Positions 1 through 64,000 of a stretch of 64,000 bases of DNA are shown here, one piece after another. Position 1 is the stretch's first letter. Each line of letters opens with the position of its first letter. The position numbers were made by a program, and so were the translations under genes. Source of the stretch: Mesorhizobium sp. ZC-5 (lineage in GTDB: Bacteria > Pseudomonadota > Alphaproteobacteria > Rhizobiales > Rhizobiaceae); NCBI RefSeq assembly GCF_025753855.1, contig NZ_JAOWPT010000001.1:206001-270000 (forward strand), given 5' to 3'. The notes beneath the pieces were generated by a model. The model made no database searches, was not told where the DNA came from, and worked only from the letters and a program-made list of their open reading frames with translations.

Positions 1-1
1 C

Positions 2-235
2 GCGCCCACCTGGACGCTGATCGGGCTTATTCTCGGCAGCCTGCTGGCCAACATAGCGGTGATCGAAACCGTGTTCACCATCCCCGGCCTCGGCCGGCTG
101 CTGATCGATGGCATCTATGCGCGCGACTATCCTGTGGTGCAGGGTTGCATGCTGTTCATCGCTTTCATCTATGTCGTCGTGAACCTGATCGTTGATCTTA
201 TATATCCGCTTCTCGACCCAAGGGTGACGGCATGA
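2..235 (+). CDS. ABC transporter permease, DppB-type (3' part only)
   Basis: The 5' end lies outside the window; about 77 codons remain, in frame from base 2. The visible part has the end of a binding-protein-dependent transport permease: a hydrophobic helix, then residues IETVFTIPGLGRLLIDGI, a further helix, and an ending of the PLLDPRV type. These are signatures of the C-terminus of DppB/OppB/GsiC inner-membrane permeases. Its TGA stop overlaps the ATG of the next permease (ATGA at 232-235), so the two are translationally coupled. A solute-binding-protein gene may lie upstream of the window, or the partner may be the minus-strand binding protein at 5492-7051 (inference). Confidence 0.9.
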   Translation, partial: APTWTLIGLILGSLLANIAVIETVFTIPGLGRLLIDGIYARDYPVVQGCMLFIAFIYVVVNLIVDLIYPLLDPRVTA

Positions 236-1065
236 TCGCCCGCGCTCTCGGCCTGCCGCGGCTTCGTTTCAACGGACTATTCGGCGGCGCCATGGTGGCA
301 CTGCTGGTCCTGGTCGCGATCATCGGGCCATGGCTGGCGCCTTACGATCCGCTGAAACTCGACCTGATGGCGCGGCTGCAAGCGCCTTCCGCAATGCATG
401 TGCTTGGCACAGACGAGTTCGGACGCGATATCCTGAGCCGGCTGATTTACGGAGCCCGCACCAGCGCCTGGATCGCTTTCAGCACGGTCGCCTTCGCGAT
501 CGTGCTGGGCGTTGTCTTCGGCGTACTGGCCGGCTTCCTGCGCGGCTGGACCGACCGCATTCTGATGATGTTCAACGATGCCTTCCTGGCGTTTCCCGGG
601 CTGCTGCTGGCTCTTGGCTTCATGGCCGTGTTCGGTGCGAGCCGCAACGGCATCATCGTCGCGCTGGGGCTTGCCTACATGCCGGTCGTCGTACGCGTAG
701 TGCGCGGCACGGTGATGTCGATCCGCGAACGAGAGTTCGTCGAGGCGTCGCGCGTCATGGGCAACAGCGAGATCGTTACCATGATGCGCCATGTGCTGCC
801 CAACTGCATCGCTCCCATAACGGTGCTGGCGACAACCATGTTCGGCTGGATCATACTGTCCGAAAGCGCATTGAGTTTCCTCGGGCTAGGCGTGCCGCCG
901 CCGGCGCCCAGTTGGGGCAACATGCTGTCCACGGCACGGCCCTATATCAGCCAGGCGCCGCACCTCATCATCCTGCCGGGCCTGTGCATTTCCGTGACGC
1001 TGCTTGCCGTCAACATGCTGGGCGACGCGGTTCGCGACTGGCTCGATCCCAAGATGCAGGACTGA
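232..1065 (+). CDS. ABC transporter permease, DppC-type
   Basis: A 277-residue inner-membrane permease of the peptide/opine/nickel group. An N-terminal helix (about residues 18-36) is followed by the PYDPL and LGTDEFGRDILSR motif typical of DppC/OppC, then several helices, the EAA-loop region (VEASRVMGNSEIVTMMRHVLPN) that contacts the ATPase, and the conserved ending SALSFLGLGVPPPAPSWG and VNMLGDAVRDWLDPK. Length and motifs fit the family. It forms the heterodimeric channel with the preceding DppB-like protein. The start overlaps the previous stop, and the ATPase gene follows after 4 bases. The substrate cannot be told from the permease. Confidence 0.96.
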   Translation: MIARALGLPRLRFNGLFGGAMVALLVLVAIIGPWLAPYDPLKLDLMARLQAPSAMHVLGTDEFGRDILSRLIYGARTSAWIAFSTVAFAIVLGVVFGVLAGFLRGWTDRILMMFNDAFLAFPGLLLALGFMAVFGASRNGIIVALGLAYMPVVVRVVRGTVMSIREREFVEASRVMGNSEIVTMMRHVLPNCIAPITVLATTMFGWIILSESALSFLGLGVPPPAPSWGNMLSTARPYISQAPHLIILPGLCISVTLLAVNMLGDAVRDWLDPKMQD

Positions 1066-1069
1066 CACG

Positions 1070-2725
1070 ATGACAGGTGAGCAGGCCCCGGTTCTTTCTG
1101 TGAAAAACCTGTCGGTGGCGGTCGGCCAGTCCGGCGCCAAGGTGGTGGACGGTCTCAGCTTCGACATCCCCGCCGGCGAGATGCTTGCGCTGGTCGGCGA
1201 ATCCGGCTCAGGCAAGACCATGGCAGCGCGCTCGGTCCTCGGTCTGCTGCCTACCGCGCTCAAGGTGACGCCCGACAGCAGCATCCGCTTTCGGGGCCGC
1301 GAACTGACGACACTGCCAGCCCCTGCCATGCGGAGCATACGCGGCGCTGAAATCGGCATGGTGTTCCAGGAGCCGATGGTTTCCCTCAATCCGTCGATGA
1401 CCATCGGCCAGCAGATGGCGGAAGGGCTGTTGCTGCACCAGCGGCTCGGCAAGGCCGAGATTCGCGATCGTAGCTTCGACATGCTGAAGCGCATCCGCAT
1501 CGAGGATCCGGAGCGCTGCCTCGCTGCCTATCCGCACGAATTCTCGGGAGGCATGCGCCAGCGCATCATGCTTGCCTCGGTGATGCTGCTGAAGCCCGCT
1601 CTGCTGATCGCAGATGAGCCCACCACGGCGCTTGACACGCTGATCCAGCGCGACGTTCTCGATCTGATGGTGGAGCTCACCCGCGAGAACAATACTTCCG
1701 TCCTGCTTATCAGTCACGACCTCGGCATGGTCTCGCATTATGTTCGCAATGTCGTCGTCATGCACAAGGGCACGGCTGTCGAACAGGGCAACAGCACAAC
1801 GGTGCTGCGTTCGCCCAAGGATGAATACACAAAACGGCTGGTCGACGCACTGCCGCGCCGCAGCGCCGGCGGCATTCGGTCCGACGCGGCACTGGAACCC
1901 CTGATCGAGCTCAAGGATGTTGTGATCGACTATCCTGGGCGCAGCCGCCTTTTCGGAAAGACCGCAGCCAAGCGTGCCGTCCACGGCGTCGACCTGACCA
2001 TCGGATGCGGCGAGACACTGGCGCTGGTCGGGGCCTCCGGCTCTGGCAAGACGACGCTCGGCCGCGCCATCGTTGGCCTGGTCACGCCGACGGAAGGCAC
2101 GATCCGGTTTCGCGGTGGCGCGATCTCGCGCAAACGCGATGCGGAAGGCCGGGCACAGCGCCGAAACGTCCAGATCGTTTTCCAGGACCCGTATTCTTCC
2201 CTCGACCCGCGCCAACGCATTGCTGATATCGTAGCAGAGCCCCTCAAGCTCGATCCGACCCTGGATGCCGCGAAACGGCGCGATCGTGTCAGCGAGGTCT
2301 TCGCCGAAGTCGGGCTCGGCCCCGAATTCGCGCGCCGCCTGCCGCACCAATTGTCGGGAGGCCAGCGACAGCGCGTGGCGATTGCCCGCGCCATCGTAAG
2401 CCGGCCAGCATTCGTCGTCGCCGACGAACCGGTCTCCGCACTCGACATGACGGTCCAGAAACAGATACTGAAGCTGATCCGCGAACTGCAGGCGCGCCAT
2501 GGGTTTGCCTGCCTGTTCGTTTCCCACGATCTGGGAGCGGTGGAGCAGGTCGCCGACCGGGTCGCCGTGATGGAAAACGGACGCATTGTCGAGATCGGCT
2601 CGCGCGACGACGTTTTCGATCGGCCGCGCCACGAATATACCCGCCGCCTGCTCGACGCAGCGATGCTGCTTGACCGGACCTTGTCCGGCAGCGCAGCGGA
2701 ACCAAAGCGGGCCGCCAATTCATGA
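1070..2725 (+). CDS. Double ABC ATPase (DppD-DppF-type fusion)
   Basis: 551 residues with two complete ABC ATPase domains in one chain, each energising the permease pair. The first half has Walker A GESGSGKT (about residues 43-50), signature FSGGMRQR and Walker [13 protein letters not shown]. The second half has Walker A GASGSGKTT, signature LSGGQRQR and Walker [13 protein letters not shown]. The open frame extends upstream to 1004, inside the permease gene, but the ATG at 1070 is four bases after the permease stop and gives a normal ABC N-terminus, so it is preferred. Elsewhere in this window the two ATPases of peptide-type systems are separate genes (30563-32430 and 50352-52378); the fused form sets this transporter apart. 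Confidence 0.95.
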   Translation: MTGEQAPVLSVKNLSVAVGQSGAKVVDGLSFDIPAGEMLALVGESGSGKTMAARSVLGLLPTALKVTPDSSIRFRGRELTTLPAPAMRSIRGAEIGMVFQEPMVSLNPSMTIGQQMAEGLLLHQRLGKAEIRDRSFDMLKRIRIEDPERCLAAYPHEFSGGMRQRIMLASVMLLKPALLIADEPTTALDTLIQRDVLDLMVELTRENNTSVLLISHDLGMVSHYVRNVVVMHKGTAVEQGNSTTVLRSPKDEYTKRLVDALPRRSAGGIRSDAALEPLIELKDVVIDYPGRSRLFGKTAAKRAVHGVDLTIGCGETLALVGASGSGKTTLGRAIVGLVTPTEGTIRFRGGAISRKRDAEGRAQRRNVQIVFQDPYSSLDPRQRIADIVAEPLKLDPTLDAAKRRDRVSEVFAEVGLGPEFARRLPHQLSGGQRQRVAIARAIVSRPAFVVADEPVSALDMTVQKQILKLIRELQARHGFACLFVSHDLGAVEQVADRVAVMENGRIVEIGSRDDVFDRPRHEYTRRLLDAAMLLDRTLSGSAAEPKRAANS

Positions 2726-2732
2726 GCCGGCA

Positions 2733-3596
2733 TTGAACGTTCAAGTGGAACGGTCACCCCGCAAGCTGGGTTTCTACGACCTCGGCGCGACGCCCTATTT
2801 TGCCAGCCGAATGGATCAGCGGCTCTCTTATTGCCTTTATGTGCCGCGCGACTATCAGCAAGACGGCTGCGAGCAACTCGATCTCGTCGTCATCGTTCAC
2901 GGCACGGCGCGCTGGGCGGAACAATACCGGAATGGATTTGCCGATTTCGCGGAGCAGCAGCGCGCGATCATTCTCGTGCCGCTTTTTGCCGCCGGCATGA
3001 CCGACCCAGGCGAGCTTTCAAGCTACAAGCTGATGCGCTCCGGCGGAATCGCCTACGATCTTGTCTTGCTGGATATGGTCGACGAGGTGAACGAGCGCTA
3101 TCGGCTCCGCTCCGACCGCTTCCTGATCCATGGCTTCTCGGGCGGTGGACACTTTTCCCACCGGTTCCTCTATCTACATCCGGAGCGGTTGTTGGGCGTA
3201 TCAATCGGGGCGCCGGGCATTGTCACCCTGCTCGACGGCCAACATGATTTCTGGGTCGGCATCCGCAATTTCAGCAGTGTTTTCGGCAAGGACATCGACA
3301 TCGCCGCGATGCGAGAAATTCCCGTACACATGGTGATCGGTTCGGAAGACACCGAGACCTGGGAGATCAGGCTCACGCCGGAGGATTCCTGGTGGATGGA
3401 TGGCGCCGAACGGCTTGCCGAAACAAACCGGCTGCAGCGTATGGCGGCCTTGCGTGAAAACCTCGAATCCCATTCTATCGCGGTTCGGCAGGATATCGTA
3501 CCGGGTGTGGGTCATGACGGCAGGGCCATGCTTGCGGCGGTCCAGACCTGGTTTGGCGAAATCCTTGCAGCGGAAAGGCGAAAGCGGCAGCCATGA
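2733..3596 (+). CDS. Alpha/beta-hydrolase fold esterase-like protein (copy 1)
   Basis: About 287 residues. It shows a VIVHGT oxyanion-type motif, the nucleophile elbow HGFSGGGHFSHRF with a Ser, and a late PGVGHD motif that can supply the catalytic His. This is the layout of serine esterases and PHB-depolymerase-like hydrolases. It is clearly paralogous to the minus-strand protein at 7088-7939 over nearly its full length (shared ELSSYK/DLSSYK, FLYLHPERL, SIGAPG and HDFWVG segments). The frame is open back to 2586 inside the ATPase gene. That paralogue begins near the residue encoded around 2745, so TTG 2733 or GTG 2745 is the likely start; neither has a convincing Shine-Dalgarno. Its stop overlaps the MOSC ATG. 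The substrate is unknown. Confidence 0.8.
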   Translation: MNVQVERSPRKLGFYDLGATPYFASRMDQRLSYCLYVPRDYQQDGCEQLDLVVIVHGTARWAEQYRNGFADFAEQQRAIILVPLFAAGMTDPGELSSYKLMRSGGIAYDLVLLDMVDEVNERYRLRSDRFLIHGFSGGGHFSHRFLYLHPERLLGVSIGAPGIVTLLDGQHDFWVGIRNFSSVFGKDIDIAAMREIPVHMVIGSEDTETWEIRLTPEDSWWMDGAERLAETNRLQRMAALRENLESHSIAVRQDIVPGVGHDGRAMLAAVQTWFGEILAAERRKRQP

Positions 3597-4330
3597 GGGC
3601 GCTTGGACGCATCATCGAAATCTGGCGCTATCCGGTCAGTTCCATGGGCGGGGAACGCCTGGAGGAATCCCCGCTTGATGCCCGCGGCATCGAACATGAC
3701 CGCATCTGGGGGGTGATCGAGCGCGAAAACGGCGAGGTGGCGGCGCCGGAGAAACGCAAGCATTGGCGTCCGTTGCCGAATCTTTTTTCACGCATGGTGG
3801 CGGCGGAACCTGACGTGGGAAAAGGCGATGGCACCTGGTACCCCGTCTCGTCGCCGCAAGCGCAGGACCTGGCAACCCGCTTTCTCGGATTTCCGGCGGC
3901 ATTGCGTCCTCACACGGCCTACGGAACCGAAAGTGAGGGCAAGGTAGCGCCGCGTTATGAACGGGCCGACATTCACCTTCTGACCACCGCCTCGATGCGC
4001 ATGCTCGCCTCGCTGCTGCCCGACCCCGCCGAGGTCGACCGGCGGCGTTTTCGGCCGAGCATCGTGGTCGACACCGTGCCAGGCCTCGAAGGCTTCGTTG
4101 AGCACGAGATCGTCGGGAAGAAGCTAGCGGTCGGCAACGCAACAATCACGATTTCCGAACCCTGCGCGCGGTGCAGCTTCACGGCACTGGCACAGGGAAA
4201 TCTTTCGTTCGAACCGGCCGTCCTCCACAAGATCTCGCAGCATGGGAAAGGCGGCTTCGGTGTCCTCTGCAAGATCGAAACGCCGGCGGTCATCCGCGTG
4301 GGCGATGCAGTCACCCTTGTCGAGGCGTAA
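3593..4330 (+). CDS. MOSC-domain protein (molybdenum-cofactor sulfurase C-terminal type)
   Basis: 245 residues. An N-terminal beta-barrel region (GRIIEIWRYPVSSMGGE, about residues 5-21) precedes a MOSC domain with RRFRPSIVVDT (about 151-161) and Cys191/Cys194 in EPCARCSF, the position where MOSC proteins such as mARC and YcbX bind or transfer sulfur to the molybdenum cofactor. Such proteins are stand-alone reductases of N-hydroxylated compounds or cofactor carriers. The ATG overlaps the previous stop (ATGA), so it is the last gene of this operon. Its 3' end overlaps the 3' end of the opposing C45-type gene by 20 bases. No ferredoxin domain is fused, so an electron partner would have to be separate. 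Confidence 0.85.
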   Translation: MRALGRIIEIWRYPVSSMGGERLEESPLDARGIEHDRIWGVIERENGEVAAPEKRKHWRPLPNLFSRMVAAEPDVGKGDGTWYPVSSPQAQDLATRFLGFPAALRPHTAYGTESEGKVAPRYERADIHLLTTASMRMLASLLPDPAEVDRRRFRPSIVVDTVPGLEGFVEHEIVGKKLAVGNATITISEPCARCSFTALAQGNLSFEPAVLHKISQHGKGGFGVLCKIETPAVIRVGDAVTLVEA

Positions 4331-5399
4331 GCCGCATCCAGCCTTCAATGGCCGGTGGTCCGGCGCAGACCGAAAGCGATATCGTGTCTCCGATCTCGTA
4401 GACAACTGCGCCAATCGTCATTGATTCCGTGATCGGGTCTTCCAGGCCGGGCACGATGGAAACGGCTCCATCGGCACGGCAAGCCGAAAGTGCGGATTTC
4501 ACGATCTCCGCGTCAACCGCCAGGGCCGCATCTGCAGACAAATCGGCCACGAGACTCGCGAGCCTCCCGCGCGAATTCTCGCTGCCGGAGAGATTGACTC
4601 CGGGGAAGAGGCTGTCCCTGCTCTTGAGCGGGTGGTTCGTGTGAAGAGAACGACCGCTGTCGACATCAAGTTCAACCGCACCACCTGCCGAACACTCCAG
4701 CGTCTTTATCCCGTACCGGTCACCAAGCTGATAATTCTGCCCGGATGCATGCGGCACCCGCCGCAGGAAATCCGCCGCATCGCCGGCATTCGATCTCGCC
4801 AGCGCGCCACGCATGGCGAAGGCGACCGGCAGTCCGGAACGGCTCACCCCAAGTTGCGACAGCGTGTTGACGCAAACGCCGATGCCCTGTCCGTTTAGTC
4901 CCATCAGGCCGATCATGCCGGCCGAGGTGAAAACCAGCGTTTCGTGTCCGTCATCGGCCGCGATCCGTAGCAGGGCTTGTGCGCCATCGTGCCAACGCGG
5001 CAGATCCATCGTCTGCCCGACAAGAGTCGGCCTGCCTCCGGCCGGCGCAATCGCCAGACTGCTGCAATGACCGTCGCCCGTCGATTTGGAAAACCACCAC
5101 TCCTCGTCCATGAGTTGCAATGCATAGGCGGTTTCCTCGGCAATTGTCGCGCCTTCGGCGATGCCCGTGACCTCGTCGAGAAGGTCCGGCGTCAGGCTGG
5201 CGCTCATCGCCCGGAAATTCGTCGCCCCCAGAAAACGCGAGAGAAAAACCGCCGGCGGCTCGCCATAGGCCTCGCCGATCGCCTGGTGCCAGCGCGCGAT
5301 CTTTTCGCCTATGACGATGCGGAGCGCTTCGCCGTGAACGCGGCCGCGCTCCCGGGCACCAGTGGGGCAATCGACAATAGGCATGGAGTCCGTCCGCAT
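4311..5399 (-). CDS. C45-family (acyl-CoA:6-APA acyltransferase-like) Ntn hydrolase
   Basis: 362 residues. The sequence resembles the self-processing C45 family, whose prototype is isopenicillin-N acyltransferase. These are made as a proenzyme and cleave themselves before a Cys, which becomes the N-terminal nucleophile. The likely site is His111-Cys112 in GDGHCSSLAI, followed by LVGQTMD, a strand typical of the family. The frame opens further upstream, but the ATG at 5399 has an excellent AAGGAGGT four bases before it. It is the third gene of a minus-strand operon (hydrolase, binding protein, this gene) and is separated from the binding protein by a terminator-like hairpin. It could hydrolyse or transfer acyl groups on an imported amide; this is inference. 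Confidence 0.82.
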   Translation of the reverse strand: MRTDSMPIVDCPTGARERGRVHGEALRIVIGEKIARWHQAIGEAYGEPPAVFLSRFLGATNFRAMSASLTPDLLDEVTGIAEGATIAEETAYALQLMDEEWWFSKSTGDGHCSSLAIAPAGGRPTLVGQTMDLPRWHDGAQALLRIAADDGHETLVFTSAGMIGLMGLNGQGIGVCVNTLSQLGVSRSGLPVAFAMRGALARSNAGDAADFLRRVPHASGQNYQLGDRYGIKTLECSAGGAVELDVDSGRSLHTNHPLKSRDSLFPGVNLSGSENSRGRLASLVADLSADAALAVDAEIVKSALSACRADGAVSIVPGLEDPITESMTIGAVVYEIGDTISLSVCAGPPAIEGWMRLTPRQG

Positions 5400-5440
5400 G
5401 TGACCTCCTTCAACGGCTATGCGAGCGCTGGGGTTCAACG

Positions 5441-5463
5441 AAAAGGGCGGGAACACCCGCCCT
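5441..5463 (-). terminator. Hairpin with short U-run between binding-protein and C45 genes
   Basis: AGGGCGGG (5444-5451) pairs perfectly with CCCGCCCT (5456-5463) around a 4-base loop. Read on the minus strand it is followed by four T, as in a weak rho-independent terminator. It sits 28 bases after the binding-protein stop and before the C45-type gene, so it probably limits read-through or protects the 3' end of the binding-protein message. Confidence 0.65.
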
Positions 5464-5491
5464 CGCACTGTTCCAATGGAGTGGGCTCTGT

Positions 5492-7051
5492 CTATTTTTT
5501 CTTGACGCCCCAGGCCCGCGTTTTTTCACCGGGCCACACATTGTAGCCTTCAATGTTCGGTCCGACAGCATCGGTGACTGCTTCATAGTAGAGGCCGAGT
5601 ATCGGAACGTCTTGCGCCATCAACGCGTGGATCTGCTTGAACAGGCCCTTGCGCGTCTCGAAGTCGGTCGTCTTCGTCGACTGGAGGTAAAGTTCGTAGG
5701 CCTGGTCGTTTTCCCATTGGCGGGTGGGTGCCTTCTCCTTGTCGCCGATCAGGATGCCATAGGCCTGCGAGGGATCGATGCGCGCCGAGTAGCCGAACGA
5801 CTGCATCTGGAATTTGCCCGCCAGGTAGTTGTCGAGTTGGGCCGCCCAATCCAGCACTTCAAGTTCGGCGTTGATCCCAGCCGCCGCCAGCATTGCCTGC
5901 ACCAGGACCGAATTTTCGTACATGCCCTGATAGCGTGTGTTGGTCTGGATCTTGATCGTCTCCCCTTTGTAGCCGGCTTCAGCCAGCAGTTTCTTGGCTG
6001 CCTCGATGTCGTATTGCGGCCACTTCAGGAAGTCTTCGTCGAAAAAGGCGCTCGCTTGAGCCACGCCCGAAGGATTGAACTCGGACGTGCCGTTGGTGCG
6101 AACCGCCGCGATCTGCTTGAAATCGATGGCATGCGCGATCGCCTGGCGCATCTTCACATTCGACAAAAGCGGATCCTTGGTCTGGATAAGCAGGGGCGTG
6201 AAGGCCAGGCCTGGTATCGACAACACCTTGATGCCGCGGCCCTTTGCCTCCTCGGCACGCTGCGGTTCCAGGTTTGGCAGGACATCGATCTGGCCGGCGA
6301 AAAGGGCCGTCTCAGATGCGGCGGTGTCGGGGATGACGAGGAACTTTACCTCATCGACATAGGCTGTCCGGTCGCCGGTAAGACCGTCCATCTTTTCCTT
6401 GAGTGGCTTGTAGTCCGCGTAGCGTTCCAGCGTGAGATATTGCCCCTTCTGCCATTCCTTCAGCTTGAAGGAACCGCTGCCGATTGCGCTGTCGGCAATC
6501 CATTTTCCGTCCGCACCGACATTCTTGGGGCTGGCGATCCAGCCATTGCACTGGATATTTGCCAGCTGCGCGAGGAATAACGCGTTGGGTTCATTAATCT
6601 TGAAGACGACGGTTCGGTCATCGGGCGCTTCCACCGCCTCAACCTTGAGGCCCTGCGAACCATCGAAAAACGGATTGCAGAACCACGCTTCACCTGCCGC
6701 GACACGGCGGTCCCAGTTCCATTTGACGTCCGACGAAAGCACCGGATCGCCATTGTGGAAGGTCGCTCCTTCGCGCAACTTGAAAGTGTAGGTCTTGCCG
6801 TCTTCCGAGGTTTCCCAGGATTCGGCCAGCACCGGCCCGATCGTCAGGTCGTCGCGGAAGCCGACCAGCGTCTCGAATATGTGGTGCAGGATGGTGTCGG
6901 TGTTCGCGTCACGGTTCAAACCTTCCGTGTCGCGGATATCCGCATTGACGCGGATGTTGAGGGTACCCCCCGACTGCGCCTGTGCTTGGGCGGCAAATCC
7001 GGTCAGCAGTCCTGCCGCCAGTGCCGCCAATATCGTCGATTTCCAGTTCAT
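5492..7051 (-). CDS. ABC transporter substrate-binding protein, family 5 (peptide/opine type)
   Basis: 519 residues. It has a Sec signal peptide (MNWKSTILAALAAGLLTG to AQAQA, cleavage around residue 26), then the SBP_bac_5 layout: GGTLNIR at the mature N-terminus, LAESWETSEDGKTYTFKLREGATFHNGDP, and VKMRQAIAHAIDF in the middle. It binds a solute in the periplasm for a DppBC-type permease. The start at 7051 has GGAGA seven bases upstream; the frame is open to 7078 without support. It lies 36 bases after the hydrolase gene in the same operon. No permease accompanies it on this strand, so the plus-strand permeases and double ATPase at 1-2725 are its probable partners (inference). Confidence 0.93.
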   Translation of the reverse strand: MNWKSTILAALAAGLLTGFAAQAQAQSGGTLNIRVNADIRDTEGLNRDANTDTILHHIFETLVGFRDDLTIGPVLAESWETSEDGKTYTFKLREGATFHNGDPVLSSDVKWNWDRRVAAGEAWFCNPFFDGSQGLKVEAVEAPDDRTVVFKINEPNALFLAQLANIQCNGWIASPKNVGADGKWIADSAIGSGSFKLKEWQKGQYLTLERYADYKPLKEKMDGLTGDRTAYVDEVKFLVIPDTAASETALFAGQIDVLPNLEPQRAEEAKGRGIKVLSIPGLAFTPLLIQTKDPLLSNVKMRQAIAHAIDFKQIAAVRTNGTSEFNPSGVAQASAFFDEDFLKWPQYDIEAAKKLLAEAGYKGETIKIQTNTRYQGMYENSVLVQAMLAAAGINAELEVLDWAAQLDNYLAGKFQMQSFGYSARIDPSQAYGILIGDKEKAPTRQWENDQAYELYLQSTKTTDFETRKGLFKQIHALMAQDVPILGLYYEAVTDAVGPNIEGYNVWPGEKTRAWGVKKK

Positions 7052-7087
7052 GGCTTTCTCCGAGTGTTCCGTCCGCATTTATTTTGG

Positions 7088-7939
7088 TTAAGCGAGCGTG
7101 CGGACAGCGCTCAGCGTTTCCGTGAAGAACTCTTTCACATGTGCGATCAGTTCCCGGTCGTTGTGCGCAACGCCCGGTACCACATCGAGCCGCACCCCTA
7201 TTCCATGCTGCTCGAAACTCTTCTTGAGCGACTGGAGGCGGTCGTTGCGGTCGGCTCCAGCCAGATCGGCGCCGGGCATCCACAAGGCATCGCTGGGCGT
7301 GATGGTAATTTCCCAGGTCTCGTGGTCGTCTCCGCCAATGACCATCTGCACCGGAACTTTGCGTGCGGCATCGAGGTCGATCTTCTTGCCGAAGACGGCT
7401 TCGAAATCGCGCACGCCGACCCAGAAATCATGGTCGAAATCGAGCAGCGTCACGACACCAGGCGCGCCGATCGACGCCGCCATGAGCCGTTCCGGATGGA
7501 GATAGAGAAAACGATGGGTGAAATGGCCGCCGCCGGAAAAGCCGTACATCATCACGCGGTCGCCAGCGATGCGGTAGCGCTCGCGCATCTCGTCGATCAT
7601 GTCGAGCATCACCGCATCGTAGTGCAGGTCTCCGGCGCGCAGCATCTTGTAGGAAGAGAGATCGCCCGGAAAGCAGATGTTGGCCGGAAAGAGCGGACAC
7701 AGGACGATGACGCCGTTTTCTCCGGCGAAATCCGCGAACGCGTCGCGGTAAGCAAGCATGCCGCGCTCAGTGCCATGCACGATCACGGCGAGCGGGTAGG
7801 TCTTGTCTCCGTCTTCCTCATAATCATCCGGAACATAGGCACAATAGGGAAAGCGCTGGTCGAAACGCGAAGCGTAGACCGTGGTGTGTCCGAAATCATA
7901 GTAGGACAGCTTCTGGCCGTGGCCACCGACTTTGCGCAT
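7088..7939 (-). CDS. Alpha/beta-hydrolase fold esterase-like protein (copy 2)
   Basis: 283 residues, homologous along its length to the plus-strand hydrolase at 2733-3596. The nucleophile Ser135 sits in YGFSGGGHF; a PGVAHND segment near the C-terminus offers the catalytic His. It has no signal peptide, so it is cytoplasmic. The ATG at 7939 has GGAGG nine bases upstream and is preferred over the GTG at 7966. First gene of the operon hydrolase, binding protein, C45 hydrolase. Two diverged copies flanking one transporter suggest that imported substrates carry ester or thioester bonds of two kinds, or that one copy has a new specificity (inference). Confidence 0.86.
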   Translation of the reverse strand: MRKVGGHGQKLSYYDFGHTTVYASRFDQRFPYCAYVPDDYEEDGDKTYPLAVIVHGTERGMLAYRDAFADFAGENGVIVLCPLFPANICFPGDLSSYKMLRAGDLHYDAVMLDMIDEMRERYRIAGDRVMMYGFSGGGHFTHRFLYLHPERLMAASIGAPGVVTLLDFDHDFWVGVRDFEAVFGKKIDLDAARKVPVQMVIGGDDHETWEITITPSDALWMPGADLAGADRNDRLQSLKKSFEQHGIGVRLDVVPGVAHNDRELIAHVKEFFTETLSAVRTLA

Positions 7940-8232
7940 CGACTTTACCCTCCGTACTTGAGGCACTGTTTCATAATTTTATGCAACTGAAAAGCATTCA
8001 AGGGAGTGCATATCCTCGAAATCGCGTATTTTGCGGCTTTCAAGGTCTTCTGAGCAGAGAAATGGGCGTGTCCGGCAGAACGGGATTGCCGCGTTATCCT
8101 TCCAGCCTTGCCAGATTCCGGCTCGATGATGGGCTGCCATGCGCCCCGCATGAATCAGACGGCCAGAATATCCTGGGGATGGGCCTGACCTCGCCGGAGT
8201 GATGAGGCCGGTTCCGTCACTAACCCTGCGCG
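7940..8232. other. Intergenic spacer between two minus-strand operons
   Basis: 293 bases between the end of the amine-type operon (stop at 8233) and the hydrolase gene start (7939). It must hold the promoter of the hydrolase-led operon, and the GGAGG at about 7949-7953 is that gene's ribosome-binding site. A 68-codon open frame at 7945-8151 has no ribosome-binding site and no recognisable product. I see no convincing terminator hairpin for the upstream operon. Confidence 0.6.
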
Positions 8233-9249
8233 TTACGCTACTCCGCCCAGGAATGCCTCAAGATTCAGGCCGAGGTCGTCACAGAGGTAACCACCCTCCT
8301 GAACGATCACGCTTGGCAGGCCGAGGGTCGAAATCGCTTCTCCAATGCGGCTGAAGCCATCGGTCGTTACCGACAATCCACCGAAAGGATCGCCCTCGAA
8401 GGCATCGAGGCCGAGCGCCACGACCAGAACGTCGGGCGCAAATGCCTGGATGCGGCGAAGGCCTGCGTTGAGCGCCTCGAGGAACCCCTCATCCCCGGTC
8501 TTGCGCGGCAGTGGCAGGTTGAGGTTGTAGCCGAGCCCGGCGCCCTCGCCGCGCTCGTCGGCATGGCCCCAGAAGAACGGATAGAAGCGAACCGGATCGG
8601 CGTGGATGGAGACGGTCAGCACATCCGGGCGCCTGTAAAAGACGCCTTGCGTGCCGTTGCCATGATGCAGGTCCACATCGAGGATCGCGACGCGGGCAGC
8701 CGATCGGCGCAGATGCTGCGCGGCGACCGCTGAATTGTTGATGAAGCAGAATCCGCCGGCGACATCGTTGAAGGCGTGATGGCCGGGCGGACGGCAGAGT
8801 GCGTAGGCAGCGGCTTCGCCCGACATCACCGCCTCCGTTGCGGCGACCGCGCTCCAGGCGCTCCAGCACGCGCTTTCCCATGTCTCGGCGGAGATCGGGC
8901 ACGACGTATCGGCCATGTGGTAGCCTGCCTGCCCCACCGCCGAGGCCGGATAACTGCCGTCGCGGGCGATCGGGTGGATGTTCGGGATAACCTCCAGCGA
9001 AGCACCCTCTATGCGCCGCCAGCGCTCATAGATGTTCTGCAGAAATTCGAGATATTCCGGCGAGTGCACCGCGGCGACCGGCTTCAAGCCGTAGTCGCGG
9101 GGGCGTTCTATCGTGCAGCCGGCAGCGTTGGCGCCCACAAGAAGCCGCTCGACGCGTTCCGGCTGTTCCGGATTGGGCTGCGGGGCGCCGCTCGACAGGA
9201 AAGCCCTCGGATCGTGACGCTTCTGTTCTTCAGCATAGAAGGCTTTCAC
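8233..9249 (-). CDS. Acetylpolyamine amidohydrolase-like deacetylase (histone-deacetylase superfamily)
   Basis: 338 residues, close to the 341 of bacterial acetylpolyamine amidohydrolase (APAH). Family residues are all present: catalytic His157-His158 in RPPGHHAF, zinc ligands Asp193 and His195 in DVDLHHGNGTQ and Asp282 in LDAFEGDP, and the transition-state Tyr321 in QEGGYLC. These enzymes hydrolyse the amide of N-acetyl-putrescine, -cadaverine or -spermidine in the cytoplasm. The GTG start overlaps the GNAT stop (GTGA) with GGAG seven bases upstream. It is the last gene of a nine-gene operon with an aminotransferase and a beta-keto acid cleavage enzyme, so deacetylation of an imported N-acylated amine is the likely first or second step. 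The exact substrate is not visible. Confidence 0.93.
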   Translation of the reverse strand: MKAFYAEEQKRHDPRAFLSSGAPQPNPEQPERVERLLVGANAAGCTIERPRDYGLKPVAAVHSPEYLEFLQNIYERWRRIEGASLEVIPNIHPIARDGSYPASAVGQAGYHMADTSCPISAETWESACWSAWSAVAATEAVMSGEAAAYALCRPPGHHAFNDVAGGFCFINNSAVAAQHLRRSAARVAILDVDLHHGNGTQGVFYRRPDVLTVSIHADPVRFYPFFWGHADERGEGAGLGYNLNLPLPRKTGDEGFLEALNAGLRRIQAFAPDVLVVALGLDAFEGDPFGGLSVTTDGFSRIGEAISTLGLPSVIVQEGGYLCDDLGLNLEAFLGGVA

Positions 9250-9764
9250 GCGTCGTCTCCGTCATCGCTTGCTAGCGCCAGGAAGGCATCGCCGCGCGCC
9301 GCGAAGATCTTCTCCTCGCGCGACCATTCCATGCCCATACGTTCATAAAAACGCTGTGCCGATGCGTTGGCGGCATCGACCGACAGGCGCAGGTAAACCC
9401 CGCCCCTGTCGCGCGTTTCGGCGGCCAGGCGCCGCAGCAGGCGCTCGCCGACACCCAGGCCGCGGAATGCCGGTTCGACATAGAGGTCCTGGACATAGAC
9501 GCCCGGCCGGCCATACCAGGTGGAAAAGCTCGGAAAGGAGAGGCAAAGACCGGCGAAAACCCCGTCAATTTCGGCGATCAGGACGGCGAAGGCCGGTGTC
9601 TCTCCAAAACCATGGCGCAGGATGTCTGCCGGGGTGCTGGACACCCTGGCAACCTGATCCAGCACTTCGGCGATACCGAGGATCGCCGCGTGGATCGCCA
9701 CTGCGTCGTCCGGGGTCGCGGCGCGGACGATCACCTTGCCCGTCTTGTCCCGGCTGCCTCCCAT
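9246..9764 (-). CDS. GNAT-family N-acetyltransferase
   Basis: 172 residues with the GNAT fold: the acetyl-CoA pyrophosphate-binding motif A in VQDLYVEPAFRGLGVGERLL (about residues 90-109, RGLGVG as the Q/RxxGxG/A loop) and motif B in SAQRFYERMGM. The layout resembles spermidine/spermine-type and small amine acetyltransferases. The ATG abuts the stop of the beta-keto acid cleavage gene with no gap, and the GTG of the deacetylase overlaps its stop, so it is fully embedded in the operon. An acetylase beside a deacetylase is curious: it could act on a different amine or be a detoxifying branch. Confidence 0.9.
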   Translation of the reverse strand: MGGSRDKTGKVIVRAATPDDAVAIHAAILGIAEVLDQVARVSSTPADILRHGFGETPAFAVLIAEIDGVFAGLCLSFPSFSTWYGRPGVYVQDLYVEPAFRGLGVGERLLRRLAAETRDRGGVYLRLSVDAANASAQRFYERMGMEWSREEKIFAARGDAFLALASDDGDDA

Positions 9765-10697
9765 CTAGAACGCCACCCTGTCGCCACCCTTCAACGCAAG
9801 CATCTTACGCGCTTCGGCCGGCGTCGCCACTTCGAGCGAAAGGCCTTCGAGGATGGAGCGAATGCGGGCGACCTGTTCGGCGTTGGATTTCGCCAGTTCG
9901 CCACGGCCGAGATAGAGGCTGTCTTCCAGTCCGACACGCACATTTCCGCCGAACGTCGCCCCCATGGTGATCAAAGGCATCTGGTGGCGGCCGGCCGCTA
10001 GGACGGAGAAGTGGTAGTCGTTGCCGAAAAGCTTGTCGGCGATGCGTTTCATGTGAACAAGATTCTCCGGGTCCGCGCCGATGCCGCCCAGAATACCCAG
10101 CACGAACTGGATGAAAAGCGGCCCCTTGACCAGGCCGCGATCGTGGAAATGCTTCAGCGTGTAGAGATGGCCGACATCGTAGCATTCGAACTCGAAGCGC
10201 GTGCCGCAGCCATCGCCCAACCGTTTCAGTATGTCCTCGATATCGGCGAAGGTGTTCTTGAAAATCGTCGAGCGCGTCGCTTCGAGAAGTTCCGGTTCCC
10301 ACGGGTGCTGCCATTCGACACCAGGTTTCGCCATCGGAAAGATGCCGAAATTCATCGAACCCATATTCAGCGAACACATCTCGGGCTCCGCCCGAAGTGC
10401 TGCCGCCAGACGGTCGTCGAGCGCCATCAGCGACGAGCCGCCGGTCGAAATGTTGATGACCGCGTCACTCGCCTGCTTGATGATCGGCAGGAATGCCATG
10501 AACACCGCCGGATCAGCACTCGGACGGCCATCGGCAGGGTTGCGGGCGTGCAGATGCAGGATCGACGCCCCCGCTTCGGCCGCCGCAATCGCCTGTTCGG
10601 AGATCTGCCGCGGGGTCACCGGCAGGTAGGGGCTCATGGTCGGCGTGTGCACGGATCCGGTGACGGCGCAGGTTATGATGACTTTACTTTTCGACAT
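9765..10697 (-). CDS. Beta-keto acid cleavage enzyme (BKACE, Kce-like)
   Basis: 310 residues of the DUF849/BKACE family, zinc-dependent TIM-barrel enzymes that condense a beta-keto acid with acetyl-CoA and cleave it to acetoacetate plus a new CoA ester; 3-keto-5-aminohexanoate cleavage (Kce) in lysine fermentation is the prototype. Visible family features are the zinc ligands His48 and His50 in ILHLHARN, the substrate-binding NISTGGSS, the SLNMGSMNFG segment and the C-terminal GGNVRVGLEDSLYLGRG. It follows the aminotransferase by 8 bases. In context it would cleave the beta-keto acid formed after removal of an amino group. The substrate of this member is unknown. Confidence 0.95.
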   Translation of the reverse strand: MSKSKVIITCAVTGSVHTPTMSPYLPVTPRQISEQAIAAAEAGASILHLHARNPADGRPSADPAVFMAFLPIIKQASDAVINISTGGSSLMALDDRLAAALRAEPEMCSLNMGSMNFGIFPMAKPGVEWQHPWEPELLEATRSTIFKNTFADIEDILKRLGDGCGTRFEFECYDVGHLYTLKHFHDRGLVKGPLFIQFVLGILGGIGADPENLVHMKRIADKLFGNDYHFSVLAAGRHQMPLITMGATFGGNVRVGLEDSLYLGRGELAKSNAEQVARIRSILEGLSLEVATPAEARKMLALKGGDRVAF

Positions 10698-10705
10698 GTG
10701 CCGCC

Positions 10706-12076
10706 TTAACCGTTGACCGGGAGGTCGAGTTCGCGTGCCAGAACCTCGAAGCAGTCCTCGAGGATGCCGACCAATTCATCGATCTGCTCTCTGGTGATGA
10801 TGAGCGGCGGCGCCAGCATGAAATTGTCGAGTTCAAAGCCATCACCGCGAACCCGCCGCGAATAGATGATCAACCCGCGATCGTAGGCAAGGTTGAGCAG
10901 GCGCTGGTTCGCCGCCTTGGCTTTCGGCAGTGGAGCGAAGGTCTCCGGATCGGCGACCATGTCCGCGCCCAGCAGCAGGCCCTTGCCGCGAACCCCGGCA
11001 ATGAAAGGAAAGCGGCCGGCCAGACGTTCCACTTCGCTTTTCAGCACATCGCCCATCGCCGCAGCATTCTCGACCGCACCGAGACGTTCCAGCTCGTCCA
11101 AAACCGCAAGGCCCGCCGCGCAGGAGAGCGGATTGCCGGCATAGGTGTATCCGTGCTGGAAGCCGCCGGAGTCCAGCACCGGGCCGACCAGCCGCTGCGA
11201 TGCGGCCATGGCGCCGAGGGGCGCATAACCTGAGCCGATACCTTTCGACAAAGTGATGATATCCGGCTTGCAATCCCAGTGATCGCCGCCGAGAAACCTG
11301 CCGGTGCGTCCGATGCCGCTCATCACCTCGTCATGAATGAGCAGAATGCCGTATCTGTCGCATATCTCGCGGATGCGCGGAAAATAGCTGTCCGGTGCCA
11401 CCAGCGCCGCCGTCGCAGCACCACCGACCGGTTCCATGATGAAGGCCAGCACGCTTTCCGGTCCTTCCTCGCGGATTTTCTCCTCCAGCATGTCGGCATA
11501 GCGCAAGCCACGCTCTTCCATCGATAGATTGTCGCGGTCGCGATAGGCCGTTGGCGCGGGCACGGTCGGCATGATCTGTATCTGCGGGGCGAATGTCTCG
11601 GTCAGCGCCAGATCGCCGGTGACGCCCAGCGAGCCCATAGTGCCGCCATGATAGGAAGGGAAGCGCCCGATGATTTTCCAGCGTTTATCCTGCCCGGTCA
11701 CCACGGCCCATTGCCGGGCGAGCTTTAGCGCGGACTCGACTGCTTCCGATCCCCCGGAAACGAAGAAGATGCGGTCGAGGCCGTTCGGCATTTTCGCGGC
11801 CACCCGGCGCGCCAGCTCTTCCGCCGGCTCGTTCTCGAAGTGCAGGCGGTAGGCGAAAGTTGTGCGGTCGAGCTGCCGCTTCATCGCATCGATCACGTTC
11901 CTGTTGCCGTGACCGACATTGACCACCATGGCACCGCTGGATCCGTCGATGAAACGGCGGCCATCCTGCGTGTACATGTAGATGCCCTCGGCCCGATCGA
12001 TCAGCGGCCGGCGCAAGCGCGTCAGATAGAACAGGTTGGATGGCGCCGGTTCGTTCGTGGCGGTCTTATCGATCAC
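10706..12076 (-). CDS. Class III (omega-amino acid type) aminotransferase
   Basis: 456 residues from the GTG at 12076, which has GGAAGGA eight bases upstream. The frame is open to 12211, including an ATG at 12127 that overlaps the previous stop but lacks a Shine-Dalgarno. PLP-dependent fold type I: GGSEAVESALKLAR, the cofactor Asp249 in LIHDEVMSGIGRTG and the Schiff-base Lys278 in ITLSKGIGSGYAPLGA are in place. Members use beta-alanine, GABA, putrescine, taurine or related amines with pyruvate or 2-oxoglutarate. Between the dimethylformamidase-like gene and the beta-keto acid cleavage gene, it probably turns a beta-amino acid or omega-amine into the keto or aldehyde form (inference). Confidence 0.95.
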   Translation of the reverse strand: MIDKTATNEPAPSNLFYLTRLRRPLIDRAEGIYMYTQDGRRFIDGSSGAMVVNVGHGNRNVIDAMKRQLDRTTFAYRLHFENEPAEELARRVAAKMPNGLDRIFFVSGGSEAVESALKLARQWAVVTGQDKRWKIIGRFPSYHGGTMGSLGVTGDLALTETFAPQIQIMPTVPAPTAYRDRDNLSMEERGLRYADMLEEKIREEGPESVLAFIMEPVGGAATAALVAPDSYFPRIREICDRYGILLIHDEVMSGIGRTGRFLGGDHWDCKPDIITLSKGIGSGYAPLGAMAASQRLVGPVLDSGGFQHGYTYAGNPLSCAAGLAVLDELERLGAVENAAAMGDVLKSEVERLAGRFPFIAGVRGKGLLLGADMVADPETFAPLPKAKAANQRLLNLAYDRGLIIYSRRVRGDGFELDNFMLAPPLIITREQIDELVGILEDCFEVLARELDLPVNG

Positions 12077-12123
12077 GGAGTCAGTCCTTCCGATGGCGGA
12101 TTCATGCGTTCGCCTCATGACAT

Positions 12124-13758
12124 TCATTTTTGAAGATAGCGGTCGAGCACATTGGCGGTGACCCGCTCGACCATCGCGTCCTTGCGCAACAGGCCGGCGA
12201 CCCACTCGCAACTGCCGGCGTTGAACACTTCGCCCTTGCCACGCGGGAAATTGACGATCATGCCGGCGCCGCGCTTCACCCGCTCTACCGCCGCCGGGCC
12301 ATCGTCACCGACAAGCGTCTCCGCGACGAATTTGGCATCGGCGTCGGAAAGGAACTGATCGTCGGCCGGGATGTCGGCGCTTTCTTCCTGCAGCGACGAC
12401 ATGCCGAGCGCCAGTATCTGCATGCCCTCGGGAGCAGCACCTTCGCCGGTCGGCTCCGGCAGGCCGCGGCGGATGATGTAGTCGACACCGTCGACCTCGT
12501 AGCCGAAGACATGACCGTCAGCGCCAAGCAGGTCGCCGTAATAGAGGCCGGCCCCGGAAAACGCCCAATGGTCGGGCCGGTAGACCGGAAATCCGCGCAC
12601 GCCGCGCGGGGCGCAGCCGCCCCAGCCGACATAGAGGCCATAGGTTGCGTTGAGCCCGAATGTCTGCGCGCCGGGGCGGCCGACTTCCGGGGCTTCCCAG
12701 GATGTCGAGGTGCGGGTCTTGTCCTGCTGCCGGTACACGGGGTCTTCGGCGCGGGCGCGATATTTGTAGCAGGTCTGGCGGCGGCCCTCGTCCTCCAGCC
12801 TGGTCTGCCACATGAAATTGCCGGCGAAACGAGCGGCGCGGCCGCCGCGCTCGACCCAGTTATCGACCGCGTCGCGCATCTCCCAGGTCCAGTATTCGTC
12901 GTGACCGACGAACACTGCGCAATCATAGCCGTCGAGGATTTCCGGCTCGAAGTGCAATTGGTGCTGGCTGGCCAGGTCGACCTCGTATCCGGCACGCTCT
13001 GCCCAGCGGAAGAAATGGCTATCGTAGCTGGCCCAGCCGGACGAGGCGTATTTGCGCGAATAGCCGTTGGCGAACGCCCATTCCATGTGCGGATAGCGCG
13101 CCGGCGTCGCCGGCGGCACGGTCACCTGCAACGGCACACGCGGCGCGTCTGCCGGCAGCACGACGAAGCCGCGGCAGAACGGTCGCTGCATGCTCACCGT
13201 CGGCGCGTACATGTTGCGGTCGGAACCGGTGATGCCCTGGTAGTGGTTGGAGCCGCCCCAGGTGTTGTAGGCAGACCAGGTGCCCGTCGCCGCCACCTGA
13301 AGGATGCGGCCGGTTTTCCGCCCGGCCTCCGGATAGACGATAAAAAGATGATGGCAATGGATCGGCGCGCCATCGCGCCCCTCCGCCGTCAGCGTGACCC
13401 GATAGGCGCCGGACGGCCAGTCACGCGGTATCGCGAATTCATGGCTGGTCTCCCAGCCGCAACCCTCGACGGAACACTGGTCGGGCGTCTCCTGCCAACG
13501 GGCATCGAGATTGTCCTGCGTCAGTACCTTTTGCTCGGCCGCGCCGTCGCGCACCACATCGAGCCGGTATGTCGGCGCGGTGGACGACACCTGCAGCCGC
13601 ACATATTCCCCAGCCCGGTAGGCGTAACGGTCCGTGTAGCACCAGATCTCGCCACGTGCGCCATCCATGCCCGGCCATTCGTACTTGTTGCCGAGCACCG
13701 CCTCGCGGCGCTGTTCCGCCGTCAGGCCGAAATCCGGATAGGGGCTGTCATAACGCAT
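12124..13758 (-). CDS. N,N-dimethylformamidase large-subunit-like protein
   Basis: 544 residues. The C-terminal region matches the N,N-dimethylformamidase beta-subunit domain, with the diagnostic FVGHDEYWTWEMRD segment; His286 and Glu288 there correspond to the His-x-Glu pair that, as I recall, binds the mononuclear iron of the enzyme. An N-terminal immunoglobulin-like beta region (GEYVRLQVSSTAPTYRLDVVR) precedes a YNTWGGSNHYQG motif. It is shorter than the classical large subunit (about 760) and no small-subunit gene is adjacent. The open frame runs on to 14583 but that part is the ATPase gene in another frame; the ATG at 13758 is two bases after the ATPase stop. It probably hydrolyses an amide of the substrate imported by this operon. 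Confidence 0.85.
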   Translation of the reverse strand: MRYDSPYPDFGLTAEQRREAVLGNKYEWPGMDGARGEIWCYTDRYAYRAGEYVRLQVSSTAPTYRLDVVRDGAAEQKVLTQDNLDARWQETPDQCSVEGCGWETSHEFAIPRDWPSGAYRVTLTAEGRDGAPIHCHHLFIVYPEAGRKTGRILQVAATGTWSAYNTWGGSNHYQGITGSDRNMYAPTVSMQRPFCRGFVVLPADAPRVPLQVTVPPATPARYPHMEWAFANGYSRKYASSGWASYDSHFFRWAERAGYEVDLASQHQLHFEPEILDGYDCAVFVGHDEYWTWEMRDAVDNWVERGGRAARFAGNFMWQTRLEDEGRRQTCYKYRARAEDPVYRQQDKTRTSTSWEAPEVGRPGAQTFGLNATYGLYVGWGGCAPRGVRGFPVYRPDHWAFSGAGLYYGDLLGADGHVFGYEVDGVDYIIRRGLPEPTGEGAAPEGMQILALGMSSLQEESADIPADDQFLSDADAKFVAETLVGDDGPAAVERVKRGAGMIVNFPRGKGEVFNAGSCEWVAGLLRKDAMVERVTANVLDRYLQK

Positions 13759-13760
13759 CG

Positions 13761-14531
13761 TCAGGCTCCGGACGCGGCTGTCAGATATTTGCGCAGGAAC
13801 ACCTTGGTCCGCTCCTGCTTCGGCGCACCGAACATCTCGGTCGGCGTTCCTTCCTCGACCACCACGCCGCCATCCATGAACAGCACGCGGTCGGCAACCT
13901 CGCCCGCAAAACGCATCTCGTGGGTGACGATCAGCATCGTCATGTGCTCGGCTGCCAGCTGTTTCATCACCGCGTTCACTTCGTCGACCAGTTCCGGGTC
14001 GAGCGCCGAAGTCGCCTCGTCGAACAGCATCACCTTGGGCTGCATGGCGAGTGCGCGGGCAATGGCGACCCGCTGTTTCTGGCCACCTGAGAGTTTCGAC
14101 GGAAACGCATCGATCTTTTCGGCAAGCCCGACCTTGCGCAGCAGTTCGGCTGCTTGCGCATGCGCCTCGAGCTTCGGCGTGCCCTTGAGCACGATCGGAC
14201 CCATGGCGATGTTGTCCAGCACCGAAAGATGCGGAAACAGATTGAAGTGCTGGAACACCATGCCCATCTGCTGGCGCACCTGGTTGATATGGCGTTCGAA
14301 TGCCTGCCCGCGCAGCCGCTGGTTCACCTGCACGCCGTCCAGGAATACCTCGCCGGCGTCCAGCGTCTCCAGGTGATTGATGGCACGCAGCAGCGTGCTT
14401 TTGCCCGAACCGCTGGGCCCAATGATGGCGATGATCTGACCGCGATCGACCGTGAGATCGATGCCCTTCAGCACCTCGTTGGCGCCGAACGCCTTGCGGG
14501 CGCCGCGCACTTCGACCATGGGCCCGCTCAT
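13761..14531 (-). CDS. Polar amino acid ABC transporter ATPase (GlnQ/HisP type)
   Basis: 256 residues. Walker [10 protein letters not shown], the Q-loop in [24 protein letters not shown], signature LSGGQKQR and Walker [15 protein letters not shown] are all present; the QHFNLFPHL sequence is typical of amino-acid importers. The frame extends upstream through the permease gene, but the ATG at 14531 overlaps the permease stop (ATGA) and has GGAGA six bases before it. It energises the two permeases encoded just upstream. Confidence 0.97.
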
Positions 14532-15187
14532 CGAGACATCTCCACGCGGCGCTCGACACGGCGCAGGCCGAACTCCAGCACAAGGTTCAGCACATAATAG
14601 AGCGCTGCCGCGACAAGATAGAATTCGAACGGACGGTACGTTTCGCTGATTGCCAGTTGCGCCGCATGCACCAGTTCGGTGATGCCGATGACCGAGACGA
14701 TGGACGATTCCTTGAGCAGCGAGATCATGTTGCCGCCGACTGGCAGCGCCGTGTTGCGGACCGCCTGCGGGACGACGATATAGCGCAGCGTCTGCCAGCG
14801 GCCGAAGCCTATGCTTCGCGCCGCCTCTGCCTGGCCGCTGTCGATTGCCACGATGCCGGCGCGAAAGATGTCGGCGTTGTAGACGGCGAAATGCAGGCCG
14901 AGACCAACGATGCCGGCGGCCAGCGCCGGAATGTCGATGCCGATCTGTACCAGGCCGAAGTAGATCAGGAACAGCTGCAGCAAAAGCGGCGTTCCCATGA
15001 ACAGCCACATGAACAACCGCACCGGGTAAGCAAACACTGTGGGCGCGTAGAGCACCACCAGCGCGAACAGGATGCCGCCGAAAAAGCTCAGCAGCGAAGC
15101 CGAAACGGTGAGCACGACCGTCCACCATACGCCGATCCAGAGGATGTCCGCGTAAGGCAGGACGACGCTGAAATCGAGACCTTGCAC
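14528..15187 (-). CDS. Polar amino acid ABC transporter permease (HisM/GlnP type), second
   Basis: 219 residues with about five membrane helices and the His/Glu/Gln/Arg/opine permease signature: the EAA loop in [40 protein letters not shown] is clear. Start is GTG at 15187 with AGG eight to ten bases upstream. It pairs with the permease at 15204-15851, with which it shares the FGRWQT and PQA patterns, pointing to an old duplication that gives a heterodimeric channel. Gap to the preceding gene is 16 bases. Confidence 0.95.
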
Positions 15188-15203
15188 CTGGCGCCTTCCT
15201 TGC

Positions 15204-15851
15204 TCAGTCTATCGCGTAGCGGCGATCGAGCACATCGACCATCCGCGCCACGCCATAGACCATCACCATGTAAAGCAGCGCGGCGATGCCGAAAATCTCG
15301 AAGGGCCGGTACGTCGAGCCGATGAAGCGTTGCGCCGTGTAGGTCAGTTCGATCACCGAGATGGTCGATACCAGCGCCGTACCCTTGACCAGTGCCACCG
15401 TGTTCACTCCGAGCGGCCGGATCATCAGGCGCGCCGCCTGCGGCAGCACCACGCGCTGCATCGTCTGCCATCTGCCGAACCCGATGCTGCGCGACGCTTC
15501 CGTCTGTCCCCGATCAACCGACAGGATCGCGCCACGCATGCCTTCCGCCATGTAAGCGGCGATGTTCAGTCCGAGCCCGATCACACCGGCGGCGAAGGGT
15601 TCGAGGTTGATGCCGATCTGCGGTCCGCCGAAATACAGGATGAACAGCTGGATCAGGCACGGCGTGCCGCGAAACACGCTGACATAGGCCGCGCCGGCAA
15701 ACCGCAACGCCGCGACATCCGACATCCGGGCCGCTGCAACCAGCGCGGCGACCAGGAGACCGAGCAGAAACGCCAATGCCGAAAGCTGCGCCGTGACCAG
15801 CGCCGCCTCGACAAAGAAAAGGTAGACCCGCTGGACGAGCGAGAAGTCCAT
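15204..15851 (-). CDS. Polar amino acid ABC transporter permease (HisQ/GlnP type), first
   Basis: 215 residues, multi-helix inner-membrane protein with the amino-acid permease signatures VSVFRGTPCLIQLFILYFG and [33 protein letters not shown] (EAA loop). Forms the channel with the following permease. The start at 15851 has only a weak ribosome-binding site, and a 9-bp hairpin lies between this gene and the binding-protein gene upstream, which may lower expression of the permeases relative to the binding protein. Confidence 0.95.
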   Translation of the reverse strand: MDFSLVQRVYLFFVEAALVTAQLSALAFLLGLLVAALVAAARMSDVAALRFAGAAYVSVFRGTPCLIQLFILYFGGPQIGINLEPFAAGVIGLGLNIAAYMAEGMRGAILSVDRGQTEASRSIGFGRWQTMQRVVLPQAARLMIRPLGVNTVALVKGTALVSTISVIELTYTAQRFIGSTYRPFEIFGIAALLYMVMVYGVARMVDVLDRRYAID

Positions 15852-15883
15852 TGGCGAGGACCTTCAGGCGAGAGGAGTGCGGC

Positions 15884-15905
15884 CCGGCCCGCGCGAGCGG
15901 GCCGG
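15884..15905 (-). terminator. Perfect 9-bp hairpin between binding-protein and permease genes
   Basis: CCGGCCCGC (15884-15892) and GCGGGCCGG (15897-15905) pair perfectly around a GCGA loop. There is no U-run, so it is more likely an mRNA-stabilising or attenuating stem at the 3' end of the binding-protein message than a full terminator. Confidence 0.6.
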
Positions 15906-15919
15906 AGACAGCGGAAATG

Positions 15920-16702
15920 CTAGCGGATGTCGCGACCGACCCATTCCATGGCGATCTTCTCGTAGCTTCCGTCGGCCATCATATCGTCGAGGGCTTTCTG
16001 CATGGCCGCCTTGAGTTCCGGATTGTTCTTGCGGATCGCGATGCCGATGGCGACGCTGCCACCCTCGATGCCGGGTGTGTCGAGCTGGCGGATCTTCTCT
16101 CCCGTCTCCTTTACAGCCACCGCAACCGGAATGTTGTCGACCACGATCGCGTCGACACGACCGGCCTTGAGTTCCAGGAAGAGTTCCGGAAGGCCCTTGT
16201 AGGTACGGATTTCCCAACCGCCCTGCGCGCGCGCCCACTTCTCGTGCGTTTCTCCCAACGTGACGCCAAGCGTCTTGCCTTTCAGTTCGTCGAGGGTCTT
16301 CACCGTGGAAGCCTCGCTCACGAAGACGCCGCGGCCGGCATGATAATAGGGGCCGACAAAGTCGACGGCCTTTTCACGCTCCGGGGTGATGGTCATCGAG
16401 CCGACGATGGTGTCGAACTTGTTGGCGAGCAGGCCAGCGATGATGCCGTCCCACGCCGTCGTGACGACGGAGCCCTTGACCCCGATCCGTTCGGCAATGG
16501 CCATGCCTATCGCCGCGTCGAAACCAACCACCTCGTTCTTGTCGTTGACGAAATTGAAGGGCGGATACTGGCCGGTCATGGCGACCTTGATCTCGCCGGC
16601 AGCCTTGATCGTCTCGAGGTCGTCAGCCTGCGCGGGCGCGGCTGCAATTGCCGCGGTGAACATGAATGCGGCGGCCACCAGGCCGGAAAATACGGTTCTC
16701 AT
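15920..16702 (-). CDS. Polar amino acid ABC transporter substrate-binding protein, family 3
   Basis: 260 residues. A Sec signal peptide (MRTVFSGLVAAAFMFTAAIA to AQA, cleavage near residue 23) precedes the SBP_bac_3 domain: IKVAMTGQYPPFNFVN, EVVGFDAAIGMAIAERIG, WDGIIAGLLANKFDTIVGSMTITPERE and a KTLGVTLG lobe. It captures a small amino-acid-like ligand in the periplasm. The ATG at 16702 has AGAGGA eight bases upstream; an in-frame ATG at 16711 is the alternative. First gene of the nine-gene operon, divergent from the LysR gene. The SBP_bac_3 class suggests a polar amino acid, opine or small N-acylated amine as substrate. Confidence 0.95.
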   Translation of the reverse strand: MRTVFSGLVAAAFMFTAAIAAAPAQADDLETIKAAGEIKVAMTGQYPPFNFVNDKNEVVGFDAAIGMAIAERIGVKGSVVTTAWDGIIAGLLANKFDTIVGSMTITPEREKAVDFVGPYYHAGRGVFVSEASTVKTLDELKGKTLGVTLGETHEKWARAQGGWEIRTYKGLPELFLELKAGRVDAIVVDNIPVAVAVKETGEKIRQLDTPGIEGGSVAIGIAIRKNNPELKAAMQKALDDMMADGSYEKIAMEWVGRDIR

Positions 16703-16810
16703 CTCGTTCATCCTCTGGGTCCGCGAGTGGCGGAACTGTCTGCGTTTGCAGTTATGTTTGCGACGCATCGCGAGCGCTGCGACGGATGATTGCCTTTGAC
16801 GGTGCATTGC

Positions 16811-16835
16811 GCAAATAGATATTGAAAATGTTTGC
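16811..16835. promoter_or_regulatory. Candidate LysR operator
   Basis: GCAAATA (16811-16817) and TGTTTGC (16829-16835) form an inverted repeat with 6 of 7 matching positions and an 11-base spacer; T16816 and A16828 fit the T-N11-A rule for LysR boxes. It ends 14 bases before the LysR start, in the divergent interval with the transporter operon, so it is placed for autoregulation and control of the operon. Confidence 0.5.
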
Positions 16836-16849
16836 CATGGATTTTGGAA

Positions 16850-17827
16850 ATGAAGACGCCCCGATTTGATCGCCTCGTCTGGGATCTCGACTGGAACCTG
16901 CTGCGGACCTTTTCGGTGATTGTCGAGGAGAAGAGCATCACGCGCGCGGCCGAGCGGCTGACGCTGAAGCAGCCAAGCGTGAGCAATGCGCTGAAACGGC
17001 TCGAAACACGCATCGGGCGCCGGCTCATCGAACGCGACGCAAATCGTTTCGAACTGACCGATGTGGGCCGCCTTCTCTACGAGGAAAGCCTCGATGTGTT
17101 CGGCACCATCTCGCGGCTGCAGGTTCTGGTGCGTGATGTGCGCGAGGAAGTAACCGGGCATGTGGTGATCTGCGTCGCCAGCCATGTAGTGTCGCCGTTG
17201 TTCGACCGCGCCCTGGCGGAATTTCACCGCGAGCACCCCCGCGCAACGCTCACGATATCCGTCCTGCCGAGCGTGGAGGTGGCCAAGCTGGTGCGGGAGA
17301 GACGCGCCTCGTTCGGCATCTGCCTTGTCAGCCAGCGCGATGCCGCGCTCGAATATGCCGTCGTCTACCGTGAGTTTTTCGGCTTCTTCTGCGGCCCGAG
17401 TCACAGGCTGTACGGGCTTTCCGGCCTGACATTTGGGGATCTGGAAGGCGAAACATCGGTGTCGTTCCAGACCGACCACATCTCGGATGCGCTGCGCCCG
17501 GTGGCGCTGCTGCGCGGCGAAGCAAAGCTCGAGGCAAATGTCATCGGCATCTCTTCGAGTCTCGAAGAGGTCCGGCGGATGATCGTTGCCGGATTGGGGA
17601 TCGGCCCGTTGCCGCTGCATGTGGCCCGGCGCGACGTCGAGGATAGGTTGCTCTGGCGGCTTCCTCCCTACGAAAATCCGCCGGCCATCGACATCTTCCT
17701 GCTGACCAACCCGAAGAAGGTCTTGAACCGGGCGGAAAAAGCGCTGCTCGCTCTCCTGAACGGGCTGGTTTCCTCGACCCCGCTACAGGACCGAACCTAT
17801 GGCGGCGGAAGCCATTCCGGGCGCTGA
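16850..17827 (+). CDS. LysR-family transcriptional regulator
   Basis: 325 residues. The winged helix-turn-helix spans about residues 12-65 (LRTFSVIVEEKSITRAAERL, then QPSVSNALKRLE with the typical second helix), followed by a LysR-substrate co-inducer domain. The frame also offers TTG at 16832, but the ATG at 16850 gives the usual short arm before the first helix. Divergent from the nine-gene amine-type operon with 147 bases between starts and a T-N11-A palindrome in the gap, so it is the probable activator of that operon, responding to the imported compound or an intermediate (inference). Confidence 0.93.
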   Translation: MKTPRFDRLVWDLDWNLLRTFSVIVEEKSITRAAERLTLKQPSVSNALKRLETRIGRRLIERDANRFELTDVGRLLYEESLDVFGTISRLQVLVRDVREEVTGHVVICVASHVVSPLFDRALAEFHREHPRATLTISVLPSVEVAKLVRERRASFGICLVSQRDAALEYAVVYREFFGFFCGPSHRLYGLSGLTFGDLEGETSVSFQTDHISDALRPVALLRGEAKLEANVIGISSSLEEVRRMIVAGLGIGPLPLHVARRDVEDRLLWRLPPYENPPAIDIFLLTNPKKVLNRAEKALLALLNGLVSSTPLQDRTYGGGSHSGR

Positions 17828-17926
17828 ACGAAGGTCGGCACGGCCGGAATCATTCGTCCCGGCACCAGTCGTCAGCGCTGGCCTGACACACGACATATCA
17901 AATCTGACAACTTAGGATAGGGCGAT

Positions 17927-17938
17927 ATGATTTGATTG
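17927..17938. promoter_or_regulatory. Shared motif upstream of arabinofuranosidase operon
   Basis: ATGATTTGATTG lies 68 bases before the GTG of the arabinofuranosidase. Eleven of its 12 bases recur at 24724-24735 in front of the L-arabonate dehydratase gene. The two sites bracket the same catabolic module and could bind the LysR regulator encoded at 23727-24665 or another arabinose regulator. Confidence 0.4.
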
Positions 17939-18005
17939 CAAGCAAGTGACCCATGAAGCTGATTGCGGGGTCGGCGGCGGAGGCATGCATTCGGGAGGAC
18001 TATGA

Positions 18006-19526
18006 GTGAAAGTTCGTGCGTCGATCCACAAGGACTTTGCGATCTCCGAGATCGACGACCGCCTGTATTCGGCGTTCATAGAGCATATGGGACGGGCCAT
18101 TTATTCCGGCATTTATGAGCCAGGGCATCCGACCGCCAACGCCGACGGTTTCCGCACCGACGTGCTGGATCTTGTACGAGCGCTGAAGATCCCGGCGATA
18201 CGCTATCCGGGCGGCAATTTTGTCTCCGCTTACAATTGGGAAGACGGCATCGGCCCGAAAGAGACGCGTCCCGTGCGCCTCGATCTTGCCTGGCGCTCCA
18301 AGGAAACCAACCAGGTCGGCATCAACGAATTCGCCGGATGGGCCAAGGACGCCGGCATCGAGATGATGCTGGCGCTCAATCTCGGCTCGCGCGGCATCGA
18401 TGACGCCCGCAATTTCGTCGAATATTGCAATCATCCTTCGGGTACCCACTGGAGCGACCTGCGCCGCAGTCATGGCGTCGAGCAGCCGTATGACGTGAAG
18501 ATGTGGTGCCTCGGCAACGAGCTCGATGGGCCCTGGCAGATCGGGCACAAGGAAGCCAAGGAATACGGCCGCCTCGCGGACGAAACATCCAAGGCGGTCA
18601 AGGCATTCGGCAAGGGCATCGAGACGATCGTCTGCGGATCTTCCAACGACGCGATGCCGACCTATCCGGATTGGGAACGGCAGGTGCTGGAAGAGTGTTA
18701 CGACAGCGTGGATTACATCTCGCTGCACAAATATTTCGGCAACAGCAGCCACGACACGCTGAACTTCTTCGGCAAGATCGAGGAAACCGGCCGCTACATC
18801 CAGTCGATCGCCGGCGCCATCGACTTCGTGAAGGCCAGGAAGCGCTCGAAGAAGGACATCTACATCTGCTTCGACGAATGGAACGTCTGGTATCACCGCC
18901 GCGAACAGGACAGCAAGAACTGGAGAAGCTGGGACTGGCCGGAGGCCCCCGAACTTCTCGAAGAGGACTACAACCTCGAGGATGCGCTGTTCGTCGGCGG
19001 CCTGCTCAACGAATTCATCCGCCGCTCTGACCGCGTCAAGATCGCCTGTATCGCGCAGCTCGTGAACGTCATCGCACCGATCCGGGCCGAACGCGGCGGC
19101 AAGGCGTGGGCGACCTCGATCTATTACCCGTACCAGTTCGCGTCGCTTTACGGCCGCGGCACGGCACTGCGCGTGTCGGTCGACGCGCCGACCTACAACT
19201 GCCAGGCTGCCGATGACGTGAGCTACCTCGATGCGGCCGGTGTGCTAAGCAAATCCGGCGACATGGTGACGCTTTTCGTGCTCAACCGCCACCTGTCCGA
19301 GGCAGCCGAACTGGCCGTCGACCTCACCGGCTTCGGCGATGCCCGGCTGGCCGAACATTTCGTCATCGGTGGTGAGGGAGGCGACATCCGTGCCGCCAAT
19401 ACGTCTGACAATCCGGAGAGGATCAAACCGCGCGCCGGCAGCGGCGTTGGAGTGGAAGATGGCAAGAGGCTGCGTGGATCGTTGCCGCCACTATCGTATC
19501 ATGTCCTGCGGCTGGCACTGACCTAG
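18006..19526 (+). CDS. abfA: Alpha-L-arabinofuranosidase, GH51
   Basis: 506 residues, the normal length of bacterial GH51 enzymes. The acid/base Glu172 follows Asn in MWCLGNELDGPW and the nucleophile Glu291 is in ICFDEWNVWY; RYPGGNF at about 66-72 is also diagnostic. No signal peptide, so it cleaves terminal L-arabinofuranose from imported arabino-oligosaccharides in the cytoplasm. GTG 18006 is preferred because GGAGG ends seven bases upstream; an ATG at 18002 is out of frame. First gene of a five-gene operon with a sugar ABC transporter; released L-arabinose would enter the oxidative route that includes the arabonate dehydratase at 24841. Confidence 0.96.
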   Translation: MKVRASIHKDFAISEIDDRLYSAFIEHMGRAIYSGIYEPGHPTANADGFRTDVLDLVRALKIPAIRYPGGNFVSAYNWEDGIGPKETRPVRLDLAWRSKETNQVGINEFAGWAKDAGIEMMLALNLGSRGIDDARNFVEYCNHPSGTHWSDLRRSHGVEQPYDVKMWCLGNELDGPWQIGHKEAKEYGRLADETSKAVKAFGKGIETIVCGSSNDAMPTYPDWERQVLEECYDSVDYISLHKYFGNSSHDTLNFFGKIEETGRYIQSIAGAIDFVKARKRSKKDIYICFDEWNVWYHRREQDSKNWRSWDWPEAPELLEEDYNLEDALFVGGLLNEFIRRSDRVKIACIAQLVNVIAPIRAERGGKAWATSIYYPYQFASLYGRGTALRVSVDAPTYNCQAADDVSYLDAAGVLSKSGDMVTLFVLNRHLSEAAELAVDLTGFGDARLAEHFVIGGEGGDIRAANTSDNPERIKPRAGSGVGVEDGKRLRGSLPPLSYHVLRLALT

Positions 19527-19547
19527 CCTGTCACGGCGGAGGAGACC

Positions 19548-20639
19548 GTGAACATGAATGGGGTCAAGCTCACCGAAGTGAAAAAGAGCTTCGGGACCGT
19601 GGAGATCATCAAGGGCATCTCGATGGAGATCGCCCGTGGTGAATTCGCGGTGTTCGTCGGACCGTCCGGATGCGGCAAGTCGACATTGCTGCGCATGGTC
19701 GCCGGTCTTGAGGAGACCAGTGGCGGCAAGATCGAAATCGGGGCACGCGACGTCACCGAGGAAGAACCGGCCAAGCGCGGCGTGGCGATGGTATTCCAGT
19801 CCTACGCGCTCTATCCGCATCTCAACGTCTTCGACAATATGGCGTTCAGCCTGCAACTGGCCCGGCGGCCGAAGGCCGAGATCGACGAAAAGGTGAGGGC
19901 GGCAGCCGCGATCCTGAGATTGTCGGATCAACTCGCCAAGAAGCCTTCCGAGTTGTCCGGCGGCCAGCGCCAGCGCGTCGCGATCGGCCGCGCCATCGTG
20001 CGGGCGCCAGAAGTCTTCCTTTTCGACGAGCCGCTGTCCAACCTCGATGCCGAGTTGCGGGTGCAGATGCGGCTGGAACTCAGCCGCCTGCACCAGCGGC
20101 TTGGTGCGACGATGATCTATGTCACGCATGACCAGGTCGAGGCGATGACGCTCGCCGACAAGATCTTCGTGCTTCGCGACGGCACCGTGCAGCAGGCCGG
20201 CCGGCCGCTCGATCTCTACGACGATCCCGACAATCGTTTCGTAGCGGGTTTCATCGGCTCCCCGGCAATGAATTTCTTCGACGGCAACGTCAAGACGAGC
20301 GGCGGCGGGACCGCGCAGATCTTGTTGAATGGCGATGCACACGAAATGCTGGCCGTCGCAGTGAGGGATCCGCTGGCATCGGGGCAGCCGGTCACGGTCG
20401 GCATCAGGCCGGAACATCTGGAAATCGCGTCCGGCCAGACGTCGGGATTTGCCGTCAAGGTGGATGTCACCGAGGAGCTTGGCGGCGTCTCCTATCTGCA
20501 TGGCCAGACGGCGGCCGGTACGCCGACGGTATTCGAGCGGCGGGGCAGCCGCGACGACCACAAGGGATCGACGGTCCGCCTCACGGCGCCGCCGAAGAAC
20601 GTCATGATTTTCGACAAGACGGGCCCGCGCTTGCGCTAG
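19548..20639 (+). CDS. Sugar ABC transporter ATPase (MalK/UgpC/MsmK type)
   Basis: 363 residues. Walker A GPSGCGKST, signature LSGGQRQR, Walker B VFLFDEPLSNLDAELRVQMR and the switch VTHDQVEAMT identify a CUT1 carbohydrate importer ATPase, with a C-terminal regulatory OB/TOBE region (from about residue 240, FIGSPAMNFFDG). GTG 19548 has GGAGG five bases upstream; ATG 19554 is possible. It lies 21 bases after the arabinofuranosidase, which suggests import of arabinose or arabino-oligosaccharides. Confidence 0.96.
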   Translation: MNMNGVKLTEVKKSFGTVEIIKGISMEIARGEFAVFVGPSGCGKSTLLRMVAGLEETSGGKIEIGARDVTEEEPAKRGVAMVFQSYALYPHLNVFDNMAFSLQLARRPKAEIDEKVRAAAAILRLSDQLAKKPSELSGGQRQRVAIGRAIVRAPEVFLFDEPLSNLDAELRVQMRLELSRLHQRLGATMIYVTHDQVEAMTLADKIFVLRDGTVQQAGRPLDLYDDPDNRFVAGFIGSPAMNFFDGNVKTSGGGTAQILLNGDAHEMLAVAVRDPLASGQPVTVGIRPEHLEIASGQTSGFAVKVDVTEELGGVSYLHGQTAAGTPTVFERRGSRDDHKGSTVRLTAPPKNVMIFDKTGPRLR

Positions 20640-20672
20640 CCCAAAACCAAGAATCAAAAAGGGAGTGAGACG

Positions 20673-21947
20673 ATGAAGAAAGCACTGCAGAGACTTTTCC
20701 TTTCAGCAGCGATCCTCGGATCGTTAAGCGCGCAGGCTATGGCGGTCGACGTCGAGTGGTGGGACTTTCTCGCCGGCGGTGACGGCGTTCGCATGAAGGC
20801 TTTGATTGACAAGTTCAACGCCGAGCATCCCGACATCCAGATCAAGGCGACGACGCTTGAGTGGGGTACGCCCTACTACACCAAAGTGAGGACATCGGTT
20901 GGCGTCGGACAGGGCCCGGACATCATGACTTATCACCTGTCCCGCATTCCGCTTGCATTGCAGGATGGCAGTCTTTCCGAGATCACAGACGCCGACCTTA
21001 CCGCGGCAGGCCTTACGAAGGGCGATTTCTTCGACGCCGCGATCAAGGCCGCGAGCGGCGAAGACGGCAAGCTTTATGCCGTACCGTTCGATATCCACGC
21101 CATCGTTCTCTACTACAACAAGAAGGCGCTCGAAGGCACAGACTACCTGGACGATAAAGGCAATCTCAAAGGCATAGCCTCGCTTGAGGACTTCACCACC
21201 GCGATGACAAAGCTGAAGGAAAAAGGCGTCAAGGCGCCGCTCTCCTACCAGACCGTCGGCGGCGGCGGCACGTGGCGCGTCTTCTACACGCTGTTCTCGC
21301 AGATGGGCGGCGAATTGATCACCGGTAATGAGGTGCTCGCCGGCGACAATGCCGCAAAAGCACAGAAGGCGATCGAGATCATGGCCGACTGGCGCAGCAA
21401 GGACCTGATCCCCGAACAGGCTGAATACGAGGCCTCGGTGGCGCTGTTCAGTGCCGGCGATGCGGCGTTCCATATCAATGGCGTCTGGGAGGTTCCGACC
21501 TTCAAGGACCTGGCGGCGGCAAACAAGCTCGGCTTCGAATGGGGCGCTGTCGAAGTACCGCAATTGCTCGAGAAGCCCGCGACCTGGGCGGACTCGCATG
21601 CCTTTGCGTTGCCAGCCAACAAGGACGAGGATCCCGCCGTTCGCCAGGCTGCCCTGACGGTGCTTGGCTGGATGGAAAAGAACTCGCTTGGCTGGGCGGA
21701 TGCCGGACATATCCCGGCGTTCAAGAAGACCGTCGAGAGCGCGGAATACCAGGCGATGCAACCGAACGCCACCTATGCGACGCTGGCGGGCCACGCCGTC
21801 TTCGACCCGCGCAGCAAGATCGCCGGCGTTGCCTCGCCGGTCTACGACGCGGTGGACAACTACATCGCACCGGCGGTGCATGGCCAGTTGCCGGCGGCCG
21901 ATGCCGTCGAGCAGATGAAGACCGAACTGCAGGGCATGCTGCAATAA
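20673..21947 (+). CDS. Sugar ABC transporter substrate-binding protein, family 1
   Basis: 424 residues with a Sec signal peptide (MKKALQRLFLSAAILGSLSA to AMA, cleavage near residue 24). The mature protein has the SBP_bac_1 pattern: VEWWDFLAGGDGVRMKALIDKFN, HPDIQIK, GPDIMTYHLS, LYAVPFDIHAIVLYYNKKAL. It binds the sugar of the arabinose module in the periplasm. The ATG follows GGGAG at a good distance. A 12-bp perfect hairpin follows the stop before the permease genes. Confidence 0.95.
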   Translation: MKKALQRLFLSAAILGSLSAQAMAVDVEWWDFLAGGDGVRMKALIDKFNAEHPDIQIKATTLEWGTPYYTKVRTSVGVGQGPDIMTYHLSRIPLALQDGSLSEITDADLTAAGLTKGDFFDAAIKAASGEDGKLYAVPFDIHAIVLYYNKKALEGTDYLDDKGNLKGIASLEDFTTAMTKLKEKGVKAPLSYQTVGGGGTWRVFYTLFSQMGGELITGNEVLAGDNAAKAQKAIEIMADWRSKDLIPEQAEYEASVALFSAGDAAFHINGVWEVPTFKDLAAANKLGFEWGAVEVPQLLEKPATWADSHAFALPANKDEDPAVRQAALTVLGWMEKNSLGWADAGHIPAFKKTVESAEYQAMQPNATYATLAGHAVFDPRSKIAGVASPVYDAVDNYIAPAVHGQLPAADAVEQMKTELQGMLQ

Positions 21948-21962
21948 GCTCTAATCGATCGC

Positions 21963-21990
21963 GAAACCCGCCGCCGACGCGGCGGGTTTC
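21963..21990 (+). terminator. Perfect 12-bp hairpin after the binding-protein gene
   Basis: GAAACCCGCCGC (21963-21974) pairs with GCGGCGGGTTTC (21979-21990) around a CGAC loop. It resembles a terminator stem ending in T-rich sequence and sits 15 bases after the binding-protein stop and 31 before the permease ATG. Partial termination or 3'-end protection would raise binding protein over permease. Confidence 0.7.
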
Positions 21991-22021
21991 CGAAACATCT
22001 GAGCAAGGATAGGACGCAAGC

Positions 22022-22906
22022 ATGTCCCTTCAGTCGAGGCGGCGGAAAGCCAACCTGACAGCAATGGTGCTGATCGCGCCGTTTGTTGCAACCTTCGCGA
22101 TCTTCTTTGCCTATCCGACGCTCAAGGTGCTGCAGCTCAGCTTTACGGACTCGCCGCTTATCGGCGACGGCAACTGGATCGGCGTCGACAACTATGTCAG
22201 ACTGCTCGGCGACCGGTTGTTCTACACCTCCCTGGTCAACAACGCCTATTTTGTGCTGCTGACCGTGATCCCGACGACGGCGATCGCTCTCGGCATCGCC
22301 TTGATGATTAGCCGCCTGAGGGGGCGGCTCCAGGCGCTCATCATGGTTCTGTTCTTCTTTCCGTACATCCTGCCCGTCTCGGTGGTGACGCTGATCTGGA
22401 CCTGGATGCTCGATTTCCAGTATGGCATCCTGCAAGGCGTCTTCACGCTGTTCACCGGCAAGCCGGTCGCGGTGTTCAAGAACCCGCATTGGGTGATGCC
22501 GGTGATCGCGGCGGTTACGATCTGGTGGACGAACGGCTTCAACGTGCTGCTGTTCCTGGCCGGTCTGCGCAATATCCCGACCGATCTCTACGAGGCGGCA
22601 AAGCTCGACGGCGCCACGGCCTGGCAACGGTTTCGTCGCGTTACCTGGCCTTTGCTCTGGCCGATCACCGCCATGGTCCTGACGCTGCAATTGATCCTGC
22701 AGCTCAAAATCTTCGACCAGGTCTACCTGCTGTCGAAGGGCGGCCCGTTCAATTCGTCCTATGTGCTGCTTTTGCAGGTCTATCGCGAAGCCTTCCAGCT
22801 CGACCATGGCGGCTACGGTTCGGCCATCGCTATGACGCTGGTGGTCATCATCGTGATATTTTCGGTACTGCAATTCCAACTTTTGCGCGTGGTTGGACGG
22901 CGATGA
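22022..22906 (+). CDS. Sugar ABC transporter permease (MalF/UgpA type)
   Basis: 294 residues, six predicted membrane helices, with the EAA loop in LYEAAKLDGATAWQRFRRVTWPLLWP and the following ILQLKIFDQVYLLSKGGPFNSS pattern typical of CUT1 permeases. AGGA lies seven bases before the ATG. It overlaps the next permease by four bases (ATGA), so the two are coupled. Confidence 0.95.
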   Translation: MSLQSRRRKANLTAMVLIAPFVATFAIFFAYPTLKVLQLSFTDSPLIGDGNWIGVDNYVRLLGDRLFYTSLVNNAYFVLLTVIPTTAIALGIALMISRLRGRLQALIMVLFFFPYILPVSVVTLIWTWMLDFQYGILQGVFTLFTGKPVAVFKNPHWVMPVIAAVTIWWTNGFNVLLFLAGLRNIPTDLYEAAKLDGATAWQRFRRVTWPLLWPITAMVLTLQLILQLKIFDQVYLLSKGGPFNSSYVLLLQVYREAFQLDHGGYGSAIAMTLVVIIVIFSVLQFQLLRVVGRR

Positions 22907-23730
22907 TCAGGAACCGGAAGCTCGCCAACCAGCTGTTCGGGCTGTTCGCACTGCTGTGCGCGGGTGTGTGGATGTTCCCGCTCTACTGGGCCTTCGTGAC
23001 GTCGATCCGCTCAGAACAGAATGTGGTCGGTGGTGGCGGTGTCCTGCCTGATGAGTTCAACCTCGCATCCTATATCGACGTGATTTTCCGCACCAACCTG
23101 ATGCGCTGGTACGTCAACTCGGTCGGCACCGCCGCGATCACGACCGCCGTCGTCCTGCTGTTCGGGGTCATGTGCGCTTACGCGCTGTCGCAGATCAAGT
23201 TTCCGGGCAGGCGCTTGCTCTACGGTGTCGTCCTGCTGAGTTTCATGGTGCCGCCGCAGGCCCTCTACGTCGCCCAATTCATCCTCATGAACGACCTTGG
23301 CCAGGTGAACAAATGGGGTGGGATCATCCTGCCGCAACTGATCGTTCCCGTCGTGATCGTCGTCTACAAGCAGTTTTTCGACGCGGTGCCCAAGGAGTTG
23401 CGCGAGGCGGCCGTGCTCGATGGCGCGAGCGAGTTCAAACTACTGTTCAAGGTCTACCTGCCGCTGAATTGGGGCATTACGACAGCGCTCGGGATTGTCA
23501 CCTTCATCGCGACCTGGAACGAGTTCTTCCTGCCGTTCCTTGTCGTCACATCCGAAACGCAGATGACGATCCCGGTCGGCATAACCCAAGTCAACGACGC
23601 GTTCGGCGTGGCTTATGCGCGGATCATGTCGGTTGCACTGCTCGCCGCTGCTCCGGTCGCCATCGCCTACCTGATCTTCCAGAGAAAGGTCACGGAAGCG
23701 GTGATGATCTCGTCCGGCATCAAAGGCTAG
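22903..23730 (+). CDS. Sugar ABC transporter permease (MalG/UgpE type)
   Basis: 275 residues. PLYWAFVTSIRSEQN near the N-terminus, then helices, the EAA loop in ELREAAVLDGASEFKLLFKVYLPL and the AWN-type segment ATWNEFFLPFLV are MalG-family marks. The frame is open much further upstream, but the ATG at 22903 overlaps the previous permease stop. Its last four bases overlap the 3' end of the convergent LysR gene. Confidence 0.95.
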   Translation: MIRNRKLANQLFGLFALLCAGVWMFPLYWAFVTSIRSEQNVVGGGGVLPDEFNLASYIDVIFRTNLMRWYVNSVGTAAITTAVVLLFGVMCAYALSQIKFPGRRLLYGVVLLSFMVPPQALYVAQFILMNDLGQVNKWGGIILPQLIVPVVIVVYKQFFDAVPKELREAAVLDGASEFKLLFKVYLPLNWGITTALGIVTFIATWNEFFLPFLVVTSETQMTIPVGITQVNDAFGVAYARIMSVALLAAAPVAIAYLIFQRKVTEAVMISSGIKG

Positions 23731-24665
23731 GGTTTGGACACCCGAGAGCGTTCGATCTCGATTTCCACGAGTTCGAGGAACCGCCGGGCCAACGGCGAGA
23801 GCAGAGCGTCCTTCGCCATGATGATGTTGAAGGCGGGCACGACGGCTTTCACCCTTGTGTCTAGAGCCACGACCTTCGCGCTCAGATCCTCGGCGGCCAG
23901 CAGATAAGCCACTTCCCGCGCGAAGGGTGCGATCGCATTGGTGCGCGACACGGTGGCGAGCGTCAGCAGCACCGACGATGAAAATGTGATGCGGTCGGGA
24001 AATGGGGCGGAATCGGCAGCAAATGCGTCGCTGACGGCGGACCAGATCGGCGAGCCGGCCGGCTGCAGCACCCAATCGAATTCACTGAGCTGGCCGAGTG
24101 ACAGGCCGCGCCGTCCGGCGAGCGGATGGCCCTGGCGCGCCAGGAATTCCAATGCCTCCTCGTCGATGCGGCGGACATCGTAGATCGACGGATCGTCGGA
24201 TGGCGTCAGGCGCCCCAGCACGAAATCATATTCGCCGGCGCGCATGCGATGCATGAGCGTGACGCTCGGCTCGACGTCGATCTGCAACTGGACGTGAGGC
24301 GCGATCGCCCGCAGCGCCAGCGAGGCCGGCAAGGCAAATGCAATCGCCGGCGCGGTTACCGTGCCGATGCGAACGCGGCCACGCCGCCCGTCGGCAACCT
24401 CGTTGATATCGCGTCCGAGTTTTTCGATCTCCGAGGCGATGCGCCTCGCCCGCGCCGCAAGGACATCGCCGAACTCGTTGAACGTCAAACCATGTGCATG
24501 GCGGACGCAGATTTGCTGCCCGACAAGCGCCTCGATCTCAGCCAGGGTTCTCGATGCCGCCGGCTGGGTTATGTTCATGTCGGCCGCCGCGAGCGCAAGC
24601 TTGCCGCGCCGTTTCAGGGCATCGACGAAGCGCAGCTGATTCATCTTGAGGAATTGAGGCTTCAT
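23727..24665 (-). CDS. LysR-family transcriptional regulator (GbpR-like)
   Basis: 312 residues. N-terminal winged helix-turn-helix (LKMNQLRFVDALKRRGKLALAAADMNITQPAASRTLAEIE, shown here in part by TQPAASRTLAEIE), then a LysR-substrate domain. The DNA-binding region resembles GbpR-type regulators that control sugar-binding-protein genes in Rhizobiaceae, from memory rather than search. The ATG at 24665 has GGAAAG six bases upstream; ATG 24671 is too close to it. It sits between the arabinose transporter operon (convergent, 4-base overlap) and the divergent arabonate dehydratase, so it is the obvious candidate regulator of both. Confidence 0.9.
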   Translation of the reverse strand: MKPQFLKMNQLRFVDALKRRGKLALAAADMNITQPAASRTLAEIEALVGQQICVRHAHGLTFNEFGDVLAARARRIASEIEKLGRDINEVADGRRGRVRIGTVTAPAIAFALPASLALRAIAPHVQLQIDVEPSVTLMHRMRAGEYDFVLGRLTPSDDPSIYDVRRIDEEALEFLARQGHPLAGRRGLSLGQLSEFDWVLQPAGSPIWSAVSDAFAADSAPFPDRITFSSSVLLTLATVSRTNAIAPFAREVAYLLAAEDLSAKVVALDTRVKAVVPAFNIIMAKDALLSPLARRFLELVEIEIERSRVSKP

Positions 24666-24723
24666 GTGCATCTTTCCGCTAAAGGGCGATCATACCATTC
24701 TTGCTATCGTAGAATATAGACAC

Positions 24724-24735
24724 ATGATTTGACTG
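24724..24735. promoter_or_regulatory. Shared motif upstream of arabonate dehydratase
   Basis: ATGATTTGACTG, differing in one of 12 bases from the site at 17927-17938 before the arabinofuranosidase. It lies in the 175-base divergent interval between the LysR gene and the dehydratase gene, 59 bases past the LysR start. Confidence 0.4.
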
Positions 24736-24840
24736 ATATGCTCTTGTTTCGCACATTCGCATCGCGATGAGGGCAGCCTTGCGCCTCACAAGCCAGCGCA
24801 GACAGGCGGTCTGCGCATAAGATGTTCGAGCGGGTGCGCC

Positions 24841-26583
24841 ATGAATTTCATACCAGCAAAATGGCCGCGCACTTTGCGGTCTACCGAATGGTTCGGCGGG
24901 ACCTCTCGGGATAACATCTATCATCGCTCATGGATGAAGAACCAGGGATTGCCGGCTGACCTGTTCGACGGGCGCCCGGTGATCGGCATCTGCAACACCT
25001 GGTCGGAACTGACGCCGTGCAACGCCCATCTGCGCGACCTCGCACAACGCGTCAAGCATGGCATCTATGAGGCTGGTGGCCTGCCCGTCGAGTTTCCGGT
25101 GTTCTCGACCGGAGAGAGCGCGCTGCGGCCCACGGCGATGATGTACCGCAACCTCGCGTCGATGGACGTCGAGGAGGCGTTGCGTGCCAACCCGCTCGAC
25201 GGCGTGGTGCTGATGGTCGGTTGCGACAAGACCACGCCGGCGCTGCTGATGGGCGCGGCATCGGTCGACATCCCGGCGATCGTCGTCACCGGCGGGCCGA
25301 TGCTGAACGGCTGGTTCCGCAATGAGCGCGTGGGCTCCGGCACCGCGCTCTGGCAAATGTCGGAAGCAGTCAAGGCCGGTTCGATGAGCCAGGCGGATTT
25401 TCTCGAGGCCGAGCAGGCGATGAGCCGCTCGCCCGGATCGTGCAACACCATGGGAACGGCATCCACGATGGCGTCGATGGCCGAGGCGCTGGGGATGGCG
25501 CTGAGCGGCAACGCGGCCATTCCGGCGGTCGACAGCCGCCGCCGGGTTATCGCCCAGCTTACCGGGCGGCGCATCGTGCAGATGGTCAAGGACGATTTGA
25601 AGCCGTCCGACGTGCTGACAATGGAGGCTTTCGAAAACGCCATTCGCTGCAACGGCGCAATCGGTGGCTCTACCAATGCCGTCGTGCATCTCCTGGCAAT
25701 GGCGGGACGGGCAGGTGTCGACCTGACGCTTGACGACTGGGATCGCCTCGGGCGCGACGTGCCGACGATCGTCAACCTGATGCCCTCCGGGAAATACCTG
25801 ATGGAGGAGTTCTTCTACGCCGGCGGCCTCCCGGTCGTCCTGAAGATGCTCGGCGAGGCGGGTCTGCTGCACAAGGACGCGCTGACGGTCTCCGGCCAGT
25901 CGCAATGGGATCAGGTCAAGGACGTGCGCAACTGGAACGAGGACGTCATCCGCCCGGCCGGCAAGGCATTGACCAGCCAGGGCGGCATCGCGGTCCTGCG
26001 CGGCAATCTGGCGCCCGACGGAGCCGTGCTGAAGCCGTCGGCGGCCACGCCCGCCCTGATGGTGCACCGGGGCCGGGCGGTCGTGTTCGAGGACATCGAC
26101 GATTACAAGGCGAAGATCAATGACGATGCCCTCGACATCGATGAAACCTGCGTGATGGTGCTCAAGAATTGCGGACCACGCGGTTATCCTGGCATGGCCG
26201 AAGTCGGCAACATGGGATTGCCGCCGAAGGTGCTGAAAAAGGGCATCACCGACATGGTGCGCATTTCCGACGCGCGGATGTCGGGCACCGCTTATGGAAC
26301 GGTCATCCTGCATACCAGTCCCGAGGCGGCGGCCGGTGGCCCCCTGGCGGTGGTCCGAGACGGCGATTACATCGAGGTGGACGTGCCGAACAGGCGTCTC
26401 CACCTGGACATTTCACAGGCCGAGATCAAACGTCGCCTGGCAGCCTGGACCAGTTCCACGCTGCCGCCCGAAAGCGGCTACGCGAAGCTTTATCATGACC
26501 ACGTGACCGGCGCCGACACAGGCGCTGACTTCGACTTCTTGAAAGGCAGTCGCGGAAAGGCCGTGCCGAAGGACTCGCACTGA
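24841..26583 (+). CDS. L-arabonate dehydratase (IlvD/Edd family)
   Basis: 580 residues. IlvD/Edd family iron-sulfur dehydratase: cluster cysteines Cys60 (TPCNAHL), Cys128 (VGCDKTTPA) and Cys201 (SCNTMGTAS) match, one position shifted, the Cys59/127/200 reported for the Rhizobium leguminosarum L-arabinonate dehydratase, and Lys130 is the carboxylated magnesium ligand. DARMSGTAYGT carries the catalytic Ser. It converts L-arabonate to 2-keto-3-deoxy-L-arabonate in the non-phosphorylating route. No Shine-Dalgarno is clear before the ATG. Substrate assignment rests on family resemblance plus the neighbouring GH51 and sugar transporter; D-xylonate or other aldonates are possible. Confidence 0.9.
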   Translation: MNFIPAKWPRTLRSTEWFGGTSRDNIYHRSWMKNQGLPADLFDGRPVIGICNTWSELTPCNAHLRDLAQRVKHGIYEAGGLPVEFPVFSTGESALRPTAMMYRNLASMDVEEALRANPLDGVVLMVGCDKTTPALLMGAASVDIPAIVVTGGPMLNGWFRNERVGSGTALWQMSEAVKAGSMSQADFLEAEQAMSRSPGSCNTMGTASTMASMAEALGMALSGNAAIPAVDSRRRVIAQLTGRRIVQMVKDDLKPSDVLTMEAFENAIRCNGAIGGSTNAVVHLLAMAGRAGVDLTLDDWDRLGRDVPTIVNLMPSGKYLMEEFFYAGGLPVVLKMLGEAGLLHKDALTVSGQSQWDQVKDVRNWNEDVIRPAGKALTSQGGIAVLRGNLAPDGAVLKPSAATPALMVHRGRAVVFEDIDDYKAKINDDALDIDETCVMVLKNCGPRGYPGMAEVGNMGLPPKVLKKGITDMVRISDARMSGTAYGTVILHTSPEAAAGGPLAVVRDGDYIEVDVPNRRLHLDISQAEIKRRLAAWTSSTLPPESGYAKLYHDHVTGADTGADFDFLKGSRGKAVPKDSH

Positions 26584-26696
26584 ACTGCAGTGTTGCGGTG
26601 ACCTTCGACCAGACCAGCGACGATGCTTGACGCTGCCCTTTCGTCTACTCCAGTTTGACGTTGGCTCCACAAGGCCTTCGCCGATCTTCCGCGACT

Positions 26697-28868
26697 TCAG
26701 GCGCAGATGCAGAGAGCATCCACGATCCTCACCTCTCCGGAGCCTTTGCGCACCAGCACCGGATTAAGGTCGCAGGCGACCATTGCCCCATCCAGATCAG
26801 TTGCGAGTTGTGAGAATTTGACTGTCAGGTCCACCAGGTGGGAAAGATCCGTCTCTGGAATCAAGTTGCGATAGCCGCCGAGCACCTTGGCAAGTTTTGT
26901 GTTTCTGAGCATCTCGGATGCTTCGCTGGCATTGAGCGGCGCAAGCTTCGCCGCGCGGTCGCCAATTACCTCCACGAGCGTCCCACCGCTCCCCACTATT
27001 ACCAGCGGGCCGAACGGGGCCGCCGATGTGAAACCCGCCATCGCCTCCACCCCGTCGACGATCTGCTCCTGAAGTTCGTATCCATCCACAACCGCGTTGG
27101 GCATGGTTTGTGACACCCTGTCGGCGATGAGCGCGATCGCCGCGCGCAGGGATGTCTCGTCGGCCACATCGAGCACGACGCCGCCGACGTCCGACCTGTG
27201 CTGGATGTGCGCAGAGGCGACCTTCACCACCATCGGAAATCCAACCTCCAGCGCCCGCTTCGAAGCCTCATCCGCGTTGCGCACGACGATCGACTTGACC
27301 ACCGGGAGGCCATATTCGCGCAGGATGCGGAAGCTGGCGGCAGGGTCGAGTGCACCCTTGACCTGTGAAAGTTCGCGACGAATTTCGCCCGCCTTGGGAT
27401 TGAAGGGAGGTCTGGTTCCCCGCCGAGCCTCGCCCCAGGCACCAGCCAGCTTTGGCCGACCTAGCGCCAGGTTTCCAACGGCGCGCAATCCCGGGGTCAA
27501 TCCCCGGATCAGCGGGACGCCGCTTTGCGCGAGAAGCTCACGCACTCCGGGATCCACGTTTTCGGACGTCGGCGATATCACGACGAATGGTTTTTTCGCG
27601 GCACGGCCGCTTTCGGCATAGACGTTCAATATGCCCATGTAATTCTGCAGCGTCGCCGGATTGAGGCTCTCCTGCGTATCCTGGAGCGCCACGACGGCGC
27701 CTACATTCTCATCGTCGAGCACGGCGGCAATCGCTTCCGGAGAATTCCGGTCCTCGACGTTGACCGTGGCACCGAAATCGATGGGATTATGCCCCGTTGC
27801 TCCAGGCAATGCCTTTCGCAACCGCTTAGCCGTTGTTTCGTTGAATCCTGCGACCCCAACGCCGCCCGCCTCGGCGATATCGCAGGCAAGCGCCGTCTGT
27901 CCGCCCGAAATTCCAACGATGCCGATCCCGATGCCGCCAACCATCCTGCGAACCGTCGCGGCGCATTCGAGAGATGCGATCAACTCGTCGTAATCGGAAA
28001 CGGTCGCAATGTTCGTTGCAGCAAAGAAATCGTCATAGGCATCGGTGTCGCTCACGAGCGCGCCGGTATGCGCCTTGGTTGCCGCGAGCCCCGTGGCCGA
28101 ACGGCCAACCTTCAGAACGACCAGCGACTTTCCCGCCGCATGGACTGCTTCCGCCGCGAAGGCCAGCGCCACCGGATCCTTGATCGATTCGGCAACGACG
28201 CCGATCGCCGAGGTGGCGTCGTCGTCGGCAAGCCAGCGGATGTAGTCGGCCGCGCCTACGTGGAACTCGCTGCCCATCGTGACGACCTTGGAAAGCCCGA
28301 CCACTGTCGAGTTCATCACCGAGATCGCCGCCGAACCGGACTGGGCAACTATGGCCACCTTGCCAGGACGCAGTCTTTTGCTGGGCCGTGATGGATAAAG
28401 TGGGATGGAGTCGGTGAAATTGACCAGCCCCATGCAGTTGGGGCCATGTACGATGAGGCGGCTCCCCTTGCTCATCTCGCGGATGGAGCGTTCTTCGCCC
28501 TGTGAAAAACCGTTGGTGAAGACAATGGCCGAGCGCACCGGGCTCTGTTCGAGTTCATCGAGCACGCCTTTGACCTGCGCCGCGGGAATCGCGACGATGG
28601 CGAGGTCCGTATCCGCAGGCAAGGCAGCGACCGAATTGAGCGCGGCGATTCCGTCGATCTCGCTGGCTTGGGGATGCACGGGAAGCACCGCGCCCCGGTA
28701 TCCCCACTCCTTGAGATTGCTGATCACAACATTGCCCTGCGTCATGCGCTTGGCTGAAGCGCCAACTACCGCGACCGAGCGCGGCCGCACCATGGGAGTA
28801 ACGTCGATATGCAAGGCGGTGTCCTCTTGAGGCAAGGCTGTTGCCATGCAGCCGCTTTGGATCTGCAT
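26697..28868 (-). CDS. Acetate--CoA ligase family protein (acyl-CoA synthetase, NDP-forming)
   Basis: 723 residues with the single-chain NDP-forming architecture: a CoA-binding Rossmann domain (SVAVVGASAKRMTQGNVVISNL, about residues 31-52), succinyl-CoA-ligase-like domains (IVAQSGSAAISVMN; AKAHTGALVSD with the likely phospho-accepting His), and a C-terminal ATP-grasp domain (from about residue 490, with FPMVVKVASAHIQHRSDVGGV). Activates a carboxylic acid to its CoA ester using ATP. ATG 28868 and ATG 28847 are both possible and neither has a strong ribosome-binding site. Last gene of the amidohydrolase/ABC operon, so its acid is probably what the transporter or hydrolase supplies. No acetyltransferase domain is fused, so it is not a Pat-type acetylase. 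Confidence 0.9.
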   Translation of the reverse strand: MQIQSGCMATALPQEDTALHIDVTPMVRPRSVAVVGASAKRMTQGNVVISNLKEWGYRGAVLPVHPQASEIDGIAALNSVAALPADTDLAIVAIPAAQVKGVLDELEQSPVRSAIVFTNGFSQGEERSIREMSKGSRLIVHGPNCMGLVNFTDSIPLYPSRPSKRLRPGKVAIVAQSGSAAISVMNSTVVGLSKVVTMGSEFHVGAADYIRWLADDDATSAIGVVAESIKDPVALAFAAEAVHAAGKSLVVLKVGRSATGLAATKAHTGALVSDTDAYDDFFAATNIATVSDYDELIASLECAATVRRMVGGIGIGIVGISGGQTALACDIAEAGGVGVAGFNETTAKRLRKALPGATGHNPIDFGATVNVEDRNSPEAIAAVLDDENVGAVVALQDTQESLNPATLQNYMGILNVYAESGRAAKKPFVVISPTSENVDPGVRELLAQSGVPLIRGLTPGLRAVGNLALGRPKLAGAWGEARRGTRPPFNPKAGEIRRELSQVKGALDPAASFRILREYGLPVVKSIVVRNADEASKRALEVGFPMVVKVASAHIQHRSDVGGVVLDVADETSLRAAIALIADRVSQTMPNAVVDGYELQEQIVDGVEAMAGFTSAAPFGPLVIVGSGGTLVEVIGDRAAKLAPLNASEASEMLRNTKLAKVLGGYRNLIPETDLSHLVDLTVKFSQLATDLDGAMVACDLNPVLVRKGSGEVRIVDALCICA

Positions 28869-28892
28869 GGCAATTCAGGTTGTTGATGGAGT

Positions 28893-30524
28893 CTATTGCT
28901 GGTCGGCCGGAAGCCAGGCTTCCGCCCAGTTCGGATGCGTGTTGAACGAGAAGTTGAACTGCGCATCCAGGTTCTGCAGATTGGTCGTCACCGCTTCGTA
29001 GACCTGCGAGTTCGTCAACTGGAGCTGGTTGAGGTCGCGTGCGATGATCTCGGCATATTTCCGGTAGTGCTCTTTCTGCTCTGCCAGGGGCGCTGCCGAT
29101 GCATCGAGCGCGACCTTGTCGAACTCCGGATTACAGTAGCCGGTCGGGTTTGCGTAAGGCACGCTGCCTTCGTTGCAGACGAAGCTGCGATCGACACCGA
29201 GCACAGGGTTGGTGCGACCCGTAAGCGAGATCACGGAAGCGTCGAAATTGCGTTCGGTGTAAACCTTGTTCGTCCAGATTTGCTGGTCCAGCGTGCTGAG
29301 CTTCACGTCGATCCCGATCGCGGACCATTGGGATTGAACGACCTGGGCAACAGCGTCGTAGGGGGCCTTGGCTATGACGGTCAGTTCTATCGTGAACCGC
29401 TTGCCGTCCTTGAGCGGATATCCTGCCTCGTCCAGCAACTTGCCCGCCTTTTCGGGGTCGTATGCGTAGAGCGTGTCATAGTTGACCGAGGTGTCGTGCA
29501 GGTTCTTGAACTGCGTCGGTATCGCGTTCTTCGCAGTAGCGCCCAAGCCCATGTAGACGTCCTGCACGATGCGCTCACGATCGATGGCGTGGAACAGCGC
29601 CTGCCGAACTTTCACGTTCTTGAACGGTTCGCGAGTGAGGTTGAGATCGACAACCGACGTTTCCGGCGCGTTGTTCACGATCTGCACGACCTTGAACTTG
29701 CCGCTTTCGGCGGCATCCTGGCTCGCACGCACTTGCGCCACCTCGGGACGGAACCAGTTCACTTCGCCGCCGATGATCGCGTTCAGGCGCTGCTGCGGAT
29801 TGGGTATCAGGGCGAAGATGACCGAATCGAGGTGTGGCTTGCCTTCCTCCCAGTAATTCTCGTTGCGCACAAAGGTGATCGACTGGCCGCTCTGCCAGCT
29901 CTCGAACTTGAACGGGCCGAGGCCGACCGGCGCAATGTTTGCCGGGTGGGTCGCCACGTCCTGGCCGTCATAGATATGCTTCGGCATCAGCGGGAAGACC
30001 TCCTTGTCAAAGAGATCGAGCGTCGCGGTCAATGGCTGCTTCAGCTTGAGAACAAAGGTCTTGGCGTCCGGCGCCGATGCTTCCTCGATGAGCGGCATGA
30101 GCTTGGTCAGGTAGGTGTTGAACTTGCCGAACGAGTTCAACGTGAAGACAACGTCCTCGGCCGTGAAGGGCTGGCCGTCCGACCATTTCACACCTTCGCG
30201 CAGAGTGAAGGCATATGTCTTGCCGTCGGGTGACGTTTCCCAACTCGTGGCAAGGCGCGGCAAACGCTTGCCGTCGCGGTCATAAGTCATCAGGCCGTCG
30301 GCCCAGACATCGGCCGCGAACAGCGCGGGAACCGAGGATGTCAGCTGCGTGTTGAGCGTTGGGATCGTGGTCGAATTCAGGGCCGCGATCACCGTGCCGC
30401 CATCAACCGGCTGGCCCTCTTCGGCGCTGGCGCCGAGAGCATAGGCACTGAGGGCACTCGCCAGGAGCATCGAAGTTACCCGCCGTAACGACACGGCAGA
30501 CGTATTGCGAAAAGCCAATCTCAC
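28893..30524 (-). CDS. ABC transporter substrate-binding protein, family 5
   Basis: 543 residues. Signal peptide VRLAFRNTSAV to ALGASA, cleavage near residue 34, then the SBP_bac_5 domain: GTVIAALNSTTIPTLN, LATSWETSPDGKTYAFTLREGVKW, FKNVKVRQALFHAIDRERIV. GTG 30524 has GGGAGAGA a few bases upstream and is preferred to the longer frame reaching 30566. It serves the DppBCDF-type transporter encoded upstream in the same operon. Here the binding-protein gene comes after, not before, the ATPase genes. Ligand unknown. Confidence 0.94.
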   Translation of the reverse strand: MRLAFRNTSAVSLRRVTSMLLASALSAYALGASAEEGQPVDGGTVIAALNSTTIPTLNTQLTSSVPALFAADVWADGLMTYDRDGKRLPRLATSWETSPDGKTYAFTLREGVKWSDGQPFTAEDVVFTLNSFGKFNTYLTKLMPLIEEASAPDAKTFVLKLKQPLTATLDLFDKEVFPLMPKHIYDGQDVATHPANIAPVGLGPFKFESWQSGQSITFVRNENYWEEGKPHLDSVIFALIPNPQQRLNAIIGGEVNWFRPEVAQVRASQDAAESGKFKVVQIVNNAPETSVVDLNLTREPFKNVKVRQALFHAIDRERIVQDVYMGLGATAKNAIPTQFKNLHDTSVNYDTLYAYDPEKAGKLLDEAGYPLKDGKRFTIELTVIAKAPYDAVAQVVQSQWSAIGIDVKLSTLDQQIWTNKVYTERNFDASVISLTGRTNPVLGVDRSFVCNEGSVPYANPTGYCNPEFDKVALDASAAPLAEQKEHYRKYAEIIARDLNQLQLTNSQVYEAVTTNLQNLDAQFNFSFNTHPNWAEAWLPADQQ

Positions 30525-30562
30525 AGTCTCTCTCCCATTTTGATTGTACTTGGCACTTGCCC

Positions 30563-31591
30563 TCATTTTTCTCCAAGGGCGGCGTGCGCCTGCTTCTCCG
30601 TTGTCGTCGCGCCGGTGAGTTCTTCCGCGCGGTGACAGGCGGCCTTTGTTGCGCCAATGCCGACAGGCCGAAGTTTCGGCTCGGTCTCGGCGCAGATTTG
30701 AATCGCGTGTGGGCAGCGGTCGCGGAAGCGGCAGCCCCCTTCAAGTGCCGTCGATCTGGGCGGCGAAGCCGCGGCCGCCATCGAGCGGATACGTCCCCTG
30801 CGCGGATCGGGCAGCAGCCGCGCATCAAGCAGAAGACGGGTGTAGGGATGCGCGGGTTTGTCGTAGATGTCGGCGCCGATTTCCACGATGCGCCCGCGAT
30901 ACATCACCGCCGTCCGATCGGCGATGGATTGCATGGCGCCCAAGTCATGGCTGATGACGACGAAGCCCACATTCGTTCGCACTCGCAGGTCCTGCATGAG
31001 CTGCAAAACCTGGGCCTGGATCGAGACATCGAGGCTGGAGAGCGGTTCATCCGCAATGATGATTTTCGGCTCCAGCATCATCGCGCGTGCGATGGCGATA
31101 CGCTGCTGCTGCCCTCCCGATAGCTGGTGCGGGTAGCGGCCGAGATACTGCTCCGGCGGATCCAGGCCAACGGATCCGAGTTGCTTCAGGATGAACGCAC
31201 GCTGCTCTGCTGATGTCGCAAGGCTATGCCTGCGGATGACATAACCCAGCGTTTGCTCGACCGTCATGCGCGGGTTCAAGGACGAAGACGGATCTTGAAA
31301 CACCGCCTGCACCTGCCGGCGAAACTCGCTTCGCTGGGCGCCATCGAGTTCTTTCAGCGCCACGCCGCGATAGGCCACCGTGCCCTCTGTCGGAAGGTTC
31401 AGCATCAGCAACAGCTTTGCCAGCGTGCTTTTTCCCGAACCGGATTCACCCACGACGGCAAGCGTTTCGCCTTCGTGGACGTCAAGGTCTACATCGTCGA
31501 CCGCGCGAACAGTCGTCCAACCCCAACCGCTCGCATTGCGGCTGGAATAGATCTGGCTGACGCCCTGGAGGCTCAGGACAGGCCGGCTCAT
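30563..31591 (-). CDS. Peptide-type ABC transporter ATPase (DppF/OppF type)
   Basis: 342 residues. Walker [10 protein letters not shown], signature LSGGQQQR, Walker [15 protein letters not shown] and a C-terminal oligopeptide-transporter region with the Cys-containing [16 protein letters not shown] motif that binds an iron-sulfur cluster in this subfamily. The ATG overlaps the stop of the upstream ATPase gene (ATGA). Confidence 0.96.
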
Positions 31592-32430
31592 TGCTGCATG
31601 CCCCTGAAGTCGAGGCGATGCGCGCTCAGTTCAACCAGTCGCGCGGAATAAGGGTGCTGCGGCCGCTCGAACAGGTCGACGGCGGTCGCGTTTTCGACAA
31701 ACTTCCCGGCCTGCATGACGTAGACGCGGTCACAGAGTTCGGCGACGACGCCAAGATCGTGGGTGATGATCGCGACCGCCATGTTGCGTTCCTTGTGAAG
31801 CCTGTAGAGGGTTTCAAGAACCTGCAGCTGCACGGTGGCGTCCAGTGCGGTGGTGGGCTCGTCCGCGAAAAGGAGCTTGGGGTCGCTCGCCAGGGCGATT
31901 GCGATCATGACACGCTGGCGCATGCCGCCCGAGAGTTCATGCGGATAGCGCCGGGCGATGGCTCCGGGATCCGCAAAGCCGACCTCGTCGAGCAGATCCA
32001 GCACGCGCCTGTGCTCGGACCGGCCGCGACCATCCGGAGACAAAGCCTCCGCGATCTGGCGTCCCACGCGCTGTGTCGGGTTGAGGTAGCCGAGCGGATC
32101 CTGAAAGATCATCGCGAAACCACGCGAACGCCTCAGCGTGCGGAGTTCGCGATCGGCCATCCGCAGGATATCGCGCCCCTCGAACCTCAACTCGCCAGAC
32201 AGTTCGTCCACTTGCAGGTTGGGCATCAGGCGCGAGATCGCGCGGATCAGCGTGCTCTTGCCGGATCCGGATTCGCCAACCACGCCGACGCATTCTGCGG
32301 TGTCGACCTTGAAGTCCACGCCATCCACGGCCCGCACCAGCCGGTCGGCGACCCGCAAATGTACCTTGAGGTCTTTGACCTCCAGCAGCGGTGCATCCGG
32401 CGCGCCATCAGAGACTGCGAGATCGCTCAT
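31588..32430 (-). CDS. Peptide-type ABC transporter ATPase (DppD type)
   Basis: 280 residues. Walker [10 protein letters not shown], signature LSGGMRQR, Walker [17 protein letters not shown]. The frame is open to 32598, but ATG 32430 has GGGAGG seven bases upstream and overlaps the permease stop by four bases. The chain ends shortly after ATP-binding region II ([14 protein letters not shown]) without the Cys-rich tail seen in its DppF-type partner, so it is somewhat short for DppD. Confidence 0.94.
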
Positions 32431-33320
32431 TGCAGGCCTCCCATTCCGCGCGTGCTGCGTGGATCGACGACCTCGTTCAAGCCATCCGCAAAGAGGTTGA
32501 GGCCAATCACTGCAAGGCAGATGGCTGCACCCGGAAACACGCTCATCCACCATGCGGTGTCCATGTAGTCCTGCGCCACAAACAGGAGTTGGCCCCAACT
32601 GACCATCGACGGGTCGGAAAGGCCCAGGAAGCCGAGGCCTGCTTCGATGAGGATGGCGATGCTTGCGTCGAGCGCCACCTGGACGATCACCGGCTGGGCG
32701 GCGTTTGGCAGTATCTCGCGGAAGATGATGTGTGTGGTCGACAGGTCAGCGACCCGCGCTGCAGCGATGAATTCTCGCTCGCGCAGCTTGATGTACTGTC
32801 CGTATACGAGCCTCGCCTCCATCGGCCAGATCGCCAGGGCGACCGCCGCGATTAGCAATGAGAAGCTGGACCCGAACAGTGCCACCGCGCAAAGCACCAG
32901 CATGATGACCGGCAGGGTCTGGAAAAGCTCGATCACCCGCATCAGCACTGCTTCCACGGGTCCGCGGAAATAGCCGGCGAGAATGCCGATCGTGCCGCCG
33001 ACGAGCAGTGCCGCAAGCGCGGCTCCGAGACCAACGAGCAGCGAGGATTGGGCGCCGTAGAGGATCAGCGAGAATACATCGCGCCCGATATTGTCCGTGC
33101 CGAACAGGAATTCCGATGACGGTGGCGCAAGGCTGACCGATGTCTGTTGCAGCGGGGTGTACGGCGCCACAACTGGCGCGGAGATCGCTACCGCTGCCAG
33201 CATCAGCAGAATGATCGCGCCGATCGCCCCATGGCGCGTGCCCATGAGATTGCCCAACGTGCGACGCCAGCGTCCCAGCACGGTCGTGCGCGGCGCAACT
33301 GGTTTGGTGAGCTCGCTCAT
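32427..33320 (-). CDS. ABC transporter permease, DppC-type
   Basis: 297 residues. N-terminal helix, the FGTDNIGRDVFSLILYG motif, EAA loop in EFIAAARVADLSTTHIIFREILPN and the GLGFLGLSDPSMVSWGQLL ending mark a DppC-family permease. The ATG follows GGTGAG and begins seven bases after the DppB-type gene. Overlaps the downstream ATPase by four bases. Confidence 0.95.
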   Translation of the reverse strand: MSELTKPVAPRTTVLGRWRRTLGNLMGTRHGAIGAIILLMLAAVAISAPVVAPYTPLQQTSVSLAPPSSEFLFGTDNIGRDVFSLILYGAQSSLLVGLGAALAALLVGGTIGILAGYFRGPVEAVLMRVIELFQTLPVIMLVLCAVALFGSSFSLLIAAVALAIWPMEARLVYGQYIKLREREFIAAARVADLSTTHIIFREILPNAAQPVIVQVALDASIAILIEAGLGFLGLSDPSMVSWGQLLFVAQDYMDTAWWMSVFPGAAICLAVIGLNLFADGLNEVVDPRSTRGMGGLQ

Positions 33321-33327
33321 GAGTTGC

Positions 33328-34296
33328 TCACCCCGCGGTCCTGATGCGCGGGTCGAGCAGCGCGTAGAGTATGTCCACGATGAGGTTCATCACGATCACG
33401 GCGAGCGCGGAAAAGATCACGACGCCGATGACCGTCAGATTGTCCCGCAGGCGGATGGAATCGACCATCAGCAGGCCGAGGCCCGGCCATGTGAAGACGG
33501 TTTCCAGCAATACGGCACCGCCCAGTGCCGAGCCGAACGAATAGCCTGCGATCGTCACCAGCGGCAGGCTGGAATTGCGCAGGATATGGTTTCGGATGAT
33601 CTGGCCGCGGCTCAATCCCTTGGCGCGCGCCGTTACGATATAACCTTGGGAAAGCGTGTCGATGACGCTGGCGCGCATGATGCGGGCAAACCGCATGCCC
33701 TCGTGGATTGCGAAGGCCAACACGGGCAGCGCCAGGTAACGCGCTTTCTCCAACAGCCAGTCAAACCCGTGCGCCCTGGAAATCAGGGGGCCAATGCCCT
33801 GCGTCGGAAACCATCCAAACCGCAATGCGAAAAGCATCACCAGCAACTGGCCGAGCCAGAAAGTCGGGATGGCATAGGCGATCAGTGCGGATGTCGTCCA
33901 GAACTTGTCGGTTCCGGGGTTGCGGGTGGTGCCCGCGACGACCCCGATCGCCATTCCTAACGGTATGGCGAATGCGAAGCCGACGGATGCCAGCAGGATC
34001 GTGCGTGGCGCACGCTCGAGTATGAGGTCGAGCACCGGACGCTGGTTCTGATAGGAAAACCCGAAATCCCCATGCAGAACCGCGACAACGTAGTTTCCCA
34101 CCTGGACCACGAACGGATCGTTGAGACGGTACTTCTCCTCGATCACTGCCCGATAGGCCGGAGGAACCGGATAGTCACCGACCAGCGACTGCACCGGATC
34201 GCCCGGAATCAAATGCAGCAGCGTGAACATCACCACGATAATCACGAAGATTAGCGGTAAAGCATAAAGCGCGCGCTGCAGTATGAAGCGGAGCAT
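33328..34296 (-). CDS. ABC transporter permease, DppB-type
   Basis: 322 residues. MLRFILQRALYALPLIFVII, then LIPGDPVQSLVG, the FGFSYQNQRPVLDLI region and the C-terminal VFTWPGLGLLMVDSIRLRD and LLDPRIR motifs identify a DppB-type permease. The frame extends to 34338 but ATG 34296, preceded by AAAGG, gives the standard N-terminus. Follows the amidohydrolase gene by 16 bases. Confidence 0.95.
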   Translation of the reverse strand: MLRFILQRALYALPLIFVIIVVMFTLLHLIPGDPVQSLVGDYPVPPAYRAVIEEKYRLNDPFVVQVGNYVVAVLHGDFGFSYQNQRPVLDLILERAPRTILLASVGFAFAIPLGMAIGVVAGTTRNPGTDKFWTTSALIAYAIPTFWLGQLLVMLFALRFGWFPTQGIGPLISRAHGFDWLLEKARYLALPVLAFAIHEGMRFARIMRASVIDTLSQGYIVTARAKGLSRGQIIRNHILRNSSLPLVTIAGYSFGSALGGAVLLETVFTWPGLGLLMVDSIRLRDNLTVIGVVIFSALAVIVMNLIVDILYALLDPRIRTAG

Positions 34297-34312
34297 CTTC
34301 CGGCCTTTGGCG

Positions 34313-35215
34313 TCAGAGCCGGTGGAAGGTGGCTGCATTCCCGTACAGCCACTTCTCGACGACCTTTTCCTTGAGCGGGAGGTTCTTGTAGTCCTCGATC
34401 AGCGCCTCGAAGGACGTGCCGAAGAGATAGCGTGACAAGCCGACCATCACCTTGTCCTGCAACAGCGTATTGCCGAACTGCATGAACTGCTCCCATCCCG
34501 ATCCGGGCTGGGCGAAGTAGCGCGGATGGTGGGCGGCCGTGTCGACATAGAGATTGGGGTGGCGGCGCAACAGAGCGACCATCTCGTTGACCCAGGGCCA
34601 GCCGGCCAGGCCCGCGACGATGCGCAATTCCGGGAAGTCGACCGCCACATCGTCGAGATAGCGCGGATGCCCGAGATCGTACGGCCGATCGTTGGCATAG
34701 TTCATCGCCGTATAGATACGCACCGGGACGTCGAGTTCGGCAGCCTTGGCGTAGAGTGGATAATAACGTCTGTCATTCGCGGTCACGCCGTTATAGAGCG
34801 CCGAGAGACGCAACCCGTTGGCCCCTTCCTCTTTCACCAGGCGCTCAAATTCCCTGACCGCTCGCATGCCGTCTGTCGGGTCCAGGGTGACGAAGGTAAA
34901 GAAGCGACCGGGATATCGGGCATGAATCCCAGCGGTCGCCGTGTTCTCGGCACCGACAAGCAATCCACATTGGATATTTGCGCGGTCCATATCTTCGACA
35001 AGCCGCTTCAGGCCTCCATCCTCTTCCGTTTCAGCCGGCGTTTCGTTGCGGCTCCTAGCCTTGAAAACGCGGCCGTAGTTCGCGAAGCCATAACCTTCAG
35101 GGCGTTCGAGAGGCTGCGGGAAAGGCGTTCCGGGGCGACCGCGCGCGATCCTCTCCAAATCGGGGTTGGCCTCCGAGTGCGGCAGCCCGATCTCCATGTC
35201 GATCACACGCGTCAT
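34313..35215 (-). CDS. Amidohydrolase-fold protein with degenerate metal site
   Basis: 300 residues related to the amidohydrolase-2 (ACMSD-like) TIM-barrel family, shown by the GFANYGRVF entry region, the ARYPGRFFTFVTLDP strand, and the AGLAGWPWVNEMVALLRRHPNLYVDTAAHHP segment followed by YLFGTSF. The usual ligands look absent: the N-terminal HxH is replaced in VIDMEIGLP, the mid-barrel His of the H-x-G-x-PW motif is Ala, and the Asp of FGTD is Ser. GGAGG is placed ideally before the ATG. First gene of the operon with the ABC transporter and the acyl-CoA synthetase, under a divergent IclR gene. Either a metal-independent enzyme or a binding protein. Confidence 0.8.
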   Translation of the reverse strand: MTRVIDMEIGLPHSEANPDLERIARGRPGTPFPQPLERPEGYGFANYGRVFKARSRNETPAETEEDGGLKRLVEDMDRANIQCGLLVGAENTATAGIHARYPGRFFTFVTLDPTDGMRAVREFERLVKEEGANGLRLSALYNGVTANDRRYYPLYAKAAELDVPVRIYTAMNYANDRPYDLGHPRYLDDVAVDFPELRIVAGLAGWPWVNEMVALLRRHPNLYVDTAAHHPRYFAQPGSGWEQFMQFGNTLLQDKVMVGLSRYLFGTSFEALIEDYKNLPLKEKVVEKWLYGNAATFHRL

Positions 35216-35292
35216 CTATTCCTCCTGCAATGCGATGCCCTCGCGCCATCTTCCACCGAGGTGATGCAGTGATCGCGCAATATGGGATTAAC

Positions 35293-35339
35293 GTCAATAT
35301 GATTGTCAAATAAACATTATTATGTCCATTATATTGACA
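35293..35339. promoter_or_regulatory. Inverted repeats, candidate IclR operator
   Basis: GTCAATAT (35293-35300) and ATATTGAC (35331-35338) are perfect inverted copies, and a further TGTCAA at 35304-35309 is an inverted match to TTGACA at 35334-35339. The stretch is very AT-rich compared with its surroundings and lies in the divergent interval between the amidohydrolase operon and iclR, where an IclR operator and both promoters are expected. Confidence 0.5.
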
Positions 35340-35369
35340 TTTTTAGCAAACGCAGCATAATTTTGTGCA

Positions 35370-36182
35370 ATGCCGTTATCCACGGCTGCGAAACAGGAGC
35401 AGCGCTTGACCGAGACTGATCACGACGCGGGATTTGCCACCACGCTTGCGAAGGGGCTGGATGTTCTCAGGGCCTTCCGTCCCGACCGGAACTCGATGAG
35501 CAATGTCGAGATCGCCGCCGAGACCGGCATCAATCGGCCAACTGTCGCGCGGTTGACCTATACGCTCGCAAAACTTGGCTATCTCAAGCAGGAGAAGTCC
35601 AAATACAGGCTGAGCTGGGGCGCGTTGATGCTGGTCAACCCCCTGCTCATCAACGCCAAGATTCTACAGATCGCGCGTCCTTCGATGCAAAAGCTGGCCC
35701 AGGACGTCGGCGGAACGGTCTCGATCGGCGTCATCGATCGCGTCAACTTCATGTATCTCGAGACATCGCGGGTAAACGAGAACACTTGGACATCTCAGGA
35801 CCTCGGGACGATCGGCCCCCTGCTGCCGGCAACTATTGGTCATGCTCTTTGCGCACAGCTTGACGACACGGAACTCGGATTGAAACTCGAACAGATGCGG
35901 CGAAGCGCGCCCGAGCTATGGGACAAATATTCCGACGCCTTCATGGAAGGCGTTGCCGACTGCAAGAGTCGCGGCTTTTCGGTCGTGAGGGGAACGTGGA
36001 TACCAGGCACACATTCCGCCGGAGTGCCGCTCTTGCGCGACAAAAACGGCGAGTGTTTCGCAATGAACTGCCGCGTGCCGATCTTTCGCCTCAGTCCGAA
36101 CCAGATAGAGGAAGAGGTTGGACCGCGATTGAAATCGCTGGCCATGAATGTTCGCAGTCAGCTGGCTTTCGTCATGCCGTGA
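35370..36182 (+). CDS. IclR-family transcriptional regulator
   Basis: 270 residues. N-terminal winged helix-turn-helix (ATTLAKGLDVLRAFRP, then MSNVEIAAETGINRPTVARL, about residues 22-75) and a C-terminal IclR effector domain (SIGVIDRVNFMYLETSR and later HSAGVPLLRDKNGECFAMNCRVP). ATG 35370 has no Shine-Dalgarno, while an in-frame TTG at 35406 follows AGGAG by six bases and could be the true start, giving 258 residues. Divergent from the amidohydrolase/ABC/acyl-CoA synthetase operon, which it most likely controls. Confidence 0.92.
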   Translation: MPLSTAAKQEQRLTETDHDAGFATTLAKGLDVLRAFRPDRNSMSNVEIAAETGINRPTVARLTYTLAKLGYLKQEKSKYRLSWGALMLVNPLLINAKILQIARPSMQKLAQDVGGTVSIGVIDRVNFMYLETSRVNENTWTSQDLGTIGPLLPATIGHALCAQLDDTELGLKLEQMRRSAPELWDKYSDAFMEGVADCKSRGFSVVRGTWIPGTHSAGVPLLRDKNGECFAMNCRVPIFRLSPNQIEEEVGPRLKSLAMNVRSQLAFVMP

Positions 36183-36250
36183 AGCTGACGTCTGCGTAGG
36201 CAGAGTCTCGAACAGGGAGAGGCATCGAGCTTCCGCTCATGCCTTCGATA

Positions 36251-37300
36251 TCAGTCTGTGGTCAGCATGACCTTGACGCTTCGTGCGCGATCGGCGGCGA
36301 GGCGGAAGGCTGCTGGGGCGTCGGACAAAGTGTGTTCCGCGGTCACCAGCTTCAGGACGTCTACGTTCCCGCCGACGATCAGATCGACTGCCTCGTTGAA
36401 CTCCGCGCCAAAGCGGAATGTGCCTTTCAGCTCGATCTCCTTGGCCATAACCGCATTGGCCGGCACCGGGATCTGGCCACCGGGGAGGTTGCCGACCTGA
36501 ACGACCGTGCCGCCGCGCCGGACGCTGGCGATCGCCGCCGCGAGGCCAGCCGCTGTACCGGATATCTCGAAGGCGATGTCGATCGCCTTGTCGACCACGA
36601 GCGACTGGAGCCTGTCGTCACCGCCGGAAAGGTCGATCGTCCTGTCCGCGCCAAGCTTCTTGGCGAAGGCGAGTGGCGCCTCTGCTATGTCGGCGACGAT
36701 GATCTGCCCACATCCCTTGAACCTCGCCGCAAGCATGGTCAGAAGCCCAATAGGGCCGGCGCCGAACAGGATGATGTTCCTGCCACGTATCTCGCCGGCG
36801 CGCGCCACCGCGTGCAGGCTGACGGCGAGCGGCTCGGCGAGCGCCGCTGCCTGATAAGCCACATGGCGCGGAACCTTGATGCATTGCGCCGGCGTAGCGT
36901 CGAACAGGCTGGCGAAACCGCCCTGCATGTGCGGCGTCTTGGACGCCGAGCCCATGAAATAGATGTTTTCGCAAAGATTGGCCCGGCCCTCCGCGCAACG
37001 GGTGCAATGCCCGCACCAGCGCGATGGATTGACCGCGACGTGGTCGCCGATACCCAAGCCTGGCACTGCGCCGCCGATCTCGACTATCTCGCCTGAAATC
37101 TCGTGGCCGAGTATCAGCGGCGACGTGACGACGAAGTCGCCGGTCCGCGCATGGCGGAAATAGTGCAGGTCGGAACCACAGATGCCGCCTGCCTTGAAGC
37201 GAACCCGCACCATCCCCGGCGCGAGCGGTACAAGCGAATGCTCGATGACGCGCAGATCCTGGGGGCCGAAAAGCGTCGCCGCGATGGCGCTATCGATCAT
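36251..37300 (-). CDS. Zinc-dependent alcohol dehydrogenase, L-idonate 5-dehydrogenase-like
   Basis: 349 residues of the medium-chain dehydrogenase family. Catalytic zinc ligands appear in GGICGSDLHY and LGHEISGEI; structural zinc cysteines in RWCGHCTRCAEGRANLC; the nucleotide-binding GAGPIG is followed by an acidic residue in ADIAEA, favouring NAD. The LHYFRHARTGDF segment resembles L-idonate 5-dehydrogenases. The frame is open to 38050 but ATG 37300 overlaps the TRAP large-subunit stop by four bases. With the TRAP transporter it suggests use of idonate, gluconate or a related sugar acid; the precise substrate is inferred from resemblance. Confidence 0.9.
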   Translation of the reverse strand: MIDSAIAATLFGPQDLRVIEHSLVPLAPGMVRVRFKAGGICGSDLHYFRHARTGDFVVTSPLILGHEISGEIVEIGGAVPGLGIGDHVAVNPSRWCGHCTRCAEGRANLCENIYFMGSASKTPHMQGGFASLFDATPAQCIKVPRHVAYQAAALAEPLAVSLHAVARAGEIRGRNIILFGAGPIGLLTMLAARFKGCGQIIVADIAEAPLAFAKKLGADRTIDLSGGDDRLQSLVVDKAIDIAFEISGTAAGLAAAIASVRRGGTVVQVGNLPGGQIPVPANAVMAKEIELKGTFRFGAEFNEAVDLIVGGNVDVLKLVTAEHTLSDAPAAFRLAADRARSVKVMLTTD

Positions 37301-38703
37301 CGGATCAGCCCCATTTGCGTCGGCAGCCACAACGAGATGGCGGGAATGAAGGTGATCAGGATCAGCGCGGCGAGTAGGGGGACCAGCCATGGCAGGATTG
37401 CCATCGTGGTGCGCTCGACCGACAGTTTTGCGATGCGCGAGAGAACGAACAACACCATGCCGAGTGGCGGGTGAAGCAGGCCGATCATCAGGTTGAGCGT
37501 CATGATGAGGCCGAAATGCACCGGATCGATGCCGTAGAGGATGACGATCGGCAGGAGGATCGGCACGAGGATCGTGATTGCGGCGATCGTGTCGAGGAAG
37601 CAGCCGACAACCAGCATCAGGATGTTCACAAGGATCAGGAACACCCATTTGCTTTCGGTCAGCGAGGTGATGAACGTCGAGAACACCTGCGCGGCCTGGC
37701 TGACCGTCAGCAGCCAGGCGAAGATCGACGCGGCGGTGACGATGAAAAGGACCGATGCGGTCGTCTCGATCGTGTCGAAGGTGGCCTTGGCGAGCGTCGC
37801 GAACGTCATGGTGCGGTAGCGCACGAGGCCGAGGAACAGCGACCAGATCACGGCCGCCATCGCAGCTTCGGTGGGCGTGAACCAGCCCATGGTCATGCCG
37901 CCGATCAGGATGATCGGCGTCATCAGCGCCATCACCGCTGCAAAGTCGAAATACCAGTCGCACAGAACCAGGATCAGCAGGGCGATGCCGACCGCGACAT
38001 TGATCGTAAGGCCGGCCTGCACCAGCAGATAGACCGCCAGCGGGAAGCACAGCACCACAAGCACTTCCAGCGAAGCGCCGGCGAGACGCCGCGCCTCGAA
38101 CGGCGTATCCGAGCCCCAGCCTCTGCGGTAGGCGAAGATCGCGACCGTGATCATCATCAGCACAGTCATGACGACGCCGGGCAGAATACCGGCCATGAAG
38201 AGCGCGCCGATCGAAACGTTCGCCATCATGCCGTAGATGACGAAAGGCAGGGAGGGCGGAAAGATCGGGCCAAGCGTCGAGGACGCAGCGGTCACGCCGA
38301 CCGCGGCTTCCACCGGATAGCCGTGATCCTTCATCGCCTTGATCTCGATCGTGCCGATGCCCGCGGCGTCGGCGAGTGCTGCCCCCGACATTCCCGCGAA
38401 GACCACGGAGCCGATGATGTTGACCTGGGCGAGACCGCCCTTCATCCAGCCGACGAGTGCCAGCGCAAAGGAGTAGATGCGGCCGGTGACGCCGGCGATG
38501 TTCATCAGGTTCCCGGCGAAGATGAAGAAGGGCACGGCCAGCAGAGGGAAGCTTTCGACGCCCGCGATCATGCGCTGCGCGGCGATGATGTCGGGCGCAA
38601 CGCCGTAGAAGACGAGGTAAAGCAGTGACGCGACGGCCATAGAGACCGCGACCGGCACGCCGACGAGCATGAAACCCAGGAATGAGCCGATAAGAAGTAG
38701 CAT
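37297..38703 (-). CDS. dctM: TRAP transporter large permease (DctM)
   Basis: 468 residues, a highly hydrophobic 12-13-helix protein with DctM motifs VPFFIFAGNLMN, SGAALADAAGIGTIEIKAM and FPPSLPFVIYG. It is the proton- or sodium-driven channel of a tripartite transporter. It is about 40 residues longer than usual, with an extra hydrophobic stretch around SLEVLVVLCFPLAVYLLV in the middle. Begins three bases after the DctQ stop. Confidence 0.95.
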   Translation of the reverse strand: MLLLIGSFLGFMLVGVPVAVSMAVASLLYLVFYGVAPDIIAAQRMIAGVESFPLLAVPFFIFAGNLMNIAGVTGRIYSFALALVGWMKGGLAQVNIIGSVVFAGMSGAALADAAGIGTIEIKAMKDHGYPVEAAVGVTAASSTLGPIFPPSLPFVIYGMMANVSIGALFMAGILPGVVMTVLMMITVAIFAYRRGWGSDTPFEARRLAGASLEVLVVLCFPLAVYLLVQAGLTINVAVGIALLILVLCDWYFDFAAVMALMTPIILIGGMTMGWFTPTEAAMAAVIWSLFLGLVRYRTMTFATLAKATFDTIETTASVLFIVTAASIFAWLLTVSQAAQVFSTFITSLTESKWVFLILVNILMLVVGCFLDTIAAITILVPILLPIVILYGIDPVHFGLIMTLNLMIGLLHPPLGMVLFVLSRIAKLSVERTTMAILPWLVPLLAALILITFIPAISLWLPTQMGLIR

Positions 38704-38706
38704 GGA

Positions 38707-39282
38707 TCAGTCTCCCAGTCCGTCGAAGGCGGCGGGACGTTCGAGCACCGAGTAGCCGCGCCTGATATCGGCGATGAAAACCTGGATCTGCCTTACCATC
38801 ATGAGGAAGAAGGCGGCGAAGACGGAATAGAATACAAGATTACGGGGCAGGTCGATCGTCACCATGCGCTCGCGATGCACGATGCCGACATACCGCCACA
38901 GCAGCCAGGACATGTAGGCGAAGAAGCCGATCGTAATCACGCTGACCATAAGCGCCAGCACGCGCCCAATTCCGGAGGGGAGGTAGTGGTAGAGAATATC
39001 GACATGAATGTGCCTGGTCATGCGGGTGCACATGACCGCGCCCAGAAACACCACGACGACCAGGCAGTTGATCGCGATCTCTTCCGTCCAGGCAAAACTG
39101 TTGTTCAGAACGTAGCGCGTGAAGAATTGCAGGAAGACGCAAAGGGCCATGCCCCAGAAGACCGCCAGGGTCACCCAGTCTTCCACCGCGTAGCGTGAAA
39201 GATCGGCTGGGGCGGCCGTTTCATCCTCGAAAGCCTGCGCCAGTTCTTCGGCCGTTACCTGGGTATGGACCTCTTCGCTCAT
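38707..39282 (-). CDS. dctQ: TRAP transporter small permease (DctQ)
   Basis: 191 residues with four membrane helices; TLAVFWGMALCVFLQFFTRYVLNN and AWTEEIAINCLVVVVFLGA (around residues 45-85) match the DctQ core. ATG 39282 has GGAGG eight bases upstream and is preferred to the ATG at 39300. A strong hairpin lies between this gene and the binding-protein gene upstream. Confidence 0.94.
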   Translation of the reverse strand: MSEEVHTQVTAEELAQAFEDETAAPADLSRYAVEDWVTLAVFWGMALCVFLQFFTRYVLNNSFAWTEEIAINCLVVVVFLGAVMCTRMTRHIHVDILYHYLPSGIGRVLALMVSVITIGFFAYMSWLLWRYVGIVHRERMVTIDLPRNLVFYSVFAAFFLMMVRQIQVFIADIRRGYSVLERPAAFDGLGD

Positions 39283-39316
39283 CGGCGCAGCCTCCGGCAT
39301 CGAATGAAATTGGGGC

Positions 39317-39344
39317 GACCCGGCGCGACATAGCGCGCCGGGTC
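39317..39344 (-). terminator. 11-bp hairpin between TRAP binding-protein and small-permease genes
   Basis: GACCCGGCGCG (39317-39327) pairs perfectly with CGCGCCGGGTC (39334-39344) around a six-base loop. It lacks a clear U-run. Position just after the binding-protein stop matches the hairpins seen after three other binding-protein genes in this window. Confidence 0.65.
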
Positions 39345-39355
39345 CACGACGGAGA

Positions 39356-40330
39356 TCACTTGATTGCGCGGATCGCTTCCCAATCCGCCTTCTCGTAGCC
39401 GAACTCCTCGAAGGTCACCTTCTCGGCGACGTTCTTCTCGAAGTCGGCCCGATCGATTTCGGTGACGGTCAGCCCCCGGTCCTTGAACACCTGGACTAGC
39501 TCCTTTTCGCGAGCGACGATCTTGTCCGTCGCCCTCTTGGCCGCCTCCTGCATGACTTCGGTGAAGATTGCCTTGTCCTCGTCCGAAAGCTGCGACCAGC
39601 GCGACTGTGACACGATGGTGTTCAGGTGGTCGACAATGTGGCCGGTCAGTACGATGTGCTTCTGCACTTCGAAGAACTTCTTGGCCTCGATCGTAGTGAG
39701 CGGGTTCTCCTGAGCTTCCACCGTGCCCTGCTGAAGGGCGAGGTAGACTTCAGCGAAGGCGATGGGCGCGGTGTTGGCGCCGCAGGCGCGTGGCATGGCG
39801 AGATAGGCAGGAACGTCCGGCACGCGGATCTTCAGCCCCTGCATGTCGGCACATTTCTCGATCGGACGGTTCGACGTCGTGTGCCGCGTTCCGTAATAGG
39901 TCGTCGCGGTGATATGATGGCCGGAAGCTTCCTCATATCCGGCGGTCAGCGTCTTGTAGATGTCGCTCTTGGAATAGGCCAGAAGGTGGTCGGCATCGCG
40001 GAAGATGAAGGGGTAATAGGTGACGCCGATCCGTGGAAACTCGCGCGCGGCGAAACTCGAGCCGGAGATGATGATGTCGACCGTTCCAAGCGTCAGTCCC
40101 TGGTTGATGTCGGATTCCTTGCCGAGCTGCGACGCCGGAAATACATCGATGGTGTAGCGGCCGTCGGTGCGCTTTTTGATTTCTTCCGCGGCCCATACGG
40201 ATTCGGTGTGGAAGGGTTCGGAAGTCTCGTAGACATGGGCCCATTTCAGCGCGGTCTGCGCCGAGGCTGAGGTCATGGGCAAGGCAATTGCGGCGAAGGC
40301 TCCGAGTAACGCGGCATATCTTGAAAGCAT
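39356..40330 (-). CDS. dctP: TRAP transporter solute-binding protein (DctP)
   Basis: 324 residues. Signal peptide MLSRYAALLGAFAAIA to ASA (cleavage near residue 24). The mature protein has the DctP pattern: KWAHVYETSEPFHTESVWAAEEI, VFPASQLGKESDINQGLTLGTVDI and the ligand carboxylate-binding Arg in MQGLKIRVPDVPAY. TRAP binding proteins capture organic acids, here probably a sugar acid given the downstream dehydrogenase. The GGGAGG before the ATG supports the start; the longer frame to 40618 is not supported. Confidence 0.95.
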   Translation of the reverse strand: MLSRYAALLGAFAAIALPMTSASAQTALKWAHVYETSEPFHTESVWAAEEIKKRTDGRYTIDVFPASQLGKESDINQGLTLGTVDIIISGSSFAAREFPRIGVTYYPFIFRDADHLLAYSKSDIYKTLTAGYEEASGHHITATTYYGTRHTTSNRPIEKCADMQGLKIRVPDVPAYLAMPRACGANTAPIAFAEVYLALQQGTVEAQENPLTTIEAKKFFEVQKHIVLTGHIVDHLNTIVSQSRWSQLSDEDKAIFTEVMQEAAKRATDKIVAREKELVQVFKDRGLTVTEIDRADFEKNVAEKVTFEEFGYEKADWEAIRAIK

Positions 40331-40385
40331 TTCATTCCTCCCTGTGATGATTGGCGACAACAGCCGGATCTCCTCCCGGCCTGGT

Positions 40386-41105
40386 CTATTCCGCAACCTC
40401 CACGGCTGCGGCTCTCTCACCGAAATTGCGTGAGAATCTGAGTTGCGACTGACGCAGATGCTCTCGCATCGCCGTCTTTGCCTTTTCGGGATCGCGCGCC
40501 GCGATCCCATCGCGCACCACGCGATGCTCGTCCATCGCGGTTTTCCAGGAATCCTTGTTTTCGAAATAACTGGAGAGGCGCTCGAAATATGGATTGATGC
40601 GCTGGTCGAACAGTTCACCGGTGAATCTTACAAGAACGGCGTTGCCGAGGATCGCCGCCACGGTGGTGTGGAATTCCCGGTCCAGCCCGAGCGTGAATTT
40701 GCTCGGATGATGTGTGGATTCCATCCTGCGAAGCACGTCGTCCATGGCGTCGATGTCCGATTGCTTCACATGCAGGGCGGCTTCGGCGGCGATTGCGCCT
40801 TCGATGAATTCCCGTGCGCGCAGCAATTCGAACGGACCTTCGACGGCGCTGCGTAAATGAATCTCGGGAACCGGCTGTTCGGTCACATAGATACCCGAAC
40901 CGACGCGGATGCGTATTCGCCCCTCGACCTCCAGCGCAATCAGCGCTTCGCGAACTGTCGGGCGGGAGATGCCCAACTGGTCGGCCAGTTCGCGCTCGGT
41001 AGGCAGGCGATCGCCAACCGCGAACTCGCCGCTGTCGATCAGCTGCCTGAGCTGATCAGCTATCTGTCGGTAAAGCCGACGCGGTTCAATGGCCTGTATC
41101 GGCAT
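40386..41105 (-). CDS. GntR-family transcriptional regulator (FadR subfamily)
   Basis: 239 residues. Winged helix-turn-helix LPTERELADQLGISRPTVREAL with RLYRQIADQLRQLI before it (about residues 10-70), then an all-helical FCD domain with metal-binding residues in DREFHTTVA and later DEHRVVRDGIA. Such proteins are repressors released by hexuronates, gluconate or other organic acids. ATG 41105 or GTG 41111 may start it. Head gene of the TRAP operon, with a FadR-type half-palindrome upstream, so autoregulation is likely. Confidence 0.93.
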   Translation of the reverse strand: MPIQAIEPRRLYRQIADQLRQLIDSGEFAVGDRLPTERELADQLGISRPTVREALIALEVEGRIRIRVGSGIYVTEQPVPEIHLRSAVEGPFELLRAREFIEGAIAAEAALHVKQSDIDAMDDVLRRMESTHHPSKFTLGLDREFHTTVAAILGNAVLVRFTGELFDQRINPYFERLSSYFENKDSWKTAMDEHRVVRDGIAARDPEKAKTAMREHLRQSQLRFSRNFGERAAAVEVAE

Positions 41106-41148
41106 CGCCACTCAGTTCCACACGACAGAACATCAGAGATCGGTAAAT

Positions 41149-41159
41149 TGGTCTGACCT
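41149..41159. promoter_or_regulatory. Candidate GntR (FadR-type) operator
   Basis: TGGTCTGACCT fits the TGGTnnnACCA consensus of FadR-subfamily regulators at all but the last base. It lies 44 bases upstream of the GntR start, the expected place for autoregulation of this regulator-TRAP operon. Confidence 0.55.
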
Positions 41160-41272
41160 ATTGAGCGTAAACGCGACGAAGTGTCAAGGAACAGGAGAAT
41201 TGCCGCGCAAATTCTCACGGCACACCAACAGGCGAACACGTCGCCTGTGTCGACCAGGGCGCCGGAGCTGGG

Positions 41273-42316
41273 TTATCGCGAAACGAAAGGGCCGGTTGTC
41301 TTCCGTACGATCAGTTCCCCGGATAGCCTTCTGATGGTCGCGGACTGACCGGGTTCACAGCTTCCGTCTTCGATCATGCCGACGGTGACCTGTACCATCT
41401 CATCCAGAGGCTGGCGAAACGTTGTTATGGAATAGCGCGGCCAGCCGGCCATCGCGATGTCGTCAAAGCCTGCGACGGAAATATCTTCCGGCACCCGAAG
41501 GCCGGCCTCGTCGCGGAATGCGTCGATGCCGCCGGCAGCCAGGATGTCATTGGCGAAGAACACGGCGTCGATGTTTCCCTTGGCGGCAACTTCCAGCGCC
41601 GCTCGCCTGCCTGCGGCGTAGCTGTATTCGCCGCCATCGAAATGCCCGCCCAGTGTCATTCCGAGTTCCGCGACACGCGTGATGAAGGCGTTCTGCCGCT
41701 CCAGGTTCGTCGACGTATGAGCAAGCCCGGCCACATACGCCACGCGGCGATGGCCGAGCTGATGGAAATGATCGGCTATCGCCCGCCCGCCCGCGATGTT
41801 GTCACAGGCGACGCAACTCAACTCGCCGCCATCGACGACACGGTTTATCAGCACTGCCGCCCGCCCCTCGGTGACCCAGCGCAGGGTCGCGCCTGACAGG
41901 ATAGTCGCGGATATGACGATGACAGCATCGACATTGTAGCGGCGCACGGCCGAAAGCTGATGCTCGAGGTTGGAACCCTTGGCGATGTTGAACAGCAGGC
42001 TCTGCAGACCGACCTGCTGCAATGCACGGGACAGCTTTTCGATCAGCGCGGGATAGAAAGGATTCTGCATGTCGGACACAACGATGCCGACGATGTTGGA
42101 TCTGCTGCGCGACAGCATGCTGGCAATTGCGTTGGGATGGTAGTCGACCTCCGCGGCATGGCGCAGGATCTTCTCCCTCAACTCGGCTGCGATGCTGGCG
42201 CCAGGGGTGAACGCCCGCGAAACAGCCGACTGGCTGACGCCGATAAGCCTTGCAAGTTCCCGCGCGGTGATGGGCTTGCGCCTGCCCTTGCCGCCAGCAT
42301 GCTCGCTATCGCTCAC
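41273..42316 (-). CDS. LacI-family transcriptional regulator
   Basis: 347 residues. N-terminal helix-turn-helix ITARELARLIGVSQSAVSRAF with the hinge region ASMLSRSRSNIVGIVVSDM, then a periplasmic-binding-protein-like effector domain with LVAFNPF/YPALIEKLSRAL, RAVALINRVVD and VAGFDDIAMAGWPRYSITTFRQP. The GTG start has AGGGGAA six bases upstream. Divergent from the CoA-transferase operon; a perfect 16-bp palindrome sits in the shared interval, and a second near-perfect copy precedes the enolase-superfamily gene. Confidence 0.95.
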   Translation of the reverse strand: MSDSEHAGGKGRRKPITARELARLIGVSQSAVSRAFTPGASIAAELREKILRHAAEVDYHPNAIASMLSRSRSNIVGIVVSDMQNPFYPALIEKLSRALQQVGLQSLLFNIAKGSNLEHQLSAVRRYNVDAVIVISATILSGATLRWVTEGRAAVLINRVVDGGELSCVACDNIAGGRAIADHFHQLGHRRVAYVAGLAHTSTNLERQNAFITRVAELGMTLGGHFDGGEYSYAAGRRAALEVAAKGNIDAVFFANDILAAGGIDAFRDEAGLRVPEDISVAGFDDIAMAGWPRYSITTFRQPLDEMVQVTVGMIEDGSCEPGQSATIRRLSGELIVRKTTGPFVSR

Positions 42317-42389
42317 TGTTGTTCCCCTAGCCTCGAACCGCCTTAACGGTAGCTGCCATCTTTTTCAATCATCGTGTCGTCGCGAAGTG

Positions 42390-42405
42390 TTGCATACGTA
42401 TGCAA
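42390..42405. promoter_or_regulatory. LacI-type operator O1 (perfect palindrome)
   Basis: TTGCATACGTATGCAA is a perfect 16-bp palindrome with central CG, the form used by LacI-family repressors. It lies in the 137-base interval between the divergent LacI gene and the CoA-transferase gene, 49 bases before the latter. The only other near-copy I found in the window is at 45691-45706. Confidence 0.85.
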
Positions 42406-42453
42406 AACTCGATAGTTCATTTTTGATGCTGAAATGGGAGCGAGCGGCATTCG

Positions 42454-44832
42454 ATGGCGAAAGCGTTGGCCGATCTTCGGGTTGTCGATCTGTCTGACAA
42501 CGTCGCAGGCCAATATTGCGGGAGGCTCTTTGCCGATTTCGGCGCAGAGACCATGCTGTGCGAGAGCGCAGCCGGATCGCCAACCCGGCTCCTGCCTCCC
42601 TTCTCGATGACCGATCATGATCTCTCCCTGACGTTCTGGCATCTCAACACGGGCAAGCGTTCCCTTGTTCTGGATCTCGAAACGGAAGATGGCCGCGATC
42701 AGCTGGAAACCGTCATCCAAACCGCCGATGTCGTCATTTTGCCGGCTTCGGATGAGCTCGCGGCTGCGGTCGGCCCGCTCGAAAACTGCATTTCCGTTGC
42801 GGTCACGCCGTTCGGACGGAATGGGCCTTTTTCAGGTTGGAAGGGTCCGGAAATTGTTCTGCAGGCGCAATCCGGCATGATGAACAACAATGGCGAGTAC
42901 GGGCGGGAGCCGCTCTACGGAGTGGGTGAACGTGCATCTTATGCGGCAGGCCTGGGCGCCTTCATTGGCGCTCTGGCGGCGCTGCGCGTCAGGGATCGCA
43001 CCGGCGTCGTGCAGGCGGTGGAGGTCGATGCGGCGGAAACGGCTGCTTCGATGTGCTTTCCCTACGTGTTGCGCCACAACTACAACGGCTCGATCCATAG
43101 CCGGCGCGACTACACCATTCCCGCGGGCCAGGTCCGTTGCAGGGACGGCTGGATTTGCATCTGGATCTACAATCATCGCTGGCACGCGCTCTGCGAAGCA
43201 CTCGATCTGCTTCATCTAGAGCACGACCCCCGGTTTGCGGAACCCGCCGAGAGGCGGTCGAACTGGAATACTCTGTACGAACTCATCCAGGAGAAAGTGC
43301 GCGACCAGGTCGCCGAGAACGTGGTCGACAGGCTGCAGGCAGCACAAATAATCGCGGCGAAGGCTTATCGACCGTCGGAGCAGATCGCCAATGGACATCT
43401 GGCGGTGCGCGGCTATTGGGAAAGCGTCGATGGCCGCACCGTGCTGGGCCCGCCGTTCCGAATGAGCCTGACCCCCCGCGAGGTCGATTTCGGCGCGCCG
43501 ACGCTTGCCAGCTTCACGTTGAGCCCGCGCGACAGGGTGCAACAGCCTGCCAAGGACAAGGTAGGCATCGTGCAGCGGCAGCCTCCGCTGCACGGTCTGC
43601 GCGTCATCGAGATAACCACGGCCTGGGCCGGACCGATGGCGGGCAGAGTACTGGGTTTTCTCGGTGCGGAGTGCATCCACGTCGAGTCCCCCAACCGGGT
43701 GAACTCATGGCGCCTCAACAAGGAGCGACCAAATCCGGTCAACTTTCCGGGCGGGGTGCCGGGCGACCGCCCGTTTGACCGGTCCTTTCTGTTCAATTCA
43801 CAGAACGTCAACAAGTTGTCCTGCATCCTCAATCTGAAGACCGAAGAAGGTCGGGAGGCACTGCGCAACCTTGTTGCGGTGGCGGATGTGGTGATCTGCA
43901 ACTTCCGGCCTGGGACATTGGCGAAGCTCGGATTGGGCTACGACAGCCTTGCCGCAATCAAGCCCGACATCATCGTCGCCGAACTGCCTGCCTTCGGCAT
44001 GAACGGCCCGTTGGCGGGCTATGCCGCCCTTGGGCCGACTATGGAAATGGCGACGGGGATGTCCGCCATGACAGGCTATCCGGGTGGTCCGCCTGAAAAT
44101 ACCGGCCCGTCCTATCTTGACCCGATCGGCGGCTTCAACGCGGCGGCAGCAATTCTCATCGCCTTGCACTATCGCGAGCGAACCGGTCTCGGTCAGCATA
44201 TCGAAGTGCCGCAGGTCGAAGCCGCCATGCAGTTGATCGGGCCTGATCTCCTGCACGCTGCCGAGACAGATACAGACCCCGTTCCCGACGGCAATCGCGT
44301 TGCTATTGCCGCCCCGCATGATGCTTTCCCGGCTAGGGGCGAAGACCAGTGGGTCGTCATTGCCGCGGAGAACGAGGCACAGTGGCGTGCGCTGTGCCAC
44401 GCCATGGGCAGTCCTGCGATCGTGGATGATCCACGCTTCAGGACATTGGCCGACAGAAAGGCCAATGAGCACGAGCTGACGCGCCTTGTATCGGAGTGGA
44501 CGAAAGGTCGTGACAAGCATGAGGTGGCGCAATTGCTTCAGGCCTCCGGCGTCGCATCGGCGGCGGTCGCGAACGCTGCCGACCTGGCAGCCAGTTCCTA
44601 TCTCGCAGCGCGTGGCTTCTTCACGGATCTCCGTCACCCGGACGCGGGACAACACCCGCATCCTGGTCTTCCTATCCACCTCAGCGTGACGCCCGGCAGC
44701 CAGCGCAGCGCAGCGCCCCGCTTTGGCGAGCACAATCTGCGCGTCCTCACCGAAATTCTGCGACTCCCGCCCGAAGAGGTCGACCGGGTGTCGGCAGCGG
44801 CAATGGCGACTGTTCCCTTTACGGACGGATGA
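42454..44832 (+). CDS. Class III CoA-transferase, two fused CaiB/BaiF domains
   Basis: 792 residues, twice the usual size. Residues about 6-360 and 381-790 each form a CaiB/BaiF domain (LRVVDLSDNVAGQYCGRLFADFGAE; LRVIEITTAWAGPMAGRVLGFLGAE). The catalytic Asp of the family is Asp556 in the second half (SYLDPIGG), but the aligned first-half segment is SYAAGLGAF with Ala165, so only the second half appears able to form the aspartyl-CoA intermediate. It would move CoA from a donor such as succinyl-CoA to a carboxylic acid. First gene of the operon under operator O1. The ribosome-binding site is weak. Acceptor acid unknown. Confidence 0.92.
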   Translation: MAKALADLRVVDLSDNVAGQYCGRLFADFGAETMLCESAAGSPTRLLPPFSMTDHDLSLTFWHLNTGKRSLVLDLETEDGRDQLETVIQTADVVILPASDELAAAVGPLENCISVAVTPFGRNGPFSGWKGPEIVLQAQSGMMNNNGEYGREPLYGVGERASYAAGLGAFIGALAALRVRDRTGVVQAVEVDAAETAASMCFPYVLRHNYNGSIHSRRDYTIPAGQVRCRDGWICIWIYNHRWHALCEALDLLHLEHDPRFAEPAERRSNWNTLYELIQEKVRDQVAENVVDRLQAAQIIAAKAYRPSEQIANGHLAVRGYWESVDGRTVLGPPFRMSLTPREVDFGAPTLASFTLSPRDRVQQPAKDKVGIVQRQPPLHGLRVIEITTAWAGPMAGRVLGFLGAECIHVESPNRVNSWRLNKERPNPVNFPGGVPGDRPFDRSFLFNSQNVNKLSCILNLKTEEGREALRNLVAVADVVICNFRPGTLAKLGLGYDSLAAIKPDIIVAELPAFGMNGPLAGYAALGPTMEMATGMSAMTGYPGGPPENTGPSYLDPIGGFNAAAAILIALHYRERTGLGQHIEVPQVEAAMQLIGPDLLHAAETDTDPVPDGNRVAIAAPHDAFPARGEDQWVVIAAENEAQWRALCHAMGSPAIVDDPRFRTLADRKANEHELTRLVSEWTKGRDKHEVAQLLQASGVASAAVANAADLAASSYLAARGFFTDLRHPDAGQHPHPGLPIHLSVTPGSQRSAAPRFGEHNLRVLTEILRLPPEEVDRVSAAAMATVPFTDG

Positions 44833-44836
44833 TCCG

Positions 44837-45661
44837 ATGAATTTGCAATCCGAAGCATCCTTTCCGCGCGAGATGGCCGTCGAAATCCGCCTCGATGACA
44901 GTCCTCACTACAAAGGCTCCATTCACGACGATGCGGTTGCGCGAGCACGCGGCTATCGCGCCGCTCTTGTGCCCGGCGCCTTCGTCTATGGACATGTGAG
45001 CCGGATCGCCATCGATGCCTGGGGAAAGGCGTGGGCGCAAAGCGGAGCCATGGGCGCGCGCTTTCGCCGGCCGGTCTTCAACGGCGACCGATTGGTGTTG
45101 AGGGCCGGCCCTCTCGAAGCCGACGACAACATGAGGAAATCCGAGGTTTCGGTAGAGAACCAGGACGGCGAAAACGTAGCGGCCGGCTGGATCGGCATTC
45201 CCGACTCTGCGCCAGCCCCCCTTGACGTCGCGATGTTCAGGCTCGTCCCCCGGCCGCAGGAACCGCCAGCCGTTTCTCCCGGAGGAATGGTGGTCGGCAT
45301 GCCCCTGACGACCGCCGGCGGTATCCTGAGCGAGGCCGCATTCCGCGCGTCGCTGTCGGCGTTTGGCGAGCACCATCCTTTCTATACGGATGGGCGTTTG
45401 GTGCATTCCGGCTGTTTGATGCGCGTTGCAATGGGCGACACCAACAACAGCTTCAAGTCGCCGTCTCCGATTATTCTGGTTGCCGCCGAGGCTCAGCATT
45501 TCGCAACCGTCCGGCCTGGCCAAAGACTTGAAACTGTCGGCCAGGTCACGGCTGTCTACCAGCGAAACGGCAAGCACTATTTTGAAAGCGAAGAGTTTCT
45601 TCTCGCCGACGGGACGCTTTCGGCACGCTTCAACCGAACGTCGGTCTATGCATATGGATGA
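44837..45661 (+). CDS. MaoC-like double hot-dog protein (probable acyl-CoA hydratase/dehydratase)
   Basis: 274 residues. Two hot-dog-like halves: residues about 10-115 (GSIHDDAVARARGYRAALVPG, where His30 and the G-x-x-x-A-x-V-P-G helix recall MaoC hydratases) and about 180-270 (FKSPSPIILVAAEAQHF, YFESEEFLLADG). The canonical hydratase D-x4-H pair is not obvious. ATG 44837 lies four bases after the CoA-transferase stop. Acting on a CoA ester made by the CoA-transferase is the natural reading, but a thioesterase-like or non-catalytic role cannot be excluded. Confidence 0.75.
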   Translation: MNLQSEASFPREMAVEIRLDDSPHYKGSIHDDAVARARGYRAALVPGAFVYGHVSRIAIDAWGKAWAQSGAMGARFRRPVFNGDRLVLRAGPLEADDNMRKSEVSVENQDGENVAAGWIGIPDSAPAPLDVAMFRLVPRPQEPPAVSPGGMVVGMPLTTAGGILSEAAFRASLSAFGEHHPFYTDGRLVHSGCLMRVAMGDTNNSFKSPSPIILVAAEAQHFATVRPGQRLETVGQVTAVYQRNGKHYFESEEFLLADGTLSARFNRTSVYAYG

Positions 45662-45690
45662 CCAGTGCGGCAGTCAGCAATTTTCATCGG

Positions 45691-45706
45691 TTGCATACGG
45701 ATGCAA
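45691..45706. promoter_or_regulatory. LacI-type operator O2
   Basis: TTGCATACGGATGCAA differs from O1 at one base of 16. It is in the 80-base gap before the enolase-superfamily gene, 35 bases upstream of its ATG. The second site implies an internal promoter or a looping pair with O1 about 3.3 kb away. Confidence 0.8.
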
Positions 45707-45741
45707 ATCGAGCGACAGTGGTTTTCCGCGTTAAAGATGGA

Positions 45742-46863
45742 ATGAGTGCCTTGGCGAGTTCAATTTCAATCAAGTCTGTCGAAGCCCTGCAGATCGGCTG
45801 GGAGGCGAACGAGCCGCCGGGACGGCATTCGGCCTTCGTCCGCGTGACGACGGTCGACGGCATTGTCGGATATGGCGAAGCCTCGCCGATGATGGGCGGA
45901 GAGCATTCCCTCGGCGTTATTCGCGATTTCGCGGAAACTCTGGCCGGCAGGGACGCGCTCGACCATGCCGTCATATTCGACCAACTGCTGCACAAATACG
46001 TCAAGCTAGGTCCCGAGGGCGCGGTTACCGGTGCGCTGGCGGCACTGGACATCGCGTTGTGGGACATAAGGGGAAAGGCTGTCGGCCTACCCGTCTATAA
46101 GTTGCTGGGCGGCGCGTGGCGCACCGAAATTCCCTTCTATGCCTCGATCGGGGGCAATGCCGCGCGTACCGTCGACGAGGTCGTGCGTGTCGTCGAAAAG
46201 CGCTGGAAGGCCGAAACGCCCGCCGCCATCAAAATCCGTTGGGACGGTGATCGCACGCGGCAGGATTTCGACATTGCGGGCGACATCGAAAAGGCGAGAG
46301 CGGTGCGGAAACTCGTCGGCGACGGCTTCCCGCTCGCCTTTGACGCAAACAACCAATATTCGGTCGGCGGGGCCATTCGCGTAGGGCGTGCGCTGGAGGA
46401 ACTCGGCTATATCTGGTTCGAGGAGCCGGTACAGCATTACCAAGTACGCGCCATGGGTGAAGTCGCCCAAAGGCTGGATATCACCGTCTCTGCCGGCGAG
46501 CAGTCCTACACGACCCAGGATATCGTCGATCTGATCGAAGCCGGCGTCCGGATGGTACAGCCCGACATCGTCAAGATGGGCGGCATCACGGGGCTGATGC
46601 AATGCGCAGCGATCTGCCACGCCCACGGCGTCGAGCTAGTGCCCCACCAGACCCAGCCCACCATCGGCCACGTGGCCAACCTTCATTTGCTGGCAACGGT
46701 CATGCACCTGACCAAGCCCGCGGAATTCGCGGACCCGTCGACGCGCATGCATGCCGCTTTCGCAAACCTGCCAGCCCCGAAGGACGGACGGTTCGTCGTC
46801 CCTTCGGGACCCGGGCTGGGCCTTCAGATCAACGATGCTGAAGTGGACGCACGACGCTTGTAG
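45742..46863 (+). CDS. Mandelate racemase/muconate lactonizing enzyme family protein
   Basis: 373 residues, enolase superfamily. Metal ligands Asp201 (AFDANNQ), Glu227 (WFEEPV) and Glu253 (AGEQ) are present. The mandelate racemase subgroup dyad is also present: Asp275 in QPDIVKMGG and His302 in LVPHQTQPT. The second strand has Lys164-x-Arg166 (AIKIRW) in place of the common K-x-K. This pattern fits acid-sugar dehydratases or racemases that remove an alpha-proton. ATG 45742 is preferred to the frame start at 45658, which overlaps the previous stop and operator O2. Its own operator and the adjacent peptide-type transporter suggest it acts on the imported compound. Substrate unknown. Confidence 0.9.
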   Translation: MSALASSISIKSVEALQIGWEANEPPGRHSAFVRVTTVDGIVGYGEASPMMGGEHSLGVIRDFAETLAGRDALDHAVIFDQLLHKYVKLGPEGAVTGALAALDIALWDIRGKAVGLPVYKLLGGAWRTEIPFYASIGGNAARTVDEVVRVVEKRWKAETPAAIKIRWDGDRTRQDFDIAGDIEKARAVRKLVGDGFPLAFDANNQYSVGGAIRVGRALEELGYIWFEEPVQHYQVRAMGEVAQRLDITVSAGEQSYTTQDIVDLIEAGVRMVQPDIVKMGGITGLMQCAAICHAHGVELVPHQTQPTIGHVANLHLLATVMHLTKPAEFADPSTRMHAAFANLPAPKDGRFVVPSGPGLGLQINDAEVDARRL

Positions 46864-46887
46864 AACTTGTCACTGGGAGGAACCTTG

Positions 46888-48486
46888 ATGAGCCTGAACA
46901 GAAGAGAATTCCTGGAATTATCCGCCGCTGCCGCAGCGCTTGGCCTCAGTGGACCGAGCGTCGCGCGTGCTCAAAGCGCCGATGACGTGATCCGCATCGG
47001 TATCGCCGCGAACGGACCGCGTACCAGCGACCCGAACCAGACCACGCAAGGCTCCGACAACTGGGCGACGGAGCAGATGTACGAGCAGTTGGTCCGGCCC
47101 GAGGACGGCGACTTCGCCACGACGCCAGACAAATATGTTCCGACGCTGGCCACCGAATGGACGACATCGGACGATGCCAAAACCTGGAATTTCAAACTGC
47201 GGCCGGGGGTCCAGTTCCACAAGGGCTACGGCGAGATGACTGCCGACGACGTCGTCTTCACCTACAAGAAGGCGATCGACGACGGGACCAACAAGACGAT
47301 CATGAGCAACGTCGCCGACGTGGTCGCCAAGGGACCGCTCGATGTCGAAATTACGCTGAAGTCGCCGGACGTGAATCTGCTCGGCACGACCATCTTCTCG
47401 AACAATACGTGCATCGTCTCAAAGAAGGCGTACGAGGAATTGGGCGCGGAAAAGTTCATGACCGACGCGGTTGGCACCGGGCCGTACGAACTTACCCGCT
47501 TCGATCCGGAGTGGGGCTCGGCGATGAAACGCCATGACGGTTATTGGGGCGAAAAGGCAAAGATAGGCGCCGTCGAATGCGTCTATATCGCCGACACGAC
47601 AGCGCGCACGCTGGCATTGCTGTCCGGAAACGTCGACATGATCGAGGCGGTGCGCGCGCCGGGCTGGGTCGATTCCATGCTGCAGCGGGACTCATCCTTG
47701 CAGTTCGACATGACAGTGCCCGGGTCCTTCAACACTCTGCACATCAACCTCACCCGCAAGCCGTTCGACAATCTGAAGGTTCGCCAGGCGGTGATGTATG
47801 CCATCGACCGCCAGGCGGTGGCCGATGCGTTGAAGCCGATGGGAGGCTTCATGGCCGGCTTGCAGCCGGACTTTTTCCCGGCAGGATTCAAGACGGAAGC
47901 GCTGCCATCCGAGTTGCAATACAAGTACGACCCCGAGAAGGCCAAGGCATTGCTGGCCGAAGCAGGCTTCCCCGGCGGCCTCGATTTCGACAGCAACTGC
48001 AGTCAGCGCGAGGACTATTCCTCGACCATGCTCATCGTGCAAGAACAGTTGCGGGCGGTCGGGTTGCGGATGAACCTCATCATCGGTGACCACACCGCCT
48101 ACCACGCCGACAATCGCAGCGACAAAAATACGCTTGCGATGCACTCGTCGAGCTATCCGCCGATTCCGACGCAACTCTATTTCCAGCAGCTTTCGTCCAA
48201 GTCGGAGGTCAAGGCGGACGGCAAGGGAGGCGGCAACTACAGCCACTACGGCGCCGCGATGCCCGGCATCGACGATCTGCTGGCAAAGGCGCTCATGGCG
48301 ACCGACTACAAAACCTATGAGGACACCTGCAAGGAAATCGAACTGCAGGTTCTGCGCGACCTGCCGCTGATCGGGCTCTCGACCTTGTCGTTCACCGTCG
48401 CGCGCAACGGAAAGGTCAATCTCGGCTATCCGGTCAAGAGCGGCTACGCGCGCTGGCGCTTTCACCGCGCAACAAAGTCCGCCTAG
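46888..48486 (+). CDS. ABC transporter substrate-binding protein, family 5 (Tat-type signal)
   Basis: 532 residues. The N-terminus MSLNRREFLELSAAAAALG has the twin-arginine NRREFL motif and a mild hydrophobic core to VARA, pointing to Tat export in folded form; the other binding proteins in this window have Sec signals. The SBP_bac_5 domain follows (PTLATEWTTSDDAKTWNFKLRPGVQF; FDNLKVRQAVMYAIDRQAV). ATG 46888 has GGGAGGA eight to ten bases upstream. It supplies the DppBCDF-type transporter encoded directly downstream. Confidence 0.94.
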   Translation: MSLNRREFLELSAAAAALGLSGPSVARAQSADDVIRIGIAANGPRTSDPNQTTQGSDNWATEQMYEQLVRPEDGDFATTPDKYVPTLATEWTTSDDAKTWNFKLRPGVQFHKGYGEMTADDVVFTYKKAIDDGTNKTIMSNVADVVAKGPLDVEITLKSPDVNLLGTTIFSNNTCIVSKKAYEELGAEKFMTDAVGTGPYELTRFDPEWGSAMKRHDGYWGEKAKIGAVECVYIADTTARTLALLSGNVDMIEAVRAPGWVDSMLQRDSSLQFDMTVPGSFNTLHINLTRKPFDNLKVRQAVMYAIDRQAVADALKPMGGFMAGLQPDFFPAGFKTEALPSELQYKYDPEKAKALLAEAGFPGGLDFDSNCSQREDYSSTMLIVQEQLRAVGLRMNLIIGDHTAYHADNRSDKNTLAMHSSSYPPIPTQLYFQQLSSKSEVKADGKGGGNYSHYGAAMPGIDDLLAKALMATDYKTYEDTCKEIELQVLRDLPLIGLSTLSFTVARNGKVNLGYPVKSGYARWRFHRATKSA

Positions 48487-48514
48487 GTCAGAAACCGGCT
48501 CGGGCAGCGATCAG

Positions 48515-49450
48515 ATGGGAAAATACCTGGCCGTCAGGCTGGCCGATTCCATACCGACGGTATGGCTGGTCCTGACGCTCGTCTTCATTGCCATGCGCAT
48601 CCTGCCCGGCGATCCGGCGATAGCGGCTCTGGGAGACATGGCGCTCCCGGAGCAACTCGCAGAGTTTCGCGAGAAGATGGGCCTCAACGTCTCATTGTGG
48701 CAGCAATATCTGAACTTCCTTGGCGGCGTTCTGGTCTTCGACTTCGGCAAATCCTACATGAACGGCGCCGCGGTAGTGGATCTGATCGCGCGCAATCTGC
48801 CCTATACGATTGAACTCACCCTCGTCGCGACGCTGATGGGTTTTACGGCCGGCGTACCGCTGGGCGTACTGGCAGCGACCAAGCGCGACCGCTTGCCCGA
48901 CACCGGCGTGCGCGTTTTCTCGCTTATCGGTTACGCCATCCCGGATTTTTACCTTGGGGCGCTGCTGCTCATCGTGTTCGCGCTCAACCTGGGCTGGTTC
49001 CCGATCAACGGCGCAGGCGAAGGTTTCGTCGACCGCATGTACCACATTTTCCTTCCCGCCCTGACGCTCGCCTTTGTCAAAGCCGCCTTTATCGGTCGGT
49101 TGACGCGAACCTCTCTGCTGGAGGTATTGGGCAAGGACTACATCCGCACGGCGCGCGCCAAAGGAGCGCGCGAGCCACGGGTTATCTACCGGCATGGCTT
49201 GCGCAACGCGCTGTTGCCACTGAGTACGGGCATGGGACTGAGCCTGCTCGCGACGCTGTCGGGATCGGTCGCCATTGAGCTCGTCTTCAACCGGCCAGGC
49301 ATCGGCAGGCTGTTGATCTCCGCCATCACCGAACGCGACTATGGCGTCATCCAGGGCGGCGTGGTGGTGTTCGCACTGCTTGTCGTGGCGATCAACCTGC
49401 TGATGGACCTCCTCTATATCGTCATCGACCCGCGCATAAGGGTGCAATGA
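48515..49450 (+). CDS. ABC transporter permease, DppB-type
   Basis: 311 residues. RILPGDPAIAALGDMALPE, FGKSYMNGAAVVDLIARNLPYT and the C-terminal ELVFNRPGIGRLLISAITERDY and VIDPRIR motifs define the family. 28 bases after the binding-protein gene; the ribosome-binding site is weak. Its stop overlaps the next ATG (ATGA). Confidence 0.96.
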   Translation: MGKYLAVRLADSIPTVWLVLTLVFIAMRILPGDPAIAALGDMALPEQLAEFREKMGLNVSLWQQYLNFLGGVLVFDFGKSYMNGAAVVDLIARNLPYTIELTLVATLMGFTAGVPLGVLAATKRDRLPDTGVRVFSLIGYAIPDFYLGALLLIVFALNLGWFPINGAGEGFVDRMYHIFLPALTLAFVKAAFIGRLTRTSLLEVLGKDYIRTARAKGAREPRVIYRHGLRNALLPLSTGMGLSLLATLSGSVAIELVFNRPGIGRLLISAITERDYGVIQGGVVVFALLVVAINLLMDLLYIVIDPRIRVQ

Positions 49451-50355
49451 TGAGCATGCTGACGGACACCCGGCTGCCATCCACGACGATCGATACGGCA
49501 CAATCCGTCGCGCCCGCGCCGGGGCTGTCGGACTTGCTGAAGAACCTGTTCCTGAGGCCATCGACGATGTTCGCGCTCGCCATCGTCGTGGTGTTCGTGA
49601 TCGTGGCCATCCTCGCGCCCTGGCTGGCGCCATACGACCCACTCTCCCAGAGCGTGCTCAAGATCAACAAGCCGCCTTCATGGGAAAACTGGCTGGGCAC
49701 TGACCAGTTCGGCCGCGACGTGCTTTCGCGCATGATTCACGGTTCCAGAAATTCGCTGCTCTTCGGCCTGATCTCTCCCGTGCTCGCGGCGATGTTCGGA
49801 ACAATCCTCGGCGTTACCGCCGGCTACTTCGGAGGTGTGCTCGACCGCGTGATCAGCCGGGTCGTCGATCTCCTGCTGGCTTTCCCGGAACTGCTTCTGG
49901 CCATCATGATCGCGGCTGTCCTCGGCGGCGCCTTCTGGAACATCGTGGCGGTGATCACCGTCGCCTTCGTGCCTGGTTTTGCACGTGTCGCCCGCGCATC
50001 GACACTGGCCGTCAAACAGGAGCCGTTCGTCGAGGCTGCAATCGCCGTCGGCGTGCGCACGCCGGTCATCATCTTCCGCCACATCATCCCGAATATCTCG
50101 GCGCCGATCGTTGTCTTGATGACTTTGTGGGTCGCGTCGGCAATCCGTCTGGAGGCATCGCTGAGCTTTCTCGGCATCGGTACACGGCCGCCAAATCCGA
50201 GTTGGGGCAACATCATCCGCAGCGGCCTCGACAATCTGTTCGGCTCGCCATGGCCGATCATCGCTGCCGGCTTCGCCATCACCTGCGTGGTTCTCTCGTT
50301 CAACCTGATGGGCGATGCTGTCCGCGACGTGCTTGATCCGGATAACGCGAAGTGA
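49447..50355 (+). CDS. ABC transporter permease, DppC-type
   Basis: 302 residues. An N-terminal cytoplasmic stretch of about 35 residues, then helices, PYDPLSQSVLK, LGTDQFGRDVLSRMIHGSR, the EAA loop PFVEAAIAVGVRTPVIIFRHIIPN and SFLGIGTRPPNPSWG. Two ATG codons in tandem begin it. Overlaps the upstream permease and the downstream ATPase by four bases each. Confidence 0.96.
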   Translation: MMSMLTDTRLPSTTIDTAQSVAPAPGLSDLLKNLFLRPSTMFALAIVVVFVIVAILAPWLAPYDPLSQSVLKINKPPSWENWLGTDQFGRDVLSRMIHGSRNSLLFGLISPVLAAMFGTILGVTAGYFGGVLDRVISRVVDLLLAFPELLLAIMIAAVLGGAFWNIVAVITVAFVPGFARVARASTLAVKQEPFVEAAIAVGVRTPVIIFRHIIPNISAPIVVLMTLWVASAIRLEASLSFLGIGTRPPNPSWGNIIRSGLDNLFGSPWPIIAAGFAITCVVLSFNLMGDAVRDVLDPDNAK

Positions 50356-51329
50356 CGCCCCCTCTGCTCAAAGTGGAAGACCTGGCGGTCGATTTCGGGC
50401 CGGCAAACAAACCGATCAGGGTGGTCGATGGTGTCAGCTTCGATATCGAAGCCGGCGGCACACTCGGCATCGTCGGCGAGTCAGGTTCCGGCAAGTCGAT
50501 CACTTCGCTCGCGATCATGGGGCTGGTAGGCCCGCCCGGGCGGGTCGCACAAGGCAGGATCGCACTCGACGGAACCGATCTGTTGGCGCTTCCGCGTTCT
50601 AAGATGCCGGAGATCCGGGGGCGCGACATCGCGATGATATTTCAGGAGCCCATGAGTTCGCTCAATCCCGTCATGACCATCGGCGATCAGATCGGTGAAG
50701 CAATCCGGCTGCACGAGGACATTGGCCGCCGCGACTGCCAGGCTCGGATCATCGAACTGTTGACGTTGGTGGGAATACCCAACGCCGAGGGACGACTTGG
50801 GGCCTATCCGCATCAATTCTCCGGCGGCATGCGTCAGCGCGTGATGATCGCCATGGCCGTTGCCTGCAATCCCAAACTGCTAATTGCCGACGAGCCGACG
50901 ACGGCACTGGATGTGACGATACAGGCTCAGGTTCTCGACCTGATGCATCGCATACGCAGTACATTGAACACCGCTATTCTGCTGATTTCCCACGACCTCG
51001 GTGTCATCGCCGAAATCTGCGAACGCGTTATCGTCATGTATTCAGGCCGGGTGGTCGAAGACGCAGATGTAAGGTCCATTTTTCGGACCCCCGGTCATCC
51101 ATACACCCGCGGCCTGCTGCGCTCGATCCCCACGCTCAAGGACGAGAACTCCCGCCTCTACCAGATTCCGGGCTCGGTCCCCCTTCCTGGTACCATCGAG
51201 CAGGGCTGTCCATTCTATGCGCGCTGCCCCGACCGGATCGACAAGTGCGCGCAGAAAATGCCGCCAATGTTTGAGTTGCGGTCAGGACAAAAGGCGGCTT
51301 GCTGGGTCAGCGCCGGAGCGACGGAATGA
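50352..51329 (+). CDS. Peptide-type ABC transporter ATPase (DppD type)
   Basis: 325 residues. Walker [10 protein letters not shown], signature FSGGMRQR, Walker [15 protein letters not shown] and the Cys-rich oligopeptide-transporter tail [19 protein letters not shown] start overlaps the permease stop (GTGA). Forms the ATPase heterodimer with the following protein. Confidence 0.96.
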
Positions 51330-52378
51330 AGACGGCCGCATCTCCCGCCTCGCTGATCGATGTGCGCAATCTTGGCAAGACGTTTCCAGCGGGCAGCCGC
51401 CTGGGCTTTGGCAAGCAGACCGGCGGCGTGCGCGCCGTCGATGGGGCTACGTTCACGATCGCTCCGGGTGAGACCTTGGCGCTGGTTGGCGAATCCGGCT
51501 GCGGCAAGTCTACCCTCGGCAGGCTTCTCCTGCGGTTGATCGAGCCAACGGAAGGTGAAGTGCTGCTCGAAGGCAACAACCTCGTGGACCTTCCGGCTGC
51601 GCGCATGCGGGCGATGCGGGCCCAGGTGCAGATGATCTTCCAGGATCCCTATGGATCCCTCAGTCCGCGGCGGTCGATCGCACAGATCGTGGCGGAACCG
51701 CTGGAAGTGTTCGGGCTGGTGCGATCTGCAAGGGAAAGGCGAGAGCGGGTCGCGGAATTGCTCACGCAAGTCGGTCTTTCGCCCACATTCATGGACCGCT
51801 ATCCGCGCCAGTTCTCGGGTGGACAGCGCCAGCGCATCGGTATCGCGCGTGCCATCTCGGTAAACCCGAAATTCATCGTGGCGGACGAACCGGTATCGGC
51901 GCTGGACGTCTCGGTCCAGGCGCAGATCGTCAATCTCCTGCAGGACCTCAAGCAGCAGCGCAACTTCTCCTACCTTTTCATTGCACACGACCTGTCGGTG
52001 GTGCGCCACATCGCCGACCGGGTGGCCGTTATGTATCTCGGCCGCATCGTGGAAATCGGACCAAAGAAAGCTGTCTACGGCAGCCCGAGCCATCCTTATA
52101 CGCAGGCACTCCTGTCGGCGGTCCTCGAGCCGGATCCGGACGCGGCGAAGACGCGCATCATCCTGAAAGGCGATGTACCAAATCCCGCGAAGGTGCCGTC
52201 CGGCTGCAGCTTCCATACGCGCTGCCCGATTGCCCAGCCGGTCTGCAAGATCGAGCGGCCACCGCTGGCGGAAACCACGCAAGGCCATTTCGCCGCCTGC
52301 CACTTCGCCGCGCCGAACCCGATCCCGGTTCCACCGGCCGGCTCCGGCACATTGACGCCAGCGACGGCCAGCGTGTGA
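51326..52378 (+). CDS. Peptide-type ABC transporter ATPase (DppF type)
   Basis: 350 residues. Walker [12 protein letters not shown], signature FSGGQRQR, Walker [17 protein letters not shown] and a Cys-containing tail [19 protein letters not shown] 51326 overlaps the DppD-type stop; the frame start at 51299 is not used. Last gene of the LacI-controlled module. The transcript meets the minus-strand dehydrogenase gene 42 bases later. Confidence 0.96.
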
Positions 52379-52420
52379 GGAAGACGTGCAGATCACCCGG
52401 CTGGTGCGCGGGACGCTGCC

Positions 52421-53461
52421 TTACAGTCTGATTTGCAGCTTCACATCGCCTGGACGCGCTTCCACCGCACGGTCGAAAGCCTTGATGCTGTCTTCGAACG
52501 CGAAAGTCTCGGAAATCAGCGGCTTCAAATCCACGCGACCGGACGCGAACAGGGCGAGCGCACGTTCATACTGGTTTGCGTAGCGAAAAACGGATTCGAT
52601 CCGGGCTTCCTTGGTGGATAGCGTCGCTACATCGAGGGCCACCGGCGCCATGGGCAGACCGACGGAAACGATGGCGCCGCCAGGACGCAGCAAGGCCAGG
52701 ATGCCTTCCCAGGCGCGTGCCGAACCCGAGCACTCGAAGACGACATCAGCTCCCCAGCGTTGCGTGAGCCTGTCCACTTCCCCGGTCAGGTCCTGGTCGC
52801 GGATGTTGACCGGGATCACACCCTGAAAGCCCGCCGCGATGTCGAGCTTCGGCTGTGCCAGGTCGGCCACGATGGCGCGAGCGCAACCTCCGGCAAGTGC
52901 CGCAATTGCCACCATGGTGCCGATCGGTCCGGCGCCCAGTACCACCGCTGTGTCCCCCGGAGCTATCTTCGCCTTTGCAGCCGCCTGCATGCCAACGGCG
53001 AACGGCTCCACCATGGCGCCTTCAGCGAAGCTGACATTGTCCGGCAGCAGGAACGTGTAGCTGGCTGGATGCACGACATGGCGGGTAAGCACGCCGTGCA
53101 CCGGCGGAGTGGCCCAGAACCTGACAGCCGGATCGACATTGTATAGGCCAAGCCGGCTCGCCCTTGAGTTCGGATCGGGAATGCCGGGCTCCATGCAGAC
53201 CCGGTCGCCAACCTTCAGGTGCGTCACCCCCGGGCCAACCTCGACGATCGTGCCCGCCGCTTCGTGCCCGAGCACCATTGGTGCGTCTACGACGAACGGA
53301 CCGATGCGCCCGTGCGTGTAGTAGTGGACATCGGAACCGCATACTCCGACGGTGTCGATCTCGATCTTGACTTCGCCGGGGCCGACATCGAGCGCAAGCT
53401 CGATCTCGCGAAGCGAAAGTTCGTGCTGGCGTTCGAGAACGAGGGCGCGCGCCTTGGTCAT
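52421..53461 (-). CDS. Zinc-type medium-chain dehydrogenase, xylitol/polyol dehydrogenase-like
   Basis: 346 residues. Catalytic zinc site residues in [14 protein letters not shown] and [10 protein letters not shown] and the cofactor motif GAGPIGTM are present. The structural-zinc Cys cluster is missing: where sorbitol dehydrogenases have four Cys, this protein reads [18 protein letters not shown], a replacement that I recall as typical of rhizobial xylitol-dehydrogenase-type enzymes. Probably NAD-dependent oxidation of a polyol or a keto-sugar derivative. GGAG lies close before the ATG. Last gene of the minus-strand ROK-Gfo/Idh-ThuA set, 27 bases after ThuA. Confidence 0.9.
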
Positions 53462-53488
53462 GTGCTCCGCCTGCCTGCAACAAGGCCC

Positions 53489-54130
53489 TCAGCGCGCCGC
53501 CCAATTCGCGCCGCGGCGAAAGATTTCGTGCATTTCCGGCACCGCAAACTCCTTCGCCTGATGACCGAGGGAGGAATAAAACACGCGACCGCGCCCATAT
53601 TTGCGTTTCCACACCACCGGCATCACCACGCCTTCGATCCAGAATGCATGCTCTCCGGTGAACGTCGTCGTGGCCAGAACCTCGTTCGAAGGATCGACAT
53701 GCATGTAATATTGTTCAGAGGTGTAAGCAAAGCTGTCGATGCCCTGCATGACGGGATCGTCGGGCCGGGTCACATCGACATGATAGTCGATGATCTTGCC
53801 GGGGTGCGCGACCCACTGGCCGCCGATGATGAACTGGTACTCGACAGATTCGCGGAAGGCGTCGCCTGCCCCGCCATGATATCCCGCGATACCGACGCCG
53901 CTCTCCACCGCATCGGCCAGATTCTTGACCTCCTCCTTCTCGATCTTGGACATCGTTATGATCGGAACGATGAGGCTGAGGTCGTGTATTGACGGGTCGG
54001 CGAACGCCTCCGTGCCATGCTCCAGATAAACGGTGAAGCCGTCCTTCTCGAGCATCTCCTTGACGATACCGGCGCATTCCTCGGGCTCGTGCCCGCTCCA
54101 GCCACCCCATACGATCAACGCTTCGCGCAT
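53489..54130 (-). CDS. thuA: ThuA-domain protein (trehalose-utilisation family)
   Basis: 213 residues, a glutamine-amidotransferase-like fold of the ThuA family: ALIVWGGWSGHEPEE at the N-terminus, GVGIAGYHGGAGDAF and GGQWVAHPG in the middle, EHAFWIEGVVMPVVWKRKYGRGRVFYSSLGH near the end. In Sinorhizobium meliloti thuA and thuB are needed for use of trehalose and related disaccharides through 3-keto derivatives. GGAGG nine bases before the ATG supports the start. It is followed by the dehydrogenase and preceded by the ThuB-like oxidoreductase; the symbol is given by family and context. Confidence 0.88.
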   Translation of the reverse strand: MREALIVWGGWSGHEPEECAGIVKEMLEKDGFTVYLEHGTEAFADPSIHDLSLIVPIITMSKIEKEEVKNLADAVESGVGIAGYHGGAGDAFRESVEYQFIIGGQWVAHPGKIIDYHVDVTRPDDPVMQGIDSFAYTSEQYYMHVDPSNEVLATTTFTGEHAFWIEGVVMPVVWKRKYGRGRVFYSSLGHQAKEFAVPEMHEIFRRGANWAAR

Positions 54131-54152
54131 GCCCGACGTCCTCCGTTCATGT

Positions 54153-55253
54153 TCATCCGGCCAGAGCCCCGCTGGCTATCGAGGTCGACAGCGGCTCCGG
54201 CCGGTCGACGGTGGTGGTGAGGGCGACCGTGGTACCGGTTTCCGCTGCTGTCGCAAATGCTTCCATGGCTTCCAGCACATGCAACGCCAGTTGCCCGTTG
54301 GCCCGATGCGGGCGTCCGCTGCGTATCGCGTGCGCCATATCGGCCACGCCGAGCGACCGATAGTTGCCGTCGGCATAAGGCTGGTCGGTTTCCACGGGCT
54401 GAAATTCTCCGCCCTTTTTTAACAGCTCGACCTGCCCGCCGAACCGGTTTGGATCGGGCACGATCAGGGTGCCGTCGGTTCCGTAGACTTCGAGGGGCAG
54501 GTGCCGGTGGCCGGCGACGTCGAAGCTCATCGAAGTCTGGACAATGGCACCGTTGGCGAAAGCCATTGCGCCTGCCACATGGGTCGCCACATACACGGGA
54601 ATGCGCTCGCCCTTGCGTGGCTCGCTCGTGATAACGCGTTCGCCGCGCAGCCGGGTGCCGAAGCCCGCCACTTTCTCGATCGGCCCCAGCAGATTGACCA
54701 TATCCGTGATGTAGTAGGGACCCATGTCGAGCATCGGGCCGCCGCCGACTTCATAGTAGAAGGCCGGGTTGGGATGCCAGCGCTCGTGTCCCGGGCACAT
54801 GAAGGTCGCCGTGCCGCCGATCACCTGCCCGATAATGCCGGTGTCGAGCAGATTGCGCGCAGTCTGGTGCGAGCCGCCGAGAAAAGTGTCGGGCGCCGAG
54901 CCGATGCGAAGGCCGCGAGCCGCGGCTTCGTCAGCCAGATGCTTCGCTTCGGCGAAGCTGATGCCCAGGGGCTTCTCGGAATAGGTGTTTTTGCCGGCGG
55001 CAAGCGCACGAAGTCCGACTTCGACATGCGCCTTTGGAACGGTCAGATTGACGACGATCTCGATGGCCGGGTCGGCCAGCATTGCCTCGACGGGAACTGC
55101 CCGCAACCCGAACTCAGCGGCCCGCGCCTCGGCGGCGGCCATATTCATGTCCGACAGCGACCGAATGTCGAGAACCGGAAAGGATGCCATGGCGTTGAGA
55201 TAGGCGCTCGAGATGTTCCCGCAGCCGATGATACCGATGCCGACCTTTTTCAA
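54153..55253 (-). CDS. Gfo/Idh/MocA-family oxidoreductase (ThuB-like)
   Basis: 366 residues. NAD(P)-binding GIIGCGNISSAYLNAM at the N-terminus, EKPLGISFAEAKHLADEA with the conserved Lys of the EKP motif (about residue 95) and the GGGPMLDMGPYYITDMVNLLG motif typical of sugar-oxidising members. The TTG at 55253 has GGAGGAG at the right distance and yields LKKVGIGIIG; the frame start at 55310 is not needed. Next to ThuA it most likely oxidises a disaccharide or glycoside at C3 (ThuB role) in the cytoplasm. Confidence 0.9.
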   Translation of the reverse strand: MKKVGIGIIGCGNISSAYLNAMASFPVLDIRSLSDMNMAAAEARAAEFGLRAVPVEAMLADPAIEIVVNLTVPKAHVEVGLRALAAGKNTYSEKPLGISFAEAKHLADEAAARGLRIGSAPDTFLGGSHQTARNLLDTGIIGQVIGGTATFMCPGHERWHPNPAFYYEVGGGPMLDMGPYYITDMVNLLGPIEKVAGFGTRLRGERVITSEPRKGERIPVYVATHVAGAMAFANGAIVQTSMSFDVAGHRHLPLEVYGTDGTLIVPDPNRFGGQVELLKKGGEFQPVETDQPYADGNYRSLGVADMAHAIRSGRPHRANGQLALHVLEAMEAFATAAETGTTVALTTTVDRPEPLSTSIASGALAG

Positions 55254-55282
55254 AGGACTCCTCCAATAACCCGAAAACGCGT

Positions 55283-56485
55283 CTAGACCGCCGGTCCAGT
55301 GGTGCTCCATGGCGATTCATACAATTCGCGCAGCGCGACCGATGCCGCTCCCCTCGCCCAGAATTCATCCGGAACATCGTCGATAACCAGTTCGGCGATG
55401 CCGGAGACGGATAGTGGCACCGCCTTCGTGTAGGCTTCACGCAGCGGTTCGATGAACGGCGGACCAAAAGCCAGCGTCGAACCGACCAGGACGACGCGCG
55501 GTGGCGCAAAGAGCGTGACGATGTTGGCGATGGTTGTTCCGATCGCCTGGCCGGCAAGGGTGACTGCGGATGCGAGCCGCTGGTCGCCTGCCTCCATCAT
55601 CATCACGCGGGCTTGCGCGACACCTCGCCCCAGCCGGACAGCGTCAGCCAGACGCGAATTGGTAAGGTCGGACGAGACGATGGCGCTTTCGCCGGCCTGG
55701 CTGGAAAGCCTGATCGGCCCGTCAGCCCCCGTGCCCACGACGAGATCTCCGAGATTATGGCTGATGCCCCGCGCGCCGCGAAACAGCTGGCCGCCATGCA
55801 TGACGGCCAGGCCGAGTGTCTGCTCAAGCGCAATGAGGACAAAGTCGTCCGAGTCACGCCCCTTGCCAAACCAATGATGGGCGACGGCAACGGCATTCGC
55901 GTCATTCTCCACAATCACCGAAACGCCAAGTCTTTCAGTCATTTCGGTGACGAATTCGACGTCCGGCTCGCGGAATATGGGGCTCGATCGAACGCGTCCT
56001 GTTATGTGCTCGACGACACCGGGCAGGCTGACGCAGACGCTCAGGATTTCGTTGAGAGATAGTCCAGCATCGACGACGCAGCGACGCACGCCGTCCTCGA
56101 CAAGATCCGCGATCACGCCGATCGGCTGGCGGTCGACGCGGATCGGGAGAGTGAGTGTCGAGATGACGGAGCCACAGAAATCGGTCAGCGCAAACACCAT
56201 GCGGTTGGCAGCGATCTTGGCTCCCACAACCCGCGCGGCAGCTGGATTCAACTCCAGCATGACGCGCGGCCGGCCGCGGCTGGCAGCGTTGCGCAAATCT
56301 CCTTCATGACGAGGTGTGATAAGGCCGTCGTCGATCAACGAGGCCGTGATGGCCGAAACCGTCGTGGTGGAAAGCTGTGTCTCGTCGCTTATCTCGATGC
56401 GCGCAATCGGCCCGCGCCGTCTGATGAAATCCAGGACGGTAAAGCGGTTTATCGCCCGCATCAGTTCGGGGTCGCCAGTCTTCAT
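55283..56485 (-). CDS. ROK-family transcriptional regulator without the zinc motif
   Basis: 400 residues. N-terminal winged helix (MRAINRFTVLDFIRRRGPIARIEISDETQLSTTTVSA, the helix-turn-helix being ARIEISDETQLSTTTVSAI) and a C-terminal ROK/ASKHA domain (VENDANAVAVAHHWFGKGR). Repressors such as Mlc and XylR carry an ExGH sugar site and a C-x-C-G-x2-G-C zinc site; the aligned region here reads GISHNLGDLVVGTGADGP and has no Cys, so zinc binding seems lost. The ATG has a weak ribosome-binding site. Divergent from the sugar ABC operon and first gene of the Thu-like set, hence its probable regulator. Confidence 0.9.
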   Translation of the reverse strand: MKTGDPELMRAINRFTVLDFIRRRGPIARIEISDETQLSTTTVSAITASLIDDGLITPRHEGDLRNAASRGRPRVMLELNPAAARVVGAKIAANRMVFALTDFCGSVISTLTLPIRVDRQPIGVIADLVEDGVRRCVVDAGLSLNEILSVCVSLPGVVEHITGRVRSSPIFREPDVEFVTEMTERLGVSVIVENDANAVAVAHHWFGKGRDSDDFVLIALEQTLGLAVMHGGQLFRGARGISHNLGDLVVGTGADGPIRLSSQAGESAIVSSDLTNSRLADAVRLGRGVAQARVMMMEAGDQRLASAVTLAGQAIGTTIANIVTLFAPPRVVLVGSTLAFGPPFIEPLREAYTKAVPLSVSGIAELVIDDVPDEFWARGAASVALRELYESPWSTTGPAV

Positions 56486-56614
56486 TGCTCAACACAGTTC
56501 AGAACGCGCCACCTCTATCACCGATGACGGGATGGAAATCAATCATGATCCGGATTAAAAATACCAAAGTCTTCCGCAGAAAGGCGTTTTTCGAGCAAAA
56601 ATGGGGCTGAAAGG

Positions 56615-56645
56615 TTGACAGGCGGCGGTGTGCTCTGCGATTTAT
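56615..56645 (+). promoter_or_regulatory. Candidate promoter for the sugar ABC operon
   Basis: TTGACA at 56615-56620 is a perfect -35 hexamer; GATTTA at 56639-56644 lies 18 bases on as a plausible -10. Downstream, an AT-rich GGATTAATTAATT stretch (56657-56669) could be the ROK operator, with a second GGATTAA about 100 bases upstream near 56551. Confidence 0.4.
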
Positions 56646-56702
56646 TCCGCACTAGGGATTAATTAATTGACCCATAGAGGTCATCTCAGGAGGAACGTCA
56701 GC

Positions 56703-57992
56703 ATGAGCCGCCACCTCTTTTCAAGCTCGAATCGCATCTGCCTGCTTGCCGCAACCGCCAGCCTCACCCTGATAGCAGGCGGCGCATGGGCGAAGACGAC
56801 AGTCCACTGGCTCCATCTCGAGACAAACAAGGAGGCGCTTGCCATCTGGGAGCAGCTTGTCGCGGACTATGAGGCCGAGCACCCCGACATCGATGTGCAG
56901 ATGCAGTTCCTCGATAATGAAGCGTTCAAGGCCAAGCTGCCGACCCTGCTTCAGTCCGACGAAGCGCCGGATTTCTTTTATACATGGGGTGGCGGGGTGC
57001 TGAAGGAGCAGTCCGAAACGGGTGCCCTCAAGGAACTGACCGGCGCCCTGGACGCTGACGGCAGCGCATGGCGCAACAATTATGGACCAACCGCGCTGGA
57101 CGGATACACGTTCGACGGCAAGGTCTGGGGTGTTCCCTACAAGTCCGGGACGGTTTCGTTCTTCTACAACAAGGCGCTGTTTGAAAAAGCCGGGGTCGAC
57201 GGTCAGGCGATCAAGTCATGGGATGACTTTCTGGCCGCCGTGGAGAAGGTCAAGGCGGCCGGCATCGTCCCCATCGCGGGCGGCGGTGGCGACAAGTGGC
57301 CACTGGCCTTTTACTGGGCCTACCTCTCGATGCGTTTTGCCGGCAAGGACATCATCAGCGCCGCGAAGAACGGTGAAGGCGATGGGTTCCTGGATCCTGC
57401 CTTCATCAAAGCCGGCGAGCAACTCGCCAGGCTCGGCAAGCTCGAGCCTTTCCAACCGGGGTATGTCGGGTCGAGCTGGAGCGAAACGCTCGGCGCGTTT
57501 GGCGACGGCAAGGCAGCCATTCTGCTTGGCTTTGAGAACACGGAGGTGAGCCAGCGCAACGCCGCGGCGGACGGCGTCGGCTTGAAGCAGGACAACATCG
57601 GCCGCTTCGCATTCCCGGTCGTCGAAGGCGCACCGGGGCTGGTGACGGACAATCTCGGCCGTGTGAATGGCTGGGCGGTTACCAAGGACGCTTCGCAGGA
57701 AGCGATCGACTTCCTCAAATACCTGACGGGATTGGAGGCCGAAAAGAAGATGGCGGAAGCCGGCATGATGATCCCCGTCGCCAAGGGCGCCGAGGTCGGC
57801 GTCAATGACCCGCTGATGCGCGCTTCGGTCGATCAGCTTACCACCTCGACGTGGCATCAGAACTTCTTCGACCAGGATCTCGGTCCCGCGGTCGGCCGGG
57901 TCGTCAATGACATCACCGTGGAGATCGTCTCGGGCCAGATGACGCCGGAGGAAGGCGCGCAGGCCGTACAGGAGGCGTTCGAGCTGAGGTAG
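56703..57992 (+). CDS. Sugar ABC transporter substrate-binding protein, family 1
   Basis: 429 residues. Signal peptide MSRHLFSSSNRICLLAATAS to GGAWA (cleavage near residue 33), then SBP_bac_1: TTVHWLHLETNKEALAIWEQLVADYE, HPDIDVQMQFLDNEAFK, APDFFYTWGGG, VWGVPYKSGTVSFFYNKALFEKAG. GGAGG nine bases before ATG 56703; the longer frame to 56667 is not supported. Binds a di- or oligosaccharide (inferred from the ThuA/ThuB-like genes opposite). Confidence 0.95.
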   Translation: MSRHLFSSSNRICLLAATASLTLIAGGAWAKTTVHWLHLETNKEALAIWEQLVADYEAEHPDIDVQMQFLDNEAFKAKLPTLLQSDEAPDFFYTWGGGVLKEQSETGALKELTGALDADGSAWRNNYGPTALDGYTFDGKVWGVPYKSGTVSFFYNKALFEKAGVDGQAIKSWDDFLAAVEKVKAAGIVPIAGGGGDKWPLAFYWAYLSMRFAGKDIISAAKNGEGDGFLDPAFIKAGEQLARLGKLEPFQPGYVGSSWSETLGAFGDGKAAILLGFENTEVSQRNAAADGVGLKQDNIGRFAFPVVEGAPGLVTDNLGRVNGWAVTKDASQEAIDFLKYLTGLEAEKKMAEAGMMIPVAKGAEVGVNDPLMRASVDQLTTSTWHQNFFDQDLGPAVGRVVNDITVEIVSGQMTPEEGAQAVQEAFELR

Positions 57993-58085
57993 TGGTGCTC
58001 GGCATGTCGGCCAACAGCGCGACTCATAGCGTGACCGCCTCACCTCGGCGAGGGCTGTGCCGCGCGCCGGCAGCAGGATCGTAAG

Positions 58086-59027
58086 ATGGCCCATGCGCAA
58101 GCCACTTTCGCCACCCGGCGTCCGATTTCCGCGGTAGCGAGACGGAAGGCTCGAAGGAGCGTTTCCGCGCGCGGACGACTGCCCGTGCTTGTTCTCTTCC
58201 TGCCGGCGGCGCTTATCCTGTTCACGCTTTTCGTTATTTTGCCGATGGGCGAAGCGGCTTGGTACAGTCTTTACCGGTGGAACGGATACGGACAGCCTAC
58301 CGAATTCAGAGCCCTCGGCAATTTCCAGGTTCTGTTCAACCAGGCCGCCTTCCTGACGGCGCTCAAGAACAACGGCCTGATCATCCTGATATCCATAGCC
58401 GTGCAAATACCCCTGGCTTTGTGGCTGGCGACCATGCTGGCCTACAGGATACCAGGCGCCGTGACCTTTCGGCTGATCTTTTTCCTGCCCTATGTGCTCG
58501 CCGACGTCGCTGCGGGGTTGATCTGGCGCTTTGTCTATGATGGCGATTACGGGCTGTTTGCCGCCGCAGCCAATATGATCGGCGTTCCGACGCCTTACGT
58601 GCTCGCCGACAGGCATGTCGCGATCTACGCCATACTCGGCGTGATCGTGTGGAAGTATTTCGGCTTCCACATGATGCTGTTTATCGCGGGACTGCAATCG
58701 ATGGACCGGCACGTGCTCGAGGCGGCCGAGATCGATGGCGCGACGGGCTGGCAGAGGTTTCGATACGTGACGCTGCCGATGCTCGGCTCCACCGTTCGGC
58801 TGTCGATATTCTTCGCCATCGTCGGATCGCTGCAACTGTTCGACATGATCATGCCGCTGACCGGCGGCGGTCCATCGAATTCTACGCAGACGATGGTCAC
58901 GTTCCTCTACACCTACGGCGTCATGCGCATGCAGGTCGGCTTCGGCAGCGCGGTTGGCGTTGTACTCTTCATCATCTGCGTGACGATGGCATTCGGCTAC
59001 AAGAGGATATTCATGCGCAATGACTGA
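58086..59027 (+). CDS. Sugar ABC transporter permease (MalF/LacF type)
   Basis: 313 residues. About 30 residues of basic cytoplasmic tail, then six helices, EAA loop in VLEAAEIDGATGWQRFRYVTLPMLGS and QLFDMIMPLTGGGPSNSTQT. AGGA lies seven bases before the ATG. It overlaps the next permease by eight bases. The 93-base gap after the binding-protein gene has no hairpin as strong as those elsewhere. Confidence 0.95.
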   Translation: MAHAQATFATRRPISAVARRKARRSVSARGRLPVLVLFLPAALILFTLFVILPMGEAAWYSLYRWNGYGQPTEFRALGNFQVLFNQAAFLTALKNNGLIILISIAVQIPLALWLATMLAYRIPGAVTFRLIFFLPYVLADVAAGLIWRFVYDGDYGLFAAAANMIGVPTPYVLADRHVAIYAILGVIVWKYFGFHMMLFIAGLQSMDRHVLEAAEIDGATGWQRFRYVTLPMLGSTVRLSIFFAIVGSLQLFDMIMPLTGGGPSNSTQTMVTFLYTYGVMRMQVGFGSAVGVVLFIICVTMAFGYKRIFMRND

Positions 59028-59868
59028 CGCATCGTCCGGCCGACGTGTCGGCGCCGGCACCCGCCTCTACCTCTACATTTCGCTGACCGTAATCGCAGCA
59101 CTTGTCCTGCTGCCGTTGGTTACGACTGCGCTTGGCGGTTTCAAGTCTCTGGGCGATCTGCGAGTCAATCCGTTCGGACTGCCCAACGAGTGGCACGTCG
59201 AGAACTATACCGACATCCTTTTCGGCCAGCGCTACTGGCGGCAGATGGCGAACTCTCTGATCATCGCACTGCTCACGGTATTCCTGACGCTTGTTGTTTC
59301 GGCGACCGCGGCCTTTGCTTTCGCGCATGTGCGCTTCTTCGGTTCCGGAGCCCTCCTGAACTATTTCCTGATCGGCCTGATGTTCCCCGCGGCGACCGCG
59401 ATCCTGCCGCTGTTTATACGGATAAGGGACCTCGGCCTGCTCGACACCTACTGGGGCGTGGTATTGCCACAGGTCGCCTTCGGGCTTGGCATGTCGATCC
59501 TGCTTTTCCGCAATTATTTCCGCAGCCTGCCGAGCGAGTTGTTCGATGCCGCATTCGTCGACGGCTGCGGCTACATTCGTTTTTTCTGGTACATCTCGCT
59601 GCCGCTGGCCCGCCCGATGATAGCGACTGTCGCCATCATCTCCTTCGTCGGCAGCTGGAACAGCTACATCCTGCCGCTGATCATGCTGAACACCGAAACC
59701 CGATACCCGTGGCCGCTCGGCATCATGGTCTACCGGGGCGAATTCAACACCGACTGGCAGCTGATCCTGGCGTTCATCACGCTGACGATCTTGCCGACGA
59801 TCATAGCGTTTTTCCTGGCGCAGAAGCACATCATCGCCGGCCTCACCGCCGGCGCGGTAAAGTCGTGA
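59020..59868 (+). CDS. Sugar ABC transporter permease (MalG/LacG type)
   Basis: 282 residues. LPLVTTALGGFKSLGDLRVNPFGLP, then helices, EAA-loop region ELFDAAFVDGCGYIRFFWYISLPLARP and the SWNSYILPLIML segment of MalG-type permeases. Starts within the preceding gene's last codons, so the two are translationally coupled. Confidence 0.95.
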   Translation: MTDASSGRRVGAGTRLYLYISLTVIAALVLLPLVTTALGGFKSLGDLRVNPFGLPNEWHVENYTDILFGQRYWRQMANSLIIALLTVFLTLVVSATAAFAFAHVRFFGSGALLNYFLIGLMFPAATAILPLFIRIRDLGLLDTYWGVVLPQVAFGLGMSILLFRNYFRSLPSELFDAAFVDGCGYIRFFWYISLPLARPMIATVAIISFVGSWNSYILPLIMLNTETRYPWPLGIMVYRGEFNTDWQLILAFITLTILPTIIAFFLAQKHIIAGLTAGAVKS

Positions 59869-59892
59869 AGCGACAAGCGGGAGCGAGAAGGA

Positions 59893-60966
59893 ATGGCGTC
59901 CGTCGAACTGCGAAACGTCTCGAAGGCCTATGGAGAGGTGGCGGTCATCCACGACATTTCCGTGGAGATCCAGGACGGCGAATTCGTCGCGCTGGTCGGT
60001 CCGTCGGGCTGCGGGAAATCCACGCTGCTGAGAATGATCGCAGGCCTCGAGGACATTACGGATGGCGATGTCGCGATCGCCGACAAGGTCGTCAACGAAC
60101 TGACGCCCCGCGAGCGCAACATAGCCATGGTCTTCCAGTCTTACGCGCTCTATCCGCACATGACCGTTGCGGAGAACATGGGTTTCAACCTCAAGCTCGC
60201 CGGAAAAACGCGGGAAGAAGTCTCGCGCCAGGTTGCCCAGGCTGCGCAAATGCTCGACCTTACCGGTCTCCTCGAGCGCAAGCCGAGCCAACTCTCCGGC
60301 GGTCAACGTCAACGCGTTGCGATGGGCCGCGCGATCGTCAGGGATCCCGCCGTCTTCCTGTTCGATGAACCGCTTTCCAATCTCGATGCGAAATTGCGTG
60401 TCCAGATGCGTTCCGAGATCAAGATGCTGCATCAACGGGTCGGCACCACATCGATTTACGTGACCCACGATCAAGTCGAAGCGATGACGCTGGCGGATCG
60501 TATCGTGGTGCTTAACGCGGGAATGATCGAGCAGGTCGGAACCCCGCTCGAACTATACCGCCAGCCGGCCAATCTGTTCGTCGCCGGCTTCATCGGCTCT
60601 CCCGCAATGAATTTCCTCGAAGCAGTGATCGAACCCGCGAAAGGCGATGCGCGTTCGGCCCGCCTTGAAGACGGCACCTCCATAAGGCTCCATCCCGGAA
60701 GCAGGGTCGAGCCGGGGTTGGAAGTCACGCTGGGGCTGCGCCCCGAACATCTTTCGCCTGGCAAACGAAAGGACCTTTCAGGCAGGATAAGGATGATAGA
60801 GCCGACCGGCGCGCAGACGCACGTCACATTCGAACTGTCCGGCCGACCGTTGACCGCCATTGTTGACGGGAGCTTTCCGGTGACGCTCGACACACCGTTC
60901 AACGCCGCCGTCGCTCCCGATCAGGTGCACGTCTTCGACCGAAGCACCGGCCTGTCGCTACGCTGA
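59893..60966 (+). CDS. Sugar ABC transporter ATPase (MalK/UgpC type)
   Basis: 357 residues. Walker A GPSGCGKST, signature LSGGQRQR, Walker B VFLFDEPLSNLDAKLRVQMR, switch VTHDQVEAMT and a TOBE-type C-terminal domain. GGGAG lies upstream of the ATG. Completes the four-gene transporter. The 3' end is 180 bases from the rRNA operon end with no strong plus-strand terminator visible. Confidence 0.96.
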   Translation: MASVELRNVSKAYGEVAVIHDISVEIQDGEFVALVGPSGCGKSTLLRMIAGLEDITDGDVAIADKVVNELTPRERNIAMVFQSYALYPHMTVAENMGFNLKLAGKTREEVSRQVAQAAQMLDLTGLLERKPSQLSGGQRQRVAMGRAIVRDPAVFLFDEPLSNLDAKLRVQMRSEIKMLHQRVGTTSIYVTHDQVEAMTLADRIVVLNAGMIEQVGTPLELYRQPANLFVAGFIGSPAMNFLEAVIEPAKGDARSARLEDGTSIRLHPGSRVEPGLEVTLGLRPEHLSPGKRKDLSGRIRMIEPTGAQTHVTFELSGRPLTAIVDGSFPVTLDTPFNAAVAPDQVHVFDRSTGLSLR

Positions 60967-61085
60967 GCGGTTCGGGGCCCGCCGGCACAACCGATCGATT
61001 TTCGGCAGTCCTCCGAGCGATACGGGCAGAGACCCGTCGAGCGTCATAGGGGACTGGCCGGCATTCCTGCCGTGACGACCCGCCG

Positions 61086-61121
61086 AAAAACAAAAAACCC
61101 GGCGCCTTGAGGCACCGGGTT
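61086..61121 (-). terminator. Rho-independent terminator of the rRNA operon
   Basis: AACCCGGCGCC (61096-61106) pairs with GGCACCGGGTT (61111-61121), one G-T mismatch-type position, around TTGA; read on the minus strand it is followed by TTTTTTGTTTTT. This ends the transcript just after tRNA-fMet and separates it from the convergent sugar operon. Confidence 0.9.
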
Positions 61122-61146
61122 CAGCACTTGCATCGCAAGTATCGTT

Positions 61147-61223
<77 letters not shown>

Positions 61224-61267
61224 CCACCATTTGCGTAAGCGTTAACTTACGAAATCATATGTTCCGT

Positions 61268-61294
61268 AAAAACAAAAGGCCGCTCGACGCGGCC
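61268..61294 (-). terminator. Terminator-like hairpin between 5S and tRNA-fMet
   Basis: GGCCGC (61278-61283) and GCGGCC (61289-61294) form a 6-bp stem with a 5-base loop; on the minus strand it is followed by TTTTGTTTTT, the form of a rho-independent terminator. A second palindrome, CGTAAG/CTTACG at 61234-61251, lies just before the tRNA. The first could attenuate tRNA-fMet transcription relative to rRNA, or be a processing signal. Confidence 0.55.
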
Positions 61295-61348
61295 CTTGCC
61301 GCCAATTAGGCGGGCAGTCGAAAAGAGAAGACAAACGTGCATTTTGCA

Positions 61349-61466
61349 GACCTGGCAGCGACCTACTCTCCCGCGTCTTGAGACGAAGTACCATCAGCGC
61401 TGGAGCGTTTCACGGCCGAGTTCGGAATGGGATCGGGTGCAGCCGCTCCGCCATAACCACCAGGTC
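61349..61466 (-). rRNA. 5S ribosomal RNA
   Basis: 118 bases. On the minus strand it starts GACCTGGTGGTTATGGCGGAG and ends GTAGGTCGCTGCCAGGTC; the first seven and last seven bases pair as helix I. The central CCGATCCCATTCCGAACTCGG is the universal 5S core. Ends estimated from pairing. Confidence 0.95.
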
Positions 61467-61539
61467 AGCGAAACGCACGTTATTCGAGAAGCTGTTTTTT
61501 GTGCCGGCCACCGCTTTCGCGATGGGCACAGAGAATGAG

Positions 61540-64000
<2,461 letters not shown>

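Follow-up and report, generated by a model that had tools for sequence, protein, structure and literature searches.

Pseudomonas reportedly degrades L-beta-lysine, according to work of the Barker laboratory in 1979-1981, by N6-acetylation, transamination to 3-keto-6-acetamidohexanoate, acetyl-CoA-dependent cleavage and conversion to GABA by a deacetylase-thiolesterase. To our knowledge the enzymes of this route are without genes, and we know of no sequences for EC 2.6.1.65 (N6-acetyl-beta-lysine transaminase) and EC 3.5.1.51 (4-acetamidobutyryl-CoA deacetylase). A related gene set is found in Bacillus subtilis (locus L299), which carries genes for a class III aminotransferase (AT), which we take to be YodT, CoA-transferase A/B, an M20 protein, AblB (TIGR03827, 339.3 over 205.1) and KamA. 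The KamA of B. subtilis makes L-beta-lysine in vitro, and the function of YodT is given as unknown (PMC6522883).

In the window, the whole stretch of 64,000 nucleotides from Mesorhizobium sp. ZC-5 that was analysed, genes for an acetyltransferase, a transaminase, a beta-keto-acid cleavage enzyme (BKACE) and a deacetylase are grouped, as the Barker route requires. The operon thus offers one candidate gene per step; it differs from that route in adding a dedicated importer and an amidase. Its probable role is to take up and degrade beta-lysine or a conjugate of it; the substrate and every reaction are inferred, the substrate because aminomutase genes accompany pathway genes in two other loci. 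An earlier note on this DNA had called the pathway undescribed, which is too strong if the Barker route is as given above; a literature search found, in the parts of the papers that were available, none joining these genes to beta-lysine catabolism.

Organization and conservation of the operon

All nine genes are on the minus strand and span 16702 (or 16711) to 8233; a gene for a LysR regulator diverges from them on the plus strand (16832-17827). The first four code for a polar-amino-acid ABC importer: a family-3 periplasmic binding protein (15920..16702, start at 16711 possible), two permeases (15204..15851 and 14528..15187) and an ATPase (13761..14531). Every family name was backed by Pfam (SBP_bac_3, BPD_transp_1 twice, ABC_tran, DMFA2_C, Aminotran_3, BKACE, Acetyltransf_1, Hist_deacetyl and LysR), and the predicted catalytic residues were located in the enzymes by position lookup and alignments, with the gaps given below for the dimethylformamidase-like protein. 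The binding protein gene is separated from the first permease gene by 68 nt and the permease genes from each other by 16 nt, followed by a permease/ATPase overlap of 4 nt, an ATPase-amidase gap of 2 nt, an amidase/AT overlap of 4 nt if the AT starts at 12127, an AT-BKACE gap of 8 nt, no gap between the BKACE and GNAT genes and a GNAT/deacetylase overlap of 4 nt. A simple scan gave one promoter-like site, where chance would give 2.1, and 10 terminator-like sites against a chance expectation of 7.0 (sd 3.1).

Conservation counts and the AT survey described below rest on direct tblastn tables. Among 76 amidase-anchored loci the AT was present in 75, the GNAT in 74, the deacetylase in 74 and the BKACE in 58, and all four enzymes were kept together in 54, so that the outcome named beforehand as refuting, a gene set scattered in other genomes, did not occur. 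A LysR gene was near the amidase gene in 43 of the 72 loci with enough flank. Judged from the retention of the gene set across the 76 loci, the genes of the predicted operon are not neighbours merely by chance. The claim of the earlier note, nine genes in one operon and a divergent LysR, is borne out by coordinates, Pfam and recurrence at other loci, and the status as one conserved catabolic operon by the conservation across loci. The proposed order, running from import through amide hydrolysis and transamination (to a beta-keto acid) to acetyl-CoA-dependent cleavage, is judged sound.

In an alignment with the amino-acid binding protein AncQR, residues R109, T152 and D189 of the window's periplasmic protein are identical. 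Ectoine-type degradation was set aside since the EhuA-like score of the ATPase and the DoeB2-like amidohydrolases of loci L288 and L300 were all below cut-offs.

The dimethylformamidase-like protein

The gene following the importer (12124..13758, minus strand) codes for a dimethylformamidase-like protein (DMFA2_C, 237 bits, cut-off 27) which would be an entry amidase. In the Paracoccus dimethylformamidase the iron is bound by two Tyr and a Glu, and the active site also has His519, Asn547 and Glu657 (PMC7686228). Alignments to 6lvd/6lvb and with 114 relatives showed that Y164, H286, E288 and N314 of the window protein correspond to Y399, H519, E521 and N547 and that E421 is the probable counterpart of E657, while no clear counterpart could be placed for Y440. 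The two proteins have in common the C-terminal family and most active-site residues; they differ in that one of the two Tyr iron ligands of 6lvb is unplaced and in that the window protein has 544 aa against 775 aa of the large subunit. A small-subunit gene was not found, all nine genes from 8233 to 16711 belonging to other families. An AlphaFold2 model built with 26 sequences had a mean pLDDT of 55.6, too poor for iron-site placement.

The aminotransferase and its partners

The class III AT (10706..12127, minus strand; Aminotran_3), for which trees and context survey suggest a role as N6-acetyl-beta-lysine transaminase, has its predicted PLP lysine at K295 by motif position. It matched 26 of 385 class genomes at E <= 1e-130, and the survey set comprised 19 other loci (identity >= 56%) from 11 genera. 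Fifteen of these had a BKACE nearby, three CoA-transferase A/B, none both and one neither; the AT of locus L337 stands with an HDAC and without a cleavage partner. An HDAC or M20 deacylase was nearby in 14 loci and an acetyltransferase in eight. Among AT relatives of 51-52% identity, a partner was found in none of the five examined (of six).

The amidase was present in only four of the 19 AT-clade loci, which places it outside the common core. Fourteen of the 15 amidase-free loci pair the AT with BKACE or CoA-transferase, 13 of them also with a deacylase; since the deacylase is mostly present in these loci, the deacetylase is best grouped with transamination and cleavage.

These counts bear on the earlier proposal that two unrelated amide hydrolases within a single operon indicate a two-amide or formyl/acetyl substrate, both amidases acting on it and the freed beta-amino acid being transaminated and cleaved; the GNAT would then be incidental. 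The nine AT-BKACE-HDAC loci L222, L268, L280, L288, L336, L338, L344, L346 and L347, in which no acetyltransferase was found nearby, agree with such a substrate. It leaves the acetyltransferase unexplained, however, although a GNAT is found in 74 of the 76 amidase loci and L365-L368, loci of the CoA-transferase type, have a GNAT relative beside the deacylase; with the amidase outside the core as well, we regard it as quite improbable. Acetyltransferase and deacetylase read better as a protect/deprotect pair, yet an acetyltransferase is near the AT in only eight of 19 loci. Acetyl protection at loci without one nearby, including the Rhodobacteraceae M382-type operons, would require either that the compound is imported already acetylated or that the gene lies far away.

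The cleavage step and replaced genes

The BKACE gene (9765..10697, minus strand; PF05853, 361 bits, cut-off 24.8) would encode the cleavage of 3-oxo-6-acetamidohexanoate with acetyl-CoA. The protein passes NF053538 (3,5-dioxohexanoate type; 528.3 over the cut-off of 430), a family name and not proof of substrate. Its E171 aligned with the catalytic E171 of BKACE15 (8rio, 404.8 bits), an enzyme that acts on neutral C5-C6 beta-keto acids (PMC11961710); this preference fits the proposal because the proposed acetylated substrate is neutral.

No BKACE was nearby in 18 of the 76 amidase loci, and in 12 BKACE-less genomes searched only BKACE relatives of 54-67% were present. A 4HBT thioesterase is encoded beside many relatives; a thioesterase was near the amidase in 39 of 72 loci, on which ground it was rejected as a required part, and a search of the window's genome at E <= 1e-10 did not turn up the L048-type thioesterase. 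The carnitine BKACE pathway likewise combines BKACE with a thioesterase, and carnitine 3-dehydrogenase has a tail to which the thioesterase of locus L057 is similar (103 bits). A carnitine-type route was set aside since the window's operon has no dehydrogenase and carries a transaminase and acetyl protection instead.

Several slots of the pathway are refilled by unrelated or distant enzymes in relatives, BKACE by CoA-transferase and thiolase, the HDAC-fold enzyme by M20, and the AT by a distant AT. The operons of Rhodobacteraceae M382 (L300) and Alisedimentitalea (L363), near-copies of each other, share with the window the importer type, LysR and an AT of 60% identity, but carry CoA-transferase A/B and thiolase, an M20 deacylase, an M20D amidohydrolase and an alanine-racemase-like gene, with no GNAT annotated. 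Sinorhizobium medicae (L367) has an amino-acid ABC importer, an amidase 65.7% identical, LysR (50%) and GNAT (40%) together with CoA-transferase A/B, M20, thiolase and another aminotransferase, whose best solved relatives are the beta-transaminase 2yku (1.6e-129) and the beta-phenylalanine aminotransferase 4ao9 (4.6e-122); the transaminase step thus fits a beta-amino acid. The order in L333-L335, from one genus, was AT-BKACE-GNAT-M20, and in L148-L151 importer-amidase-AT-BKACE, with GNAT and deacylase absent within 9 kb. Elsewhere in the genomes, G207 carried a 70% HDAC and G183, G311 and G409 only HDACs of 44-45%. The M20 proteins passed NF005306 (cut-off 376), with 500.3 for L057, 622.6 for L300, 617.8 for L365 and 379.2 for L299.

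Loci with aminomutase-like genes

The GNAT gene of the window (9246..9764, minus strand; Acetyltransf_1) codes for a proposed beta-lysine N6-acetyltransferase. It shares 41.6% identity across 154 aa with the GNAT of locus L365 in Rhizobium, where a gene resembling lysine-2,3-aminomutase is also present (TIGR03822, 555.9 over 396.25; TIGR00238, 266.4 over 199.2). CoA-transferase A/B, M20, thiolase and GNAT genes begin 435 nt after the aminomutase-like gene; no AT homolog was found within the L365 stretch. TIGR03822 is a hypothetical equivalog, and the L365 aminomutase may act on another amino acid.

The kamA operon of B. subtilis likewise groups a class III aminotransferase, an acetyltransferase, a deacylase and beta-keto-acid processing, but its CoA-transferase, M20 and AblB stand for the BKACE, HDAC and GNAT of the window, and no amidase or importer is annotated in its stretch. 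Its KamA makes beta-lysine, whereas no KamA-family (TIGR00238) match was found in the window's genome, as expected if beta-lysine is imported. The window further departs from the Bacillus type in its AT, which scored 421.8 bits against the NF005375 cut-off of 535 (Bacillus AT, 786.4), and in its GNAT, which had no TIGR03827 among its profile matches and did not match the Bacillus protein by BLAST at 1e-4. A first tree joined the Bacillus AT and the operon ATs in a clade of 29 rows, while a second tree, with eight rows omitted and three added, grouped it among other class III enzymes, and the Bacillus AT as sister of the operon ATs was dropped. A paralog in the window's own genome is 41% identical to the window AT, nearer than the Bacillus AT (38%).

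The same chemistry could serve a different beta-amino acid that also carries two amino groups (beta-ornithine, a beta-arginine-derived compound or one of 3,5-diaminohexanoate type), likewise acetylated, transaminated, cleaved and deacetylated. The refilled slots indicate a type of chemistry and not a chain length, and the L365 aminomutase also matches arginine- and glutamate-2,3-aminomutase models, below their cut-offs. Against this, L-beta-lysine is the in vitro product of the B. subtilis KamA (PMC6522883), whose gene closes an operon built on the same logic, and AblB is named for beta-lysine; we consider another substrate unlikely.

The deacetylase

The last gene (8233..9249, minus strand, GTG start) codes for an HDAC-fold protein proposed to be a 4-acetamidobutyryl-CoA or 4-acetamidobutyrate deacetylase. 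Alignment to 3men and 3q9b located D193, H195 and D282, the predicted Zn ligands, and further residues H157/H158 and Y321, with presumptive roles as in the HDAC family. Residue R221 marks the subfamily, being present in 90 of 91 operon-type rows and two of 33 others. In a tree of 12 randomly drawn amidase-type rows and all other rows the operon-type HDACs were clustered but did not form one clean clade (five changes against a shuffled mean of 19.3).

The protein is nearest to enzymes named acetylpolyamine amino/amidohydrolase, and in several relatives of the operon the binding protein is PotD-like (46 bits with the PotD model, far under the cut-off of 582), which would suit acetylpolyamine catabolism, the deacetylase freeing an acetylated polyamine and the aminotransferase making an aminoaldehyde. 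Of the features of acetylpolyamine amidohydrolases the Hist_deacetyl domain with its Zn ligands is present, but the acidic recognition residue Glu106 of the M. ramosa polyamine enzyme is replaced by V105 (V in 89 of 91 operon-type rows), although a Pseudomonas polyamine enzyme is likewise described as without Glu106 (PMC11532494). BKACE or CoA-transferase/thiolase would be needless in a polyamine route, and we give this reading very little credence.

Proposed pathway and implications

For beta-lysine, the ABC importer would bring in the compound or a conjugate, in which the dimethylformamidase-like protein would open an amide bond. The GNAT would acetylate the terminal (N6) amino group, and loss of the 3-amino group to the AT would leave 3-oxo-6-acetamidohexanoate; an unacetylated keto product would cyclize to a pyrroline. 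BKACE and acetyl-CoA would then yield acetoacetate and 4-acetamidobutyryl-CoA, from which the HDAC-fold enzyme would take off the acetyl group, the thioester being opened by the same enzyme or by a thioesterase such as 4HBT. The end products GABA, acetate and acetoacetate would be ordinary carbon sources.

If correct, this would attach genes to a pathway described so far by decades-old enzymology only, hint at what YodT and its operon partners do in B. subtilis, and assign a BKACE and an HDAC-fold deacetylase to a defined route of catabolism. It would also reveal a catabolic acetyl protecting group in a pathway whose cleavage, deacetylation and transamination steps were refilled by unrelated or distant enzymes during evolution. 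The operon points to a dimethylformamidase-like family with a biological and not a solvent-degrading role. More speculatively, and with the odds clearly against it, the amidase-led version may allow soil and symbiotic bacteria to feed on amide-bound beta-lysine from other microbes, such as beta-lysyl-lysine (from EF-P turnover) or antibiotics that contain beta-lysine. The dimethylformamidase-like enzyme would in that case represent a novel type of iron-dependent amidase acting on amides of beta-amino acids.

Organisation and conservation of the operon

The earlier note had proposed an undescribed N-acyl-amine degradation pathway for this operon. The outline of a single pathway stood and could be made more specific: a beta-diamino acid, in all likelihood beta-lysine, would be broken down under the protection of an acetyl group. 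All nine genes are on the minus strand, between 16702 and 8233, and encode a four-gene ABC importer, a dimethylformamidase-like protein (DMF, 12124..13758), a class III aminotransferase (AT, 10706..12127), a beta-keto acid cleavage enzyme (BKACE, 9765..10697), a GNAT acetyltransferase (9246..9764) and an HDAC-fold deacetylase (HDAC, 8233..9249). Computed masses of the deacetylase and the AT were 36.3 and 51.8 kDa, respectively. By the window coordinates, each adjoining pair among genes 2 to 9 either shares 4 nt or is separated by no more than 16 nt. Gene order, spacing and the recurrence of AT, GNAT and HDAC beside DMF confirmed the arrangement of the predicted nine-gene operon with its divergent LysR gene (16832-17827).

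A search of the genome collection with DMF returned 357 relatives, and the best 80 loci were used; record titles assign them mostly to Mesorhizobium, with Ensifer, Brucella/Ochrobactrum, Nitratireductor and others, and hence they are not independent. Among the 76 of these best 80 of 357 with more than 4.5 kb downstream of DMF, AT was found in 75, GNAT in 74, HDAC likewise in 74 and BKACE in 58, all four together in 54. Against the beta-lysine reading, BKACE was not nearby at 18 of the 76, and the 12 BKACE-less DMF genomes searched held only BKACE relatives of 54-67%. At the 72 of the best 80 with flanks on both sides, a complete importer was found at 40 and LysR at 43; importer and BKACE co-occurred at 39, importer without BKACE at 1, BKACE without importer at 16 and neither at 16. 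The distribution of DMF is sparse: it was present in 20 of 151 relatives at E <= 1e-20, and in 16 of 385 genomes of the class and 14 of 398 of the phylum at E <= 1e-30 (own genome counted in each).

A separate neighbouring cluster occupies 232-7939. Its dipeptide-type ABC permease and ATPase and its family-5-type binding protein (5492-7078, minus) were named from reading the sequences; it also holds two similar alpha/beta hydrolases (2745-3596, plus; 7088-7939, minus) and a C45 autoproteolytic acyltransferase (4311-5399, minus; NF040521, 161.5 over 85 bits). This cluster may serve to take up and hydrolyse a different acylated compound. The G+C content of 62001-64000, just beyond a tRNA-Met gene (61147-61223), is 0.53 versus about 0.58-0.65 elsewhere.

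Surroundings of the aminotransferase

A survey of AT across the class is a less biased look than the DMF-anchored loci. The query matched 26 of 385 genomes at E <= 1e-130, and the neighbourhoods of 24 of the 25 outside the window's own genome were examined, loci L148-L151 among them. In the 19 loci from 11 genera with AT identity of at least 56%, BKACE was near AT in 15 and CoA-transferase A/B in 3; no locus had both, and one (L337) had neither. HDAC or an M20 (ArgE/DapE-type) deacylase was near in 14, an acetyltransferase in 8 and DMF in 4. A deacylase was present in 13 of the 14 AT loci having a cleavage partner but no DMF, the remaining one, L342, running to the contig end. None of these partners was near AT in the 5 examined loci of 51-52% identity. 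Four builds were distinguished: importer-DMF-AT-BKACE(-GNAT-HDAC), Pot-type importer-AT-BKACE(-GNAT)-HDAC-FAD oxidoreductase, AT-BKACE-GNAT-M20, and AT(-GNAT)-CoA-transferase-M20(-thiolase).

Some observations here count against beta-lysine. An acetyltransferase is near AT in only 8 of the 19 loci, and nine AT-BKACE-HDAC survey loci have none nearby (at these, as a guess, import may bring in a compound that carries its acetyl group from the start). Neither GNAT nor a deacylase was found nearby at L148-L151, and the placement of the Bacillus AT differs between two AT trees. In the first tree, 22 chosen operon ATs, including the CoA-transferase-type AT of M382, formed one clade at 100/99; the second recovered the same group at 92/99, in 93% of bootstrap trees.

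Further combinations were seen in other records. A Roseomonas marmotae plasmid may encode a related pathway: genes for AT (50%), a binding protein, a dimethylformamidase-like protein of 726 aa, a hydrolase and GNAT follow one another there. A Sinorhizobium terangae plasmid has a thioesterase and BKACE (56%) near AT (48%) and an M20 aminoacylase, with transposases around. At loci L281, L290 and L291, a class III aminotransferase gene and ABC importer genes are grouped with a pair of HDAC-fold deacetylase genes, with no BKACE match within their stretches.

Replacement by unrelated enzymes

BKACE converts a beta-keto acid and acetyl-CoA to acetoacetate and an acyl-CoA, CoA-transferase plus thiolase yield the same kind of products, and both HDAC and M20 enzymes remove acyl groups from amines. 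In the Rhodobacteraceae M382 and Alisedimentitalea plasmid records, near-copies of each other, next after importer and AT come CoA-transferase A/B, an ArgE/DapE deacylase and thiolase, with a further amidohydrolase and an alanine-racemase-like gene; the latter two recur in Parasedimentitalea with importer, LysR, AT, BKACE and HDAC. In Microvirga (L057, L059), DMF and GNAT adjoin AT, BKACE, a 4HBT-type thioesterase and an M20 deacylase, with the importer also at L057. Genome G040 has no BKACE or HDAC near its DMF locus; its second locus, L222, carries a Pot-type importer, AT, BKACE and HDAC.

Sinorhizobium medicae L367 combines an amino-acid ABC importer, DMF (65.7% identity) and LysR (50%) with CoA-transferase A/B, M20, thiolase and GNAT (40%), and its aminotransferase is just 27% identical to that of the window. 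Since the best solved relatives of the latter enzyme in L367 are the beta-transaminase 2yku (1.6e-129) and the beta-phenylalanine aminotransferase 4ao9 (4.6e-122), the transaminase slot fits a beta-amino acid, a substrate that would agree with what BKACE demands.

Loci with an aminomutase

An aminomutase lies beside the same partner genes at two loci. The first, L299 of Bacillus subtilis (on a linear record of 35 kb that is labelled as a plasmid), reads AT, which we take to be YodT in the yod nomenclature, CoA-transferase A and B, an M20 'peptidase', AblB and KamA, the last broken in this record; AblB matches TIGR03827, putative beta-lysine N-acetyltransferase (339.3 over 205.1 bits). In vitro, the KamA enzyme of B. 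subtilis is reported to make beta-lysine from lysine, and the same paper lists the function of YodT as unknown (PMC6522883). The second, Rhizobium sp. C104 (L365), has a lysine-2,3-aminomutase-like gene and, 435 nt on, CoA-transferase A/B, M20, thiolase and GNAT (41.6% identity to that of the window), with no AT homolog beside the aminomutase. Rhizobial L366-L368 have CoA-transferase A/B, M20, thiolase, GNAT and a class III aminotransferase, and no aminomutase is annotated in the stretches shown.

A genome search gave no KamA-family match in the window's genome. Of 24 genomes with operon-type ATs, 7 had some match and 3 of these passed the cut-off; no match lay on the contig that carries the operon. 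Three of the four sub-cut-off genomes are of the AT-BKACE-GNAT-M20 type without an importer beside the operon. Our reading is that beta-lysine is made by the Bacillus and C104 loci and imported by the window operon. As a point against beta-lysine, the window proteins score below cut-off against the Bacillus family models.

S. meliloti pSymA (L364) carries an M20 deacylase gene next to fragmented remnants of CoA-transferase, thiolase and GNAT genes, so the pathway seems decayed there. In G229 (L354), a KamA-family gene adjoins a gene that by eye reads like EpmA, pointing to EF-P beta-lysylation in an alphaproteobacterium.

Entry of the substrate

The alignment gave DMF counterparts of DMFase Y399, H519, E521 and N547, a probable one of E657 and no clear one of Y440; no small subunit gene lies beside DMF in the window operon. 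Because an amino-acid-type importer accompanies DMF in L148-L151 and S. medicae L367, besides 40 of 72 loci (from the best 80 of 357), and M382 has an M20D amidohydrolase where other loci have DMF, DMF is likely an entry amidase and not part of the core. R109, T152 and D189 of the binding protein are shared with a relative that binds amino acids, so what is imported probably has an amino-acid end.

Proposed pathway

Work of the Barker laboratory on a Pseudomonas reportedly described N6-acetylation of beta-lysine, transamination to 3-keto-6-acetamidohexanoate, splitting of the latter with acetyl-CoA into acetoacetate and 4-acetamidobutyryl-CoA, and release of GABA by a deacetylase-thiolesterase; our literature searches on the intermediates found nothing. 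The window operon offers one candidate gene for each step of that route. A thioesterase of the L048 type was not found in the window's genome, which weighs against beta-lysine. Cyclisation of the keto acid would be prevented by its acetyl group, a protection likewise used in arginine biosynthesis.

The window BKACE scores over the cut-off of NF053538. Its relative BKACE15 is described as acting on neutral C5-C6 beta-keto acids (PMC11961710), a preference that would be fitting for an acetylated, neutral side chain. The window deacetylase has V105 in place of Glu106, which binds polyamine in the Mycoplana enzyme (PMC11532494). R221, in a loop that we take to border the active site, occurs in 90 of 91 operon-type rows versus 2 of 33 others, a count inflated by near-copies; together with the lack of Glu106 it would be in keeping with a negatively charged substrate.

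The proposed route, in which an acetyl group shields a beta-diamino acid (most likely beta-lysine) during its breakdown, would be known chemistry, to our knowledge without genes, here with an importer and an amidase entry.
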